Source: Lacrimispora amygdalina (GTDB taxonomy: Bacteria > Bacillota > Clostridia > Lachnospirales > Lachnospiraceae). From it: a DNA stretch of 64,000 nt. Within the stretch, counting starts at the first letter, position 1, and every line of letters begins with the position of its first letter. The notes beneath the pieces are model-generated. The model searched no databases. It was not told where the DNA came from and saw nothing but the letters and a program-made list of their open reading frames with translations. This document shows, piece by piece, positions 1 through 64,000 of this stretch. Location of the stretch: NCBI RefSeq assembly GCF_003432035.1, contig NZ_QOHO01000071.1, positions 1-64,000 of the forward strand, given 5' to 3'. The position numbers were made by a program, and so were the translations under genes.

Positions 1-27
1 GGGAGTTTTTTTACAGCCCCTCATGAT

Positions 28-1509
28 TTATCGAATATCTTTACGGTCAGGCACATAATCTCCTGTTTCAAGAAAGAAGGTAAGCATACGCTCTTTCAGT
101 TTTAAGATTTCTTCTTTATAAGCCCAATCATTGATTACATTATTTAGCTCCATTGGATCTTTTTCAAGATCATAAAGTTCATCTGTCTCATACAAACGCC
201 TGACGTATTTCAAATTCCCCATCCTTATCATAACTGCCTTTGTATGCTCTGCCCCCTCACTGCACTGCGTATCAAGTCTGGGCCAGTAAGGAGATAATGG
301 TCCGTGTCCCTTTTCCATGCAGTGCTCCTCCCCATGAAGCCTGCCTCCTTCACAGAATACCGCATCCTTATGAAACTCAATGCCGCTTACCGCAGCCAGA
401 AGTGATTTTCCAAACTGCTTATACGGCAGCCTGATTCCAGCCATATCTGCGACTGTTTCCGGTATGTCCACCAGCTCTGCAAGTGCTTCCGATATGCGGG
501 GACTGCATTCATGATCCCGGGAGGGTTTTATTAAAAGCGGAACATTACTGATGGGGTTGTCAAAACAATTCTGTACTTTTTCCGTTATGGTGTAATCCCC
601 GGTGTAATCGCCGTGATCACTGAATACAATGATATTGGTATCATCGTAGACTCCTGTTTCCTTCAGCTTATCTGATATTAAACCGTACTGATAATCAAAT
701 CGTGAAACCATGGCCAGATAGGTGGCTCTCAGTTCATCAAAACGCTCCTCTGACCAGCCGTTTAAATTCTGTCTGGAATTAATTCCATAAAGCATGGACG
801 GTTTATCTTTTAAACTTTTCACACAAGGTCTTCTCGGCGGCAGCTTTTTCCTGTCTATGCCGGAATACCATGGATCCTCACACCCATAAGGCGGATGGGG
901 GAAGGTCAGCGTCACATACAGAAAGAATGGAGGGGAATCTGCTTCTTTGCTTCTTCTCTCCAGATAATCCAGTGCACTTTTCACACAGTTCCAGTCAAAA
1001 CTCTCCTGTGCTTCTTTTTTATCCAGCTTTCCGGTATAGAAAGAATAATAATTATCATCTTCTTCCGGTTTGACTGCAGGAGTTTTACCTTTTTTCTTAA
1101 AACCAAAGACATTATTACTCTCCCCTTTTGTATCCTCCATTACAACACCATTATAATACTCACTGCAATATTCTTCCTTAGTTCGGTTTCCTGGAATTAC
1201 ATCATTTCTGCCCACCCAGATTACTTCATAGCCCGCCTGCTTCATAACCTTTAAAATATTAGGTTCATCCGGATTCTGAAGAAAATGCATGGTACGGTGT
1301 CCCGTTGTATGCGGATATAATCCCGTAAGGAAACTGCATCTGGAAGGAACACATACCGGATTCTGACAGTAGGCATTCCGAAATGAAACCCCCTCCCTTG
1401 TAAGCATGTCAAGATTAGGAGTAACTGACGCCGGATTTCCTAAATGGCCTAATGAATCACTGCGCATCTGATCTGCTACAAACAGCAGTATATTGGATTT
1501 CTTTTCCAC
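28..1509 (-). CDS. Cytoplasmic sulfatase (type I, Cys-type formylglycine)
   Basis: This 493-residue protein belongs to the alkaline-phosphatase-fold type I sulfatases, which hydrolyse sulfate esters. The N-terminal metal-binding stretch (ADQMRSDSLG, about residues 12-21) is followed by CVPSR at residues 53-57. That is the C-x-P-x-R motif whose Cys53 is oxidised to formylglycine, done in anaerobes by a radical-SAM maturase not present here. FSDHGDYTGD is the later metal-site motif. The start is GTG at 1509, preceded by AAAGGAGGG. There is no signal peptide, so it should act in the cytoplasm. It is the last gene of the PTS operon, 30 bases after EIIC, which suggests the imported sugar carries a sulfate. 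The family call is firm; the substrate is inferred. Confidence 0.9.
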   Translation of the reverse strand: MEKKSNILLFVADQMRSDSLGHLGNPASVTPNLDMLTREGVSFRNAYCQNPVCVPSRCSFLTGLYPHTTGHRTMHFLQNPDEPNILKVMKQAGYEVIWVGRNDVIPGNRTKEEYCSEYYNGVVMEDTKGESNNVFGFKKKGKTPAVKPEEDDNYYSFYTGKLDKKEAQESFDWNCVKSALDYLERRSKEADSPPFFLYVTLTFPHPPYGCEDPWYSGIDRKKLPPRRPCVKSLKDKPSMLYGINSRQNLNGWSEERFDELRATYLAMVSRFDYQYGLISDKLKETGVYDDTNIIVFSDHGDYTGDYTITEKVQNCFDNPISNVPLLIKPSRDHECSPRISEALAELVDIPETVADMAGIRLPYKQFGKSLLAAVSGIEFHKDAVFCEGGRLHGEEHCMEKGHGPLSPYWPRLDTQCSEGAEHTKAVMIRMGNLKYVRRLYETDELYDLEKDPMELNNVINDWAYKEEILKLKERMLTFFLETGDYVPDRKDIR

Positions 1510-1539
1510 AGTGTCCCTCCTTTCCCATCTGTTTTAAGG

Positions 1540-2847
1540 TCAGGCTGTACCCTTCTCTTCCAGTACGGCCTGTTTATCAAGAACTTTAAAAAACGGAAGA
1601 TAGATTAATATCTGAACTGCAATTAATACAATCTGCAAAACTGCTGTTTTCCATCCTCCTGCAACAAGACCGGCAAACACTACCGGAGTTCCAAGAGGGA
1701 TGGTTGTTCCATTAAGCGGAGGAATGATTCCAATCCTCATCATAAAATACGAAATAAGAAATGTGGTAATAGGAGTAATGATCAGCGGAATTATCATGAT
1801 GGTATTTAATACCATTGGAAGACCAAATGTAATCGGCTCATTAATTCCGCAGGCTCCTGCCGGAAGGGCAAGCTTGCCAAGCGTTTTATACCGGGAACTT
1901 TTTGCCATGAAAGCCATAATAATGCATAATCCTAAAGTTCCGCCAGCTCCTCCCACAGAGGCGAAAATCAACCATGATGCATTGGTGATCAGATTGGGAC
2001 CAGCCACTCCGTTTGCATAAGCCTCCAGGTTTTCAAGCCCTGCTGCGGTATATAGAACATTGATAAAAGGCATGACAATCATACCGCCGTGGAGACCGAA
2101 AAACCACATGAGGGAGCAGACCAGAATAAACAGGATAAAGGTTGCTGGACTGGCTCCAAGATTGGACAGAGGCGCCTTCATCACTGTGTATATAAAACTA
2201 TTGGCATCTCCAAAAGGTGTTAAGGAAAATAAAAACCGGATCAGACCAAAAATAAATGCGATACTAAAGGCCGGAATCAAAGCGCTGAAGGATTTTGCAA
2301 TTGTGGGCGGAACCTGCTCCGGCATCTTTAAAACGATATTGTGCTTAATAAATGTCTGATAAATAAACGGCACAAGAAGTCCCACAATCATGGCTGTAAA
2401 TAAACCGGCAGCTCCCAGATACGTGGTAGGCATGGCCCCGGCAATCGAGACGATTTCCTGACTTTTCTCCGCTTTTCCTGAAACGCCAAGAGGAATTAAA
2501 ACCAGGAATGAAAACAGACTCAGCGCTCCCACTATAGTGGAGACATTATCATCAAAATCAAATTGCTCCGCCAACGCTTTTCCAATGAGAAAAACTGCGT
2601 ATACTGCAAGCATATCTGTCGTTACCTTAGGTGCAAAACCAAATATTTCTTTTAAGTGAACAGCTTTAACAAAGCTCTGATACGGCGCAATCTGCAGATT
2701 AGCAAGAAGTGTAAAGATTGCACCTATCATTGTAATTGGCAAAAGTACAGAAAATCCATTGGAAATTGCTTTTAAAAATTTGTTTTTCGATAGCTTTCCA
2801 GCCATGGGAACGAAATATTTCTCAATTAATCCAGTTAAATTATTCAT
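1540..2847 (-). CDS. PTS lactose/cellobiose-family EIIC permease
   Basis: This is the membrane channel of a phosphotransferase system, which moves a beta-linked disaccharide or related sugar across the membrane while EIIB phosphorylates it. About ten hydrophobic segments are visible over 435 residues, the usual length for the CelB/LicC family. I place the start at the ATG at 2847 (MNNLTGLIEKYF) because AAAGGAGAGG lies just upstream; an earlier in-frame ATG at 2886 has no such site. It follows EIIB by 45 bases. The exact sugar cannot be read from sequence, but the downstream sulfatase hints at a sulfated sugar. Confidence 0.93.
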   Translation of the reverse strand: MNNLTGLIEKYFVPMAGKLSKNKFLKAISNGFSVLLPITMIGAIFTLLANLQIAPYQSFVKAVHLKEIFGFAPKVTTDMLAVYAVFLIGKALAEQFDFDDNVSTIVGALSLFSFLVLIPLGVSGKAEKSQEIVSIAGAMPTTYLGAAGLFTAMIVGLLVPFIYQTFIKHNIVLKMPEQVPPTIAKSFSALIPAFSIAFIFGLIRFLFSLTPFGDANSFIYTVMKAPLSNLGASPATFILFILVCSLMWFFGLHGGMIVMPFINVLYTAAGLENLEAYANGVAGPNLITNASWLIFASVGGAGGTLGLCIIMAFMAKSSRYKTLGKLALPAGACGINEPITFGLPMVLNTIMIIPLIITPITTFLISYFMMRIGIIPPLNGTTIPLGTPVVFAGLVAGGWKTAVLQIVLIAVQILIYLPFFKVLDKQAVLEEKGTA

Positions 2848-2892
2848 ATATCCCTCTCCTTTTAACATACCTTTTATCTGCTGCACCCTGAT

Positions 2893-3198
2893 TTACCCCA
2901 GAAGTTTTAATGCATCCTCCAATACTTTTTCCCCATTCATCATTCCATAATCCTTCATATCAATAACTGCCACTTTCATTCCCTTTGGCTGGAATTCGGC
3001 TTTGATTTCTTCAAGAAGATACCGTACCTGAGGTCCCAGAAGTAGGACCTCCGTCTCTCCCTTATATTTCCGGAATTTTGATTCAGGCATCGCTATGATC
3101 TCAACCTCCAGATTCTTACTTTCAGCCGCTTTTTGCATTCTCTGAGTCAGCATGGAGGTAGACATTCCAGCTGCACAAATTAACGTGATGTGTATCAT
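2893..3198 (-). CDS. PTS lactose/cellobiose-family EIIB
   Basis: A 101-residue cytosolic EIIB of the lactose/cellobiose family. The N-terminal ITLICAAGMSTS carries the phosphorylated Cys8 followed by the phosphate-binding loop. It takes phosphate from EIIA and passes it to the sugar bound by EIIC. Its start overlaps the EIIA stop by four bases (ATGA), giving translational coupling and a fixed A-B-C gene order. The length is normal for the family. Confidence 0.95.
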   Translation of the reverse strand: MIHITLICAAGMSTSMLTQRMQKAAESKNLEVEIIAMPESKFRKYKGETEVLLLGPQVRYLLEEIKAEFQPKGMKVAVIDMKDYGMMNGEKVLEDALKLLG

Positions 3199-3536
3199 AT
3201 TACCACTCCTTCCTTACCTGCCGCATATATCTGATTTTTATACAGCTTTAAAAACTCTTTTGCAAGATCTCTTACGGTCATGGCATTCATTAAATGATCC
3301 TGTGCATGAACCATAATCAGGCTCATTTCAAGATGTTCCCCTGAGGCCTCTGCCTGTAAAATCCCGGTTTGAAACTCGTGGGCTTTCTCAATTGCTTCAT
3401 CTGCCTCTTTCATTAACCGTTCCGCCAGACCTGGCTTTCCATCTCTTGCAGCAGCTATTGCCTGCATTGCGCAGCTCCTGGCATTTCCTCCGTTTACAAC
3501 CAGCTCCATCATGATTGTTTCAATAGTTATGTCCAT
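3195..3536 (-). CDS. PTS lactose/cellobiose-family EIIA
   Basis: A 113-residue EIIA of the lactose/cellobiose family, a trimeric helical phosphocarrier. The motif VHAQDHLMNA contains the phosphorylated His77, which accepts phosphate from HPr and hands it to Cys8 of EIIB. It starts 19 bases after the regulator gene and is co-transcribed with it. Confidence 0.95.
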   Translation of the reverse strand: MDITIETIMMELVVNGGNARSCAMQAIAAARDGKPGLAERLMKEADEAIEKAHEFQTGILQAEASGEHLEMSLIMVHAQDHLMNAMTVRDLAKEFLKLYKNQIYAAGKEGVVI

Positions 3537-3555
3537 TTGTTATTCTCCCCCATTG

Positions 3556-5475
3556 TCACTGTCTGTTATTTTTATCATCCATTAAAAGCTCGATCAGCGT
3601 ATCAAAAGATGCTTCCTTAATAAGCCTTAACACTCCCCTCTGATTCAGCAGAAGATTCATCGTAAGCTGGTAAAAAGCCTGAAGCTGTTCCTGCTCCACT
3701 TCACCGATGGAAACAAGGAAAACTGCCTGCACCTGGTTTGTGTTCCAAAGAATCGGTTTTTGTAAAATTCCCACGCAAACAAAACTTTCCTCAGTCAGTG
3801 TTTTATATGGGTGCGGGAACGCCGTAAGATTTCCAAAGTCTGTCTGGGCAAGTTTTTCCCGCTTTAAAACTGCTCCATAAAATCCTTTGGGTAATTCTCT
3901 TACAGTGCCGATACGTCTGCATAATTCTCCAATTATCTCTTCTTTGCTTTCCCCCCGGATATCTGTAAAAAACAAACGCCTGTCGTAGAACTCATACAGA
4001 AAACTTTTATTTCCCATAAACAGGATTTTTTTGACCGCCAGAATTTCTCTGTCCCCAAGAAAATCCTTCACTGAAATAACTGGAACCGGAACAGAAATTT
4101 CAAGAGGGACCGTGGTGAAAATATAATCCACTTTGCTTAAATCAAAATGATCCAGTTCATGTGTGTTACAGGTATAAACCTGATTTAAATAATTGCCGAA
4201 CTCCTCTTTGTAGCGATAGGTTAACAGCTGGGCACTTCCCTTTCCTGATGCACATACAATCAGAATATTTTTCCTGCCGTTGTTTCTTTTCTCCTGCTCA
4301 AGGGCAAGTGCGAAAAGAAGCGCTATAAACCCCACCTCATCCTCTGACAGGCTCTTGTGGTAATGTTGGTTAATAATAATACATGCCTGCCTGGCAATGG
4401 CATAGGCCAGAAAATAATTCTTTTTTGTTTCCTCCAGCAACGGATTATCTGTTCCCATATCGTACCGGATTCTGATGTCCAAAGGTACCATGTGCTGAGA
4501 AAGCGACAGAATTAACTCCTGGTTTTGTCTGAAGTCTATTTTAAAACTGTCATACACCGACTGAAGCATTTCCGTAATCAGATCCATAAGCCGCCTGGGG
4601 ATTTCCGGTTTTATCCTTTCACCGTCTTCTTCCCCAATGCTTCTTTTTCCAGCCAGATGAATTGCCAGATATTTTATCTCAGGCTCTGAAAAAACGATTC
4701 CCTGACTGGCCTCCAGTCCTTTCGCAAGATCCTGTGCAATGACCATTTCCTTCTCGCCAAGACTTATCTGAAAAAAATCAGCCTCTTTTGCAGTCATATA
4801 TAGCCCGGCCTTTATCCGCTTTGCTGCGATGTATATATGAATGATCAGATTTTGAAATAAAACCTCAGACAATTTAATGTTATGTTCCCTGATGCAGGTA
4901 AGAAGCGTATCTCCGATGGACCTCATCTCATCCGTACTTCTGCGGCGGTGCCCCTGTAAAATAAGATCCGGCTTCATCAGATAATTGGAAATACACAGCC
5001 TTTTATCAAATTCAGTCCCCTCTGCCCTGATTCCATAATGAGGTTTGCGCACCAGTCTGACACCGTATTTCAAAAGCATGTCCTCTGCCTTTTTCAAATC
5101 CCCTGTCAGCACATTTCTTGATACAAACAAGAAGGAACTTAAATCATCCAGTTTTACATAGTCCTCGCTGTTAAGCAGACACGAAAGTAGATATAAAATC
5201 CGTTCCTGTGAAGATGTGGGCAATGCATTCCCGTCTGCTGACAGGGATTTTATAAGCTCCTGATACAGCAATGGATCGGTTATGGAAATGCGGTATCCAT
5301 GCCCCTGTTTCGATATGATACGGGCACCGCAGGGTAAAAGTTCTTTCTCCAGTTCCTTTACTCTGGTCCTGACCGTTTTTTCACTGAGCCCCATCTGTTT
5401 CGCCAGTTCAGCTGCCGTAATGTACTCATTGCCGGTAAGTTTTGAGAACAGAAGCTGCTGCCTTCTGTCAATCAA
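3556..5475 (-). CDS. PRD-containing PTS operon activator (MtlR/LicR type)
   Basis: A multidomain sugar-responsive transcription activator of the MtlR/LicR/CelR class. Numbering from the TTG start, it has an N-terminal HTH (about 1-70), two PRD domains with conserved histidines (about 185-280 and 295-395), an EIIB-like domain (ILIVCASGKGS, Cys408) and a Fru/Mtl-type EIIA-like domain (AFPHP, His555). PTS enzymes phosphorylate these sites to report sugar availability. I choose TTG at 5475 because AAAGGAGGTGGCAGC lies directly before it. An upstream ATG at 5502 falls in the -10 element of the promoter. It heads the operon and probably activates its own transcript. Confidence 0.92.
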   Translation of the reverse strand: MIDRRQQLLFSKLTGNEYITAAELAKQMGLSEKTVRTRVKELEKELLPCGARIISKQGHGYRISITDPLLYQELIKSLSADGNALPTSSQERILYLLSCLLNSEDYVKLDDLSSFLFVSRNVLTGDLKKAEDMLLKYGVRLVRKPHYGIRAEGTEFDKRLCISNYLMKPDLILQGHRRRSTDEMRSIGDTLLTCIREHNIKLSEVLFQNLIIHIYIAAKRIKAGLYMTAKEADFFQISLGEKEMVIAQDLAKGLEASQGIVFSEPEIKYLAIHLAGKRSIGEEDGERIKPEIPRRLMDLITEMLQSVYDSFKIDFRQNQELILSLSQHMVPLDIRIRYDMGTDNPLLEETKKNYFLAYAIARQACIIINQHYHKSLSEDEVGFIALLFALALEQEKRNNGRKNILIVCASGKGSAQLLTYRYKEEFGNYLNQVYTCNTHELDHFDLSKVDYIFTTVPLEISVPVPVISVKDFLGDREILAVKKILFMGNKSFLYEFYDRRLFFTDIRGESKEEIIGELCRRIGTVRELPKGFYGAVLKREKLAQTDFGNLTAFPHPYKTLTEESFVCVGILQKPILWNTNQVQAVFLVSIGEVEQEQLQAFYQLTMNLLLNQRGVLRLIKEASFDTLIELLMDDKNNRQ

Positions 5476-5500
5476 GCTGCCACCTCCTTTCGGTAATTTC

Positions 5501-5528
5501 ATTATAACATTGGGATAATGAAACTCAA
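5501..5528 (-). promoter_or_regulatory. Promoter of the sulfatase/PTS operon
   Basis: On the minus strand TTGAGT (5523-5528) and TATAAT (5501-5506) are separated by 16 bases. Transcription would start near 5495, about 20 bases before the TTG start of the regulator. A GC-rich inverted repeat (AGCCCGG / CCGGGCT, about 5575-5602) lies upstream and could be an operator. Confidence 0.75.
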
Positions 5529-5824
5529 CCCGGTTATTTTCCGTATCCGTTACGGTAATTGGACAGTATAAATAGCCCGGCTACAAATCAATGGGACCGG
5601 GCTTTAGGAAGACATTATTCTGAATTTGTTACAATAACCGCTCTTTTTTATTTATAATCCGCTCATACAATTAAAACAGCAGCTGTTTTTTATGCAATTT
5701 TCACATATATTGGGTTTTGATAAAAGAAGTAACAGAAGAAAAACATTATAAGTACTGCACTATTTAACTTCTTCCATTAAATAGTGCAGCTGATAATGAA
5801 ATAAATGGAACTATATCTTTTGTA
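5529..5824. other. Intergenic region between PTS promoter and acid-shock-like gene
   Basis: No credible gene is seen. The stretch holds the AGCCCGG/CCGGGCT inverted repeat near 5575-5602 and the perfect 13-base inverted repeat at 5755-5789; the remainder is plain AT-rich sequence. Confidence 0.6.
5755..5789 (-). terminator. Perfect 13-bp inverted repeat, probable terminator
   Basis: CTGCACTATTTAA (5755-5767) and its exact complement (5777-5789) flank a 9-base loop, 36 bases past the stop of the Ala/Lys-rich protein gene. No uninterrupted T-run follows on the minus strand, so it may be a weak terminator, an RNA-stabilising end or a protein-binding site. Confidence 0.5.
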
Positions 5825-6340
5825 TTATTTCTTTGCAGTTGTTGCTGCTTTTGTTGTTGCTGCTGCTTTTGTTGTTGCTGCTTTATTTGTTGCTTTGGCT
5901 GCAGTTTTTTTTACCTTTGCTGCTGATTTAGCTGCGGTCTTTTTTGCTTTTGCTGCTTTTTTATGTGTTTTTGCCTTATTGGTCTTTTTTGCTGCTTTTT
6001 TATGTTTTTTAACTGCAGTTGCCTTTTTAGCCTTTTTTGTTGCCGCTTTTTTATCTGTTTTAGCTGCTGCTGCTTTTGCTGAGTCAGCTTTTGCTGCTTC
6101 AGTTGTTTTAGCTGCTTCTGTTGTTTTTGCTGCTGGTTTTGCTGCCGCTGCCTTAGCCGCCTCTGTTGGTTTCGCTGCCGTGCCGGACTTACTCTTCTGT
6201 GTTGTGGCTGCCTGGGTGGCTGCTGCTTTTGTTGGGTTTGCTGCCGTTGTCTGGGCTGCCTGAGCCGGAACGGTTAATGTACCTGTAATAAGCATTGCTG
6301 TTGTCAAAAGAGAGGTGATTGATTTCATAGATTTTCTCAT
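5825..6340 (-). CDS. Secreted Ala/Lys/Thr-rich acid-shock-like protein
   Basis: The 171-residue protein starts MRKSMKSITSLL, with AAAGGAGAAACAATA directly before the ATG at 6340; an in-frame ATG at 6358 lies upstream of that site. A signal peptide ends near PAQA-AQ. The mature part is almost only Ala, Lys and Thr with a few His, Ser and Glu, in low-complexity repeats (AAKKA, KKHKKA, TTEAAK). The composition resembles histone H1 tails and the enterobacterial acid-shock protein Asr, a small secreted basic protein. It may bind or buffer the envelope; function is inferred from composition only. It is transcribed divergently from a two-component system that may regulate it. Confidence 0.7.
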   Translation of the reverse strand: MRKSMKSITSLLTTAMLITGTLTVPAQAAQTTAANPTKAAATQAATTQKSKSGTAAKPTEAAKAAAAKPAAKTTEAAKTTEAAKADSAKAAAAKTDKKAATKKAKKATAVKKHKKAAKKTNKAKTHKKAAKAKKTAAKSAAKVKKTAAKATNKAATTKAAATTKAATTAKK

Positions 6341-6424
6341 TATTGTTTCTCCTTTCATTTGGGGGGATTTTCTTATCTGTGTGAAATCATACTACCTTTC
6401 CCTGACGCATTTCAAAGGTGAAAC

Positions 6425-6442
6425 TGTGGCAAAATTGTGGCA
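6425..6442. promoter_or_regulatory. Direct repeat TGTGGCA x2, 11-bp spacing
   Basis: TGTGGCA occurs at 6425-6431 and 6436-6442, one helical turn apart, between the divergent acid-shock-like gene and the response regulator gene. OmpR-family regulators typically bind such tandem repeats, so this is a candidate autoregulatory and target site. Confidence 0.45.
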
Positions 6443-6509
6443 GCTCTATGAATTAGAAAAATAAAATGATAAAATGAATGAAACAGCCGAAGGGAGAAGT
6501 TACAGATAA

Positions 6510-7223
6510 ATGAAAAAGAAACGAATTTACCTTGCAGATGATGAGAAGCCCATCAGAGATTTAATACAGCTTTTTCTGGCTGCTGAGGGGTTTGAAGTTC
6601 AGACATTTCCGGATGGCGATCAATTGTATGCAGCATTTGATAAAAATCCTTCCGACATGGTAATTCTTGATATCATGATGCCCGGCACGGACGGTCTGGT
6701 ACTATGCCGCGAGATCAGAAATAGAAGCAATGCACTGATTGTGATCGTTTCTGCCAGAGACAGTGAAACCGACCGCATAGCCGGAATTACCCTGGGCTCT
6801 GATGACTACTTAACAAAACCATTTTCCCCAATAGAGCTTGTAACCAGAGTAAAAGCATTATTTCGAAGAATGGAGTTAGACTTAGGCAGCTACAAGGGTG
6901 TAATCTATCTCTTTGGTAATATAAAGGCAGATGTGAATAAAAGAGATTTCTCCGTTAACGGAAAGACACTTGATATCACCCCAACGGAATTTGCCCTTAT
7001 GGTATATCTGCTGGAAAAAAAGGAGCAGGCCGTGTCCAGGGAAGAGCTGTTAAAGCATGTATGGAAATTCGACTTCGATGCGGATACCAGAGCAACCGAT
7101 GATGTAATTAAACGGCTTCGGAAAAAGCTGGCGGCAGCCGAAGCAACTGTGAAAATCCAGTCAGTCTGGGGTTTTGGTTTCCGCCTGGAATTAGGAGATA
7201 CCCATGAAGAGTATAAAAAATAA
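6510..7223 (+). CDS. OmpR-family response regulator
   Basis: A 237-residue response regulator with an N-terminal receiver (acidic pocket Asp10/Asp11, phosphoacceptor Asp54 in VILDIMMPG, Lys103 in YLTKPF) and a C-terminal winged-helix DNA-binding domain (about 135-230). Its 3' end overlaps the kinase start by 20 bases, the normal cognate-pair arrangement. It probably binds the 11-bp direct repeats just upstream and controls the divergent secreted protein. The signal is unknown. Confidence 0.93.
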   Translation: MKKKRIYLADDEKPIRDLIQLFLAAEGFEVQTFPDGDQLYAAFDKNPSDMVILDIMMPGTDGLVLCREIRNRSNALIVIVSARDSETDRIAGITLGSDDYLTKPFSPIELVTRVKALFRRMELDLGSYKGVIYLFGNIKADVNKRDFSVNGKTLDITPTEFALMVYLLEKKEQAVSREELLKHVWKFDFDADTRATDDVIKRLRKKLAAAEATVKIQSVWGFGFRLELGDTHEEYKK

Positions 7224-8595
7224 GATCCAAAAGCCATTTCTGATCCTGCTCATCCTGATTCCGCTTGCAACACTCATATTATTCAACTTTTCCTTTCAGA
7301 TCTACATCAACGCTACTGCAAAAAATGAATTAAAAGCCACAATCCGGGCAGTAGAAAAGGAAATAAAAAGTGAGTTGGAAACAGACGGAGGCCAGCAATC
7401 AGAAAAGAAAGCCTTAAATATGGCAAGGAACATCCTGATGGCCCTGAAATCCTCTCATTTCTCACAGGGGATGGATTTCTACCTTCTGGACCAGGATGCG
7501 CTGCCTGTATTTCCGGCACAAATAAAGCTTGCCCCTTCACAGATTGCATATTTAGATGTGATAAAAGTTAAATTTCATCAGATGGAACAGGGAACTGTTT
7601 ACACCATTCCTGTAAACGGAAAAAAGTATTTTACCATTGCCTATTCCATGAGCAATGATGATTTGAGCAATTTAACTGCTGTATTTGCGCTCCCAACAGA
7701 CCATATGAATAAATACCTCGGTGCGGTCAATCTTATCCTTTTTGCCATCATGCTTCTGGGTATCCTTATCGCCATCTATTTCTCGGAGAAAATAGCGGCA
7801 CATATAACTGTCCCGATTACCAGGCTCGGTGTCCTTTCCCTGCAGATCGGACAGGGAAACTTTGATGTCAGCCACTTCCTCACCCCTCAGGACACCCTGG
7901 AATTTAAACAGCTTTATGATAATATCTGCATCATGGTTGGAAGGCTTGAAGCTTACGACAAAAACCAGAAGACATTTCTGCAAAATGCCTCGCATGAGCT
8001 TCGCACACCACTTATGTCCATCCAGGGATATGCCGAAGGGATTGAAAGCGGTATATTTCCGGATACAAAGGAAGCCGCACGGATCATTAAACGCGAAAGC
8101 ATACGCTTAAACGAGCTGGTAAGCGAGCTGCTTACTCTCTCAAGATACGAAAGCGGCATGTACACCCCCCAGTGGGAGGAGGTCAATCTCTGCCATTTAT
8201 TAAAGGATTATACCCAGCGCCTTATGGGACTGGCGGCAAAATCAGATAAAGATCTGGAGCTGCTGCTTCCGGAGTATGATGTTATGATTCAGACTGATGA
8301 CATACTTCTATCCCAGACAGTTATCAATATCGTTTCCAACTGCATGCGCTATGCCAGGCAAAAAGTCACCATCGTCCTTGAGAAAAAAGGAAATACAGTA
8401 TCCTTAAGAATATCCGATGACGGAGATGGCATCCCTCAAAACGACATTCCCTTTATCTTTGACCGTTTCTATAAAGGGAAAAAAGGCAATTTCGGTTTGG
8501 GGCTTGCCATAGCAAAATCTGCGGCAGAACTGCTCAACGGCAGAATTACGGCATATAACCAGGAGCAGGGCGCTGTATTTGAGATTTCCTTTTAA
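7204..8595 (+). CDS. Sensor histidine kinase
   Basis: A 463-residue membrane kinase. TM1 lies near residues 11-35, an extracytoplasmic sensor of about 130 residues follows, and TM2 is near 170-190. A HAMP region precedes the HisKA domain, with His254 in NASHELRTPL. The HATPase has N-box VINIVSNCMRYA, G1 DDGDGIP and G2 GLGLAI. The start is supported by TTAGGAGATACCC before the ATG. It partners the overlapping response regulator. The next gene is convergent, 10 bases away. Confidence 0.93.
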   Translation: MKSIKNKIQKPFLILLILIPLATLILFNFSFQIYINATAKNELKATIRAVEKEIKSELETDGGQQSEKKALNMARNILMALKSSHFSQGMDFYLLDQDALPVFPAQIKLAPSQIAYLDVIKVKFHQMEQGTVYTIPVNGKKYFTIAYSMSNDDLSNLTAVFALPTDHMNKYLGAVNLILFAIMLLGILIAIYFSEKIAAHITVPITRLGVLSLQIGQGNFDVSHFLTPQDTLEFKQLYDNICIMVGRLEAYDKNQKTFLQNASHELRTPLMSIQGYAEGIESGIFPDTKEAARIIKRESIRLNELVSELLTLSRYESGMYTPQWEEVNLCHLLKDYTQRLMGLAAKSDKDLELLLPEYDVMIQTDDILLSQTVINIVSNCMRYARQKVTIVLEKKGNTVSLRISDDGDGIPQNDIPFIFDRFYKGKKGNFGLGLAIAKSAAELLNGRITAYNQEQGAVFEISF

Positions 8596-8605
8596 CGAAC
8601 GTGGA

Positions 8606-9502
8606 TTATTTCCTTCCATCAAATTTTTCAATGGGCTCCGGTCCTCTGACTACGGTACGCAGGACCTTTAGCCCTCCTTCTTCATCAGCTGCGATTCTCC
8701 AGTCAACCAGCAAAATCTCATCATTTATAATCTCAATTCCGGATATTCCCCTGGTCCGGGTACAGCACCCGGTATTAAAATATGGAAGGTCATTTGCTTT
8801 TGGGAATTTCGGTCTGTGGGTATGTCCGCAAATCAGCATGATTTTATGCTTCTCAATCCATTCACTGTATATCCGCTCTATTTTATGCCTCTTAAATAAA
8901 TTACGGGCAGGGCTTGTGGGATTGTCAAAGCCGACTAGATGGAGATATCTCCAAAAATACCGCAGCAGCAGCATGGACAGAACCCATAGCTGATCATTCA
9001 TAAAATCTCCCTGATGTCCATGAAGTACAAAAATTTTCTGTCCGCTGTCTTTTTCTTTAAGAACCAATGCCTCCTTTGGCTCTAATCCCTTAAATAAATC
9101 TACTTTTTTCTGATTATATAAATCATAATATTGATAATAGTTGGATCTAACAAAATGTTTTGATTTCAAATATATATTATGATTCCCATACAGCATAATG
9201 AACCGGCCGGAATCATAAAACTTTTTCATGACAGTAAATACATCGGTATGCGCCAGGCGGATCACACTGAAATTTTTATATTCCCACAGTTCATCGCCAT
9301 CGCCTGCCTCTACATATACATAATTTTCTTTGTAATAATAATTTAATGCATGTAAGAAGATGTTTTGGTTCCGTATAAATTCATCTGAAACACTGTCATC
9401 GCCCCGATGGCAGTCACTAAAGAATATATATTTTGAGTTTTTATCAAATGTTCTGTTTTCAGCATGTTTAAATGCTTTTGTCAGTCTTTTATTTGCTTTC
9501 AT
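8606..9502 (-). CDS. Calcineurin-like metallophosphoesterase (LpxH-like fold)
   Basis: A 298-residue two-metal phosphoesterase. All core motifs are present: SDCHRGD (Asp30, His32), GDGDE (Asp68), GNHN (Asn107, His108), HGHQGD (His161, His163) and CGHTHRP (His227, His229). The layout resembles UDP-2,3-diacylglucosamine hydrolase relatives, but a Gram-positive host makes lipid A processing unlikely. The substrate is unknown. It is monocistronic, and its neighbours give no functional clue. Confidence 0.88.
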   Translation of the reverse strand: MKANKRLTKAFKHAENRTFDKNSKYIFFSDCHRGDDSVSDEFIRNQNIFLHALNYYYKENYVYVEAGDGDELWEYKNFSVIRLAHTDVFTVMKKFYDSGRFIMLYGNHNIYLKSKHFVRSNYYQYYDLYNQKKVDLFKGLEPKEALVLKEKDSGQKIFVLHGHQGDFMNDQLWVLSMLLLRYFWRYLHLVGFDNPTSPARNLFKRHKIERIYSEWIEKHKIMLICGHTHRPKFPKANDLPYFNTGCCTRTRGISGIEIINDEILLVDWRIAADEEGGLKVLRTVVRGPEPIEKFDGRK

Positions 9503-9570
9503 TTTAGCTCCATTTTTACTTTTTTCATTAGTATTTAACTTATTTCATGTTTTATACCAAATTTAATCGT

Positions 9571-9600
9571 AAAAGGGGCTATTATATCAGCCCTCCTTTT
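9571..9600. terminator. Bidirectional-type hairpin after ABC exporter gene
   Basis: AAAAGGGGCT (9571-9580) pairs imperfectly with AGCCCTCCTTTT (9589-9600), with a two-base bulge. Read on the minus strand it ends in CCCCTTTT, 22 bases past the ABC exporter stop, so it probably ends the RiPP transcript. Confidence 0.6.
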
Positions 9601-9621
9601 GCATTTACTCCCCCACTAAAA

Positions 9622-11403
9622 TTAGCCATTAATTTCTTTTAGTTCTTCGAAATACATATCCTTATAAACGGAGCATTCTCTTAATAATTTCTCATGATTA
9701 CCAACCCCTACAATATTACCACCTTCCAGCACAATAATTTTTGTAGCATTTTTTGCGATTTTTACTCTATGTGTTATATAAATACCAATTTTATCTTTAC
9801 TTATTTCAAAAAAACTCTTAAAAATTTTCATCTCAGCCATTGCATCTAATGCAGAACTTGGCTCATCAAGAAGAAACACATCTGCTTTTCTGTAATAAGC
9901 TCTTGCTAAAGCTATTTTCTGCCACTGTCCACCTGAAAGCTGACTTCCATTGTCAAACCAATTACCTAAAGTTTTGCCCAAATCATAGTAACCCTTACTT
10001 TTTAAAAAATTTACATTAGCTTTATCGAGAGCCATATATATATCTTCATTATTTTCCAGCTTATTAATATCTCCAATTGCAATATTCTCTTTAAGTGAAC
10101 CCTCAAACTTTAAAAAATCCTGAAATAATACTGAAGTTCTTTTTCTATAGGATTCAATATTGTAAGTATCAATATCATATCCATTAACCATAAATTTGCC
10201 TCTTGATGTCTTGTATAGTCCACATATAATTTTGAAGAGTGTACTCTTTCCTGATCCATTTTTTCCTACAATTGCTATCTGTTCTCCTTTGTTGATTTTT
10301 AAAGTCACTTCATTAAGAGCACTTTTAAACTCAGGATAATCATATCCTATTCTAAATAAATCCAAGGAAGAAATACTATCTACTTTTAATTTAGACTCAC
10401 TGTCTATCTCTTCCTCACCATCAAAATTTTCTAAAAAATCTTTTAATAAACTAATATACAGATTTGAATTATAAATTGTATAAATACCTGATGCCAAAGC
10501 ATTTGTGGAACCTTGAACCATTGTGATTGCATTTAAATATGACATGGCTGTACCAATCATAATACGGCCAATATAAGCAGCATAGATAGCCATAATCATT
10601 GTTACCAAACTAAACACATCTTGTATTAAAGAAATTGAAATGTTCAAAAGTGTTTTAAACTTTTCGATTTGGTTGGTTTGCGAGATAAAGATGTTGCTTA
10701 ATTCTATGTATCTTTTCAAGAAATGATTTTTAAGTCCAAACGATTTTACTTCTTTAAATGCTGTATCATGAGTCAAAAGGTATGAATAATACCATGCCTC
10801 TCGTTCCTTATCACTTCTTTTGTACTTCATAATAAATTCTTTGTTTCCTATTATTATTTCACCTGAAAACATCATTATTGAAATTATAAGCAGTAAAACT
10901 TCTATCCAAACATTCCATGATATTATTATAATGGATGCCAATACCGCAGAAACTCCATTAGAAAATATACTCATGATCGACTGTAATGTCTGATAAGGCT
11001 TAGTTGATATATCTTGCTCCAGTCGCGCAATTGTATCATATGTCTCTGTCCTTTCCAGCATTTCCAATGACAATTTTGAACATTTTTCAATAATTATTCT
11101 ATTGATACCGTACTGCAATATGTTGTTGAGTTTACTTAATATATATCCACTAATATTCTGTAATATAGTTCCAATAACGGATATCAGAAAATAAATCATA
11201 ATTAACTTCAATAAAATGTCGAACGGTTTTTTGAGTAATTGTATTTCGTTAATAATACTTTGACTTAAAAGAAGTGTTGCAATGGGGAAAATACCATTAA
11301 TAATAGACAGGACAACAGAAAAAGCAAAAATTTTTTTATTTATCTTACACAACAGCTGTATTGTGTAAACAAATAATTTTATATTACCTTTAAATTTATT
11401 CAT
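9622..11403 (-). CDS. ABC transporter, fused TM and ATPase (RiPP exporter)
   Basis: A 593-residue half-transporter with about six membrane segments (residues 20-310) followed by an ATPase domain: Walker A GKNGSGKST (380-388), signature LSGGQ (489-493), Walker B/D-loop DEPSSALD (513-520) and switch His545. It dimerises to export a substrate. No C39 peptidase domain is present at the N-terminus, so any leader removal needs another protease. It lies downstream of a Cys-rich precursor peptide and a radical-SAM maturase, so the modified peptide is the likely cargo. The gene is clearly more AT-rich than the core genes. Confidence 0.9.
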   Translation of the reverse strand: MNKFKGNIKLFVYTIQLLCKINKKIFAFSVVLSIINGIFPIATLLLSQSIINEIQLLKKPFDILLKLIMIYFLISVIGTILQNISGYILSKLNNILQYGINRIIIEKCSKLSLEMLERTETYDTIARLEQDISTKPYQTLQSIMSIFSNGVSAVLASIIIISWNVWIEVLLLIISIMMFSGEIIIGNKEFIMKYKRSDKEREAWYYSYLLTHDTAFKEVKSFGLKNHFLKRYIELSNIFISQTNQIEKFKTLLNISISLIQDVFSLVTMIMAIYAAYIGRIMIGTAMSYLNAITMVQGSTNALASGIYTIYNSNLYISLLKDFLENFDGEEEIDSESKLKVDSISSLDLFRIGYDYPEFKSALNEVTLKINKGEQIAIVGKNGSGKSTLFKIICGLYKTSRGKFMVNGYDIDTYNIESYRKRTSVLFQDFLKFEGSLKENIAIGDINKLENNEDIYMALDKANVNFLKSKGYYDLGKTLGNWFDNGSQLSGGQWQKIALARAYYRKADVFLLDEPSSALDAMAEMKIFKSFFEISKDKIGIYITHRVKIAKNATKIIVLEGGNIVGVGNHEKLLRECSVYKDMYFEELKEING

Positions 11404-11447
11404 TGTAATATTCCTCAGACATCATTCGGAAAATTGTTAAGAAAGAG

Positions 11448-11478
11448 GCAGCATCTGAGAAATCTTCTCAGATGCTGC
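11448..11478 (-). terminator. Intercistronic hairpin between RiPP precursor and exporter
   Basis: A perfect 13-bp stem, GCAGCATCTGAGA (11448-11460) with TCTCAGATGCTGC (11466-11478), encloses a 5-base loop. It starts 22 bases after the precursor stop. Only a weak pyrimidine tract (CTCTTTCTT) follows, so it is likely a partial terminator or RNA-stability element that yields more precursor than exporter mRNA. Confidence 0.7.
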
Positions 11479-11500
11479 TTTCCTTCAAACAGCAAGATGA

Positions 11501-11698
11501 TTATGATGATGAGCGAATGGTTCTAATAGATTTTACTCTATTACCCGTACGATATTCACCATCACCACCGCAGCCACACCCACAATGAATGCAGCCATCA
11601 TCATTACCCCTGTATCCAGCATATCCACTAGAACATGTACATGCCTGAGGTTGAATACCACTTCCTGGATTTCTCCCAATTGGATTAATGAATTTCAT
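11501..11698 (-). CDS. Cys-rich RiPP precursor peptide
   Basis: A 65-residue peptide with a short basic N-terminal leader-like part (MKFINPIGR) and six cysteines arranged CxC-13-CxxCxCxC (Cys20, 22, 36, 39, 41, 43) among many glycines, ending in a basic Ser-rich tail. A clear ribosome site (GGAAAGGAGATTTCGCT) precedes the ATG. It sits between a SPASM radical-SAM enzyme and an ABC exporter, the classic layout for sulfur-to-carbon thioether peptides (sactipeptides or ranthipeptides). It resembles clostridial Cys-rich radical-SAM-modified precursors as I remember them; the exact family was not checked. Confidence 0.85.
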   Translation of the reverse strand: MKFINPIGRNPGSGIQPQACTCSSGYAGYRGNDDGCIHCGCGCGGDGEYRTGNRVKSIRTIRSSS

Positions 11699-11760
11699 AG
11701 CGAAATCTCCTTTCCATAATTTCTAAATACATTTATGTAAAACATAACGTATTTGACTGA

Positions 11761-13320
11761 CTAACGAAAATCCTTTTCATTATATTCCATCAGTTCCTCC
11801 GGATTCTCCTCTAATACTGTATGATAACGAATCAGATTGTTTTCTAAATACAATCTTTCATTGCGGCACGAATTATGTCTGTACGAAAAATGCGGACCCT
11901 TTTGATCGTAACAATTTACATAACACATAGTACAAAGATTAACCGCCCAACAATCCTTACAGAATTCCTTAGCATTATTGATAAAATCACTAACGTATAA
12001 TTTCTGAATACGATCAATATCAAACCCAGTATCAACATTTCCAATATCAGGAATATTTCCGACTTTTTCACAAAGAAGAAATTTACCATCGACTGTTACA
12101 TATATTCTTCTTTGTCCAGGAACACAACAACCATTCATACCATACGCTTTAACAGGAAGTTCAGACAAGAGTCTTTTATGTATAATCATCATTCCTTTAT
12201 CCATGACACCATCTGAAAACAGCCCTTTTTTTGAATCACCGATCCCCATTTCTCTACGGTAATTCCAATCCCATTCATTTAAAGGGTCATATGATCCTTC
12301 TGTAAATTTATATTCTTGTTTACTCTGAGGAATAAAATATTCACTATCCTTAGGGCCATGATCAACAGATGCTGTCAAAACCATAATATCTTTCGGAATC
12401 CACTCTTCACTTTCTAAAAATTGTTGTATTTTATTATAGTTCTCTTCATAATTCGGTCCTGACACCACCATATTGAAGGATATTTTTGATTTTTTGCCTA
12501 ATCTGCTTTGTGTGTTTAATAATATTTTGGTACCTCTAACAGTTTTATCAAAGCTTCCAGTTCCCTCTACCGTTATTCGATTTGCATCATGTATTTCCTT
12601 TGGTCCATCTAAACTTACAATAATATCGAAATCATTATCCAACAAATATTCAGCTATTTCATCAGTTACCATAGCTGCATTGGTCGTCATTGCAAATGTA
12701 ATTTCTTTAAATCTATTTTTTGCATATTCAACAGATTGTTTTATTAACTTGAAATTTAACAAAGGCTCTCCGCCATAAAAACCAATATGTACATGTTCAG
12801 CATCGCTTGAGTGATTGATTAAAAAATCAATTGCCTTTTTTGCAGTTTCCCAAGACATATCTCTATGTCCAAATTCCCTATACTCTTCATGAGATGGATT
12901 ATAAATACAATATCTGCAACGTAAATTGCATTTTTCCGTCACCTCTAGTGTAACATTTTCTACTGCGCTCTCTAATGTTTCCTTTAAGTGCGTTACCGCT
13001 GCCCCAGTTAATGTTTTGAGAATTGGGGCTGATAATATATGTTCTGTCTTCATAGCTTCTTTTATCTCGTTTATTGCGCTTTCTAGTTCCTTTTCATTTA
13101 AATTGGGAATATCTAAATCTTCATAACTATCACTTTCCAATAAACTTTTCATAACTTTGTATACATTTGCTTTTAAACATGCAACTTTTCCTGTACCTGT
13201 ATCCAAAAAATAATAGTTTTTATCGGTTTTAAAAACCTTTCCCAGCCTGCTTATTCTGCCGTTGGTATTAAGTTCCCGGTAAAATTCTTTTATTGTATCG
13301 TTAGCAGCAATCATGCTCAT
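11761..13320 (-). CDS. Radical SAM/SPASM peptide maturase
   Basis: A 519-residue radical-SAM enzyme. The N-terminal ~100 residues look like a small peptide-recognition domain. The SAM-cluster motif CNLRCRYC gives Cys131, Cys135 and Cys138, followed by the GGEP motif at about 184-187. The C-terminal SPASM region carries Cys398/399, 417, 454, 457, 463, 466, 470 and 485, enough for two auxiliary [4Fe-4S] clusters. Such enzymes install thioether bonds from Cys to an acceptor carbon. The precursor gene lies 62 bases downstream. The start is the ATG with GGGAGGGAA just before it. Confidence 0.93.
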   Translation of the reverse strand: MSMIAANDTIKEFYRELNTNGRISRLGKVFKTDKNYYFLDTGTGKVACLKANVYKVMKSLLESDSYEDLDIPNLNEKELESAINEIKEAMKTEHILSAPILKTLTGAAVTHLKETLESAVENVTLEVTEKCNLRCRYCIYNPSHEEYREFGHRDMSWETAKKAIDFLINHSSDAEHVHIGFYGGEPLLNFKLIKQSVEYAKNRFKEITFAMTTNAAMVTDEIAEYLLDNDFDIIVSLDGPKEIHDANRITVEGTGSFDKTVRGTKILLNTQSRLGKKSKISFNMVVSGPNYEENYNKIQQFLESEEWIPKDIMVLTASVDHGPKDSEYFIPQSKQEYKFTEGSYDPLNEWDWNYRREMGIGDSKKGLFSDGVMDKGMMIIHKRLLSELPVKAYGMNGCCVPGQRRIYVTVDGKFLLCEKVGNIPDIGNVDTGFDIDRIQKLYVSDFINNAKEFCKDCWAVNLCTMCYVNCYDQKGPHFSYRHNSCRNERLYLENNLIRYHTVLEENPEELMEYNEKDFR

Positions 13321-13357
13321 TTCCCTCCCAATATCAATTTTTCATAGATTCACAAAA

Positions 13358-13401
13358 AAATCTTTCTTATCTGGTAATATAATACCAGGTAAGAAAGATT
13401 T
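13358..13401 (-). terminator. 19-bp hairpin between kinase gene and RiPP operon
   Basis: Arms 13358-13376 and 13383-13401 match at 18 of 19 positions around a 6-base loop. On the minus strand the stem runs into seven Ts, so it is a strong rho-independent terminator after the kinase gene. It could also act as an attenuator in the RiPP operon leader. Confidence 0.8.
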
Positions 13402-13421
13402 CTGTTTTAAGATTACATATT

Positions 13422-13446
13422 GAAAATCATGAGAATTAATTAAGAA
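13422..13446 (-). promoter_or_regulatory. Candidate tandem VanR-like boxes upstream of RiPP operon
   Basis: On the minus strand TCTTAATTAATT and TCTCATGATTTT are adjacent half-sites about 11 bases apart. They match a TCTTANGAAANT-like box at roughly 10 and 9 of 12 positions. They lie after the kinase gene and before the hairpin, as in the VanRS/ABC locus. This is a tentative site for the adjacent response regulator. Confidence 0.35.
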
Positions 13447-13496
13447 ATTAGACAAATAAATATAAACTTCAAGGATCTACTTAAGGCATTTTACAA

Positions 13497-14576
13497 CTAA
13501 TCCGGTATAGTAATCATAAAAGTAATGGTCTCATTTTCACTCTGCGCAATAATTTCTCCACAATGAAGTTGTACAATTTCCTTCGCTATCGATAAACCCA
13601 AACCGGCACCACCTAAGCCAGAGGTTCTCGATTTATCTAAGCGATTGAATTTTTCAAATATTTGTGACAACTCACTTTCTGATAATGTTTCACCCTGATT
13701 TCTAAAAACGATAATAAGTTTATCATTACATTTTTTTGCAGATATAAAAATTTCAGTTTTGGGAAAACTATAGTTAATGGCATTTTTCAGTAAATTACCA
13801 AATGCTCTCGACATTTTCTCAGAATCAATATTGCAGGATAAGTTTTTAGCAATATCAAGTTTTAAAGTATTGCCTTTTTTCTTAATCATTGGATAGAATT
13901 CATCTGTTAATTGAATAAATAAATAATATAAATCTATCTCTTGTTTATTAATTTGGATTTTCTGTGTATTATATTGAGTGATATCAAAAAATTCATTCAC
14001 CATTTGTTCTAAATGCATAGCCTTATCGAGTAATATTTCCAGGTATTCCTGCCTTTTTTTTACTGATAACTCTGGCATATCTTTAATTAAGCTTAAATAG
14101 CCAATAATGGAGGTTAACGGAGTTCTTATATCATGGGCAATATATGCAACCATCTCACTTTTTTTACTTTCAGCAACTTTGATTGCTTGATCAGCCATAA
14201 GAATAGACATCTTTATCTGATTCAATTGAGTTTCAATTTCTTTTAATGGTTCCGAAAGTTTTACCACAGTATCATTTTTTTTGTATATAACCTCTGCAGC
14301 ATTAATTATTTCATATAGATATCTCCAAGGCTTACACCAAAAATACATAAATATACCTATATAACCGATAATTAAATATAAAAATTGGAATAAATCAACA
14401 CGAAGATTTATCCACATAATAATCGATGTATGAGTTTTGCTGTAATAATAATCAAAAACAATTCTTAAAATCCAGCCTGAAACAGTGTAAAACAGCAGAG
14501 TGAGGATAAGATGAAGAAATAGTTTTCTGTTACATTTTAAACGCTTTTGTTTTTCTTTAAACAATTTTATAGCCAA
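13497..14576 (-). CDS. VanS-like sensor histidine kinase (RiPP locus)
   Basis: A 359-residue kinase with two membrane segments (about 22-45 and 65-85) and a very short external loop. A linker rich in coiled-coil residues leads to HisKA (AYIAHDIRTPLTS) and HATPase motifs (NLLKNAINYS, GGAGLGLSIA). It is close in sequence to enterococcal VanS and to the second kinase in this window. The start overlaps the response regulator by 20 bases; TTG at 14576 is the most upstream option and the exact start is uncertain. It probably senses a cell-envelope or peptide signal for the RiPP operon. Confidence 0.88.
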   Translation of the reverse strand: MAIKLFKEKQKRLKCNRKLFLHLILTLLFYTVSGWILRIVFDYYYSKTHTSIIMWINLRVDLFQFLYLIIGYIGIFMYFWCKPWRYLYEIINAAEVIYKKNDTVVKLSEPLKEIETQLNQIKMSILMADQAIKVAESKKSEMVAYIAHDIRTPLTSIIGYLSLIKDMPELSVKKRQEYLEILLDKAMHLEQMVNEFFDITQYNTQKIQINKQEIDLYYLFIQLTDEFYPMIKKKGNTLKLDIAKNLSCNIDSEKMSRAFGNLLKNAINYSFPKTEIFISAKKCNDKLIIVFRNQGETLSESELSQIFEKFNRLDKSRTSGLGGAGLGLSIAKEIVQLHCGEIIAQSENETITFMITIPD

Positions 14577-15249
14577 CCCCCCACACTGTTTTTATGTAAT
14601 TCGGATTTTCCGCCTTATCGCCAAGTTTTTCACGTAAATGACGCACATGAACAGATATGGTGTTATTCTTTATGTAATAATCATCGTGCCAGATTAGTCT
14701 GAAAAGTTCATCGGAACTAACTACTTCACCTTTATGTTCTAACAATAGTCTTAATATATCATATTCACTTGGCGTCAGATTGAGCTGCTTCCCCTTTAAG
14801 CTGCACTCCCTTTTTCTGACATTGAGTTCAAGTCCTGAATATGACAAAATTCCAGAATCTTCATCTGTTTCAGACTGATTATATTTCTTATACCTTCTAA
14901 GCTGAGCTTTTACTCTTGCAATCATTTCTAATGGAAGAAATGGCTTTGTAATATAGTCATCTGCCCCTAATGTTAATCCATTTATTTTGCTCACTTCATC
15001 GTTTTTAGCCGTCAGCATAATAATAGGATACCGATACTCTTCTCTGATTTTTTTGCATAAAAAGAAGCCATCTTTACCTGGCAGCATAATGTCTAATAAC
15101 ACTAGATCAAATTCCATTGTTTCAATAATTTTTAATGCAGCTTCTGCCGTAAAGCACTTATATACTTCAAAATTTTCGTTTTCTAAATATAACTCTATAA
15201 ATTCTACTATACTTATTTCATCTTCAACTACTAAAATTTTATTTGACAT
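14557..15249 (-). CDS. VanR-like OmpR-family response regulator (RiPP locus)
   Basis: A 230-residue regulator with receiver (phosphoacceptor Asp in LVLLDIMLPG, Lys in YITKPF) and winged-helix domain ending TVWGVGYKIV. It is strongly similar to VanR and to the second regulator at 18840-19535, so the two two-component systems look like paralogues. AAGGGGGATTAAGT precedes the ATG. A perfect TATAAT lies about 35 bases upstream of the start. Confidence 0.9.
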   Translation of the reverse strand: MSNKILVVEDEISIVEFIELYLENENFEVYKCFTAEAALKIIETMEFDLVLLDIMLPGKDGFFLCKKIREEYRYPIIMLTAKNDEVSKINGLTLGADDYITKPFLPLEMIARVKAQLRRYKKYNQSETDEDSGILSYSGLELNVRKRECSLKGKQLNLTPSEYDILRLLLEHKGEVVSSDELFRLIWHDDYYIKNNTISVHVRHLREKLGDKAENPNYIKTVWGVGYKIV

Positions 15250-15375
15250 ACTTAATCCCCCTTATTACAAACAACTATCTATAATTATAGCATGTAAATG
15301 TAAAAAAGTAAGATAAATTTATGTCAAAAATAATACAGACGAATAATAAAATAATGATACATTTTAAACTTTTTA

Positions 15376-15435
15376 CAAAAAAACAACCTGATAGTAAGTA
15401 CAGTCATTTTTTATGTACTATACTATCAGATTGTT
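15376..15435 (-). terminator. Rho-independent terminator of the ABC transporter operon
   Basis: Complementary arms around CCTGATAGTA / TACTATCAG, with further pairs on both sides, are followed on the minus strand by seven or more Ts. It lies about 60 bases past the permease stop and insulates the ABC operon from the RiPP-locus regulator. Confidence 0.85.
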
Positions 15436-15496
15436 ATTCTTAAATTTAGAATATAATAGATCTTAGACACCACTATTTCTATCAGCTGTAACTTTC

Positions 15497-16741
15497 CTAA
15501 TCAACCTGATGACTGCAATAAGTCCGTACAGCCAGAAAAAGAAATACTGGTATTTCTATTATTGTTGCTGCTATGATTACATAAGGTGACCAAATGCTGA
15601 TTGATCCTATATGCAGATAATTAAAATCTGTCAGCTGATAAAGGAAGCTGTTCTGCATTCCGATTCCTCCAGTCGGTAAAATAAAACTAAGCCAGTCAGT
15701 TCCGGCAGAATACATAAAAATCGGAAGCAGACACACGACAACCGCGATTAAAATAACCGAAATGGAATCTTTAAATTTGGCTGATAAAAATAATGTAAAA
15801 CTGATAGTTGCCAGCAGGGATCCAAGCCCTCCAATGGCCAGAACCATTTGAAGCTGACCTAAATTCAGGGCTGGCAGACTAATAACAGAAAACAGCATCT
15901 GCATGGATGTTTTCATACACTCCGGTCCGAATGCCAGATCTGAGATTAACAGATGAAGTGAAATACAAATAATAAATGTAATTGAAAAAACAGTCAGTGC
16001 AGCCAATACTTTTACCATTGCCAGTTTAGAACGCCCATTCTTAGTACATCGTAAAATGCTGTCTGAGCCAGTTTGATACTCATTGGAAAATGTAGGCGTA
16101 GCGGCCGCTGTACATAGTATAACAAGAAGAAAAATATACAAAACGATGTAATCAAACGCATCCCTGGTATATCCTGCATAAAGTTGAAATGGTGTTTTTA
16201 CTTCTGCATATTTTTTCAACGCATGCTCCTGTGCTGCCGGGTGACCTTTTTGTTCCATCTGCATTATATCTTTTAAGTGCTGAACTGTTTGTTCATAAAA
16301 ACTCTCTGTTCGATCCGGAGAAATCTCCATTAAGCTCTCAGCCTGACCCGTTTTCGGATCTGAATATGCTTCCGGCAGTCTACCCAGAAGCGCTTCCTGT
16401 GCAAATACTTTTTCCATATAAACAGGCATCGGAAATTCTCCGCTGTAAAGGCTGTTTTCTCCATAAGGCGAAACAGCGCTCTGATAGGCCGACAAAGCCC
16501 CTTTAAGCTTTTCCGGAATCACTTCTCCATTATTGACGGAACGAAGGGATTTTTTATAGGCAATGGCACTCAGTCCATTCAGTTCCGCTACTTTGTTTCC
16601 ATTCTCCCCATATTGATTGATATCCTCATACATAACCGGAAGCCAGGCCATAACTACAGACATAACCAGGGCAATGACCAATAAAATTAAGACACGGCGT
16701 GATTTAAGCACCCGTTTTATTTCCAAACAAAAAATACGCAT
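15497..16741 (-). CDS. ABC-2 type transporter permease
   Basis: A 414-residue membrane protein. One segment is near the N-terminus (residues 17-36), followed by an extracellular domain of about 140 residues and then five further hydrophobic segments (about 185-410). This is the layout of ABC-2 permeases linked to lantibiotic or bacitracin-type efflux. It starts 3 bases after the ATPase gene, so the two form one unit. Control by the adjacent VanRS-like system is likely. The cargo is unknown, but peptide antibiotic defence is the usual role. Confidence 0.82.
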   Translation of the reverse strand: MRIFCLEIKRVLKSRRVLILLVIALVMSVVMAWLPVMYEDINQYGENGNKVAELNGLSAIAYKKSLRSVNNGEVIPEKLKGALSAYQSAVSPYGENSLYSGEFPMPVYMEKVFAQEALLGRLPEAYSDPKTGQAESLMEISPDRTESFYEQTVQHLKDIMQMEQKGHPAAQEHALKKYAEVKTPFQLYAGYTRDAFDYIVLYIFLLVILCTAAATPTFSNEYQTGSDSILRCTKNGRSKLAMVKVLAALTVFSITFIICISLHLLISDLAFGPECMKTSMQMLFSVISLPALNLGQLQMVLAIGGLGSLLATISFTLFLSAKFKDSISVILIAVVVCLLPIFMYSAGTDWLSFILPTGGIGMQNSFLYQLTDFNYLHIGSISIWSPYVIIAATIIEIPVFLFLAVRTYCSHQVD

Positions 16742-16744
16742 CGA

Positions 16745-17632
16745 TTATCTCCCCCTTTCACTGATTTCCTCTTGCGGAAACAACCATAAATATAAATCCT
16801 CCAAACGGGGCGTTACCATCACGGAATCACTGGTTTTTGCCTCATCTGACAAATAGCGAACCGCCACCCGGTTGCTGCCTTCGCTGCGCTGGTTAATAAT
16901 GCGAAGCTGCATTTCATACATAGTCATCTTTTCTGCAGGCACAACGCAGGTCCAGACTTTTCCATCTGCCTGTTTTACTAATTGGTCTGTTGTACCTGCA
17001 TTAAGAATTTTTCCGGCCTTCATAATCGCATTCTGCGTAGCTATATACTCAATATCGGAAACAATATGGGTTGAGATCAGTACAATGCGTCCATGGGAGA
17101 ATTCAGAAATAAGGTTTCGGAAACGAACCCTTTCTCCCGGATCAAGACCGGCTGTGGGTTCATCCATAATCAGAATTTCAGGATCATTGAGCATTGCCTG
17201 TGCGATTCCCACCCGGCGTTTCATACCACCGGATAATTTTATTATCTTTTTGTTCTTTACATCGGTGAGAGTCAGGGTATGAAGAAGGCTGTCAATCTTA
17301 TTTCCAGTCTCTTTTGCCGGGACATCCTTCAGCGCTGCTACATACTCCAGATAATCCTTCACTGTAAAATCCTGAAAGAATCCAAAATCCTGGGGTAAAA
17401 AGCCGAATAAATTTCTGTATTCTTCTCCCATTGTAAGAATATCTTTGCCGTCATAAAAGATATTCCCTCTGGTTGGCTTAAGGATACCTGCAATCATTCG
17501 CATCAATGTAGTCTTGCCTGCTCCGTTGGCCCCAAGCAGACCCCATATACCTGGCGTAAGGCTCAGGGAGACATCATCAACTGCAGTTTTATCCTTAAAC
17601 TGTTTGCTAAGGTTTGTTATTGTCAGTTCCAT
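16745..17632 (-). CDS. ABC transporter ATPase
   Basis: A 295-residue ATPase with Walker A GANGAGKTT (about 34-42), Q-loop FLPQDFG, signature LSGGMKRRVG, Walker B LIMDEPTAGLD and switch His in STHI. It powers the permease encoded 3 bases downstream. About 55 extra C-terminal residues after the ATPase core are common in drug-efflux BcrA-like subunits. Expression probably depends on VanR-box-like repeats and a hairpin in the 134-base gap upstream. Confidence 0.9.
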   Translation of the reverse strand: MELTITNLSKQFKDKTAVDDVSLSLTPGIWGLLGANGAGKTTLMRMIAGILKPTRGNIFYDGKDILTMGEEYRNLFGFLPQDFGFFQDFTVKDYLEYVAALKDVPAKETGNKIDSLLHTLTLTDVKNKKIIKLSGGMKRRVGIAQAMLNDPEILIMDEPTAGLDPGERVRFRNLISEFSHGRIVLISTHIVSDIEYIATQNAIMKAGKILNAGTTDQLVKQADGKVWTCVVPAEKMTMYEMQLRIINQRSEGSNRVAVRYLSDEAKTSDSVMVTPRLEDLYLWLFPQEEISERGR

Positions 17633-17660
17633 GTAGTTTCTCCTTTTTCTTATTTACAAC

Positions 17661-17708
17661 TTAAAACGTCCCTGTTCTGTTTTATTGTACAGAAAAGAGA
17701 CGTTTTAA
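17661..17708 (-). terminator. 20-bp hairpin upstream of ABC operon
   Basis: Arms 17661-17680 and 17689-17708 match at 18 of 20 positions around an 8-base loop, with AAAACG/CGTTTT ends. It lies after the kinase gene and before the ABC operon, so it is either a terminator with read-through or a leader attenuator. Confidence 0.7.
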
Positions 17709-17727
17709 ACTTTAACAGGAACCGGAT

Positions 17728-17750
17728 AATTTCCTAAGAAAATCCTAATA
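17728..17750 (-). promoter_or_regulatory. VanR-box-like tandem repeat upstream of ABC operon
   Basis: On the minus strand TCTTAGGAAATT (17728-17739) matches the enterococcal VanR box TCGTANGAAANT, as I recall it, at every fixed position except the third. A second TTAGGA lies 11 bases upstream. This supports direct activation of the ABC operon by the adjacent VanR-like regulator. Confidence 0.6.
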
Positions 17751-17766
17751 TCTGATTGTTTTTTTC

Positions 17767-18825
17767 CTAAAACCGGACCGGAAGAGAAACAGTAAAGGTA
17801 ACTGTATCCTTTTCACTGCACACAGATATCTTTCCACCGTGCAGACGAACAATTTCAGCCGCAATGGATAATCCCAGTCCTGCTCCGCCAGTATCCGATT
17901 TACGTGCATCATCCAGGCGGTTAAATTTTTCAAATATTCCACATAACTGATCCTCTGGAATCGTGTGCCCGTGATTTTCAAATATAATACTAACTGTGTC
18001 CTGCTGCTTTTTCGCGGATATTGAAATTTCGGTATCTGGGTAGCTGTATGCTGCGGCATTTTTGAGAATATTATTAAATACACGGGCCAGTTTTTCAGGA
18101 TCAGCATAAACCGTAAGTGTTTCATCTGCATGAAGTACAGCAAAATTACCCCTGGCAGATAAAACCGGATAAAATTCATCAATAAGCTGGACAAGCATAT
18201 AATATAAATCAACATTCTCTTTCGTGAGTTTGATTTGCTGTGTATGATACCGTGAAATTTCAAAAAATTCGTTAATGAGTTTCTCCAGGCGCAGAGCCTT
18301 TTTCAAAGCAATCTCAACATATTTTGCTTTTTGTTCTTCCGGCATATCGGGTGCTTCATCCAGCAGGCTCAAATATCCAATTACGGAGGTGAGCGGCGTG
18401 CGGATATCATGGGCCAGATACATTACCAGTTCGTTCTTTTTGTTTTCAGCTTCTTTTACAGCCTGCTGACTGAGCAGAACTGCCATTTTAATCTGGTTCA
18501 TCTGTTTTTCCACATCTTTTAGAGGTTCGGATAATTCAATAGTGCTGTCGTCTGGCTGATACACAGTTTTAGCTGCATTGACAACCTCTTCTAAATAACC
18601 CCATGGTTTTTTCCAGTAGTGATTAAAAAGACCGCAAAAACCTGCAACCAGATACAGGAAATAAATCAGTTCGATTCTCAGATGCATCCACTTCAAAAAA
18701 GGATTTAAACAGTTGCTTAATCCGTAATCAAGCAGGACCGCAACTATATATCCCATAAAAGTATAGATAATTAAAGTAATGCAGAGCTTCACACGCAGTT
18801 TCTTTTCCATGCTTTTATTTATCAT
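17767..18825 (-). CDS. VanS-like sensor histidine kinase
   Basis: A kinase of about 352 residues with two N-terminal membrane segments, a short outer loop, and HisKA motif YLAHDIRTPLTS followed by a stretch (SVIGYLSLLDEAPDM) nearly identical to what I recall of VanS from VanA-type enterococci. HATPase motifs are FNNILKNAAAYS and GGAGLGLSIA. I place the start at the ATG at 18825, behind GGAGGTGGCA; a GTG six bases earlier sits inside the ribosome site. No vanHAX genes are near, so it is a VanS homologue with another target, most likely the ABC operon. Confidence 0.9.
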   Translation of the reverse strand: MINKSMEKKLRVKLCITLIIYTFMGYIVAVLLDYGLSNCLNPFLKWMHLRIELIYFLYLVAGFCGLFNHYWKKPWGYLEEVVNAAKTVYQPDDSTIELSEPLKDVEKQMNQIKMAVLLSQQAVKEAENKKNELVMYLAHDIRTPLTSVIGYLSLLDEAPDMPEEQKAKYVEIALKKALRLEKLINEFFEISRYHTQQIKLTKENVDLYYMLVQLIDEFYPVLSARGNFAVLHADETLTVYADPEKLARVFNNILKNAAAYSYPDTEISISAKKQQDTVSIIFENHGHTIPEDQLCGIFEKFNRLDDARKSDTGGAGLGLSIAAEIVRLHGGKISVCSEKDTVTFTVSLPVRF

Positions 18826-18839
18826 TGCCACCTCCGTTT

Positions 18840-19535
18840 TTATATCTTATATCCCACTCCCCATATGGTTTTGATATATTGGGGTTCTTCTCCCGTATCA
18901 CCTAGTTTTTCACGCAAATGCCGGATATGAACCGTAATAGTATTATTACTTTTGCTATAATACTCATCCTGCCATATATCACGAAACAGCTTCTCAGCGC
19001 TTACTACCGTCCCCTTATTTTCAAGCAGAATATGAAGTATGGAAAATTCCGTGGGAGTAAGCAAAACAGGATTTCCATTGAGGAGGCATTCGTGAGTTTT
19101 CGTGTTTATTTCAAAACCCGAATAACATAAAACCGGGCTGGATTCCGATTTTTCCTTTGCTCCATTGTATTTTTTGTACCTGCGAAGCTGTGCCTTTACT
19201 CTGGCAATTAATTCAAGAGGACGAAATGGTTTTGTTACATAATCGTCAGCGCCTAAAGTCAGACCCGTTATTTTATCGGTTTCCTCATCTTTTGCGGTCA
19301 GCATAATAATCGGGAAGGTATCTCGTTCGCGGATTTTACGGCAAAGATCAAATCCGTTTACATCAGGCATCATAATATCTAAAATAGCAAGGTCAGGCTT
19401 TGTACTTTCTATACAGTTAAGTGCGTCCCTGGCTGAATAATATTTGAATACGGTATAATTCTCATTTTTTAAATAGACTTCTATCAGATCAGCAATATCC
19501 CGCTCATCATCTACTACAAGAATTTTATCATTCAA
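18840..19535 (-). CDS. VanR-like OmpR-family response regulator
   Basis: A 231-residue regulator close to enterococcal VanR over its whole length (for example LYLKNENYTVFKYY-type and SNNTITVHIRHLREK stretches). The phosphoacceptor Asp lies in LAILDIMMPD and the winged helix ends IWGVGYKI. The start is TTG at 19535 behind AAGGAGGAAACCAGT. A VanR-box-like TCTTATGAAAAT lies about 100 bases upstream, suggesting autoregulation. It pairs with the kinase 14 bases downstream. Confidence 0.92.
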   Translation of the reverse strand: MNDKILVVDDERDIADLIEVYLKNENYTVFKYYSARDALNCIESTKPDLAILDIMMPDVNGFDLCRKIRERDTFPIIMLTAKDEETDKITGLTLGADDYVTKPFRPLELIARVKAQLRRYKKYNGAKEKSESSPVLCYSGFEINTKTHECLLNGNPVLLTPTEFSILHILLENKGTVVSAEKLFRDIWQDEYYSKSNNTITVHIRHLREKLGDTGEEPQYIKTIWGVGYKI

Positions 19536-19637
19536 ACTGGTTTCCTCCTTTTTTATAATTTAAGGTATATTATGCTATTTTTATTGTATCAAAGACTGCT
19601 GCTTTATTTATGATTTTTTGTATTAGAAATTACTAAG

Positions 19638-19649
19638 ATTTTCATAAGA
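19638..19649 (-). promoter_or_regulatory. VanR-box-like site upstream of the VanR-like gene
   Basis: TCTTATGAAAAT on the minus strand differs from TCGTANGAAANT only at position 3, the same deviation as the box upstream of the ABC operon. A degenerate second ATCTTA copy lies 11 bases downstream. It is the probable autoregulatory site. Confidence 0.55.
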
Positions 19650-19660
19650 TTATATCTAAA

Positions 19661-19700
19661 AATAAAAAAGGGGCAAATCTCCATAAACGGCTCTGCCCCT
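19661..19700 (-). terminator. Terminator of the NRPS operon
   Basis: AGGGGCA (19670-19676) pairs with TGCCCCT (19694-19700). On the minus strand the stem is followed by TTTTTTATTTTT. It lies 32 bases after the thioesterase stop and closes the biosynthetic operon. Confidence 0.88.
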
Positions 19701-19731
19701 CACTAAGTTTCATATTAATTTAACAACGGTC

Positions 19732-20430
19732 TTATCCAATGCCCATTTCCATCAAACTTCTGTTAATTGACCGGCAGGTTTCTGAGGTATTTGTATTTAT
19801 AAAAAAATGACCGCCTGGGACAAAATCCATTTGACATTTTTTGCAATACAATTTCCATTCATTGAGTACAGAAGGTGTGATCGTATCATCCAGTCCGTTG
19901 ATCAGGTAGAAACTGAAATCAAATTTATATGGCTGTTTGGTGAAACAATAGGACTCACAAATCTGAAAATCTGCTCTTAATGCAGGCAGGTATAGATCAA
20001 ACAACTCATCACGCAGCAACACTTCCTCTGGTATTCCACCCATAGCGATCATCTCCTGCCTGAATTCTCTGTCGTTAAGCTTATGATATGCAGTTTTGGA
20101 CTTTATATGGGGAGGTTCCGCCCCCAGAAAGAAAACGCCCAAAGGAGGCTTCCTCCCGTTTTCAAGAATTTTCCTGCACAATTCAAAAGTAAGAATCCCT
20201 CCCATACTAAAACCCATGAAACAGTAGTCCTCCCTGTCAATTCTTCCATTGATTGTCTGATACAGGTCATCCACTGCCATTTTAACATCTGCATAAGGTC
20301 TTTCTAAAAAACGGCTTCCTCTTCCAGCCAGTTCCAGAGGCTGTACCTTTACCTTGAAAGGCAGCAGATTCTGTATTTTTTTAAACATAACTGCACTGCC
20401 GCCTGCACAGGGTATGCAAAATAAATTCAA
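19732..20430 (-). CDS. Type II thioesterase
   Basis: A 232-residue alpha/beta hydrolase of the NRPS-associated type II class, which removes stalled or wrong acyl groups from carrier domains. GFSMGG gives the nucleophile Ser75, an Asp lies at 181/182 in NGLDD, and GGHFF gives His208. N-terminal CIPCAGGSA is the usual family opening. The start is TTG at 20430 behind AAGGGGAAGAGGCAA. It is the last gene of the operon, 19 bases after the aminotransferase. Confidence 0.9.
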   Translation of the reverse strand: MNLFCIPCAGGSAVMFKKIQNLLPFKVKVQPLELAGRGSRFLERPYADVKMAVDDLYQTINGRIDREDYCFMGFSMGGILTFELCRKILENGRKPPLGVFFLGAEPPHIKSKTAYHKLNDREFRQEMIAMGGIPEEVLLRDELFDLYLPALRADFQICESYCFTKQPYKFDFSFYLINGLDDTITPSVLNEWKLYCKKCQMDFVPGGHFFINTNTSETCRSINRSLMEMGIG

Positions 20431-20449
20431 TTGCCTCTTCCCCTTTCAC

Positions 20450-21853
20450 TTATGAATTGGCCGTTCTCATTTTAGAGGAAACAAGCTCTTTTAATAATCT
20501 CTTCTTTTTCAGAATCTCCTCTTTTTTACTGGTATCCAGTGCCGTCCTGAGAGTTGAATAAATATGATCCGCAATATCTTTCGTAATAATAAGAGGCGGG
20601 AACAGCGCAATCACATTTCTGTTATAATAAACGATCACTCCCAGAGAGGCGCAGTCCGCAACAATCTCAAACATCTCAGACTCACCCAGAGGTTTTCTGG
20701 TAATCCGGTCCTCTACAAGTTCCAGACCAATCATCAGACCACGTCCCCTGACATCACCTAACACTGGTCTTTCTTCCATCAGACTCTTTATCTTTTTTAT
20801 TAAATACGCCCCTGTTTCCCTGGAATTTTCCACCAGATTTTCGCGAAGAATAATATCAATATTACCCAGAGCCACTGCACTGCACACAGGATTTCCGCTG
20901 GAAGTGCTTCCGTGCTGAAAATAGTTATTCTCACCTTTAAAATTCTCATAAACTTTATTGGTAGCCAATACAGCGGATACCGGAAGATAACCGCTGCTGA
21001 TCCCCTTTCCCAGACAGAGGATATCCGGCCGTTTTTTCCACCTGTCCGTGGCGAAAAGATCTCCTGTTCTGCCAAAACCTGTCGTCACTTCATCGGCAAT
21101 CATAAGCATATCATACCTGTTTAACAGTTCCATAAGAGAATCGAAAAAGCTGTCACTGATTGTTACAATTCCCCTCTCTCCCATAACAGGCTCTGCTATA
21201 AAGGCCGCCATGGTATCAGGACCTTCTCTCTCGATCACTCTTTGGATTTCTTCCAGACATTTAAATTCGCATTCCGTCTGATCCAACGTCCCATATGCCC
21301 GGTGGTAGGAATAGGGCGGTTCCACCTTAAGCAGTCCCCCCGGCAGCGGTGCATAAAGCCTTTCATTGGTCTCATCTCCAGACAGGCCTATGGCTCCATA
21401 GCTTACTCCGTGATAACAGCCTTTAAAGGACAGAATTTTATATTTTCCCCGTTTGTCTTCTTCCTTACTTTGGCGGAAATACTGCCTTGTCATTTTAAGT
21501 GCCGTTTCAACAGCTTCTGAACCGTTGCTTCCTAAATAAGCCTTATCGTAATAATTTCCAGTGAGGGCACATAAGCAATCTGCAAGCTCACATGCCTTTG
21601 GATGTGTCTGGCGGAAACAGGAAGAATAACAGAGTTTTTTCATCTGGTCAAATGCTATATCTGCCAGTTCCTCTCTCCCATGCCCAACTGCCACATTCCA
21701 CAATGAGCCGCTGGCGTTGATGAATTTTTTCCCGGCTTCGTTATAAACAAATGGCCCTTCTCCTCTGACAATGGTCATAGGCCCCACATCCTTATAAGGC
21801 AGAAATTCCTCCAGATCCGTAAATGGGTTCCATAAATGATATGTTCTTTCCAT
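20450..21853 (-). CDS. Class III PLP-dependent aminotransferase
   Basis: A 467-residue class III aminotransferase. Gly-Ser at GSNGSEAVE binds the cofactor phosphate, Asp254 in ADEVTTGFGRTG contacts the pyridine nitrogen, and Lys283 in LGKGISSG forms the Schiff base. Class III enzymes use amines or omega-amino donors and can aminate aldehydes. In an NRPS operon with a terminal reductase, the simplest role is converting the released aldehyde to a primary amine, as reported for the myxochelin pathway. Making an unusual building block is the alternative. GGGAGGAGAAAC precedes the ATG. Confidence 0.9.
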   Translation of the reverse strand: MERTYHLWNPFTDLEEFLPYKDVGPMTIVRGEGPFVYNEAGKKFINASGSLWNVAVGHGREELADIAFDQMKKLCYSSCFRQTHPKACELADCLCALTGNYYDKAYLGSNGSEAVETALKMTRQYFRQSKEEDKRGKYKILSFKGCYHGVSYGAIGLSGDETNERLYAPLPGGLLKVEPPYSYHRAYGTLDQTECEFKCLEEIQRVIEREGPDTMAAFIAEPVMGERGIVTISDSFFDSLMELLNRYDMLMIADEVTTGFGRTGDLFATDRWKKRPDILCLGKGISSGYLPVSAVLATNKVYENFKGENNYFQHGSTSSGNPVCSAVALGNIDIILRENLVENSRETGAYLIKKIKSLMEERPVLGDVRGRGLMIGLELVEDRITRKPLGESEMFEIVADCASLGVIVYYNRNVIALFPPLIITKDIADHIYSTLRTALDTSKKEEILKKKRLLKELVSSKMRTANS

Positions 21854-21869
21854 GTTTCTCCTCCCGATT

Positions 21870-23985
<2,116 letters not shown>

Positions 23986-23989
<4 letters not shown>

Positions 23990-26900
23990 ACGATCACTTC
24001 CTTTTTAAAAAATCCGATTTTCTTTCCGTATTCCAGCATACTTCTGATATGATCCTCACTTACCCTGGACCACTTAAATCCCATACACTCCAAAATGCTT
24101 CTGGTATAGTCATTAACAATGACACGGACTGCACCTTCCAGAGACATATATGCGCTGGAATGAAGCAGAAGTGTATTAATGCAGTCCTCCATGGACTCAT
24201 TTTTATAGCTGTCGTATACAAAATCAAAAAATTCGCTAAACTCCATAATCTCCAGATTTTCCTTCATTCCTGCCCGTTTTAACTTATCATAGAATTCATA
24301 CATGCCAAGCTTATTCTCATTATAGACATGATAAATTCCGTCCTTCACTTCTTTTTCCATAGCCAGTTTCACAATCGCTTTGCTGCACTCGTCCACAAAT
24401 GTAAAATCCAAAAGTGTGGCATCCACATCTGGCATGGCCCCCAGTTCAAAAAATGCCTGCATAATCAGATAAAATGAGTTAAAATCTATATCTCTCTGAA
24501 ATTTCCCGTTTCTGGAATCAAATACAATCGTACCTATACGGAATACCTTAACCATGGCTCCCATTTTCCTGTATTCCCGGATCAAGTCTTCCGCCTCTTT
24601 TTTCGACCGCACATATAATTCTTCCGCGTTACCGTTCATTGCCTCAAAATCCTCATGGAACAAAACTTCCATATCATTGCTGTCAATGGATTCCATCACT
24701 CTTGTAGTGGACATATGGCAAAGCTCTTTTTGTTTTCCTACCATGCTGAATTTTAAAAGATTTTCCACACTTTTAACATTGCTTCTGTAAAAATCTTCAT
24801 ACTTTCCGAAATGCTCCACTTTACCGGCACAATGAAATACTGTATCTACAGTTTTTGCTAAGCTTTCGTATACGTCCTTTTTCTGTCCCAGCATATCCTG
24901 GGATAAATCTCCCTGAAATGCCACAATCCGGTTGCTGTACCGGGAATAGAATTCCTCTCCAAAATAAAATTCCAGATTCTCTTTCAGGCGGTTTATATAG
25001 TCATCACCTCTCACCAGCGCAAATATAATCATATCTGTCATGGTAAGCAGGGCTTCCATTAAATTGGCTCCTAAATATCCGGTTGCCCCTGTGAGTAGTG
25101 CTGTTTTATAATCTTTAAAGCCACTGGCCGAAAAGGATTTGAATTTTTTTTCAGCATTGTCAAGATAAGCATTATAATCATCATCCAGTCTCTTCTGTGC
25201 TTCCAGAGTATCTATGGCAGCATAATACTGCTGTTTAAACTGCTTCAGCCGTTCTTCCTTATAGTCATTCTTTCTCTTCTTTAGTCTGGCTGCCAGGGCT
25301 TCCACTGTCTGATACTGAAAAATCAGATTCATATCTGCCTCAAATACTTCATTGATTTTATTATAAAGAGTAATGCCTTTGATGGAGTCGCCTCCCAGCT
25401 CAAAAAAATTATCTCTTATACTGAACTGATTAAGCCCCAGAACGTCTTTGAAGTACTGATACAGAATTTTTTGATTATCTGTTTCCGGAGCCAGAACCTT
25501 TCGCTCATCAGACAGCTTGTCCAGATGGCTCAGCTGCTTTCTGTCTGTTTTTCCATTTGCAGTAAGAGGAATCGTTTCAATCTGTCTGATCAGAGCAGGC
25601 ATCATATAATGAGGTAGCTTTTCAGCAAGAAATTCCCGGATCCGGTCAACGGAGAGCTTTTCATCTGAAGTGAAGCATGCAATCAGCCGGTTTCGATTCT
25701 CTGCACTGACTGTACTCACCGCACTTTTCACGCCCTCAAAACGGAGCAGGGCCGATTCGATTTCCCCTAATTCCACCCGGTATCCATTTATTTTTACCTG
25801 ATTATCTCTTCTTCCCAGAAAACCGATGTATCCTGCTTCAGTCAACACACCCATATCCCCGGTTCTGTATATTCTTCCGAGAGATTCAAGTCTAAGAAAT
25901 GATTGTGAGGTTTTTTCCGGATCATTGCAATACCCTTCTGCTACGCCCGCTCCGCCTATGGCAATTTCTCCGGGAACACCGACAGGACAGATATTCTGGT
26001 GGTCATCCAGGATATACAGCTTCTGGTTCCCCAGCGGATACCCGTATGGTATGGTCGTCCATGTCTGACCCACCTCATTGACCGGATAGTAAACGGACCA
26101 GATGGAACCTTCTGTAGCGCCGCCAAGGCTGATCACTCTGGCATTTTCATACCTGTTTCTGATTCGGTCCGGTAAATCCACAGGTATATAATCTCCGCTA
26201 AGCATAACAACCCTAAGGGACTGTGTCTGTTCAAACTTCACCTCCAGCTCCTGACTGATCTCATCAAAGTAGTTTTCTTCGTCATTTTCCCTGGCAGACA
26301 GAAGAAGTTCAAAAAGTGCAGGTACAGAATTCCAAACAGTGACTGCCTCATCACTGACAAGCCGGTTTAGTTCCTCCGCATTTTTACTGTCCTCTGCAAG
26401 AATCAGGGTTCCGCCTGCTGCAAAGGTTCCGAAAATGTCATATACGGATAAATCAAAGGTAAAGGAGGATACTCCAAGAATTCTGTCATTCTCTGTAATT
26501 TTAAACCTTCTGTTTACATCAAGAATGGTATTCATGGCCTCTCTGTGTGTGATCACAACCCCCTTTGGAACTCCTGTACTGCCTGAAGTGTAGATGATAT
26601 AAGCAGTGTCATCCTCTTCTTTCCCGGTTTCTTTTAGTAAACCTTCTGTTTCCTTCATAAGCTCCTCAGCCAGATCAGCCGTAACCTCCAGCTTATAACC
26701 GCTGTTCTCCCGGATATATTCTTTCCGGTCCTCCGGAATCAGCGGACTTATGGGAACATACACTCCCCTGCATTTTAAAACTGCAAGAATTGCGGCTATA
26801 GTCCGGGCATTCCTGTATTCGTAAACGGCTGCCTTATCGCCGCTTTTCAGTCCTCTCTTTTTTAATCCTGCTGCCATTTTTTCAGCCAGGCCGTTTATCA

Positions 26901-29900
26901 TCTGATACGTATAGGCGCCTTCCCTGGTAATCAGAGCTGTCTGGCTTCCCCTTAAAAGGACCTGTTTTTCAAATGCATCCAGCAGCGTCACAGATTCCAG
27001 ATCACAATCCGTCTGATTGTATTGATCCACAAGCGCCAAATCCCTCTCTGAAATGAGGCTGCCCTCACCGGCTGCTTCAATCATGCAGGTATAACGTTCA
27101 AACATACGCTCCATCATAACCGGATCAAACAACTGCTGTACATAGTCCCAGGTAATACTAAGCCCTTCGCTGCCTGTCATCACCTGGCAATCCAGATAAA
27201 CCTGAGATGTCTGGCTGACGCTGTAGACCAGCTCTCCCATGTTTTCCAGACTGATCCCGTCCTCATTTTCAAAAATCATCCCTGTAAAAACATAAGGAAA
27301 TAAAAGTTCCCCCACCCGTTTCTGCTTTTTGGAAACCTCTTTGATCACACTTACTCCGTCATATTCCATGTGCTCTAAATTTTCGCTGATTTTCCTCTGC
27401 ACGTTCAGGCACTCTTCCCACAGCGCCGCAGACTCCCCGTTTATATCCAAAAGCATGACAGAGGTAAAATCTCCTACCATGTTTTTTACGGCCTGGTCAA
27501 ATGGAAACCTTGTAAATACCGTAACATTTAAGGTAACGGAATTCCTGTTGCTGTAAACAGCAAGAATTCTTCCATATACTGTCATGAGAAATGTGGAGGC
27601 AGTTATGGAATGCGCACTTATTTTTTCTTTCAGAGCCTGCCATTTTTCGATGGATATTTTATGAATCAATCTGTGAAATACGGGTTTCTCAAATTCTTTT
27701 GGAGTATGGATCAGTGGAAGTTCCGGTGCTCCAGAAAAGCTTTCCGCCTGTTTTTTCCAATAATTTTCTGCCGTTTTATAATACGGGCTTTTCTTCATTT
27801 CCTCTGCAGAAAGTATGTAATCACGGAAGGTAAATCCATTTTCATCAAGTGTTATACTTTCATCCTCATACACACGCATAATCTCTCTGATCAGGATTCT
27901 CATACTGATTCCATCGGCAATCAGCAAATCAAAGCCGGCCAGCAGCCTCACCCGGTCTTCTGCCAGGCGAAATGCAAAAAATTCAAATAAGGGAAAAACA
28001 CTTTGGTCAAAGACTCTATGGGAATGTTCTTCCCTTGCCTCCCTTAGAACCTCCTTCTTTTCTTCTGATGTCAAAGCGGTTAAATCCGTTTCTTTTATCT
28101 CATACCAGCCCGGATTTTCTAAAATCTGTTGAGTACCATCTGAATTCACCACTGCTCTTAACATAGGATTTGCCCGGATCACTTTATTCAAACTTCTGGT
28201 CAGACGGGGAATATCAAAATTATTTTCGATTTCATAATAGGCATGAGTGGAAACACCCCCCATTTTTAATCCGCTGCTTCTCCCCACAAAATAAGACCTT
28301 TGGATATCCGTCAAAGGAAAGCTATCGTATCGTTCCTCTTTTTTTCCTGTGACTGTAGTGTATTCCTTTAAGTCTGCTGCCCCCTCCTGCCTCCTGTGAT
28401 CAACGAAATCCGCAATACTTTCTATAGATCCAAGTGTCATAAATTCCCGGAATGGAATCTCCATACCAAATTTTGATTTTATCTCATGGACGACTGAGAT
28501 CATGGCCAGAGAATCTCCCCCAAGCTCCATAAATGGTCTGCTCACCGATAGATTTTCTGTTTTTAAATACTTCATCCATATTTCATACAACTCCTTTTGA
28601 GTTTTAGTCTGTGGCTCCCGGTCCATATGTTCCCTGCATTCCTTAATCTCAGGAAGGCTTTTTCTATCCAGTTTTCCGTTTCCGGTCAGGGGAATTCTGT
28701 CAAGAAAAACAATGGCAGCCGGAATCATATAATATGGCAGAATACTGCTTAAGTCTTCTTTTACTTTACTTTCACTGACCGTTTCATAAGTACACACGTA
28801 AGCACAGACCGATTTCACTCCGCTTTTAAATTCATGAACCAGGGCAGCCGCATTGCTGACGTAGGAAAGCCCTTTGACGGCATTTTCAATCTCTCCAAGT
28901 TCAATACGGAACCCATTGATTTTTATCTGCCCGTCCTTTCTGCCCAGAAACACAATGTGGCCTTCTTCTGAAAATACTCCATAATCACCGGTATGGTAAA
29001 TTCTTCCCAGTCCCTCTTTTTCATAAAATGCCGCTGCTGTTTTTTCCGGATCCTGATAATAACCTTCTGCCACGCCGGTTCCGCCAATGCATATCTGCCC
29101 CTTTACACCGGCAGGTGTGAAATCATCGGCTTCATCCAGCAGATATATTTTCTGATTAGCCAGCGGATATCCGTAAGGAATGGAAGCCCACTGATTCTTT
29201 ACCTCCTTAATGTCATAATAAATAGACCAGACCGACGCTTCTGTTGCTCCTCCAAGACTTACAATACGGCAATTTTCCAGGTACCCATAAGCATCCTGTA
29301 CGAGATTTTTGGGAATCCAGTCACCGCTTAACAGAACAAGCCTAAGAGACAGCAGGCGGCAAAAGGCATCACCGTTTCCCATATAATCATCAAAATACTC
29401 TTCACTTTCTGTCCTGTCATTTTTCAGACAATCTGTCATCAGCTGAAACAGTGCCGGTACAGAATTCCATACAGTGGCTCCTCTGTCAGAAAGAATCTTC
29501 ATCATCTGATCCGTATCATGGACATCCGGAATCAGCGCCAGTTCAGCTCCTGAAATCAGGGCACCAAAAATATCATAAACCGATAAATCAAAGCCAATGG
29601 AGGATACGCAGGCGATTACATCATGTTCCGACACATGAAATTTTCTATTGATATCCAGTATAGTGTTTGCAGCAGCTCCGTGTTTTACGTATACTCCCTT
29701 AGGCTGTCCTGTACTGCCTGATGTATATATAATATAGGCAATGTCATCCGGAGCACAGACCGTTTCCTCTTGTTCGCCTTCATCTTCAAAACCGTTATAA
29801 TCCATATTTCGTTCAAGGATTACAGAGCAGCTGCTTTTTTCAAGAATCAGCTTTCGTCTTTCCTCAGGCTGTATTTCATCAATGGGTATATAAGCAGCTC

Positions 29901-32900
29901 CGCTGCGGATTACTCCCAGTATATTGACCACAGTATCAGGATCCCGCGTTCCGATCACTGCCACGTTACTGCCTGACGTTACACCTTTCTTTCTCAGATA
30001 ATTTTTAACCCTGCCTGATTTTTCCCATAAATGTTCATAACTCATGGTATTTTCTCCACAGGATAAGATGACCTTATTTCTGAATTTCTCATGGGCCTGT
30101 ACGAATAGCTCATTTAAACTGACATAAGGAATTTCTTCTTCTGTGGCATTGTATGTATAGATCCGTTCCATATCCCCGGGCAGCAGCCTCTTTAAAAATC
30201 CTCTGTCTGAGAGTCCTGCTGGAAATCCGGTGTCTGTACAAAGTCCTGTTAAGTCATAAGTAAACAGGGAAAACATGCGTTCCAGAAGGTAATTCTCAAA
30301 TACCCCTTCTCTGTAGTCCCAGTTTATTACAAGAGATCCTTTCTCCTCATAAGCCTGGCAGTCCAGATCTACCTGGGAAGTCTGGCTGTAGCCTCTGACC
30401 ATACGTCCGATTTTATCTAAATTCAATTCAAAAGCATCTGAGAGAAGAGACGTAAACACTACCGGAAAACTGGCTTCTTTATTTCCCCTCACCTTTGCAA
30501 TCTCCCGCATAAACTCAATTCCGTCAAAGGATTTATGCATAAGTGCTTCCAGCATGTTTTTTTGTACACTGGAACAAAGCTCCATCAGATTCTCTCTGGA
30601 TAAATCAATGTCAAGCAGTAAAACAGAGGTGAAATCTCCAATTGCCTCTATCATTTTGCCGCTGCTCTTTCTGTTAAATACAGGAACATTCACTGTGAAC
30701 CGGCTGGTACTGCTGTATAAGCCCAATATCTTTGCATACAGACACAAAATAAGCACAGAAGGCGTTACAGAAAATTTTTTCAGTCCCTCTTTTATCTTGT
30801 CCCAGCTGGATTTGTCAAGCGTCACAGTTTTTCGTCCAAATCCCCGTAAGCTGTCCTGAGTGATATGATTTTCAGTTAACGGCGGAGCGGGCGGAAATTC
30901 TTCCAGTTTGTCCAGCCAGTACATCCGGTCCTTGTTGTATTGTCTGGAATATTTTTCCTCCTGCTTCTCCAGACAATAAAGGAAAAACCGTTGATCCGGC
31001 TGATCATCCTGATTCTCATGTTCGTAATAATCAGCAATTCCGTCTATGAAAAGTTTCAGACTCATTCCATCGGCAATAAGCATATCCATCTGAATCAGCA
31101 GCCGTATATCCCTTTCCCCTGCCTTTATGGCCTGAATGGAAAAAAGAGGTTCTTTTTCCGTATCAAATACCTGGCTTTTCTGAAATTCAAACTCCTGATC
31201 CAGCACTTTTTCTTTTTCGCCCTCTGACAGATGGGAAATATCCATTGTTTTTATATGGTACCAGTCCCATGTTTTATCCGCATACATAACCCCCTCTCTG
31301 GATATTCGTAAGCGAAGTGCGGGCTGACACCGTATCATGGAGTTAACCGCCTTCTCCAGCCGGTCAATCTCCCATGGAGTGGATAATTCATAAAGTACCT
31401 TTGTGGAAATATCCTCCTCCCGCCCGATTAAATAAGCTTTCTGAAGTTCTGTGGCAGGTATGGCATCCGGCAGTTCCCTGTTTTTAGCATTTGCTTCTTT
31501 ATCATTTCTTACCGCCTCTTTTTTCTCAGAAACAAGAGTGTTCAGACAGGTAAAATATGGCTGCTTTAAGAAATCTTCCACTTCAATTACTAATCCGTAT
31601 GTCTCTTCTATCTCATTTAACAAAGCAATCAGTTTAATGGAATCTCCCCCCAGATCAAAAAAGCTGTTGTTATCTGTTGGCTTTGCATCAAGAATCTGCT
31701 CCCACAGCCGGGCCAGGGGCTCACTTATGGGGGAATCTTCTTTGTTTCTGTATGTTTTTCTGTATTCATTCAGCAAATGATATCGTTGTACCTTACCGCT
31801 GGTGGTCTTTGGAATATTGTTAACGTTTAATACATGCCGGGCAGATATATGAAACGCCCTCTGCACCGCCTCTTTTATTTTTCTTTCTGTCTCATGAGCC
31901 TTTTCTCCCATACCCAGATGCTTGACAAAAACGATTAAATCGTTTTCTTCGTCGTCATAAACAGCGGCGCAGTCTTTGATTCCATTTTCTGAAAGAAGGA
32001 TATCCAGATCACTGAGATAGCAGTTTTGTCCATTAATAAAAAACATATCTTTTTTTCTGCCTGTAATAAAGAGCTTCCCATTCTTAATAAACCCCATATC
32101 TCCGGTTTTTAAATAGCCGTTTGAAAAGCTTTCCTCATTGATGAGGGCACTGTCGTAATAACCACAGGTTAAGTTGGGACCATGTATTAATATATCTCCG
32201 ATCTGGCCATCTTCCAGTATCTCTTCATTTTCATCTGTTATTTTTACATCGATTCCATCCAGGGGTTCTCCCACAGCCACATACCCCTTCTTTTCTGCCG
32301 GACTTTTTTTAATTTCAACCAGTTTGTCGCCGCAGTGGGGAATGGTTACTCCGATGCACGCCTCTGCCATACCATATACCGGCAGCATGGCATTAGGATC
32401 AAGCCCGCAGGCGGCAAACTTCTCATTAAACCGCTGTATAGAATTGATATTAATGGGCTCTGCCCCATTTAAAACTGCCCGGATACTGGAAAGATCCAGC
32501 GTTTTCATATACTTTTCTTTTACCATTTTTACGGACCAGTCAAAGGCAAAATTGGGCATGCCCATAATTGTTGTCTTATATTCCTTTACTTTTTGATAAA
32601 AGTATGTTGGATTTTTGATAAAATTCATCGGAGAAAAAATAATTTGATTCATGCCTTTGCAAAAAGTGGTTATATGGAACCCTACAAGCCCCATGTCGTG
32701 GGTCAGAGGCATCCAGCTTTCTGAAACGTCTTTTTCTGTCAGATTCAGCCGGCTTCCAATCTGTTCCACATTATAAATAAGATTGCGGTGCTTTAATACG
32801 ACTCCCTTTGGCGAATTAGTGCTTCCTGATGAAAACTGGATATATGCCGTATCTTCTCCCGTAATCTGCTCCGGACAAAATAAGAGATTACTGCTTTCTG

Positions 32901-33363
32901 CCTGTTTTTTCATATTCTCAAATATCAGGATATTTACCCGTGCTTTCACATCTTCGGAAAGAGTACAGAGCAGTTCTTCTTCCAGAATCAGCCGGGGCCA
33001 GTCGAGTTTTTCCAGAACAGCCTCCAGCTTTTTATTAATATTTGCGGATTTTGTTTCTGCTGCAGTTGTAACAGGTACTGCAATAATACCGGTATAAAGA
33101 CATGCCCAGAAAGAGATGATAAAGGACTGGGGATCACTGATCTGAAATACCAGCTTATCCCCTTTTTTCAGTCCCATCTTGAGTAAAACAGAACCCAGCT
33201 GTTTTGCTTTCTTTCTGATTTCCTTAAATTTCAGCCTGGATTCTGTTCCCTTTCTATCCGCAAAAACAATAAAACCGTCTTCCCTGGCTCTTTCCATGTA
33301 ATCAGGCAATATGTGATACGGTGCTCTGATCGTAATATTCTTTCCGCGTAAATGTGATTTCAT
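23986..33363 (-). CDS. NRPS: FAAL-T-Cy-A(Cys)-T-Cy-A(Cys)-T-reductase
   Basis: A 3125-residue assembly line. Residues 1-540 are a fatty-acyl-AMP-ligase-like loading domain (FSSGSTNSPKG; WMPLTHDMGL; LNGAEP). T1 carries Ser575. Cy1 (about 630-1060) has D760xxxxD765xxS768 and SQTSQVDLDCQ. A1 (about 1085-1570) reads DLYNLSLVWK at the specificity positions, the Cys code. T2 has Ser1618. Cy2 (about 1680-2110) has D1812xxxxD1817xxS1820. A2 (about 2125-2610) reads DLYNMSLIWK, also Cys. T3 has Ser2660. A thioester reductase (about 2750-3125) has TGATGYLG and Tyr2917xxxLys2921. The predicted product is an acyl- or aryl-bis-thiazoline aldehyde or alcohol. No oxidase or phosphopantetheinyl transferase is encoded within it. 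Confidence 0.93.
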
Positions 33364-33391
33364 AGTTTCTTCCCCCGTTTCATTTCAATTC

Positions 33392-34420
33392 TCATACGTG
33401 TTCGGCTATGTAATGCAGCAGTTCCTCTGTCTCATTCCACCCAAGGCATCCATCGGTAACCGACTTTCCATACACATTTCCGGAAATCTCCTGTCTGCCT
33501 GCTTCAATAAAGCTTTCTATCATTACCCCCCTCACCATCATCCGGATCTCCTCCGATTTACTCCGGCTTTCCAGTACATCATAAATAATCATTGGTTCCC
33601 TGGAGTAATCCTTACCTGAATTCGCATGGTTTACATCACAGATGATAAAGGGATTTTTAAGCCTCTGTTTTCGATATCTCTCTCCTATTTTCAGCAGCTG
33701 CTCGTATTGGTAATTAGGTACATATTCTCCCTTAAGATTTTCGTACCCTCTGATAATGGCATGGGCAAGAGGATTTCCTGAACTTTTCACCTCTCTGTCT
33801 CTATATATAAATTTATGTCCATGCTGAGCTGCAAAAATGGAATAGAATAACGTATCCGGATTGCCATTTGTGGGATTTTTCATACCAACAGGGCAGTCCA
33901 CTCCGCTGGATACAAAGCGGTGCTGCTGATCTTCCACGGAACGGGCTCCTATTGCCAGATAGCTTATAATATCCTGAAAATAAGCATAAGCTTCCGGATA
34001 TAGAAGTTCATCAGCCGTCGTCAGACCTGATTCCTCCACAACCCTTAAATGAAGATTTCTGGCTGCCCTTAACCCTTTCACAAGATCGGAATGCCCCTTT
34101 CCAACCGGGTAATGAAGAATTCCCTTATAGCCGTTACCGTTGGTTCTTGGTTTTGCCGTATAGATCCGCGGAATTATAAAAAGCTTTTTATTTAACTTCC
34201 TGTTAACTTTTGATAAGCGGCTGACGTAATCACAGACCGCATCCTCGCTGCTTGCAGAGCAGGGTCCTACAATAACCAGGAACTTATTCGTCTGATTCTG
34301 AATCACTGCAGCAAGTTCCCTGTCTCTTTCCAGTTTTCTGGCTGCCAGCCGGGAGGAAACCGGATATTCCTCTCTTAACTGTTCCGGAGACGGCATATCA
34401 TGTAAGGGTTTAAAACTCAT
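33392..34420 (-). CDS. aroF: 3-deoxy-7-phosphoheptulonate (DAHP) synthase, class I
   Basis: A 342-residue DAHP synthase of the AroF/G/H type, joining PEP and erythrose 4-phosphate in the first shikimate step. Recognisable motifs are VGPCSASSEDA, PRTNGNGYKG, PVGMKNPTNG and DVNHANSGKD. The ATG directly abuts the stop of the SagB-like gene (TAGATG), and the NRPS starts 28 bases after its stop. Placement inside the operon implies extra flux to chorismate or prephenate, either for an aromatic starter unit or for the U32 enzyme. No other shikimate gene is present. Confidence 0.93.
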   Translation of the reverse strand: MSFKPLHDMPSPEQLREEYPVSSRLAARKLERDRELAAVIQNQTNKFLVIVGPCSASSEDAVCDYVSRLSKVNRKLNKKLFIIPRIYTAKPRTNGNGYKGILHYPVGKGHSDLVKGLRAARNLHLRVVEESGLTTADELLYPEAYAYFQDIISYLAIGARSVEDQQHRFVSSGVDCPVGMKNPTNGNPDTLFYSIFAAQHGHKFIYRDREVKSSGNPLAHAIIRGYENLKGEYVPNYQYEQLLKIGERYRKQRLKNPFIICDVNHANSGKDYSREPMIIYDVLESRSKSEEIRMMVRGVMIESFIEAGRQEISGNVYGKSVTDGCLGWNETEELLHYIAEHV

Positions 34421-35413
34421 CTATTCATTCTCCTTTGACTGCTCACTCTCAGTTTCATCCTTGTAGCCGCATTCCATGGAATGCAGAAATATCTGGTCTT
34501 TGTTTAAATGAAAGCAGGATTCTATTTTTCCATATAACATATCTCCAATGGAGCAGGTCCCGATCCCTTCCTCTACGCTGACCCGGGTAATAAGACCTGT
34601 CATAATCCCACAATCCAAAATTCCGTAATAGTATCCCATTCCGCTGTATTTGGGCATACTGCATCTGGCATTGTACAAAAAATATATGGTAAAGGCTGAA
34701 CCGGCAAAAATCTCCTGATTGGTGATAAACTGGGACTTAATCGTGATGTTATCTCCCTCGTCCACAAGCGTAATTCCATTTATTACAGGGTTATAATAAT
34801 ACAATCCCTGTTCCACCCCCTCCACTCTGCCGGATTTTACAAACACATAGACATCAACCGGAAACAACCCCCCTGCACTGGGGTAATATCTGGTACTTCT
34901 TCTGTCCTCCCTGTTTTGCATAGACCCTAATATTCTTGAAAAAGAATGGAACGATATGGCTTTTTTTGAAAATCTCCTGACTGTTTCACGGCAGATTATA
35001 TCATTGCAGTAATCGGAATCCTTTAAAATATAAGTCAGCCCTTCCTTCACAAGCTGGCGCCCGGACTGCTCCAGCTTAAACTCCTCCAGTTCCTCTTTAA
35101 CAAATTTAATCGTTTCCGGATAATCATTTTGAAACAGCCTTGTCTGACTGTGAAACAGTTCCTTTGGTGTAATCACGGAACAGACCAGAATTTTCTTTTT
35201 CATAAAATCCTGTATTAAATTCTTAAGCAGACTTCTATTCTCTGTCTCAAACCGCTTTTCCAGATCTTCTGTCCTTGCTCCAAACTGGGTCAAATAATAA
35301 AACTCCGGAAAAAACTGTGCCGCCTGCCTTCCGTATCGAAACCGTTCCACGTAAAGTTCTTCATCCTTTACACAAAACTGTACTCCAGGAGACCAATAGT
35401 ACATCTCATTCAT
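34421..35413 (-). CDS. SagB/ThcOx-like FMN azoline dehydrogenase
   Basis: A 330-residue nitroreductase-fold protein of the SagB type. About 120 N-terminal residues precede the FMN domain; RRSTRYYPSAGGLFPVDVYV is the family hallmark, and the C-terminal part has IGTCSIGD. SagB-like enzymes oxidise azolines to aromatic azoles in thiazole/oxazole peptide pathways and in some NRPS pathways. The NRPS makes two thiazolines but lacks an internal oxidase, so this protein likely acts in trans to give thiazole(s). It is the first gene of the operon, with AAAGGGGCGGGAAT before the ATG. Confidence 0.87.
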   Translation of the reverse strand: MNEMYYWSPGVQFCVKDEELYVERFRYGRQAAQFFPEFYYLTQFGARTEDLEKRFETENRSLLKNLIQDFMKKKILVCSVITPKELFHSQTRLFQNDYPETIKFVKEELEEFKLEQSGRQLVKEGLTYILKDSDYCNDIICRETVRRFSKKAISFHSFSRILGSMQNREDRRSTRYYPSAGGLFPVDVYVFVKSGRVEGVEQGLYYYNPVINGITLVDEGDNITIKSQFITNQEIFAGSAFTIYFLYNARCSMPKYSGMGYYYGILDCGIMTGLITRVSVEEGIGTCSIGDMLYGKIESCFHLNKDQIFLHSMECGYKDETESEQSKENE

Positions 35414-35579
35414 ATTCCCGCCCCTTTCTCTCTATCCTCATTTTCAGTTAGTCGAAGCAAACTTGTCATTGTAGTTTTTCACTTAAAAATTAAAAATACA
35501 ACAGGTTTTAACTGAATAAATGTTGGATTTTCCAAAGTTTTTTTATAAATATACAGATCTTAGCTTATTTATACTACAT

Positions 35580-35608
35580 GTATTAACCCATTGTTTTTAT
35601 TTTGTCAA
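35580..35608 (-). promoter_or_regulatory. Promoter of the NRPS operon
   Basis: On the minus strand TTGACA (35603-35608), a 17-base spacer and TAATAC (35580-35585) form a near-consensus promoter. Transcription would begin near 35573. A perfect TACATGTA palindrome overlaps the -10 element. Confidence 0.8.
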
Positions 35609-35656
35609 TCTTCTTTTCCAAATTACTTCATTTTTTTAGCGCAAAACCATTTCTTT

Positions 35657-35737
35657 TTCGACTATTTTGATATTATTTCGACTGCTTTTTTCATTTTTTT
35701 CTCTTTTTCCGGTTATTTCTCCTTCATTTTCTTCGAC
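35657..35737. repeat. Three direct TTCGAC repeats
   Basis: TTCGAC occurs at 35657, 35677 and 35732 in the otherwise T-rich shared promoter region, the first two 20 bases (two helical turns) apart. They are possible binding sites for an activator of the NRPS operon. Confidence 0.4.
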
Positions 35738-35766
35738 AAACGGTTAAAATGTTTATGTAAATAATT

Positions 35767-35777
35767 AGAGTAACTCT
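35767..35777. promoter_or_regulatory. Candidate TetR operator AGAGTAACTCT
   Basis: A perfect 5-1-5 palindrome ending four bases before the -35 element of the tetR promoter. It is a candidate autoregulatory operator. Confidence 0.45.
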
Positions 35778-35781
35778 GATA

Positions 35782-35810
35782 TTGACGAATTTATGGCGGC
35801 AAGTTAATAT
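35782..35810 (+). promoter_or_regulatory. Promoter of the TetR gene
   Basis: TTGACG (35782-35787), a 17-base spacer and TAATAT (35805-35810) precede the ribosome site and TTG start of the TetR gene. Confidence 0.75.
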
Positions 35811-35842
35811 AGAAATACAAACAAGGAAAGGGGGCAGTCATC

Positions 35843-36418
35843 TTGGGACGACCTTATTCAGATGAAGAGCGGGAAGAATTAAAAAATAAAGTAAAAGAAA
35901 TCGCTTCGCTCCTGTTTATGGAGGAAGGGTTTAAAAACTGCAAAATTCAGGAGATAACCAAAAAAGCCGGTATTTCCATGGGAGGCTTTTATACCTTCTA
36001 CAAAGACAAAGAAGCTCTTTACGAAGAAATCCTGCGGGATGAAAAAAACAGAATACGGCAGAAAATTCTGACAATCATTGATGAGGAAAACCAGACACCC
36101 CAGGGATTTTTTTCCGATCTGGCAAATGTGTTTCTGGAAAAAACCTCTACAAACAAATTTTATGCCAGTGAATACGGCGGTCTTTTAGAATCACTGGTCT
36201 GGAATAATGATGCATCTGCATCACAGGATAATTTGGACTTTATCCGAAAGCTTAAAAATATCTGGGCAGGCAAGGGGTTTTCCCTGTCAGCTTCCGATGA
36301 AGAAATCGCTTCTGCAGTTGCCGCACTGGCTGCTTTATGCATGCAGAAGGAAATGATTGGCGATGGCTTTTCTTTCTGGTATGAAAAAATTCAAAAATTA
36401 ATTCTGGAGCTTATTTGA
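35843..36418 (+). CDS. TetR-family transcriptional regulator
   Basis: A 191-residue regulator with an N-terminal three-helix DNA-binding domain (residues 10-60; ITKKAGISMGGFYTFYKDKEALY) and a variable ligand-binding C-terminal domain. The start is TTG at 35843 behind AAGGAAAGGGGG. It is divergent from the NRPS operon and directly upstream of the exporter/phosphotransferase gene, so it is the likely product-sensing repressor of one or both. Confidence 0.92.
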   Translation: MGRPYSDEEREELKNKVKEIASLLFMEEGFKNCKIQEITKKAGISMGGFYTFYKDKEALYEEILRDEKNRIRQKILTIIDEENQTPQGFFSDLANVFLEKTSTNKFYASEYGGLLESLVWNNDASASQDNLDFIRKLKNIWAGKGFSLSASDEEIASAVAALAALCMQKEMIGDGFSFWYEKIQKLILELI

Positions 36419-36433
36419 TATTTTTTATTAAAG

Positions 36434-36475
36434 CTGTGAATATTATTTGATATTTTCACAGAACGGTGCTATAAT
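36434..36475 (+). promoter_or_regulatory. Promoter and operator of the MFS-Rph gene
   Basis: TTGATA (36447-36452), a 17-base spacer and TATAAT (36470-36475) give a strong promoter with a very short leader. An inverted repeat, CTGTGAA (36434-36440) and TTCACAG (36455-36461) with 14 bases between, encloses the -35 element. This is a textbook position for a repressor operator, probably for the adjacent TetR protein. Confidence 0.72.
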
Positions 36476-36498
36476 CCAAAAAAGGGGGTGTATGTGCT

Positions 36499-39400
36499 TT
36501 GAACCAATCAAAAAAGATCACCATACTTACGGGATTACTTCTCTGCATGGGTGCGTCAACTGTCATGCAGACATACTTCAGCAGTGCACTGCCTGCAATC
36601 AGCAGACAATTTCAATCCACTGCCTATTATTCATGGGTGCATGTCAGCTATATTCTGGCATCGTCCGCAGTAATCCTGTTATCCAGCAGTCTATGCGAAC
36701 GATTTGGTAATAAGAATAATTTCATAGCCGGATCTTTGCTTTTCGGCATCGGCACCCTTACTGCTCCCTTCAGCGGTTCCATGCTGCAGCTTATCGCTGC
36801 AAGAATTATTATGGGAATCGGTGCAGGTATCGTAGTGCCTGCAACTTATGGCATAATCGGAGACCAGTTTGAAAAAAGCAGCTATTCTTCTGTATTTGCA
36901 GCTTTTGCAGTTGTACAGATTATCACCAATGGCCTTGGCAGTCTGGCAGGCGGATATCTCCCGGAACTGGCATCCTGGCAGACTATTTTCGTTTTTCTGC
37001 TTCCCATTGAAATCATAAGCTTTTTCCTTGTATTCAGAAACATTTCCAACAAGGTAACTCCCCCTTCTAACGCACCCTTAAAGCTGCAGCGTCATCTGCT
37101 GATGATTGCAGCAATTCTGCTTCTTACCTTAGGCATCGAGTTTGCTTACAGAAGCCAATATTTTCTGCTGCTTGCAGGCATGGCACTTCTTTTTCTTGTG
37201 GTATTAAAAGACATTAAAAAAGATAACGCCATACTTCCAAAGGAATTTTTATGTGACTGCCTGCTGCGCAATCTCTGCCTGCAGATTTTTCTGATGGGGG
37301 CATTCTACAACATCTGTCTGGCTTATCTCCCCGGCATTATGCAGTTTACCCTAGGCATGGCGTCAAACCAGTCGGGTACTCTTTTAACTGTATTTGTATT
37401 ATCCATGGGAATTGGCAGTGTTCTTGGCGGAGTGGTTAAACAGAAAGAGAGGGAAATGATAGCCGCCGGCTGGATCACCTGCCTTACCGGAAGCCTTTTG
37501 ATGAAATCATTCATTGGAATTGCCCTTACGGCACTTGGACTGGGTTCCGGAATCCTGATGTCTGCACTTTTAGGCTATGCTGCAACCAGGACTGTTCACC
37601 ACGCTGCTGGAGTCAACAGCATGGCTCATCTCATACGCAACTTAGGAGGCAGTCTGGGAGCCATATTATTTCAATTTTCACTTCATTTTCCTGAAAATTA
37701 CTTTATTGGAGGAATCACTATAATTGCCCTGTCAGGTACTGCATCCATTCTTCTGGCATTCAAATATAACCCCGGCAAGACGCTAAAAAAAGAGGAGGCT
37801 TTATCTATGAAATATGTTATGAAATTCAGTGAAATAAGAAAGGAAGACATCTCTGCCGCAGGCGGAAAAGGTGCAAATCTGGGAGAACTGTTTAATGCCG
37901 GATTTCCGGTTCCCGATGGTTTCTGCATTACCAGCCATGCCTTTGATGATTACATGAGACGGAATGGGTTCGATTCTTCCGCATCAGGAACCAGCCTCAC
38001 CAGTGAGGAAATTGCTAAAGGACAGCTCTGGAAGGAACTGGAGGATGAAATCGCAGAATATTATCATGCACTTGGCCCGGATTCAAAGGTTGCGGTACGT
38101 TCCTCTGCCACTGCCGAAGACCTGCCGGAAGCAAGTTTTGCCGGGCAGCAGGAAACTTATCTCAACATACAGGGACTTAATCAGCTTTATCTGTCCGTCA
38201 AAAAATGTTTCGCATCCCTGTTCTCAACACGGGCGTCCGCCTATCGAAAGCAGACGAACTTCGACACCATAAAGATCTCGTTATCCGTCGTAGTCCAGTG
38301 TATGGTAAACAGCGAAATATCCGGTGTCCTTTTTACCGTGGACCCTGTTAGTAAAAATAAAAGCAGGATGATGCTCAATGCCTCATGGGGTCTGGGCGAA
38401 TCCATTGTTTCAGGGAAAGTAACTCCTGATATCTTTTTATACGACAGAGACCACCGGCAGATAGTTGAAAAACGGTTAGGCGATAAAAAGCTCCTGGTCT
38501 GCTACAGCGCAGACGGAACCGAAGAGAAAGAAACCTCCTCACAGCTAAGAAGTGAATTTAGTTTAACCGAGAAACAGGCAATAGAAATATTTGAACTGGG
38601 CAGAAAAACAGAACAGCACTTTCATTGCCCCCAGGATCTGGAATGGGCCATCTCTGAAAACAGGCTGTATTTACTGCAGGCACGGCCAATCACCACCTTA
38701 AATGGAAAAAGCAGCAGCGATATCCAGCTTACAAAATCCCAGAGAGCGGTATTAAATAACTGGATCGAACACTGCCCCACCCCGCTCTATCCCCTTGATG
38801 TGGCACCATGCCTGTTAGTGGATGAAGCAAAAAACAAAGTGTTTCATGAGCTGGGCATCTTTGTGGACAGCGAACTGACCATGGCTGATAACGGATTGCT
38901 TGCACTGTCTGCCGGAAAAATACATATCTCACCTAAGATAATTAAAATCCCTTTCCTTCTGAGCCGTTTTACCGATTTTTCCATCAATTCAGCCAGGACA
39001 AAGGATTCTTTTCATAATATAAGGAGGAAATTGGACACCATAGAGAAAACTGCCCTTACTTCATTACCTGCCAAAGCATTGATCCGGCAGATCATGGAAC
39101 TCATGGAACTGTCTGAGGAGCTTGCTTACACACGATTCCGATACAATATCTTTCCGTCTGTGGCTGTCTCAAAACTGATTCATCATGATTTGAAAAAAAT
39201 TGATAAAAATATGAACGAATATGATTTGCTGAGTAATCTTTCCTATAAAACCTGGAATTTAAACATCGAGTTAAAAAAACTATCCGGTTACATCCACAGC
39301 AGCCCTGAACTGGAGCAGTTATTTGTGGCGCTGGACAGAGCCAATCCTCGTGCCATATCGGAATTTGTGTCTAATCAGCCTGATTTTAAGTCGAAGCTGG

Positions 39401-40218
39401 AAAATTTCTTAAATGAATTCGGCTGGAAATCAAACAGCAGCTACTGTGCTTTCGGCTCCGTTTCATGGTTTGAGAATCTGGATTCCCTGTTTTCAATGCT
39501 GAAAGTTCTGCAAAACTCCGGAAGAAACGAGGAAGCATCCGATAAGTTTCAAAACATTATGACAAAGATTACAAAACAGTTTGATAAAAAGAAAGCTGAC
39601 CGGTTAAAAACGAAAATTGAAGAGATACGGGCATATCATGTAAACCGGGAAGAGAGCCTTTATCTGATAGAAATGTGCTACGGTCTTGCCCGCAGGGCAG
39701 CATTTGAACTGGCGAACCGTTTTCCCCAGCTGTTTGAACAGGCGGACGATATCCGGTATCTCACCCTAAACGAGGTCTATGAATTACCGGGCAACATGAC
39801 GGACCTGAAAGAATTGATTTCTGTGAGAAAATTCAACCGGCAGAAAAACGAAGTGCTTTGGTCCGGGTTTTCAATCGGCACAAAAACAAGTAATCAGAAT
39901 ACCCTGACCGGTGTTTCCGGAAACGGCGGACGATGCCGGGGCCGGGTACGGAAAATACTGACTCAGCAGGAATTTGATAAAATGCAGCCCGGTGATATAT
40001 TGCTCTGCCGCTATACAGATCCCTCCTGGACCCCCCTGTTTGTTCTTGCTTCGGCGGTTATATCGGATACAGGCGGCCCTCTGTCCCATAGTGCAATTGT
40101 GGCCAGAGAATATAACATCCCTGCAGTGCTTGGAATTGGAAATGCCACCGATCTGTTAGAGGATGGAGATGAGGTGTTCGTTGACGGCAGTTCCGGCAAG
40201 GTAATTATATTAAAGTAA
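36499..40218 (+). CDS. MFS exporter fused to Rph-type antibiotic phosphotransferase
   Basis: One open frame of 1239 codons joins two complete proteins. Residues 1-436 are an MFS drug exporter with about 12 membrane segments (ERFGN loop motif, [16 protein letters not shown]). From residue 437 begins a rifampin-phosphotransferase/PEP-synthase-like enzyme: an ATP-grasp part ([31 protein letters not shown]), a helical substrate-binding part (about 745-1110) and a swivelling His domain with His1197 in [13 protein letters not shown]. Rph enzymes phosphorylate an antibiotic hydroxyl using ATP. The fusion suggests phosphorylation coupled to export. The start is TTG at 36499 behind AAAGGGGGTG. An internal ribosome site may also give free Rph. 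Confidence 0.88.
   Translation: [1239 protein letters not shown]
37791..37809 (+). promoter_or_regulatory. Internal ribosome site and ATG at the MFS/Rph junction
   Basis: AGAGGAGG (37791-37798) lies eight bases before an in-frame ATG (37807) at exactly the point where stand-alone Rph proteins begin ([10 protein letters not shown]). The frame is open through it, so both the fusion and a separate ~803-residue Rph could be made. Confidence 0.7.
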
Positions 40219-40225
40219 TTTTAAG

Positions 40226-40258
40226 ACAGGCTCAGTTGAAAAAAGGAGCCTGCCTTTC
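40226..40258 (+). terminator. Terminator after the MFS-Rph gene
   Basis: AGGCTC (40228-40233) pairs with GAGCCT (40246-40251) followed by GCCTTTCC, eight bases past the stop codon. The T-run is short, so the strength is uncertain. Confidence 0.55.
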
Positions 40259-40296
40259 CGTTTATCCCCTGCAGTTTCACCATTTGCTCATACATA

Positions 40297-41007
40297 TTAC
40301 TGTTTCTGACATATTCCAAATCCAATTGCTTTCTTCGGACAGCCATCCACGCATTCCAGACAGTTAATACATTCCGTATTATCTACTCTTCCAGATTTAA
40401 CCATCTCAGCTATATTTAACCCCATAGGACAGATTCTGCTGCATTTGCCACAGGAGACACAAGCGTCAGGTTTCGCCTTCAGCCTGAATCTTGGTATATG
40501 AAGAAAGTCTGCAATTGTCTCGCCAATTACCATAAACGGAGCCATCCAACAAAGACTATGGCACATTCCGCGTCTGCCGGTCATTAACGTGAACAAATAT
40601 ATGATAGACATCACAATTCCATAAATGATAAGATACTGTATATTAATGTCCATAAAATACAGGAAATTTGCTTTTATCGGCCAATTATGTATCCAAAGAA
40701 AAACGATGAAAGAAAACCACATCAGCCAGATGATATACTTGGCCAGATTTTTAAACTTGCTGTTCCAGTGGCGGTTGTTTGCTACGGAAATATAATCCTG
40801 AACAGTACCTCCAGGACAAAGCCAGCCGCAGAAAAGCCGGCTTCCAATGACTGAAAACATCAGAAGCAGCCCAAAAATCATCGCGCTTCCATTTAAAACA
40901 CCTTGTGAGGCAGATAGAACAATTACAAAAGGTGATAAAAGAAAAAATGTCATTGGAAACATCAACGCAGAATAAATTAATAAACCCTTGCGAACTCGTT
41001 GTCTCAT
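40297..41007 (-). CDS. Membrane polyferredoxin (NapH/CcoG-like 4Fe-4S protein)
   Basis: A 236-residue protein with about four to five membrane segments, the CGWLCPGGTVQD motif of the NapH/NosR/CcoG group, and two C-terminal ferredoxin motifs (CVSCGKCSRICPMG and CINCLECVDGCPKKA) binding two [4Fe-4S] clusters. It should pass electrons between membrane and cytosolic partners. It is monocistronic. Its link to the NRPS cluster is unclear, though it could reduce Fe-S enzymes such as the U32 protein. Confidence 0.88.
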   Translation of the reverse strand: MRQRVRKGLLIYSALMFPMTFFLLSPFVIVLSASQGVLNGSAMIFGLLLMFSVIGSRLFCGWLCPGGTVQDYISVANNRHWNSKFKNLAKYIIWLMWFSFIVFLWIHNWPIKANFLYFMDINIQYLIIYGIVMSIIYLFTLMTGRRGMCHSLCWMAPFMVIGETIADFLHIPRFRLKAKPDACVSCGKCSRICPMGLNIAEMVKSGRVDNTECINCLECVDGCPKKAIGFGICQKQ

Positions 41008-41151
41008 TATAATATACTCCCTTTTTTAATTATTTTCCTGCCTTTACTTCTATGGCAGTTCGTAAAATTGATCGAATATATTTTTATGATATAACATTAT
41101 GATATATATGTCAATACAAGATTTTTCTGTCTTATTTTTATTATTTGATGG

Positions 41152-41180
41152 TTGATTTAAATCTTGAATTGATTTATACT
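41152..41180 (+). promoter_or_regulatory. Promoter of the O-methyltransferase gene
   Basis: TTGATT (41152-41157), a 17-base spacer and TATACT (41175-41180) predict a transcript start near 41187 and a leader of about 117 bases. Confidence 0.7.
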
Positions 41181-41196
41181 ATCAGTACATAAATCT

Positions 41197-41276
41197 CGTA
41201 AGCGTTCACGTAAGCCAACGCACTGTCCAACCTGCCTGGTTGGAGGGTGTGTTTTTTGCGTTCTCCTTCAGGCAGG
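41197..41276 (+). promoter_or_regulatory. Leader attenuator upstream of O-methyltransferase
   Basis: The leader holds a direct repeat CGTAAGC (41197 and 41209), then a terminator-like hairpin (TCCAACC/GGTTGGA extended by CAC/GTG) ending in six Ts near 41251-41256. CCTGCCTG (41231-41238), overlapping the hairpin top, is exactly complementary to CAGGCAGG (41269-41276), so an alternative fold exists. No known riboswitch class was recognised. Confidence 0.6.
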
Positions 41277-41303
41277 AATATAAATAAAAAGGAGATAAAA
41301 GCT

Positions 41304-41963
41304 ATGAGAAAAGAATTGGATTTGGAGACTGACACATTGGAAAGATATCAGACTTACATCGAAGATCTGTACAGTGTAACAGCTTCTCTGCGAAAAAAAG
41401 AATTTGTAAGCAAAACCGGTTGGAAAGATTTTGTGCCAGTTGTGGATGACGACACGGCCCGCTTTCTGCAATTAATATTGCAGATGAAAAAGCCAAAGAA
41501 TATCCTTGAAATTGGTACCAGCATCGGATTTTCGGCAATCTCCATGGCACTGATTGCCAGAGAGTATGGCGGAACTATCACAACAATTGAATTTGATCCC
41601 ACCGCTGCCGCGCAGGCGAAAATTAATTTTGTCCGCTCAGGCGTTGACAGTACCATACAAATCCTGGAGGGCGATGCATGCCAGATAGTCCCTGGCTTTT
41701 CAGACGCCTCTTTTGATTTTATTTTTCAGGATGTGGATAAACAGCTTTACCCCATCCTGCTTAAGGATTGTATCCGGATTTTAAAACCCGGCGGTGTTTT
41801 CGCCGCCGATGATGCCTTATTTCCTGTAATGGACTTAGATCCAAAGTGGTACGATCAGGTGGAACCAGTAGGTGAGTTCAACCACCTTGTGGCCAATTCT
41901 CAAGAATTGAGCAGCACCCTGCTGCCAATTGGAGATGGAATGATTGTTGCAGTAAAAAAATAA
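41304..41963 (+). CDS. SAM-dependent O-methyltransferase (family 3)
   Basis: A 219-residue methyltransferase of the catechol/caffeoyl-CoA O-methyltransferase group, with motif I ILEIGTSIGFSAISMAL, the acidic TIEFDP and the DAS-FDFIFQDVDK metal/SAM region. The start is the ATG at 41304 behind AAAAAGGAGATAAAAGCT; an upstream in-frame ATG at 41247 lies inside the terminator hairpin of the leader. It is a single gene, controlled by the leader attenuator. It may be housekeeping or may modify a hydroxylated product of the nearby cluster. Confidence 0.88.
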   Translation: MRKELDLETDTLERYQTYIEDLYSVTASLRKKEFVSKTGWKDFVPVVDDDTARFLQLILQMKKPKNILEIGTSIGFSAISMALIAREYGGTITTIEFDPTAAAQAKINFVRSGVDSTIQILEGDACQIVPGFSDASFDFIFQDVDKQLYPILLKDCIRILKPGGVFAADDALFPVMDLDPKWYDQVEPVGEFNHLVANSQELSSTLLPIGDGMIVAVKK

Positions 41964-41995
41964 TCTGATACTTTTAGTAACTATCAAACAACCGT

Positions 41996-42035
41996 AAAAC
42001 AGGCTGACTTCATTTTTATGGAGTCAGCCTGTTTT
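41996..42035. terminator. Bidirectional terminator between convergent genes
   Basis: AAAACAGGCTGACT (41996-42009) and its exact complement (42022-42035) form a 14-bp stem with A and T runs at its ends. It ends transcription from both the methyltransferase and the P-loop kinase gene. Confidence 0.92.
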
Positions 42036-42036
42036 G

Positions 42037-42621
42037 CTAGCTTTCAATAATATCTAATATTTCTCTCATTGATGACTGAAATTCAGCATCTGATGAATTT
42101 TTAAAAATCAGCAGATCATCGTTACAGCCTGGATCGTCTAATTCTTCCGGTATGTCAAAATTAACACCAGATATATATTCTTCCCAATTATCCAGCTTCC
42201 ACCGGTCCCTGTCACTGTTTCGTTCAATCATTCTCTGCCTGCATACCTCCACATCCGTCTGAACCCATATTATGGTAAGCTTTGCATTTTTTTTGATCAG
42301 CTTCTCCCGCAAATCATTCATATACCGGGTATCTCGGATTTCTCTTGTAAATGGAGCATTAATCAGCACAATATCATCGTACTCCAACGCTTCCATGGCA
42401 AGATCTACAATTGCCGAATACTCATAATCCCGGATATTTGATTCAAAAAAATCAGAACTTCTGTTGTATTCCTGACCTGCAACCACAAATATCTGCTTGG
42501 ATAAAACAATCAGTGTATCCTTATCAAGATAAACAACATGCTTAAGATTCCTGGCAAGCTGTTTGGAAATATATGTTTTTCCGCTTGCGGGAGGAGATGT
42601 TACCAAAATCAGTCGTTTCAT
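42037..42621 (-). CDS. P-loop kinase-like protein (AAA_33/zeta-toxin fold)
   Basis: A 194-residue P-loop protein with Walker A SPPASGKT (about 9-16), a YLDKD motif, and a lid-like region (CRQRMIERNSDRDRWK). This is the layout of small kinases such as chloramphenicol phosphotransferase or zeta-type enzymes. No antitoxin gene is adjacent. The substrate is unknown; it may phosphorylate a small molecule. Confidence 0.75.
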   Translation of the reverse strand: MKRLILVTSPPASGKTYISKQLARNLKHVVYLDKDTLIVLSKQIFVVAGQEYNRSSDFFESNIRDYEYSAIVDLAMEALEYDDIVLINAPFTREIRDTRYMNDLREKLIKKNAKLTIIWVQTDVEVCRQRMIERNSDRDRWKLDNWEEYISGVNFDIPEELDDPGCNDDLLIFKNSSDAEFQSSMREILDIIES

Positions 42622-42682
42622 ATTTACCTCTCTTCCATCCTTAAATTTATATTAATGGTGTCATATCTCTAATCCTATCAGA

Positions 42683-43897
42683 TTACAGCATATCCTGCAA
42701 ATTCTTCTGTGCAGCATAAATCGACTTGTTATCATTAAATACATAAGCGACACAGCATACCATGAAAAAATACGGCACATAAGAATATCCAAAAACCTCT
42801 GCTCCTATAAAAACCGGAGCTAAAAGAGTATTGGTAGCACTGCCGAAAACTGCCGTGTATCCCAATGCGGCAGCAAATTCAACAGGCAGACCAATCAGTA
42901 CGGCGATAGCAGCTCCCAGACTTGATCCGATGGCAAACAGAGGGGTAACTTCTCCACCCTGATAACCTGCCGCCAATGTAATTATCGTTAAAATAAATTT
43001 CAAAATCCAATCCCACTGATAAATCTTACTGCCATGAAATCCTGCAGAAATCAAATTTGTTCCCAGGCCGGAATAACGCCCCATTCCTGACACAATAAAT
43101 AAAATTACAAGAATGGTTCCTACTATGGCTATTTTTCTAATGGGACTCTCAAATACTTTATTCAATCTTTCCTTTACCAGTTTTAAACCGTGTGCAAACA
43201 TTGCACCCACTAAACCAAAAATAATCCCTAACAAAATCATTTTTATTATAAATACAGGATTCATCTGTATTTGTAACTGAAGATCATAATGAAATTTCTC
43301 CAATCCCAATCCTCTGGAAACCGCATTGGCCACAAAGGCTGCGATAATCGCCGGAAATAAAGCCGTATACTGTAAAGAACCTGCAATTAAAACTTCAAGT
43401 GCAAAGAAGCACGCGGCTATAGGTGTCTGAAATAATCCGGAAAATCCGGCTGCCATTCCTGTTACCAGAAATATTTTTGAATCAGATACCATGTTCATTT
43501 TTCGCCCTACCCAATGGGAAAATGTTGCCCCAATCTGTACTGCAACCCCTTCACGTCCGGCACTGCCGCCAAAGAGATGGGTCATCCATGTCCCGATTAC
43601 CGTTAAAGGTATCAATCGCAGCGGAATTACATCTTCCTCCCCATGACCGACTGAAAAGATGAGCCCCATCCCTTTTACACATTTTCCCCCAACCATGGAA
43701 TATGATTTAGCTATTACAACTCCTGCTGCCGGCAAAAATAATATGAGGGGGAGAAAAAAACGTTCCCGGACTTCGGTTAAATAAATTAATATTTCACCAA
43801 ATCCCGCGTCAAGTGCTCCTGTTACAGCTCCGATTACAACTGCGCAAATGCCTAAAATTAAAAGCTGCCTTAAACTTTTAAACTTACTTAAAATCAT
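42683..43897 (-). CDS. clcF: CLC-F fluoride/proton antiporter
   Basis: A 404-residue CLC-family membrane protein with about ten helices. GGSAGREGVAVQIG is the gating-glutamate loop, and GGEVTPLFAIGSSLG is typical of the CLC-F fluoride-exporting branch. The fluoride riboswitch directly upstream supports fluoride rather than chloride as substrate. It is monocistronic, with a strong promoter. Confidence 0.9.
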   Translation of the reverse strand: MILSKFKSLRQLLILGICAVVIGAVTGALDAGFGEILIYLTEVRERFFLPLILFLPAAGVVIAKSYSMVGGKCVKGMGLIFSVGHGEEDVIPLRLIPLTVIGTWMTHLFGGSAGREGVAVQIGATFSHWVGRKMNMVSDSKIFLVTGMAAGFSGLFQTPIAACFFALEVLIAGSLQYTALFPAIIAAFVANAVSRGLGLEKFHYDLQLQIQMNPVFIIKMILLGIIFGLVGAMFAHGLKLVKERLNKVFESPIRKIAIVGTILVILFIVSGMGRYSGLGTNLISAGFHGSKIYQWDWILKFILTIITLAAGYQGGEVTPLFAIGSSLGAAIAVLIGLPVEFAAALGYTAVFGSATNTLLAPVFIGAEVFGYSYVPYFFMVCCVAYVFNDNKSIYAAQKNLQDML

Positions 43898-43956
43898 TTT
43901 AAATATACTCCTTAGTAAAAAAATAACTGATCACTTCCGTATATTCAACATAAATA

Positions 43957-44018
43957 TACAGAAGCCATCAGCAAAGTGCGGTTTGGATATCAAGATCCGG
44001 GGAGAGCCTCATTCCCAG
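43957..44018 (-). ncRNA. Fluoride (crcB) riboswitch
   Basis: Read on the minus strand from about 44016 the leader contains GGGAATGAGGCTCTCCC, a variable arm, AAACCGCACTTTG and CTGATGGCTTC. These match the conserved order of the crcB fluoride aptamer, including the long-range pairing GAGGC/GGCTTC-type segment. It begins about 12 bases after the predicted transcript start and 60 bases before the CLC-F start. No terminator is visible, so control may be at translation. Confidence 0.85.
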
Positions 44019-44034
44019 TACAATAATAGTACTA

Positions 44035-44063
44035 AGTTTACTTTCTTTTTAAGACCTTGTCAA
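44035..44063 (-). promoter_or_regulatory. Promoter of the riboswitch-CLC-F transcript
   Basis: On the minus strand TTGACA (44058-44063), a 17-base spacer and TAAACT (44035-44040) form a near-consensus promoter just before the aptamer. Confidence 0.8.
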
Positions 44064-44214
44064 GTTGATTCTCCCCATCACTTTTCTTATTCTTGAAAAT
44101 ATCAAATAACTCCAGTAAATAACTGAATAAAAACGGTAGAATCCTGTTTCTAAATGTGATATGCTCTGATAAAGAAAAAAATGAACTGCTTAAGCATAAA
44201 GGAGAGTAAAATTA

Positions 44215-44628
44215 ATGAACTTTGAAATAACAGACACCATTCATGAAACGGATGAAAAATATATCTTTGAAGGCTTGCTGGAATATAATCTAGAGAGAAT
44301 CGAAGACAAAAACCCCAGGGATCTGGGTATCTTTCTTCAGGATGAAACAGGCAGAAAGATTGCAGGACTAATCGGCAGCACCCATGGAAACTGGTTATCT
44401 GTAAAGTACCTTTGGGTGAGCAAAGAATTACGGGGGCAGCAAATCGGGAGTAAACTTTTAAGGCAGGCAGAAAAAACTGCAAAAGAACGGGGCTGTAAGT
44501 ATTCATTTTTAGATACTTTCAGTTTTCAGGCTCCTTTATTTTATAAAAAACATGGATACAGGGAAGTCTTCACATTAGAAAACTATCCGGTAACAGGAAA
44601 GCGTTATTACTTTACAAAAACTCTATAA
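44215..44628 (+). CDS. GNAT-family N-acetyltransferase
   Basis: A 137-residue GNAT protein with acetyl-CoA-binding motif LRGQQIGSKLL (about 79-89) and the C-terminal FYKKHGYREV. Small GNATs of this type acetylate amines on small molecules or proteins. AAAGGAGAG precedes the ATG. It is 17 bases upstream of the KdpD-like kinase and may be co-transcribed, but no functional link is evident. Confidence 0.85.
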   Translation: MNFEITDTIHETDEKYIFEGLLEYNLERIEDKNPRDLGIFLQDETGRKIAGLIGSTHGNWLSVKYLWVSKELRGQQIGSKLLRQAEKTAKERGCKYSFLDTFSFQAPLFYKKHGYREVFTLENYPVTGKRYYFTKTL

Positions 44629-44645
44629 ATGCGGAGGCAGAAGTC

Positions 44646-46178
44646 GTGAAATCCCTTAAAAATAAGGATTTTAAAGAAATAATAAGATATATATTAATAA
44701 CAACGGTAATCATAGCCGCTGCTACTGGTATCGGCTGGATCTTTTTAATGATTGGCTTTCCTGAAACAAACATTGTTATTGTTTATCTTCTTTCTATCTT
44801 AATAACCGCCCTCTTTACAAGGGGATATACTTACGGAATAGTGGCAGCCGTCGCTGCTACCTGCACCTTTAACTATTTTTTTACAGACCCCTACTATACT
44901 CTTTCTGTCAGCGATCCTACATATTTCATTACTTTTGGAATTATGACAATCACAGCAATTATCACAAGCACTCTTACTTCGAAAGTAAAGCAGAACGCTG
45001 TGGAGGCACAGGAAAAAGAAGCGGAAACAAGTGCACTGTTTCATCTTACCAACCGATTAACGGATGCCGCTGATATATCCGATATTGCAGGTATCACCAC
45101 AGAAACCATCAGCGGTATTATGAATTGCCGTGCTGCCTGTTTGTGCTTTGACGAAAGCGGTCAGCCGGAGCAGAGCTTTATCCAGCAGTTAAGCAGCACT
45201 AAGCAGGTTCGAAGAAAAGTGGACGATACAACTGAACTGAAGCACCGAATAGAGGGGCTCAGGAGCGGTTATGCCATAGACTGTGAATTTTACGACTGGC
45301 CAATTTATGGCAGAGAATCAATACTTGGCCTCCTGAGAATACCGAAAGAAAATGCCGTTTCCATGGGGGAACCCCAAAAACGTCTGCTTCGTTCTATGAT
45401 TGAAAGCACAGCACTTGCCATGGATCGCTTTCGAAGTGCCAGGCAGCAGCAGGAATCAAGAGAGGAAACCATCCAGGAACGATACCGCAGTAATCTCCTG
45501 CGGGCTATTTCTCATGATCTGCGCACGCCGCTTTCCGGTATTATGGGTACATCGGAGATACTTATGGACATGACTGAACCACAGGATCCAAGATATAACC
45601 TTGCAGAAGGCATCCATAAAGATGCAGACTGGCTGCATTCTCTGGTTGAAAACATTTTAAGTCTGACCCGGCTGCAGGATGGACGGCTCACTATTACAAA
45701 GCAGCTTGAAGCGGCAGAAGAAGTCGTTGGCGGTGCTGTCAGCCATATCCTAAAGCGTTATCCGGAATACGAAATTACGGTAGATGTTCCGGAAGAGGTT
45801 CTTCTTGTTCCCATGGACGCTAAATTGATCCAGCAGGTGCTGATTAATTTACTTGATAATGCCATTAAGCATACTCCTCCCACCGGAGAGATTAAAATTA
45901 CGGTCAGTCTGGAAAACAATTTCGCTGTATTCTCAGTCGCTGATTCCGGGTGCGGCATAGCGGCATCAGACCTGCCGAATATCTTCCAGATGTTTTATAC
46001 CACTCACTCCGGAAAAGCGGATTCACAAAGAAGTGTGGGTCTTGGACTGCCCATATGTGAGGCGATTATCAAAGCTCATGAAGGCACCATAGAGGGTCAT
46101 AACCGTGCTGGCCGAGCGGGTGCTGAATTTATATTTATCTTGCCAAAGGAGGGACACAATCATGCAGAACCGAAATGA
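44646..46178 (+). CDS. KdpD-like sensor kinase lacking the N-terminal KdpD domain
   Basis: A 510-residue kinase corresponding to the C-terminal half of KdpD: a DUF4118 four-helix membrane region (about 14-112), a GAF-like domain (130-260), HisKA with His290 (AISHDLRTPLSGIMG) and HATPase (LINLLDNAIKHTP, GLGLPICEAI). The N-terminal USP-containing cytosolic domain of full KdpD is absent. The start is GTG at 44646 behind GGAGG. With the KdpE-like regulator it probably controls the Trk potassium operon downstream, since no kdpFABC is present here. Confidence 0.9.
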   Translation: MKSLKNKDFKEIIRYILITTVIIAAATGIGWIFLMIGFPETNIVIVYLLSILITALFTRGYTYGIVAAVAATCTFNYFFTDPYYTLSVSDPTYFITFGIMTITAIITSTLTSKVKQNAVEAQEKEAETSALFHLTNRLTDAADISDIAGITTETISGIMNCRAACLCFDESGQPEQSFIQQLSSTKQVRRKVDDTTELKHRIEGLRSGYAIDCEFYDWPIYGRESILGLLRIPKENAVSMGEPQKRLLRSMIESTALAMDRFRSARQQQESREETIQERYRSNLLRAISHDLRTPLSGIMGTSEILMDMTEPQDPRYNLAEGIHKDADWLHSLVENILSLTRLQDGRLTITKQLEAAEEVVGGAVSHILKRYPEYEITVDVPEEVLLVPMDAKLIQQVLINLLDNAIKHTPPTGEIKITVSLENNFAVFSVADSGCGIAASDLPNIFQMFYTTHSGKADSQRSVGLGLPICEAIIKAHEGTIEGHNRAGRAGAEFIFILPKEGHNHAEPK

Positions 46179-46860
46179 ACAGATCCTGATTGTAGAAGAT
46201 GATTCACAGATTCGCAATTTTATCTCCTATTCACTGAAACAGGAAGGTTTTTCTTATATAACTGCCGGAACGGCACAGGGTGCACTGTCAACACTTGTTA
46301 CAGAACAAATTGATCTTATGCTTCTTGATCTTGGTCTTCCTGATTTTGATGGAATGGAAGTAATTAAAAAGGTCCGCGAGTGGTCGGAAATGCCTATTAT
46401 CGTAGTTTCTGCCCGGGATCAGGATAAGGAAAAAGCATCTGCGCTGGACAACGGAGCGGACGATTATCTGACGAAACCATTTTCATCCATGGAACTCATG
46501 GCCCGTATCAGGGTTGCGCTCCGCCACCTGCATAAAGCGGGTGGGGTCCGGTCCCAGACCAATTTAGCCGTAGGCGGGCTTAGAATTGATTTAGACAAAC
46601 GTCTGGTATATCTTGAGGACAGCGAGCTGCACACCACTCCGCTTGAATACAGCCTGCTTTCCTTGTTTTTCAGAAATATAGGAAAAGTGCTGACTACAAA
46701 GTATATTATCAAAGAAATATACGGGGCAGGGTACGGATCCGACACCCAGGCTCTTAGAAAACTCATGGCAGGGCTAAGGCGGAAAATCGAAAAGAACCCT
46801 GCTAAACCACGCTATATCCTGACTGAAATCGGTGTAGGATACCGGCTTTCAGATGTATAA
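46162..46860 (+). CDS. KdpE-like response regulator
   Basis: A 232-residue OmpR-family regulator with phosphoacceptor Asp56 in LMLLDLGLPD, Lys in YLTKPF, and a winged helix ending ILTEIGVGYRL, typical of KdpE. The start is the ATG at 46162 behind AAAGGAGGGACACAATC, overlapping the kinase end by 17 bases. Repeated TCACAG sites upstream of the Trk operon are its likely targets. Confidence 0.9.
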   Translation: MQNRNEQILIVEDDSQIRNFISYSLKQEGFSYITAGTAQGALSTLVTEQIDLMLLDLGLPDFDGMEVIKKVREWSEMPIIVVSARDQDKEKASALDNGADDYLTKPFSSMELMARIRVALRHLHKAGGVRSQTNLAVGGLRIDLDKRLVYLEDSELHTTPLEYSLLSLFFRNIGKVLTTKYIIKEIYGAGYGSDTQALRKLMAGLRRKIEKNPAKPRYILTEIGVGYRLSDV

Positions 46861-46879
46861 CACAACTCCATTCTTCAGA

Positions 46880-46915
46880 AAAGACTGCTTTGGTACTCCC
46901 GAAGTGGTCTTTTTT
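46880..46915 (+). terminator. Terminator after the KdpE-like gene
   Basis: AAGACTGCTT pairs with GAAGTGGTCTT across a short loop (two wobble pairs) and is followed by six Ts, 20 bases past the regulator stop. Confidence 0.75.
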
Positions 46916-46920
46916 CATCC

Positions 46921-46967
46921 TCACAGCATCCTCACAGGAATAACTGGTCTCTCACGCCATGCTCACA
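46921..46967 (+). repeat. Phased TCACAG repeats in the Trk operon promoter
   Basis: TCACAG occurs at 46921, 46932 and 46962, with TCACGC at 46952. Spacings of 11, 20 and 10 bases keep all copies on one DNA face. A weak -10 (TAGGAT, near 46980) follows with no good -35, as expected for an activator-dependent promoter bound by the KdpE-like regulator. Confidence 0.6.
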
Positions 46968-47019
46968 GCTTTTTTGCTAGGATAAATGTGTAAGAAATCT
47001 GCAAGGGAGGTTCAGATCA

Positions 47020-47373
47020 ATGAATACAGAATTAAATGAAAGCAAAGAAAATCTTACTGCACTCTGCGAAACGATACGGGATCTGATCAGTATGCAGGAC
47101 TATCAAACGTGTGAAAGCATGATCTGCCAGGCTATAGGAAAATACCCTCATGCGCCGGAGCCCCATAATCTGATTGGAATACTGCTTGAAAAAACGGGGG
47201 ACCACCCCGCCGCCATGAAGCACTTTCGTGCAGCCTGGGCACTTGATCCCACATATCTGCCTGCACGGCGGAATCTGGAATGCTACGGCACATTTTTCTC
47301 AAATGGCAGGTGTGCTTATAATGAAAATGATTGTATAACAGATGACAATGATCATGTCATCAGGAGGAATTGA
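47020..47373 (+). CDS. Small TPR protein of the Trk operon
   Basis: A 117-residue protein with about two tetratricopeptide-like units (PEPHNLIGILLEKTGDHPAA, MKHFRAAWALDPTYLPARRN). The role is unknown. It heads the potassium-uptake operon and its stop lies just before the TrkA start, so it probably assists assembly or regulation of the transporter. AAGGGAGG precedes the ATG. Confidence 0.75.
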   Translation: MNTELNESKENLTALCETIRDLISMQDYQTCESMICQAIGKYPHAPEPHNLIGILLEKTGDHPAAMKHFRAAWALDPTYLPARRNLECYGTFFSNGRCAYNENDCITDDNDHVIRRN

Positions 47374-47375
47374 AT

Positions 47376-47846
47376 ATGAAAATTCAAATAAACAAACCCA
47401 AAAATGAAAACTACACAATTATAATTGGATGCGGCAGATTAGGCGCTAACCTGGCAAATACACTTTCCGACAGCGGTGAAGATGTGCTGATTATCGACAA
47501 AAACAAGGATGCTTTTCGAAAACTGTCCCCAGCGTTTGGCGGACTTACCTTAAACGGCGATGCCACAGACTTGGATGTTTTGCAGGAAGCACAGATAAGC
47601 ACTGCAACTGCAGTGATCGCTGTTACTAATAATGATAATGCGAACATACTGGTAGCTCAGATTGCCCGCGAACTATTCCACATTGAACGGGTGATCGCAA
47701 GGTTATATGATCCGGAAAGGGAGTACGTTTATCGTGAATTTGGCATCGATACCATATGCCCGGCTGTCTTATCCGTAAAGGAAATCGATAAAATATTATC
47801 CAGACCGGACATTCACAAAGAATCATTACAGGAGGCAGAATCATGA
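47376..47846 (+). CDS. trkA: Potassium uptake regulator, TrkA-N (single RCK) protein
   Basis: A 156-residue single RCK domain with the Rossmann motif GCGRLGANLANTL and the acidic residue in LIIDKN that binds nucleotide. It lacks the usual C-terminal RCK_C domain. AGGAGG lies eight bases before the ATG at 47376; a TTG six bases earlier is too close to it. The next gene, overlapping by four bases, is a second, longer TrkA, so the two may form a mixed gating ring on TrkH. Confidence 0.87.
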   Translation: MKIQINKPKNENYTIIIGCGRLGANLANTLSDSGEDVLIIDKNKDAFRKLSPAFGGLTLNGDATDLDVLQEAQISTATAVIAVTNNDNANILVAQIARELFHIERVIARLYDPEREYVYREFGIDTICPAVLSVKEIDKILSRPDIHKESLQEAES

Positions 47847-48508
47847 AAACAAAGGTGTTGCTGGTTGGCGGAAGAAGCAAGGCAAAGTCTCTTGCAGCTT
47901 CGTTAATAAATAAAGGTTACCAGGTAACCGTAATAAATGATACATTGGAAGACTGTGTGAAGCTGTCTGAAATCGACAGGCTTACCGTCATTCATGGTGA
48001 TGGAACACGGCCCTTTGTTTTAGAAGATGCCAATGCGGGCGATGCGGATATCGCCATTGCAATGACTGCAAAAGACGAGGATAATCTGGTTATCTGTGAA
48101 TTATGCAAGAAAAAGTTCCAGGTAAAAAAGACAGTCGCACTTTTAACTGATCCGAAAAAAACCGACTTTTTTTACAAGATGGGAATCGACAGTGTTGTCT
48201 GTGCCATTACTGCAATTACCGGCATTATTGAACAACAGGCTTTTGTAGATAAAATAACAACACTGATTCCCATTGGGGAAGGCCGCGTCAACATTGCAGA
48301 GGTTCCTATTCCAGATACCTCACCTGCTGTGGGAAAAAAGCTGTGGGAAATTGATCTTCCAAAGGAAGTAATTGTAGGCTGTATCCTCCGCGGTGATACG
48401 ACCATGGTGCCCAGAGGCGACACACGGATTCTGTCCGGGGATATGCTTGTACTGATCTCCTCTGATAAACAGGAAATGGCCGCCATTCAGGAATTGACAG
48501 GAAGGTGA
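47843..48508 (+). CDS. trkA: Potassium uptake regulator TrkA (RCK_N plus RCK_C)
   Basis: A 221-residue TrkA/KtrA-type protein with a nucleotide-binding RCK_N domain (about 1-130, with a degenerate GGRSKAKSLA loop in place of GxGxxG) and an RCK_C domain (about 140-220). It gates the TrkH channel encoded four bases downstream. The loop change suggests this copy may not bind NAD(H) or ATP as usual, and the partner single-RCK protein may supply ligand binding. Confidence 0.88.
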   Translation: MKTKVLLVGGRSKAKSLAASLINKGYQVTVINDTLEDCVKLSEIDRLTVIHGDGTRPFVLEDANAGDADIAIAMTAKDEDNLVICELCKKKFQVKKTVALLTDPKKTDFFYKMGIDSVVCAITAITGIIEQQAFVDKITTLIPIGEGRVNIAEVPIPDTSPAVGKKLWEIDLPKEVIVGCILRGDTTMVPRGDTRILSGDMLVLISSDKQEMAAIQELTGR

Positions 48509-48512
48509 TGAC

Positions 48513-50009
48513 ATGACCCGTAAATTTTATAATCGCAGCAACATAGGAAAACTCATGCTGCTGATCGGTATTCTTGTTGCTGTCCCTCTGGTGATAGTTC
48601 CATTTTATCCTCAGGACGCAGTTTATATTGTTCCATTTTTACTTCCATCACTAGGCTCAATCGTACTTGGAAGTATCATCTGCCTGATGAAAAAAAAGGA
48701 GGAATCCACGTTTGAATGGCGTTCTTCCATGCAGCGCAGCAGCCTTACAGTCCTGTTTGCATGGGGATGGGGTGTTTTTATCGGTGCAGGTCCATTCGTA
48801 CTGGGCAGGCAGCTCACTTTTGTTCAGGCACTTTTTGAGGCAGTCAGCGGCTGGACAACAACCGGCCTCTCCGTCATGGATGTGACCATTACTCCCCATA
48901 TCTATCTGTTTCACCGCAGCTTTATGCAATTTTGCGGAGGTCTGGGGTTCGTAATGATGATGGTAATGCTTGTGCAGGATAAACAATCCATGAATCTGTA
49001 CAACGCCGAGGGGCATCCGGATAAACTCCTGCCCAACTTAAAAAAGACAGCCCAGACGATTTGTCTGATGTATAATGGTTTTTTAGTAATAGGAACAGCG
49101 GCTTACGTCATTGCCGGTATGAGTCTGTTTGACGCAGTCAATCATACGATGTGTTCCTTATCTACCGGTGGATTTTCAACCAAGCTGAACAGCATAGGGG
49201 AATATAACAGCTTCCCCATTGAGATCATCACAATTATTCAAATGTTAATAGGCACGACAAACTTCGCTGTACTGCTGTTATTAACAAAGAGAAAATGGAA
49301 GCAGGTATTTAAAGTCAGTGAAGTCCGCTTTATGTTCCTTGTACTGCTCATAACGGTTCCTGTTACGGCATTTTCCCTCATAAGCGGAATGAATATGGGT
49401 ATTTTTGAAGGACTCCGCCGGGCTTTGTTTGATGTTACATCTGCGCTTTCAACAACAGGCTATTCCAGTATGAGTTATACCTCCTGGCCTCCACTTGCAG
49501 TCAGTATGCTGATCTTAACCATGTTAATCGGCGGCGGCATCGGATCGACGGCCGGCGGCATCAAACTGACCCGTGTTTACTTAATGATCCGTACTGCCCT
49601 GCAGAATATACGCAAACGCCTTTCTTCACCAAGAAATGTAGAAACAATCTATTTTTTCAGAGCACAGGGAAAAACAGAGATTGATTCCACACTGGCAGCA
49701 GACACGACCGGCTTTGTAACCTCTTATCTCTTTCTGTATATTACAGGCACTTTGCTGATCACAGTAACTGCAGATTGTTCCCTGACTGAAGCCATGTTTG
49801 AATTTGCATCTGCCCTCGGCACTGTAGGACTGTCCATCGGCATTACCTCTCCTGCTACCGGCAATGCAACGCTGGTGGTGGAAATGCTTGGAATGATACT
49901 TGGAAGGCTGGAAATCTTCATTGTATTGATCGGTGTTTATTCCGCTGGCTCTTTGATGAAACAGACACTGGAAAAACCGAAAAAGCTGATAAACAGAACA
50001 GTAAAATAA
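48513..50009 (+). CDS. trkH: Trk-type potassium transporter TrkH
   Basis: A 498-residue membrane protein of the TrkH/KtrB superfamily with four M1-P-M2 repeats. Visible filter-like segments include SGWTTTGLS, CSLSTGGFS, SALSTTGYS and ASALGTVGLS. It takes up potassium under control of the two upstream RCK proteins. The operon ends at a strong terminator 10 bases downstream. Confidence 0.94.
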   Translation: MTRKFYNRSNIGKLMLLIGILVAVPLVIVPFYPQDAVYIVPFLLPSLGSIVLGSIICLMKKKEESTFEWRSSMQRSSLTVLFAWGWGVFIGAGPFVLGRQLTFVQALFEAVSGWTTTGLSVMDVTITPHIYLFHRSFMQFCGGLGFVMMMVMLVQDKQSMNLYNAEGHPDKLLPNLKKTAQTICLMYNGFLVIGTAAYVIAGMSLFDAVNHTMCSLSTGGFSTKLNSIGEYNSFPIEIITIIQMLIGTTNFAVLLLLTKRKWKQVFKVSEVRFMFLVLLITVPVTAFSLISGMNMGIFEGLRRALFDVTSALSTTGYSSMSYTSWPPLAVSMLILTMLIGGGIGSTAGGIKLTRVYLMIRTALQNIRKRLSSPRNVETIYFFRAQGKTEIDSTLAADTTGFVTSYLFLYITGTLLITVTADCSLTEAMFEFASALGTVGLSIGITSPATGNATLVVEMLGMILGRLEIFIVLIGVYSAGSLMKQTLEKPKKLINRTVK

Positions 50010-50018
50010 CAAATAGCC

Positions 50019-50048
50019 AGAGCCGCAGGTATTCGCACCTGCGGCTCT
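50019..50048 (+). terminator. Terminator after trkH
   Basis: AGAGCCGCAGGT (50019-50030) and its exact complement (50037-50048) with loop ATTCGC, ending in CTCTTTG. The GC-rich 12-bp stem could serve both strands. Confidence 0.85.
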
Positions 50049-50097
50049 TTGAGTTCGTAAAGATATAGAATTGTACCGGAATACACGATCACTGCGT

Positions 50098-51717
50098 TTA
50101 AAGATTTCCTATACTCTCCACATATTCTTCCAGATCACTTTTAATAATTGATACCTGGGGGCCATAAATTACCTGAACTCCATTTCCTTTTTTTATAACA
50201 CCCCTGGAACCGGTTTTCTTTAAAATATCTTCGTTAATCAGGTCTGCATCTGCAACTGTGAGGCGCAGCCTGGTGGCGCAGCAGTCAATATCGATCACAT
50301 TCTTTAACCCGCCCAGTCCCTCAAGAATCATCTTGGATTTCTCATTGTTTTCAGACTTTAACTTGTTTTGAAAATCCTTTTTTGAATAAAGCTTAATCTC
50401 CCCTTCCATCTCTTCACGTCCGGGTGTTGGCAGATTGAATTTCAAAATGAAAAACTTAAATACAAAATAATACAAAGCACCGTAACCGGCAAATACAGGG
50501 AGAATCATAAGCCAGTTGGTCTTAGCCTGCCCCTGCAGTACACCATACAGGATGAAGTCAATTAATCCACAGGAAAACGTGGTTCCGATACAGATGTTTA
50601 ATACGTGCATGATAACAAACGACAATCCTGCAAATACACAATGAATGGCAAACAGGGCAGGTGCTATAAACAAAAATGTAAATTCAATAGGCTCTGTAAT
50701 ACCCGTTAAAAATGTGGTAAGCGCCGCTGATGCAAGCAGTCCGCCCACTACTTTGCGGTTTTCCGGTCTGGCGCAATGGTACATTGCCAGTGCAGCCGCC
50801 GGAAGACCTGCCATCATAAAATCATATTTACCTGTCATGAACCGGCAGGCACTGACGCTGAAACGGGTAACCGACGGAGATGCCAGCTCTGCGAAAAAGA
50901 TATTCTGTGCTCCAGCAACCGTTACACCGTCGATTACCGCAGTTCCTCCCAGTCCTGTCTGCCAGAACGGAATATAGAATACATGATGAAGACCAAACGG
51001 AATTAATGCCCTCTCCATAAATCCAAAAATAAAGGTTCCGAAATAACCTGATTTCATTACCACATTTCCGACAGCAAAGATTCCCTGCTGAATTATGGGC
51101 CAGATATTAAACAGAATCAGACCAACTCCAATATGTGCAACCACACATACAATGGGCACAAAGCGTATTCCTGCAAAAAAAGACAGGGCAGCCGGTAATT
51201 TCTGTTTATAAAAGCGGTTATGCAGATAAGATGTAACAAGACCAACTACGATACCTCCGAATACACCTGTCTGGAGAGTATCAATTCCACACATATTTGT
51301 GAGTGCTCCATTTAATACATGCTCCCCATAGCTTCCGTCAGACAGGATTTGTCCTGTGAGCTTTAACATGGCATTTATGGTAGTGTTCATCACAAAAAAC
51401 GAGATTCCTGCCGAAAGAACTGCAACTGCTTTTTCATTTTTCGCCATACCAAGTGCGACTGCCATGGCAAAAATAATTGGTAAATTACCAAAAATCGTAC
51501 TGCCCACCTGTGACATAATTACTAAAAGTCCGTGTAATATCGTGCCTTGTCCCAGGATGGACTGTAACTGGTACGCATCTATTGTCTTTGGATTTGTAAA
51601 GGATGCCCCTAATCCCAGCAATACTCCCGCAATAGGCAGGATCGATACAGGAAGAAAAAAGGATCTTCCCACTTTTTGTACTACTGCAAACGCTTTACTG
51701 TCTTTCCCCTTATTCAT
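50098..51717 (-). CDS. PTS glucose-superfamily EIICB (glucoside transporter)
   Basis: A 539-residue permease with about ten membrane segments (EIIC, 1-430) and a C-terminal EIIB domain with phospho-Cys480 in DCCATRLR. No EIIA is encoded here, so it must borrow a glucose-type EIIA. It is the last gene of an operon with a GH4 phospho-glucosidase and a galactose mutarotase, so it likely imports a glucoside or disaccharide as the 6-phosphate. Its ATG overlaps the mutarotase stop by four bases. Confidence 0.92.
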   Translation of the reverse strand: MNKGKDSKAFAVVQKVGRSFFLPVSILPIAGVLLGLGASFTNPKTIDAYQLQSILGQGTILHGLLVIMSQVGSTIFGNLPIIFAMAVALGMAKNEKAVAVLSAGISFFVMNTTINAMLKLTGQILSDGSYGEHVLNGALTNMCGIDTLQTGVFGGIVVGLVTSYLHNRFYKQKLPAALSFFAGIRFVPIVCVVAHIGVGLILFNIWPIIQQGIFAVGNVVMKSGYFGTFIFGFMERALIPFGLHHVFYIPFWQTGLGGTAVIDGVTVAGAQNIFFAELASPSVTRFSVSACRFMTGKYDFMMAGLPAAALAMYHCARPENRKVVGGLLASAALTTFLTGITEPIEFTFLFIAPALFAIHCVFAGLSFVIMHVLNICIGTTFSCGLIDFILYGVLQGQAKTNWLMILPVFAGYGALYYFVFKFFILKFNLPTPGREEMEGEIKLYSKKDFQNKLKSENNEKSKMILEGLGGLKNVIDIDCCATRLRLTVADADLINEDILKKTGSRGVIKKGNGVQVIYGPQVSIIKSDLEEYVESIGNL

Positions 51718-52790
51718 ATGTAATCCTCCTCAAACGATTCCCCAAATGATGAAAACTGATAGATTGTGGTTGATTTATATTCTTCACCCTTATTAAGGAT
51801 CGGGACCTCAAATCCCTTTGTGTTGATACTGTTGGGAAAATACTGTGGTTCCATACAAAAACCGCTCCATTTTGAATAAACCGCTCCCTCTTTTCCCGAA
51901 ACATCTTTTAAAGAATTCCCCGTATAAAACTGCATACCAGGCAGATCGGAGTATACCTCCATCCGTACCCCCGCGGTGCGGTTTACTGCCTCAGCCATTT
52001 TTCTCACACCTGAATGGGGATTTCCTATAACAAAATTATGATCAAAGCCTCCTGCCAGCTTTAACTGCCCATACTCCGCCTTTATCACCCGGTCCAGCCT
52101 TTGCGGACTGTTAAAATCCATGGGAGTTCCCTGTACCCGACAGATTTCTCCTGTTGGTATGATATCCTTATCGACGGGCGTATACGCATCTGCCAGAATC
52201 ATGAATTCCGTATCCATTATACTCCCCGCTCCATGACCCTTTAAGTTAAAATAACTGTGGTTTGTCATATTAAGCAGCGTCCTTTTATCGCTGACTGCAT
52301 GGTATGAAATAATCACTCCATCTCCCTCTGTCAGGTGATAAGTAACCGCCACATCAATCGTTCCTGGAAATCCCTGTTCCCCATCTGTGCTTCGATAGCT
52401 TAATTTTAAAGAATTATTCCCCGTAATTTCATAATCCCACAGCACTTTATGAAATCCATTCTCCTTATCGCTGTGAATATTATGACACCCTCTGTTTTTT
52501 GCCAGATGATAAACCTTATCATCCAGAACAAATAAAGCATTGGATATCCGGTTGGCATTTCTTCCTACCGTTGCACCAAACATCGGATAATTCTGAAAAT
52601 ACTCTTCTAAAGAGTCATATCCCAGCACAACATCCTGAAAACTTCCATCCCCTTTCTTTACCAGCAGTGACACTAAAACCGCCCCAAAATTAGTGATACT
52701 TACAGCCGTTCCCCTGGAATTACGTATTGTAAAAAGAAATGCCTCCCTCCCATCCTTCATGAACCCGAATCGTTCCCTGGCTACGCTCAT
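51714..52790 (-). CDS. galM: Aldose 1-epimerase (mutarotase)
   Basis: A 358-residue GalM-family enzyme, which interconverts alpha and beta anomers of hexoses. Motifs include GRNANRISNA, NMTNHSYFNL (catalytic His) and GFDHNFVIG, with the catalytic Glu in FCMEPQYFP. It follows the GH4 gene by 12 bases, behind AAGGAGG. It would speed use of the sugar freed by the phospho-glucosidase. Confidence 0.93.
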   Translation of the reverse strand: MSVARERFGFMKDGREAFLFTIRNSRGTAVSITNFGAVLVSLLVKKGDGSFQDVVLGYDSLEEYFQNYPMFGATVGRNANRISNALFVLDDKVYHLAKNRGCHNIHSDKENGFHKVLWDYEITGNNSLKLSYRSTDGEQGFPGTIDVAVTYHLTEGDGVIISYHAVSDKRTLLNMTNHSYFNLKGHGAGSIMDTEFMILADAYTPVDKDIIPTGEICRVQGTPMDFNSPQRLDRVIKAEYGQLKLAGGFDHNFVIGNPHSGVRKMAEAVNRTAGVRMEVYSDLPGMQFYTGNSLKDVSGKEGAVYSKWSGFCMEPQYFPNSINTKGFEVPILNKGEEYKSTTIYQFSSFGESFEEDYI

Positions 52791-52802
52791 TGCTCCTCCT
52801 TA

Positions 52803-54191
52803 TTAATGTCCGTATTTCATAAGGCTGCTGACTACCGGATCAAGGGACTCAATTCCTTTCTCCTTTAATAGTTCAATTGCTTCCCGGAATTGGGGAAGGT
52901 ATTTTTCATGTGCAACCAGCAATTCATCGAGCACTCGCTTTGCCTCTGATCCGCTCTGAATCAAAGGATTTATAGTGAACGCCTCAAGAGCCAGACCATA
53001 ATCCCCTGTCAGGGCTGCTGAAATTGTACACTCTTCCATTGCCTTCATAATCTGGAGCCAGCCCTTTTCTGCCGGACGCATCTCTCCCCATACAATGGGC
53101 TCCGCACCTTTTGCGGAAATCAGGGAAGACACTTCTACAATGGAATCACTGTCCAGACACGGAATCGCTCCCCGGTTTTGTGTACTTACAACCATATGAA
53201 TTCTCTTATCATTGTAGATTGCACTGATGCACTCACATGCCGCATCGCTGTAATATGCCCCTCCCCGTTTTGACAGCTGTTCCGGCTTTGTTTTAAGTTC
53301 CGGCTGTTTGTATATCTCAAATAAATCAGCTTCCACTCTCTTCATCTGCTCTGCCCGGGTTCCTTCGTTTTTAAATTCTTCCAGGCTGTGCTCAAGCATT
53401 TCTTTCTGCATATAATAATATCTATGGTATCCGCAGGGAAGCAGATTCATTGTCTGCAGCAGTTCCATGGGAAACTCAGCCTGAAAAATATTTGCAGGTG
53501 TACCCCCATTTCTTTCATTGATATGTCCGATAAGTTGGGAAGTCAGCTCTTTTCCCTGTTTGTCAAACACCTTATGCCAATGGAAATGATTGAGCCCGGC
53601 AAACCGGTAATTTAATTCCCCAGCCTCTTTATGAATCACAGCTGGCTCCGCCATCATGGCTATGGTTGGCACATTACATAAACCGATACATTTTTTCCAA
53701 CCAAAATGCCTGATTACCGTCTCAGTTATAATCCCGCTTGGATTTGTAAAATTAATCAGCCATGCCTCCGGACACAATTCTTTCATATCAGATATAATTT
53801 CTTTCATTACCGGAATGGTTCTAAAGGCTTTGAGCAGCCCTCCGGCACCATTGGTTTCCTGTCCCAGCATTCCATGAAGCAAAGGAATTCTCTCATCTTT
53901 AATTCTCGCATCCAACAGCCCCACCCGGAACTGGGTAGTGACAAAATCGGCATTTACCAATGCCGCTCTTCTGTCCAGAGTGGTATATACCTTTACCTGG
54001 TAAGGCGTCGCATCCCACATTCTTTGTGCCAGTGCACCAACGATCTCAACTTTCTCACGTCCGTCTTCAATATCCACCAGCCAGATCTCCCTGACCGGCA
54101 GTTCTTTATAACGTTTTATAAATCCCTCCATCAATTCAGGAGTATAGCTGCTTCCTCCTCCAATCGTAACTATTTTTATTGAATGTTCCAT
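52803..54191 (-). CDS. GH4 6-phospho-beta-glucosidase (LicH/CelF-like)
   Basis: A 462-residue NAD- and Mn-dependent glycosidase of family GH4, which acts by oxidation-elimination. N-terminal IVTIGGGSSYTPELMEG binds NAD; TNPSG, CNVP and the LNHFHW region hold metal and substrate residues. The sequence looks closest to 6-phospho-beta-glucosidases (LicH, ChbF/CelF), but an alpha-specific enzyme is not excluded. It is first in the operon and cleaves the phosphorylated sugar imported by the EIICB two genes downstream. Confidence 0.93.
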   Translation of the reverse strand: MEHSIKIVTIGGGSSYTPELMEGFIKRYKELPVREIWLVDIEDGREKVEIVGALAQRMWDATPYQVKVYTTLDRRAALVNADFVTTQFRVGLLDARIKDERIPLLHGMLGQETNGAGGLLKAFRTIPVMKEIISDMKELCPEAWLINFTNPSGIITETVIRHFGWKKCIGLCNVPTIAMMAEPAVIHKEAGELNYRFAGLNHFHWHKVFDKQGKELTSQLIGHINERNGGTPANIFQAEFPMELLQTMNLLPCGYHRYYYMQKEMLEHSLEEFKNEGTRAEQMKRVEADLFEIYKQPELKTKPEQLSKRGGAYYSDAACECISAIYNDKRIHMVVSTQNRGAIPCLDSDSIVEVSSLISAKGAEPIVWGEMRPAEKGWLQIMKAMEECTISAALTGDYGLALEAFTINPLIQSGSEAKRVLDELLVAHEKYLPQFREAIELLKEKGIESLDPVVSSLMKYGH

Positions 54192-54241
54192 TTAAACCCT
54201 CCTCATGCCTGTCAAATTGAACAACTGTTCCTGATAGATTT

Positions 54242-54270
54242 ATCATAGACACTGGATATCAGAAAATCAA
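54242..54270 (-). promoter_or_regulatory. Promoter of the GH4/PTS operon
   Basis: On the minus strand TTGATT (54265-54270), a 17-base spacer and TATGAT (54242-54247). An AGCGCT-centred imperfect palindrome (about 54320-54335) upstream could be a catabolite-control or RpiR-type site. Confidence 0.65.
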
Positions 54271-54350
54271 TCTTTCCAATGTATGCAGATACTTTTTTCC
54301 AAAAAACCTTTTTAAATGCTATAAGCGCTGAAACTTTCTGAATTCCGGAC

Positions 54351-54377
54351 AAAAAAATGGGTGCTTTGGCACCCATT
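54351..54377 (-). terminator. Terminator of the RpiR gene
   Basis: AATGGGTGC (54356-54364) pairs exactly with GCACCCATT (54369-54377), followed on the minus strand by seven Ts. It overlaps the RpiR stop codon. Confidence 0.88.
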
Positions 54378-55237
54378 TATTTGTCTATTTCTCTGTCATC
54401 CATAAAAGAAATAGCTTCATGAAGATAATCAATATTTTTATTTCTGTCAATATTATAAATACATCCAAACACTACATCCAGCATATATTGCATCGCAATA
54501 TGGGAAGCAAACTGGGATATCCTGTCCCGTAAGTTTTCCCTGTCACTGATATAGAGATGGTGTTTTATATACTTAGGATATAAATTACTTCCTGCTTTTC
54601 CAATTAAAACCACAGGTATGTTTTTCTTATAAAGCATATGGATAATTGGCAGTATGAAAGTAGCTTTTCCGGAATATGACAATACGAGAGCTGCATGGTC
54701 ATCGGAAGCAGCCAAAACCGTCATTCTCTGCTTATAAAATGATTTGGGACAATTAACCATTCTGCCGATTGTCAGCATTTTATCCTGGAAATTTTCTGCA
54801 GGATTTAAATTGTGTGCATGAGTATAAATATCAATGACGCTTGCTTTATGAAGCAGTTTCGTTATTTTCTCCAATTCCACCGGATCGATAAAATCATAAG
54901 TATCCCTGATTGTTGTTTCATATAGTTTTAACAGCCGGCTTGCAATCATTTTCTGACTGTCCTGCTTTTTAAAGGGATAATTAACATCAATCACTTCCCC
55001 CTCTTTCTGCGTTTCTGCCAAATCCAGTGCCAGCTTAACTTTCAGTTCATTAAACCCTTTCAGCCCGATTTTATTACAAAATCGGTGAATGGTTGATTTG
55101 GATATATGTATTTCATCAGACAATTGCTGAATAGATAAATTAATGATGTGCTCCTTATTCTTCATGACAAAAAGCGCAACGTCATTTTCAACAGGAGTAA
55201 ATGTGGTGCATAAGTTAATCTCATTATCAATTAACAT
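54377..55237 (-). CDS. RpiR/MurR-family transcriptional regulator
   Basis: A 286-residue regulator with an N-terminal HTH (SKSTIHRFCNKIGLKGFNEL, about 47-66) and a C-terminal SIS sugar-phosphate-binding domain (about 125-260). Such proteins sense phosphorylated sugars, here probably the phospho-glucoside handled by the adjacent GH4/PTS operon. A terminator follows it, so it is transcribed separately from the operon it likely controls. Confidence 0.9.
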   Translation of the reverse strand: MLIDNEINLCTTFTPVENDVALFVMKNKEHIINLSIQQLSDEIHISKSTIHRFCNKIGLKGFNELKVKLALDLAETQKEGEVIDVNYPFKKQDSQKMIASRLLKLYETTIRDTYDFIDPVELEKITKLLHKASVIDIYTHAHNLNPAENFQDKMLTIGRMVNCPKSFYKQRMTVLAASDDHAALVLSYSGKATFILPIIHMLYKKNIPVVLIGKAGSNLYPKYIKHHLYISDRENLRDRISQFASHIAMQYMLDVVFGCIYNIDRNKNIDYLHEAISFMDDREIDK

Positions 55238-55316
55238 ATGTATCTCCTCCCTTCGAACCTGTTTTTATCTTACATCAGTTTGGAGATTTATACAATCACC
55301 GGAATGCTGAAGAACA

Positions 55317-55335
55317 CCCGGCATATAAAGCCGGG
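55317..55335 (-). terminator. Hairpin after the GH62-like gene
   Basis: CCCGGC (55317-55322) pairs with GCCGGG (55330-55335), followed on the minus strand by TGTTCTTC. It is a weak terminator candidate about 90 bases past the stop. Confidence 0.4.
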
Positions 55336-55422
55336 CATCCCATGTCAGCACATACGGTCTTTTAAAAGCTTGTACCATTTACAATTCTTTTGGTACTGAC
55401 TGCATGAATAGTTCCATTTCTC

Positions 55423-56337
55423 TTATCTGTAATTTTTTATCACTCCCAGATCCCAGGTAATCTGCTGATAAGGTCCTGATAAGTTATTCGTACCCTGGAT
55501 CAAAAAATCAACCCGGTTTATATCATTAATCTCCATCTTCTGATTATAGCCGGCACGGATGAATTCACCGTGAGATACATTGGTCGTCCACCTGTCTGCG
55601 TTATATTGTAAATTGCCTCTCCATGCCCACTTCTCAGCCACTCTGTTCCATGGACCTCCGGCACCGGCTGACTGCCATAATTCATAATACCGGCCATCTT
55701 TCATATCTTCAATCGCAAGATAGTATTGGCCATCTGCTAAAGACTTATAGACATTTGCACCTTCAAAGGTGTCTGTTATGGCTACGGAAGGCGCTCCCCA
55801 GCCTGACGGGAAATTAGAAAGCGAAGTTCTTCGTACATATAATTTATGGGAATTATCACTTGGAGTATTATACATATAAGCATAGGAATTATCACAAATC
55901 ACATAATAATCCCACCCCAAATTTCCGGAGATGCCAAAGGATTTGGGTCCTGACCATGATCTTGGGTCAGCTATATTCGTTGTTGTTGCGTATGCTGCAC
56001 CGTGTGTTCCGTCCTGATATACCAGATACCACAACTTTTTCGGTTCAAAATAAAATACCTGAGGTGCACAAAAATAGCTTTCCCCAATCGAACTCATATA
56101 GGTGCGCGCAGCATTTTTAAGACCGGAGATCGTGGACGCTGACGTATAAAGCATCTGCCAGCCGCCGCTTTGATTGGCGCCGGTATAAAATACATGATAC
56201 TTTCCTCCATAATAAACGATGGTAGGATCCTTTGCGCCATAATAATCATAAGGTCTCGCTTGTCCATGATAAATAACTCTCTCGCCTACATACCATGTGG
56301 GATTTGATACTGCTGTTGCACTTAATAACTTCTTCAT
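55423..56337 (-). CDS. GH62-like alpha-L-arabinofuranosidase
   Basis: A 304-residue five-bladed-propeller glycosidase close to family GH62, which removes arabinofuranosyl groups from arabinoxylan. Characteristic segments are KDPTIVYYGGKYHVFYTG (general-base Asp), YFCAPQVFYFEPKKLWYLVY, DYYVICDNSYAYMY (supporting Asp) and FEGANVYKS (general-acid Glu). The N-terminus (MKKLLSATAVSNPTW) is not hydrophobic enough for a normal signal peptide, whereas most GH62 enzymes are secreted and known mainly from fungi and actinobacteria. No carbohydrate-binding module is present. It stands alone, so transfer is possible. Confidence 0.82.
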   Translation of the reverse strand: MKKLLSATAVSNPTWYVGERVIYHGQARPYDYYGAKDPTIVYYGGKYHVFYTGANQSGGWQMLYTSASTISGLKNAARTYMSSIGESYFCAPQVFYFEPKKLWYLVYQDGTHGAAYATTTNIADPRSWSGPKSFGISGNLGWDYYVICDNSYAYMYNTPSDNSHKLYVRRTSLSNFPSGWGAPSVAITDTFEGANVYKSLADGQYYLAIEDMKDGRYYELWQSAGAGGPWNRVAEKWAWRGNLQYNADRWTTNVSHGEFIRAGYNQKMEINDINRVDFLIQGTNNLSGPYQQITWDLGVIKNYR

Positions 56338-56526
56338 AAAATACGCTCTCCCTTTATATCTTATTACTGCCCTTTCCCATTTGTATATTCCCCAGGCTGC
56401 CCGATATAATCTTAAGAATCCGTATTATACCGCCTCCCCTTATATCTTATGCAGCTGATACAGTAAGTGCTCCCCTGCAGCAATCAGTCATACATACGGA
56501 AGATGGTGATATGTAAGCGGAAAATG

Positions 56527-56535
56527 TGGTATAAT
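56527..56535 (+). promoter_or_regulatory. Extended -10 promoter of the DUF2207 gene
   Basis: TGG directly before TATAAT (56530-56535) forms an extended -10 element; no clear -35 is visible. It lies 40 bases before the ATG. Confidence 0.55.
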
Positions 56536-56575
56536 GCACTGTAAGTGTAATAATTACAAGACGAGGAGAAGATAA

Positions 56576-58243
56576 ATGAAAATAAAACAAAAAAAGTTAC
56601 TTATTTTTTTCGCACTGCTCGCAGTACTATTTATCCTGGAGTCAGTTGTATCATTTGCAGCTGAAGATGCGATACCATCTATTAATATTGATGTCATGCT
56701 TCAGAATGATGGTTCTGCAGTTATCACGGAAATCTGGGATGTGCGGGGTGTATCCAGCGGTACAGAGTATTATAAGGCTTTATATAACATGGATGGAATG
56801 AGCGTTCATTCTTTTCTTGTTTCAGACGAATCAGGTAAGCAATACAAGACTCTGGATAACTGGGATACCAAACGCACCAGAGAGGAAAAGTCCGGCACCT
56901 GCGGAATATTAAAGACTTCCCGTGGTTACGAACTCTGCTGGGGAATAGGAAATTATGGTAACCATCAATATACCATACAATATACGATTGAGGGATTAGT
57001 CAAAGATTATGGCGATTACGCCGGATTTTATCATCAGTTTATATCAGAGCTTTCAAGCGCTCCGGGATCAGCCTATATTAAAATCCGGAAGCCTGATACG
57101 CAATTAACAGAAGACAACGCCAGAATCTGGGGTTATGGTTTTAAGGGTGAAGTGAAAATGAACAACGACGGAAGCCTTACTGCCTTTTCTTCAGAAGCTT
57201 TGGGAAAAAGTGATTATGCGAATGTACTCTGCCGCTTTGACAGAAGCTTATTTCCGACAGCACAAAAAGCAGATATGACTTTTGAAAAATTGCAGAAAAA
57301 AGCAGATAACGATAATTCAGATACGGTTATGTATATCATCTTTGCCATTTTAGGGGCGGCTATTATTATGGCCATTATTCCCATTGTATTCTTTTATTCC
57401 CGATACAAACTGGCAGACGGAACAGTTATACGGCTTCCTTCAATGAAACAGATAAACGCCAACTGGTCCATCCCTTTTGACGGCAGTATTCCCGCTGTAT
57501 ATTCCGCCATGAAGCTGATCCGCAAGGGGATTTCCTTAGAAAATCTTATGGGTGCCTATCTCATCCGCTGGCAGGAGAAAGGGTATATCCGCATGGAAAA
57601 GCGTGAAAATACGAATGGCAGAAAACTTAAGGAAGAAGAAGCTATTGTATTTACACAGACTCAGCCACAAGGACCCTCAGTGGAGTATACGCTGTACATG
57701 ATCTTTTTCAGTGAATCCGATGAAAACAACATTCTCTGGACCTCAGATATTGGAAATCGGTCAGAAGAGTTTTATAAGAAGCTCACTGCATGGGAAAGCA
57801 GAGTGAAACTGGAAGGGGATCATGAATTAATGGACTTGAATGCTGCGGCAGCAGACTTAAAAAGCGCTCTTCGATTCACTGCCTCTGGTTTTGAGCAGGC
57901 TGTCCGGATACTTGGATTTCAAAAATATCTGATGGATATGGGAGGACAAAGTAACGGCCAGACATCTCAGGGAACACTGTGGGGAGATTATCTTGTGTTT
58001 GCTACCCTGTTCCAAATTGGAGAGCGGGTTCTTCAACATATGAAAGCCCTTGATCCGGAACATTTTGACTCCTTCGCAGGCACATACGGCTGCAATTCCT
58101 ACAATATGATTTATTTAATGACCATGACACACCATATTTCAAGTGCTGCCTCTCCGGCTTCCAACACAGCAGGAACCGGCGGTGGCGTCAGTTCCGGAGG
58201 CGGAGGAGGGTTCTCCGGCGGCGGCGGCGGAGGGAGCAGATAA
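56576..58243 (+). CDS. DUF2207-type membrane protein
   Basis: A 555-residue protein with a signal peptide (cleavage near FAAED), an extracellular beta-rich domain of about 215 residues (PSINIDVMLQNDGSAVITEIWDV is the family opening), one membrane segment (about 247-270), a cytoplasmic region and a Gly/Ser-rich tail ending GGGGGGSR. DUF2207 proteins are widespread in Firmicutes with unknown function. ACGAGGAGAAG precedes the ATG. It is monocistronic. Confidence 0.88.
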   Translation: MKIKQKKLLIFFALLAVLFILESVVSFAAEDAIPSINIDVMLQNDGSAVITEIWDVRGVSSGTEYYKALYNMDGMSVHSFLVSDESGKQYKTLDNWDTKRTREEKSGTCGILKTSRGYELCWGIGNYGNHQYTIQYTIEGLVKDYGDYAGFYHQFISELSSAPGSAYIKIRKPDTQLTEDNARIWGYGFKGEVKMNNDGSLTAFSSEALGKSDYANVLCRFDRSLFPTAQKADMTFEKLQKKADNDNSDTVMYIIFAILGAAIIMAIIPIVFFYSRYKLADGTVIRLPSMKQINANWSIPFDGSIPAVYSAMKLIRKGISLENLMGAYLIRWQEKGYIRMEKRENTNGRKLKEEEAIVFTQTQPQGPSVEYTLYMIFFSESDENNILWTSDIGNRSEEFYKKLTAWESRVKLEGDHELMDLNAAAADLKSALRFTASGFEQAVRILGFQKYLMDMGGQSNGQTSQGTLWGDYLVFATLFQIGERVLQHMKALDPEHFDSFAGTYGCNSYNMIYLMTMTHHISSAASPASNTAGTGGGVSSGGGGGFSGGGGGGSR

Positions 58244-58258
58244 CAGGACTATTTAAAA

Positions 58259-58299
58259 ATGATGCCGCCCGGACCTGCATGGTATTTGGGCGGCATCAT
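58259..58299. terminator. Bidirectional terminator between convergent genes
   Basis: ATGATGCCGCCC (58259-58270) and its exact complement (58288-58299) flank a 17-base loop between the DUF2207 gene and the AraC gene. Confidence 0.82.
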
Positions 58300-58310
58300 C
58301 TATATTATAT

Positions 58311-59168
58311 TTACATTTTTTTAACCGGCAGCCATATCTCAAATTTGAAATCAGCTGCTCCTCTGTTCCCCTGATATGGGAAGCATTCAATATCCACCGT
58401 TTCAGCATACTGATATCCTGATACAGGCAGCCATTCACTAAAAATACGCTTCCATGCATCTTCCACTGCTTTATTCACCGGACCTTCAATCTGGAAAACA
58501 GCCCAGGTTGATTCACTTATAACAAAGCTGTCCATGCCCTCCGGCGGCTCTTTATCAGTAATGCAGGCAATGGTATAGTCCACTTTTTCCTCACTTATCA
58601 CTTCAATGAAACCGTGAACGCCTTTCGGATCACCACTTGATAAAGCCATTAATTCTTCATAAGTTCCATTTTCAAAAACTTCCTTCCAGAATTTGTCCAC
58701 AGCACCCGGATCATCCTCCGGTGCATGAAAATGCCTTTTCATACCTGCAATTCGAAATTCTTCTTTCTTCTCAATCCTGTAATTCATCTCAGCATCTCCT
58801 TTAATAGAAATATGAAAGGTAATACGAGGATAAGCTTTTAAAGATTTCCCGGAATTGCGTGCCACAGAGGGAATTACTCCATGAACATTCAAAAATGCAC
58901 GGGAAAAAGAATCCGGGGATTCATAACCGTATTTAACAGCAAGGTCAATCACTTTTACATTGCTTCTTTGCAATTCAAATGCAGCTAATGTCATCCGTCT
59001 GCGCCGAATGTATTCTGACAAGTGTATGTCAGCAATATACGAAAACATTCGTTGAAAACAGCTGATTGAACAACAAGCCAGCTTTGCCACTGTGGAGTAA
59101 TCAATTTCTCCTTCCAAATTGCTTTCAATATAGTCAAGTGCATGATTCATTTCTTTTAAATAGTCCAT
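58311..59168 (-). CDS. AraC-family regulator with GyrI-like effector domain
   Basis: A 285-residue regulator: AraC HTH pair at about 5-105 (FQRMFSYIADIHLSEYIRRRRMTLA; VKYGYESPDSFSRAFLNVHG) and a GyrI-like/SHD effector-binding domain (about 125-285). Such proteins usually bind hydrophobic drugs or signals. AAAGGAGGCAGG precedes the ATG. It is one of two AraC/GyrI genes flanking the flotillin gene. Confidence 0.9.
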   Translation of the reverse strand: MDYLKEMNHALDYIESNLEGEIDYSTVAKLACCSISCFQRMFSYIADIHLSEYIRRRRMTLAAFELQRSNVKVIDLAVKYGYESPDSFSRAFLNVHGVIPSVARNSGKSLKAYPRITFHISIKGDAEMNYRIEKKEEFRIAGMKRHFHAPEDDPGAVDKFWKEVFENGTYEELMALSSGDPKGVHGFIEVISEEKVDYTIACITDKEPPEGMDSFVISESTWAVFQIEGPVNKAVEDAWKRIFSEWLPVSGYQYAETVDIECFPYQGNRGAADFKFEIWLPVKKM

Positions 59169-59234
59169 CCTGCCTCCTTTCTGAGCTAAGTATAACAGGA
59201 TTGTATTACACCTACCCGATAAAATGCGTTTGTT

Positions 59235-61280
59235 TTAGTCGGTTTCCGGCTGTTTTTCCTGTGCATCTATGCCTTGGTCTGACTTTACCGCGGACTCATT
59301 TGCCTGTGGGGCAGCAGACGGCTCTGAAATATGCTGCAGGGACACACCCAGTTTATCCAGTGTAATGAATTTCAGCAGGGTATCCATGACGGTGCCGCTC
59401 CCGCCGGAGCTGCCTCCTGAACCGTTATCTCCACTTCCCATCTGCACAACAGTTTTGGGAACGATATCCACGGTAGCATTTTTGACAGCATCGGCCAGTT
59501 TATCAGTGACTTCCTGAATGACACGGTATTCGGCACCGCCGTAAGCTTTGACCTGTGCCTCAATGGCCTGTGCCTTTGCCAGACCGACATTCGATTCTTT
59601 GGAAGCCTCCGCTTCACCCTCCAGCTTGATTTTGGAAGCATTGGCCTTTGCAAGAGCAATGATCTGATTGGATTCCTGTTCAGCACGGCTTGCAAGAGCC
59701 GCACCATTGTTACCCTCAATTTCAATCTGAATCTTGGATTTCGTAAGGAAGCTCTGCTGCTCCGCAATCGCCTGGGCTTCACGCAGGGATTTCTCACTTT
59801 CCGCTGCCGACTGCTGCTTCTGGTAGGTGACCTTTTTTTCTTCGGCAATCTGCCGTTCCCGAAGCTGCATCAGAATGTTCTCGATCTGGGTATCGGCTAC
59901 TGTCGTTTTAGGCGTACCAATTAAAACTTCTTCCAGCTGAAGATTATATTTTTCAAACTTCTCTTTCATTTCAAGAACAGCACGTTCACGGATTGCACTT
60001 CGTTCCTGTATCAGTTCGATGAGCGTCTTCGTCTGTGCCACATCTTTGAAATATGCACTGACCAGGGGATCAAGAGACTGGTTTACCAGCATTCCGATAT
60101 CACCAAAGCGCTGAATGACCCATGGTGCCTGCTTATAGTCAATATGCATGACTACGGACAGCGGAAGGGATGGCTCAAAGGCATCCTTGGTGATAATATC
60201 CACTTCCGTCAGGTTCTCATCATACTTATGATCACCGGTTTCGGTTTTGTTCCACTTTAAAATGATGTTGGTTGTGGGAACAAGTACGACCTTGCCCGCA
60301 TCGGTATTAAACGCATATTTTCCTGGCATCAGAGGTTTTTCCAGTACACCCTTGGAGCCAACGCTTACAAGTTCTCCATGCTTATAGTTTTCTCCTGAGG
60401 TATCTACACCCTCACTGCCAAAGAAAGAAACCACAACGCCTACAAAGCCAATGGGCACAACTGTTTTGGGACGGAATTCAACTGTAGCAAAAAGACGATT
60501 GATGTAATAGGTACCATCCGTCAAAATCTGAATCTGTTTGCCCCGTCTTCCGCCAAGTTCCAGAAATTTCTCCGGATCCTGAAAACTGGCATGTTCTTCG
60601 CCTACATCCGGAGCAATAATCTCGCCTTGCGAAATAGGCGTTCCGTCGTGCACTGTAACAATTCCCATCATGTCACTGGACTCATTACCCCCTCTGCCCA
60701 TGATCACAACAGGCGAGAATCCCTCCCGTTCAGCCAGAGTTTTCTGCATGCTGATTAATTCGCTGCGCTCCTGCTTTAAGTTGCTGGAGATGGATTTGAT
60801 CGCGCTGGGCGTGATCACAATGAACTGTGCCAGATTAATGGCATAAGTACCCTCTCTTAAAATTCCCCTCTGCGGACCGCGCTGCCCGCCATTTTTTAAG
60901 AATCCGGCAACATCCTGAAAATTGTTTGCTTCAGGCACAATCCGTCCCAGCGTCTGCACCGGAGAAAGCGGAGCACCGTCACGGGCAAATAAATAGGCGA
61001 TTTGTCCCTGGGGAATCGTAATAAGCGGGTACTTATGTATTTTATACATCAGTACGGATTTGAAATGGATACCGCCCCTCAAAAGACCGGGTGCATATCC
61101 CGCTTCTCCGTTAAGTGCAATAATGGAATCTTTAAGTGAACCCTTAAGACTCCACCATTTTTCTACTACAGCTACTTCGTTTGAGTTGATGATTCTTAAT
61201 CCAAGTATCTTGAAGATAAACAGGTAAAGCAATACAATTATTCCTACAGAATATCCCGCCATCATCAGCCATTCTTCCAT
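59235..61280 (-). CDS. Flotillin-like SPFH-domain membrane protein
   Basis: A 681-residue protein with one N-terminal membrane segment (about 7-28), an SPFH domain (around 260-430), a long Ala/Glu/Lys-rich coiled coil (about 430-600) and a Gly/Ser linker to a Pro/Gln-rich C-terminus. Flotillins scaffold membrane microdomains and are linked to envelope stress. An insert-rich N-terminal half before the SPFH core makes it longer than typical bacterial FloT (about 500 residues). GGAGG lies eight bases before the ATG. Confidence 0.88.
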   Translation of the reverse strand: MEEWLMMAGYSVGIIVLLYLFIFKILGLRIINSNEVAVVEKWWSLKGSLKDSIIALNGEAGYAPGLLRGGIHFKSVLMYKIHKYPLITIPQGQIAYLFARDGAPLSPVQTLGRIVPEANNFQDVAGFLKNGGQRGPQRGILREGTYAINLAQFIVITPSAIKSISSNLKQERSELISMQKTLAEREGFSPVVIMGRGGNESSDMMGIVTVHDGTPISQGEIIAPDVGEEHASFQDPEKFLELGGRRGKQIQILTDGTYYINRLFATVEFRPKTVVPIGFVGVVVSFFGSEGVDTSGENYKHGELVSVGSKGVLEKPLMPGKYAFNTDAGKVVLVPTTNIILKWNKTETGDHKYDENLTEVDIITKDAFEPSLPLSVVMHIDYKQAPWVIQRFGDIGMLVNQSLDPLVSAYFKDVAQTKTLIELIQERSAIRERAVLEMKEKFEKYNLQLEEVLIGTPKTTVADTQIENILMQLRERQIAEEKKVTYQKQQSAAESEKSLREAQAIAEQQSFLTKSKIQIEIEGNNGAALASRAEQESNQIIALAKANASKIKLEGEAEASKESNVGLAKAQAIEAQVKAYGGAEYRVIQEVTDKLADAVKNATVDIVPKTVVQMGSGDNGSGGSSGGSGTVMDTLLKFITLDKLGVSLQHISEPSAAPQANESAVKSDQGIDAQEKQPETD

Positions 61281-61390
61281 AAAAAATCCTCCAATCTGCT
61301 ATTTTTGATAATACATGCTCCATCACAAATGCCTCTGGGAACTAAGCTAATAGTAACATATAAATCTGTGATCTTAAAGATAACTTTTAT

Positions 61391-61425
61391 TAATTTTAAA
61401 GACCCTGCCTTATTATGGCAGAGTC
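61391..61425 (-). terminator. Terminator after the second AraC gene
   Basis: GACCCTGCC (61401-61409) pairs with GGCAGAGTC (61417-61425), followed on the minus strand by TTTAAAATTA. It separates the AraC gene from the flotillin gene. Confidence 0.7.
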
Positions 61426-61443
61426 CATCCTTTTCATTTTAAC

Positions 61444-62772
61444 CTAAGCAAGAGGAAAATATATTTTAATCCCCTTTCCAGGACATTCCCAATTGTCTAA
61501 ATTCCATTCTTCTACCCACTGGTGTTTTCCACTTTTTATCTTGTTGGAGGCTGCATACTGATTCACTTTTTGCCAGCTCGGCATAAGGTGGCTGAGGCTT
61601 GTGTCATAGGTAAGATATTTTCCGCCTTCAAATATCTTTTCCTGAATCAAATCATCCTGAAATACAAAATTCTCATCAAGTGTAATCATAATCTCAAACC
61701 AGAATTTTTTTACTTTGGTGAATCCATGATTATACAGATACATTTTGCATTTACTGCAATCAAGTCTGTTCTTCTTTGCCCAGGTCAGCATTACCTTAAA
61801 GACATTATGGGCCGTCTGTTCGGAATCATTTCCATATTCCCGATAATATGCCACACGAACCGGCTGCAGCGTCACTTTGCCATATTCAGTCTGGCTTCTT
61901 TTTACTACAGGCATATAAAGATTGATTCTGATATTTTCGGGATTCTCAAAATCCCGTTTTAGAAAGCCACTGTCGATCTCATGCTCTTCCAGGCACTGAT
62001 GAGCTCCCATTTCATACCGGCTGATATCCAGCCAGGATATAAATCTCTGCCATGCCTTTACAATATCACCGACTGTGGTTTCTGTCACAGCATAAAGACC
62101 GCCTTCAAAATGCTTCTTTACTACCCCCTCTCCCATGACTTCAAAATCATCAGGAATTGTTACAACAACTTCATATCCATAAGTACCATCCTCTTTTCCT
62201 GAGTTTGGAATGTCATATCCATACACACGGTAATCCGGCATAATGTCTCCGATATTGTTTCTATCAAACCATTCCTTCAGTCCCATAAATGCATCATTTT
62301 CCGGCGTTTTACTGTCTGCCCGAAACGCAGCTCCATAAAAGGAACCGGTTTCCTTCAGCACTTTTATATCAGGATATTTCTCTGACAGTTCCAGGTCCTG
62401 CTCCTCAAAATATTTATCCATAATATCAACCCTCTCAAAAATGTATTGTCTTTCCTGCTTTCTGAAAATACTCGGAAGAAATCCTGTTGCTTTTTTGAAT
62501 GCACGCGAGAAGGAATCGGCACTGGTAAAACCATATTTCACAGCTGTATCAAGGATGCTGCAGTCATTGGATAACAGATCCTGTGCCGCCAGGTGAATCC
62601 GCCTTAATCGGATGTATTCTTTTACATTACAACCGACAATAGCGAAAAACAGCCTGTAATAATTTGATAATGACATAAATGCACGATCAGCAGCTTTATT
62701 TAAATCAATTTCTTCATATATCATTGTTTCAATATAATTAATGGATTCTTGCATACATTCATAATAATTCAT
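61444..62772 (-). CDS. AraC-family regulator with two tandem GyrI-like domains
   Basis: A 442-residue regulator with an AraC HTH region (about 5-105), then two successive effector-binding (GyrI-like) modules (about 135-280 and 290-442), whereas most relatives have one. I place the start at the ATG at 62772 behind GAAAGGACG; an in-frame upstream ATG at 62814 has no such site. The paired modules could bind two ligands or one at a shared face. The signal is unknown. Confidence 0.87.
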   Translation of the reverse strand: MNYYECMQESINYIETMIYEEIDLNKAADRAFMSLSNYYRLFFAIVGCNVKEYIRLRRIHLAAQDLLSNDCSILDTAVKYGFTSADSFSRAFKKATGFLPSIFRKQERQYIFERVDIMDKYFEEQDLELSEKYPDIKVLKETGSFYGAAFRADSKTPENDAFMGLKEWFDRNNIGDIMPDYRVYGYDIPNSGKEDGTYGYEVVVTIPDDFEVMGEGVVKKHFEGGLYAVTETTVGDIVKAWQRFISWLDISRYEMGAHQCLEEHEIDSGFLKRDFENPENIRINLYMPVVKRSQTEYGKVTLQPVRVAYYREYGNDSEQTAHNVFKVMLTWAKKNRLDCSKCKMYLYNHGFTKVKKFWFEIMITLDENFVFQDDLIQEKIFEGGKYLTYDTSLSHLMPSWQKVNQYAASNKIKSGKHQWVEEWNLDNWECPGKGIKIYFPLA

Positions 62773-62864
62773 ACTTTCTCGTCCTTTCGTCTTAAGACAA
62801 TGACAGTATATCATATCATTTTAAGAGAGGTCCGACTTTTTTTCCAATCATATTACATCACAGG

Positions 62865-64000
62865 TCATTCACTGAGTGTCACCGTCCCCGCCGATCCGTC
62901 CACCGTTACCATTTGCCCGCTCCGGATAATCCGTGTGGCAGTGTGTGTCGCCATGACGGCGGGGATTCCATATTCCCGCGCGACAATGCTTGAATGGCTG
63001 AGAGGACCGCCAATGTCTGTTACAATGGCACTAGCTGAAGAAAATAATGGTGTCCATGCGGGAGTTGTGGTAACGGCAACCAACACACTTCCAGGCTCAA
63101 AGCTTTCAAAATCTGCCGGGCTGCCCAGCACACAGGCAGGCGCCGTCACAATACCGGCACTGGTTCCAATTCCCTTCAGCAAAATTTTTCCATCCTTGAG
63201 TTTCTGTGGTGCGTGTGATATGGTTTTTTCGTTTTTCTCCGGCAATTTGGAAGGCGGCACATAACCCCTGTACTTTTTGAGTTCCGCCTTTCGGGCAGGT
63301 ATTACTCCGCTCCTATCAGACAGAGGCATATTTTTATCCAGCTGAACTATGAGTGCTTCCAATTCCATTTTTGTGAGCCAGTAAATATCATCTGTTTGTG
63401 AAATAGCTCCCCCGTGTATAAAGCGTACTGAAAGTTCCTGAAACATACGGCGAATCAGCGGATGCCCCATTCCCATTAAATAAATAGCGTTTTCACGCAT
63501 GGGGGCAGTTTCCTGCGCCCAATGGAGCAGCTTGAAAAACAGCTTTTTACGGGAGCCATCTATCTGTTTTAATATCTCTTCTTCTGCCTGTTTCCTTTGC
63601 TTTACAAATGTGTCCTGGCGTAAAAAAGGACTTTCCCCCTTTTCTTCAACGAACGTTTTTATGGATTCCAGAGCAGGTGTAAGCGTTTCCTGCGGTGTGG
63701 GATACGCAAAATCAAATTCATAAGCGGTGCGGCCAAATTCTTTGAAATACAGATTGATTCGGTTTTTCCATTCTATCCATACTTCCTGAGAAACTCCGGC
63801 AGGCACAGCCGGGGACATGAAATCTTTCCCTATCTTCATTGCAGGATTGTTTTTCAGATAAAGGCTGAGAGGTTCATTTTTCTTTGCCCATTCCGATATC
63901 CCCCACAGATTCTTATCCGATTGCAGAGCAATGGTATCAAACCCTGACAGGAAAACGGCAGTATTTGTCATACCGGCGCGGCGGGCCGCTCCCTGAAATA
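62865..64000 (-). CDS. Partial PEP-utilising/Rph-like enzyme (cut by window end)
   Basis: The C-terminal part of a PEP-synthase/rifampin-phosphotransferase-like protein. The frame stays open to the window edge, so the N-terminal ATP-binding part lies outside; an internal ATG at 63971 is not a convincing start. The His-domain motif GGPLSHSSIVAREYGIPAVM with the catalytic His is present near the end, preceded by a helical region of about 250 residues. It is a second protein of the same superfamily as the MFS-Rph fusion. The substrate is unknown. Confidence 0.85.
   Translation of the reverse strand, partial: FQGAARRAGMTNTAVFLSGFDTIALQSDKNLWGISEWAKKNEPLSLYLKNNPAMKIGKDFMSPAVPAGVSQEVWIEWKNRINLYFKEFGRTAYEFDFAYPTPQETLTPALESIKTFVEEKGESPFLRQDTFVKQRKQAEEEILKQIDGSRKKLFFKLLHWAQETAPMRENAIYLMGMGHPLIRRMFQELSVRFIHGGAISQTDDIYWLTKMELEALIVQLDKNMPLSDRSGVIPARKAELKKYRGYVPPSKLPEKNEKTISHAPQKLKDGKILLKGIGTSAGIVTAPACVLGSPADFESFEPGSVLVAVTTTPAWTPLFSSASAIVTDIGGPLSHSSIVAREYGIPAVMATHTATRIIRSGQMVTVDGSAGTVTLSE

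Follow-up and report, generated by a model that had tools for sequence, protein, structure and literature searches.

What does the nonribosomal peptide synthetase (NRPS) operon in our Lacrimispora amygdalina window (the whole 64,000-nucleotide stretch analysed) make, and why does it carry a U32-family protein and a DAHP synthase? A sequence-only reading had described seven co-directional, often overlapping genes with one promoter and one terminator, matching no known pathway. The seven-gene operon is real and, as proposed, runs entirely on the minus strand: oxidase (35413 to 34421), DAHP synthase (34420 to 33392), NRPS (33363 to 23986), methyltransferase (23989 to 23102), U32 protein (23105 to 21870), aminotransferase (21853 to 20450) and thioesterase (20430 to 19732). 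Overlaps of 4 bp occur at two junctions, NRPS/methyltransferase and methyltransferase/U32, whereas the remaining four are gaps of 0, 28, 16 and 19 bp, so that 'often overlapping' holds for the first two only. Since the run of genes from loader to thioesterase is kept in three Lacrimispora-type loci, the operon is not an assembly artefact. Transcription from a single promoter is plausible. By eye, an inverted repeat with a T tail (GGGGCA...TGCCCC, 19660..19700, minus strand) lies 3' of the last gene and would fit the single terminator, but promoter-like matches are no more frequent than chance predicts (35 found, 35.7 expected). The repeat is not among the terminators listed by the scan tool, which found 9 terminator-like matches where 13.7 were expected.

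The NRPS (23986..33363, 3125 aa) has the order loader-CP-Cy-A-CP-Cy-A-CP-R by Pfam/NCBIfam and motif scan, with three GGDS carrier sites. Its N-terminal domain (31729..33363, minus strand) is an acyl/aryl-AMP ligase (PDB 4r0m, E = 2e-68; 3kxw, E = 2e-63), in line with the fatty-acyl-AMP-ligase-like (FAAL-like) loader proposed earlier. In the PDB search its closest structure was the loader of McyG, which loads phenylpropanoids; as in McyG, the domain is shorter than the FAALs 3kxw and 7r7g in one aligned stretch after residue 340. The two heterocyclisation domains both have the D-x4-D motif attributed to them, DMLIAD (760) in Cy1 (30109..31476; PF00668, motif scan) and DLLIAD (1812) in Cy2 (27019..28338; PF00668, BmdB alignment). 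Each precedes an adenylation domain (A1, 28639..30108, found by Pfam; A2, 25489..27018, found by BmdB alignment) with the pocket D-L-Y-N-(L/M)-S-L-(V/I)-W, which we take to be a cysteine code, in agreement with the specificity called before. The proposed release by a reductase is likewise supported: the terminal thioester reductase domain (R, 23989..25131; PF07993, 151 bits) contains TGATGYLG and YxxxK. The Cy2-A2 pair aligned best with the bacillamide synthetase BmdB (740 bits), and PchE (7emy) and Irp2 (7jtj) also match the Cy-A part. Two Cys modules, two Cy domains, an R domain and an acyl/aryl-AMP-ligase loader together support the predicted product, a capped bis-thiazol(in)e that terminates in an aldehyde, an alcohol or an amine. 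Judged by its domains, the NRPS core is a bacillamide-type heterocyclising assembly line.

The first gene (34421..35413, minus strand, 330 aa), previously called SagB, encodes a BmdC-type FMN thiazoline oxidase of the SagB/nitroreductase family (TIGR03605, 81.9 bits, cut-off 78.4). Over residues 3–320 the best structural match of its product is BmdC, the thiazoline oxidase of the bacillamide route (7ly4, E = 3e-68), and the ring chemistry is therefore of a known kind. Because this nearest solved relative serves an NRPS, we dropped a role in RiPP dehydrogenation. Three further genes encode a class I SAM methyltransferase (23102..23989, minus strand, 295 aa; PF08241, 62 bits), a class III aminotransferase (20450..21853, minus strand; PF00202, 312 bits; PDB 6s54, E = 3e-91) and a type II thioesterase (19732..20430, minus strand; PF00975, 130 bits). 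The aminotransferase has a GKG lysine, K283, presumably the PLP lysine, and its best PDB matches include omega-transaminases.

The claim that the operon matches no pathway therefore stands only in part: its core is of a known kind, with BmdB/BmdC nearest and a bilothiazole NRPS already published, whereas the U32/DAHP synthase pair remains unusual. Among solved proteins the nearest are BmdB, for its Cy-A(Cys) module, and BmdC, a stand-alone FMN thiazoline oxidase, but the window operon has two Cys modules, an acyl/aryl loader, a reductase with an aminotransferase, a U32 protein and a DAHP synthase. The bacillamide route loads Ala and captures tryptamine at release; neither step was recognised here, and since a FAAL/McyG-like loader and an R domain replace them, the operon is not a bacillamide cluster. 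In myxochelin-type pathways MxcL carries out transamination after reductive release, and the R domain after a Cys module plus an aminotransferase resembles MxcG/MxcL; the NRPS scores below the cut-off of the MxcG model (792.9 versus 2300), and the aminotransferase differs in being class III and omega-transaminase-like. Yersiniabactin and pyochelin synthesis share the Cy-A(Cys) logic (Irp2, PchE), but Pfam/NCBIfam detected neither a salicylate synthase nor an imine reductase nor a PKS in the window operon, and release is by a reductase. A yersiniabactin-like metallophore was dropped for the window operon, which has no salicylate synthase, and this verdict does not extend to its Dorea, Thomasclavelia and Peptoniphilus relatives. 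The bil cluster of Bilophila likewise comes from a gut anaerobe and has two successive Cys/Cy steps, its NRPS making the aryl-thiazolyl-thiazolines called bilothiazoles, but it is described with a DhbE-like ligase and a PKS extension (PMC11934131). The terms U32, SagB, nitroreductase and DAHP are absent from the main text of that paper.

The U32 protein (21870..23105, minus strand) is the new part of this otherwise known kind of thiazole NRPS operon. It matches PF01136 with 32 bits (cut-off 22.4) and PDB 5d88 by profile (E = 9e-14), and hhalign pairs it with the genome's own TrhP-like protein (L151) at 95.7% probability. From 470 U32 relatives we kept 80 named loci; 89 proteins were picked automatically as ORFs, with none from L096, L109, L110 and L111 of the 80. 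Seven cysteines are near-invariant in the subfamily (C186, C190, C222, C354, C359, C370, C373), spaced CX3C-X31-C plus CX4CX10CX2C (3+4), and the first three are kept in 89/89 relatives. The CX6CX15CX3C motif is absent from the operon protein and its subfamily and present in L151. We conclude from these alignments that the operon protein belongs to a divergent subfamily of PF01136 and probably carries iron-sulfur, and that with its own 3+4 cysteines in place of CX6CX15CX3C the chemistry of the subfamily may differ.

Characterised U32 proteins are described as dependent on prephenate, with quinones and RNA as the substrates of the oxidases (PMC6599085, PMC11574389). Both TrhP and RlhA are reported to require prephenate and their U32 cysteines (PMC6599085), and prephenate as the oxygen donor goes back to a PNAS 2024 study as cited in PMC11574389. 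The operon subfamily shares PF01136 homology and conserved cysteines with TrhP, RlhA and UbiU/UbiV as these papers present them; it differs in its seven-Cys pattern lacking CX6CX15CX3C and in sitting in specialised-metabolite clusters. Nothing on U32 proteins in NRPS clusters was found among the literature matches listed, and the 'U32' of PMC4048454 is, where it appears, a strain name and not the protein family.

A Cy-NRPS adjoins the U32 gene in 13 of the 80 loci; U32 immediately follows the NRPS in 6 of them and is separated from it by one gene in the other 7 (13/13, in a set found through U32). In a tree of 50 of the 89 proteins (those under 350 aa or more than 70% identical to one kept were left out), the label 'NRPS/PKS', carried by 15, needs 4 changes compared with a shuffled mean of 13.1. 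An O-methyltransferase gene lies immediately 3' of U32 in L038 (PF01596) and L033 (PF00891).

The DAHP synthase (33392..34420, minus strand, 342 aa) is of type I-alpha (AroFGH; TIGR00034, 243.9 bits, cut-off 173.2, residues 6–342; PDB 5cz0, also a DAHP synthase, E = 8e-58) and shares 52% identity with a further I-alpha enzyme of this genome (L148). We counted DAHP synthases in 56 U32 neighbourhoods, namely 39 dereplicated from the 80 named loci and 17 of 20 from further genomes, the latter retaining their redundancy after three duplicates of named loci were removed. Six contained one, against 0.49–0.77 expected (Poisson P = 1e-5 to 1.5e-4), the base rates being 34 matches in 17 genomes, some of which are fragments of a single split gene, together with 5 in the genome of the window. 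The window operon, Lacrimispora L034–L036, L061 (a near-copy of L060) and L111 stand outside this count; Peptoniphilus duerdenii (L039) enters as a miss, its DAHP synthase lying beyond the 10-kb flank, and L030, the own second U32 locus of the genome that holds the window, as a hit. Leaving that locus out gives 5/55 (P = 1.4e-4 to 1.2e-3). All 80 loci gave 5 (L038, L060, L061, L111, L113) against 0.69 expected, and 12 newly fetched neighbourhoods gave one (L175), while the AroB control, with one query versus four for DAHP synthase, gave 0/80 and 0/12. As the same subfamily recurs beside Cy-NRPSs and, above expectation, near DAHP synthases, the pair merits attention.

The enzyme near U32 is I-beta in Ruminiclostridium sufflavum, P. 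duerdenii and the own second locus, and I-alpha in the window operon; a reading of the R. sufflavum gene as a KDO8P synthase was rejected (DAHP family 403.7 versus 101.6 bits). At the own second locus, U32 and the DAHP synthase gene lie on opposite strands, and an FkbO/Hyg5 chorismatase gene is also present. At L060/L061, L113 and L111, U32 and DAHP synthase occur together in a fetched stretch that shows neither a Cy domain nor an NRPS, the L111 match covering 42 residues at a contig edge. A DAHP synthase was found for only 4 of the 13 Cy loci, from two lineages (Lacrimispora L034–L036 and Peptoniphilus L039). In L037, the non-Lacrimispora cluster nearest to that of the window, no such gene lies between oxidase and loader or elsewhere on the contig (PF00793), and in Dorea phocaeensis neither type I nor type II was found. 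Type II enzymes were rejected as the missing source (0/10 genomes).

In the pathway that we favour, the loader would charge CP1 with an acyl or aryl/phenylpropanoid acid, and the two Cy-A(Cys) modules would each add and then cyclise a cysteine. Such a bis-Cys heterocycle, with reductive release as an aldehyde by the R domain, is highly probable, and oxidation of one or both thiazolines by the BmdC-like flavoenzyme is likely. Conversion of the aldehyde to an amine by the aminotransferase is slightly favoured, and the thioesterase would act in proofreading. The U32 protein might hydroxylate the cap or a ring through its Fe-S clusters with prephenate as the oxygen donor; we regard the hydroxylase function as an even call. 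Tentatively, and with somewhat less conviction, the operon DAHP synthase would lift shikimate flux and thereby supply the prephenate, and the methyltransferase may act on the newly made hydroxyl. Taken whole, a bacillamide-type capped bis-thiazol(in)e with O2-independent, prephenate-dependent hydroxylation falls a little short of an even chance; it is the best reading because characterised U32 proteins depend on prephenate (PMC6599085, PMC11574389). The DAHP synthase enrichment and the O-methyltransferase genes behind U32 speak for it; the missing CX6CX15CX3C motif, the lack of a DAHP synthase at most Cy loci, the opposite strands at the own second locus and the sparse chorismate genes of P. 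duerdenii speak against it. That the subfamily comprises widespread dedicated O2-independent hydroxylases with a 3-Cys and a 4-Cys Fe-S cluster and a prephenate donor, some clusters carrying a DAHP synthase as an 'oxygen supply', is a more speculative extension.

As regards the capacity of the hosts to form prephenate, chorismate synthase was matched in 18/18 genomes (in P. duerdenii over 67 of 327 positions) and chorismate mutase in 15/18, 12 of them in a first search and 3 of the other 6 in a second. In P. duerdenii the mutase was not detected and the synthase only as a fragment; chorismate-pathway genes adjoin its cluster.

Alternatively, the DAHP synthase could feed the starter, a phenylpropanoid or hydroxybenzoate for the loader, with the U32 role unrelated to prephenate. 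The McyG-like loader, the DAHP synthase/chorismatase pairing at the own second locus and the chorismate-pathway genes flanking the P. duerdenii cluster agree with this, but by Pfam/NCBIfam the window operon encodes no chorismate-consuming enzyme, and DAHP synthases lie near U32 at L060, L111 and L113 with no NRPS in the fetched stretch (L111 and L113 being short contigs and L060 having an AMP-ligase). We consider it unlikely. Less probable still is a role in electron transfer, with the U32 protein re-oxidising the flavin of the BmdC-type enzyme independently of O2. Such an oxidase would, in an anaerobe, require an acceptor other than O2, and BmdC-like genes accompany 10 of the 13 Cy loci (in one case from another contig); yet such a gene lies in the fetched stretch at just 4 of the 80 U32 loci, and a search of 391 genomes of the class gave four others with a BmdC-like match at E ≤ 1e-30, of which three lack a U32 match at E ≤ 1e-25 and one has it ∼440 kb away. 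An obligate partnership is thus unlikely; Cy-like matches lie beside three of those four BmdC-like genes. Equally improbable is that U32 and DAHP synthase came together by chance in an ordinary bacillamide-type operon: among the 80 loci, methyltransferase, aminotransferase and thioesterase genes surround U32 only in Lacrimispora-type loci and L037, which has no DAHP synthase, but the constant position of U32 behind the NRPS in the U32-selected Cy loci, the DAHP synthase enrichment and the 4-bp overlaps argue against it. A peptidase trimming a leader or prodrug, as the PF01136 family name would have it, is very improbable, given that the invariant C186, C190 and C222 suggest a metal cluster.

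Hydroxylation of natural products in strict anaerobes has, to our knowledge, been little described. Linked to thiazole NRPSs and lying near DAHP synthases more frequently than chance predicts, this U32 subfamily offers a testable small-molecule case in which product and oxygen origin can be measured; were the hydroxylase reading true, anaerobes would have a counterpart to the P450 and flavin hydroxylases of aerobic natural-product pathways.

Divergent from the operon, on the plus strand, lie genes for a TetR-family regulator (35843..36418; PF00440) and an MFS exporter fused to a PEP-synthase/rifampicin-phosphotransferase-like enzyme (36499..40218; PF07690, PF01326, PF00391; PDB 5hv1, E = 1e-91), with counterparts in L. 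xylanisolvens (L129) that are 89% and 88% identical, respectively; the type strain of that species, DSM 3808, has the same operon (L036). The position of the fusion gene suggests that it is tied to the operon. The Dorea and Peptoniphilus sister clusters have an AraC regulator and an ABC transporter gene.

On the minus strand (35413 to 19732), the operon reads, as transcribed, a BmdC/SagB-like oxidase, a DAHP synthase, the 3125-aa NRPS, a methyltransferase, a U32 protein, a class III aminotransferase and a thioesterase, confirming the seven co-directional genes of the sequence-only reading. A motif scan orders the NRPS as loader (residues 1–545), CP, Cy1, A1, CP, Cy2, A2, CP and R. The Cy active-site motifs are DMLIAD and DLLIAD, and the specificity pockets of the A domains give DLYN-LS-L-VW and DLYN-(L/M)S-L-IW, a pattern that we take to be the Cys code. 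The loader, whose acid may be fatty or aromatic, is nearest to McyG, with fatty acyl-AMP ligases next; the R domain retains TGATGYLG and YxxxK, and the aminotransferase retains the GKG lysine. Cy2-A2 has its best structure match in the bacillamide NRPS BmdB (740 bits), followed by 6lta (512) and pyochelin PchE (414), and the oxidase matches the thiazoline oxidase BmdC. Given these motifs, pockets, structure matches and R and aminotransferase residues, the predicted product class, a capped bis-thiazol(in)e with an aldehyde, alcohol or amine end, stands. The claim that the operon matches no known pathway has to be narrowed, since the ring-making core, judged by sequence, is of a known kind, with BmdB/BmdC nearest. 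The closest gut product family found was the bilothiazoles, as outlined in PMC11934131, a paper whose main text lacks the terms U32, SagB, nitroreductase and DAHP. From loader to thioesterase, proteins 75–94% identical occur in three loci, a 'Hungatella' MAG (L034) and two of L. xylanisolvens (L035, L036); in L036 (L129) the genes upstream, for DAHP synthase (93% identical) and the oxidase (88%), keep the order of the window. By these matches the window's genome is Lacrimispora-like.

The part of the operon that merits test is the link between U32 and DAHP synthase. A search outside subscription papers and preprints gave, among the matches listed, no paper linking U32 to an NRPS or natural-product cluster; the term U32 peptidase occurred there only in PMC11574389, and in PMC4048454 'U32' is a strain name. 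In Pfam the best-matching stretch of the U32 domain is just 65 residues long (32 bits against a cut-off of 22.4), a profile built from ten relatives reaches PDB 5d88 (E 9e-14), and hhalign against the TrhP-like U32 of the window's genome gives a probability of 95.7%. Cysteines C186, C190 and C222 are kept in 89/89 aligned relatives, and C354, C359, C370 and C373 in 84, 83, 85 and 84 of the 89. Eight rows lack one or more of the latter: L064, L076, L087 and L095 are truncated, and L088, L093, one of two L094 and one of two L100 have other letters or a gap. The resulting spacing, CX3C-X31-C plus CX4CX10CX2C, differs from the CX6CX15CX3C that U32 oxidases carry according to a review (PMC11574389), and may provide a pair of Fe-S sites, one of them held by just three protein ligands. 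In many Ruminococcus flavefaciens-type genomes (L068–L092) the subfamily is represented by a longer U32 protein, reaching 592 aa, with no Cy match within the fetched stretches.

Counting the window's genome, U32 relatives occur at E <= 1e-15 in 11/299 same-family genomes and at E <= 1e-25 in 8/391 class genomes. A scan across named genomes gave 470 relatives, of which 80 loci were kept. A Cy match lies in the fetched stretch of 13 (L034–L037, L039–L044, L051, L056, L063), from Lacrimispora, a Clostridiales MAG, Peptoniphilus, Thomasclavelia, Dorea, Desulfoluna (Thermodesulfobacteriota), Anaeromicropila, Pseudoramibacter, Eubacterium, Anaerobacterium and Ruminococcus. U32 immediately follows the NRPS in six (L039, L040, L041, L044, L051, L063), and one gene intervenes in seven (L034–L037, L043, L056 and L042, there on the opposite strand). 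BmdC-like genes turned up for ten of these 13 loci (L036, L037, L039–L044, L056, L063; for L040 on a different contig), the search at L034 and L035 having stopped short of the oxidase position; L051 has none within its 12.6 kb. On a 50-row U32 tree, the 15 rows that we labelled NRPS/PKS-linked need 4 changes (shuffled mean 13.1; 0/500 as low), and a starred clade of 24 rows unites 11 of these 15 with 13 Ruminococcus/Oscillospiraceae rows showing no Cy match in their fetched stretches, some of them short. A-domain neighbours also accompany distant U32 relatives (L032, L033, L171, L172). Since the 80-locus set was gathered via U32, the share of Cy-NRPSs with a U32 is not derivable from it; a reverse search of class genomes found a BmdC-like gene in four others, three without such a U32 and one with a U32 ~440 kb away. 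Related loader-Cy-A-U32 clusters with a PPTase occur in Dorea phocaeensis, Peptoniphilus duerdenii and Thomasclavelia saccharogumia (L023/L024, L114/L115, L141), the Dorea and Peptoniphilus ones with AraC and ABC transporter genes, an arrangement reminiscent of metallophore clusters.

The window DAHP synthase is type I-alpha, as is another copy in its genome with which it shares 52% identity; that genome holds five PF00793 matches altogether. Beside U32 in Ruminiclostridium sufflavum (L038), P. duerdenii (L039) and L030, the second U32 locus of the window's genome (contig C123, 8.3 kb), the enzyme is type I-beta. At L030 (4132–8073) a same-subfamily U32 paralog faces, in convergent orientation, an I-beta DAHP synthase that is truncated and adjoined by an FkbO/Hyg5 chorismatase, both on the strand opposite U32, possibly a second shikimate-derived pathway. 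In a same-family genome (L033, 7694–14968), one strand carries an NRPS, U32, a Methyltransf_2 O-methyltransferase, a MATE exporter, DAHP synthase and AroM; further loci with both genes are L060/L061, L113, L175 and L111 (a 42-residue match at a contig edge). DAHP synthase lies in the fetched stretch of 5/80 loci (expected 0.69; P 7e-4). Among 56 neighbourhoods (39 dereplicated loci of the 80 plus 17 further, leaving out the window operon and its Lacrimispora copies) it is present in six (L030, L033, L038, L060, L113, L175) versus 0.49–0.77 expected (P 1e-5 to 1.5e-4), and in 5/55 once L030 is removed (P 1.4e-4 to 1.2e-3); these P values are rough because the expected rate is a whole-genome average. 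A single AroB query used as a control gave 0/80 loci and 0/12 newly fetched neighbourhoods. Since DAHP synthases of different types stand beside one U32 subfamily, these data suggest repeated recruitment.

RNA hydroxylation by TrhP and RlhA requires prephenate and their U32 cysteines, and the same authors consider hydroxylation of RNA or other biomolecules by other U32 subfamilies plausible (PMC6599085). According to the review (PMC11574389), prephenate is also the hydroxyl source in anaerobic ubiquinone synthesis, and U32 catalysis itself still lacks direct evidence. DAHP synthase, which commits carbon to the shikimate pathway, would meet a prephenate demand of the nearby U32, a reading that fits because the two share an operon and no chorismate-consuming enzyme is found among its genes. 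Alternatively, the DAHP synthase may serve an aryl starter. If U32 does act as a prephenate-dependent hydroxylase, it would add a new hydroxyl that the methyltransferase may then methylate. This order fits because the gene right after U32 encodes an O-methyltransferase in both R. sufflavum (PF01596 at 246.8 bits) and L033 (PF00891) and the window operon has an overlapping methyltransferase; methyltransferase queries from the window match L034–L038 and L100 among the 80 loci, which is not a systematic neighbour count.

Against a general prephenate route, DAHP synthase was found for only 4/13 Cy loci, all of them in the Lacrimispora and P. duerdenii lineages (the L040 search being bounded by contig ends), and not in the closest non-Lacrimispora cluster, L037. 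Chorismate mutase matches occur in 15/18 host genomes and chorismate synthase matches in 18/18, that of P. duerdenii being a fragment only, adjoining a split EPSP synthase and a partial chorismate-binding gene; in Dorea neither type I nor type II DAHP synthase was found. Either some of the clusters rely on another donor, or prephenate is imported, or the clusters in question are decaying.

Other substrates are hinted at by a MAG titled Deltaproteobacteria (L113, 6936–12790), in which genes for an FAD-binding oxidoreductase and a squalene-hopene cyclase come after DAHP synthase and U32, as if U32 acted on hopanoids. Around the window operon, a TetR gene (starting at 35843) and a single ORF (36499–40218) are divergent from it; the latter, kept in L. 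xylanisolvens, joins an MFS exporter to an enzyme resembling PEP synthase and rifampicin phosphotransferase, with a PPDK_N and a PEP-utiliser domain, possibly for export plus phosphorylation-based self-protection. Immediately downstream (15497–19535) lie genes for a VanR-like response regulator, a sensor kinase and an ABC-2-type transporter, and at 9622–13320 a 519-aa radical SAM protein is encoded close to an ABC transporter. The window's genome has a second large NRPS locus (contig C91, 41749–62691) with ORFs of 4603 and 2975 aa and seven condensation domains above cut-off.
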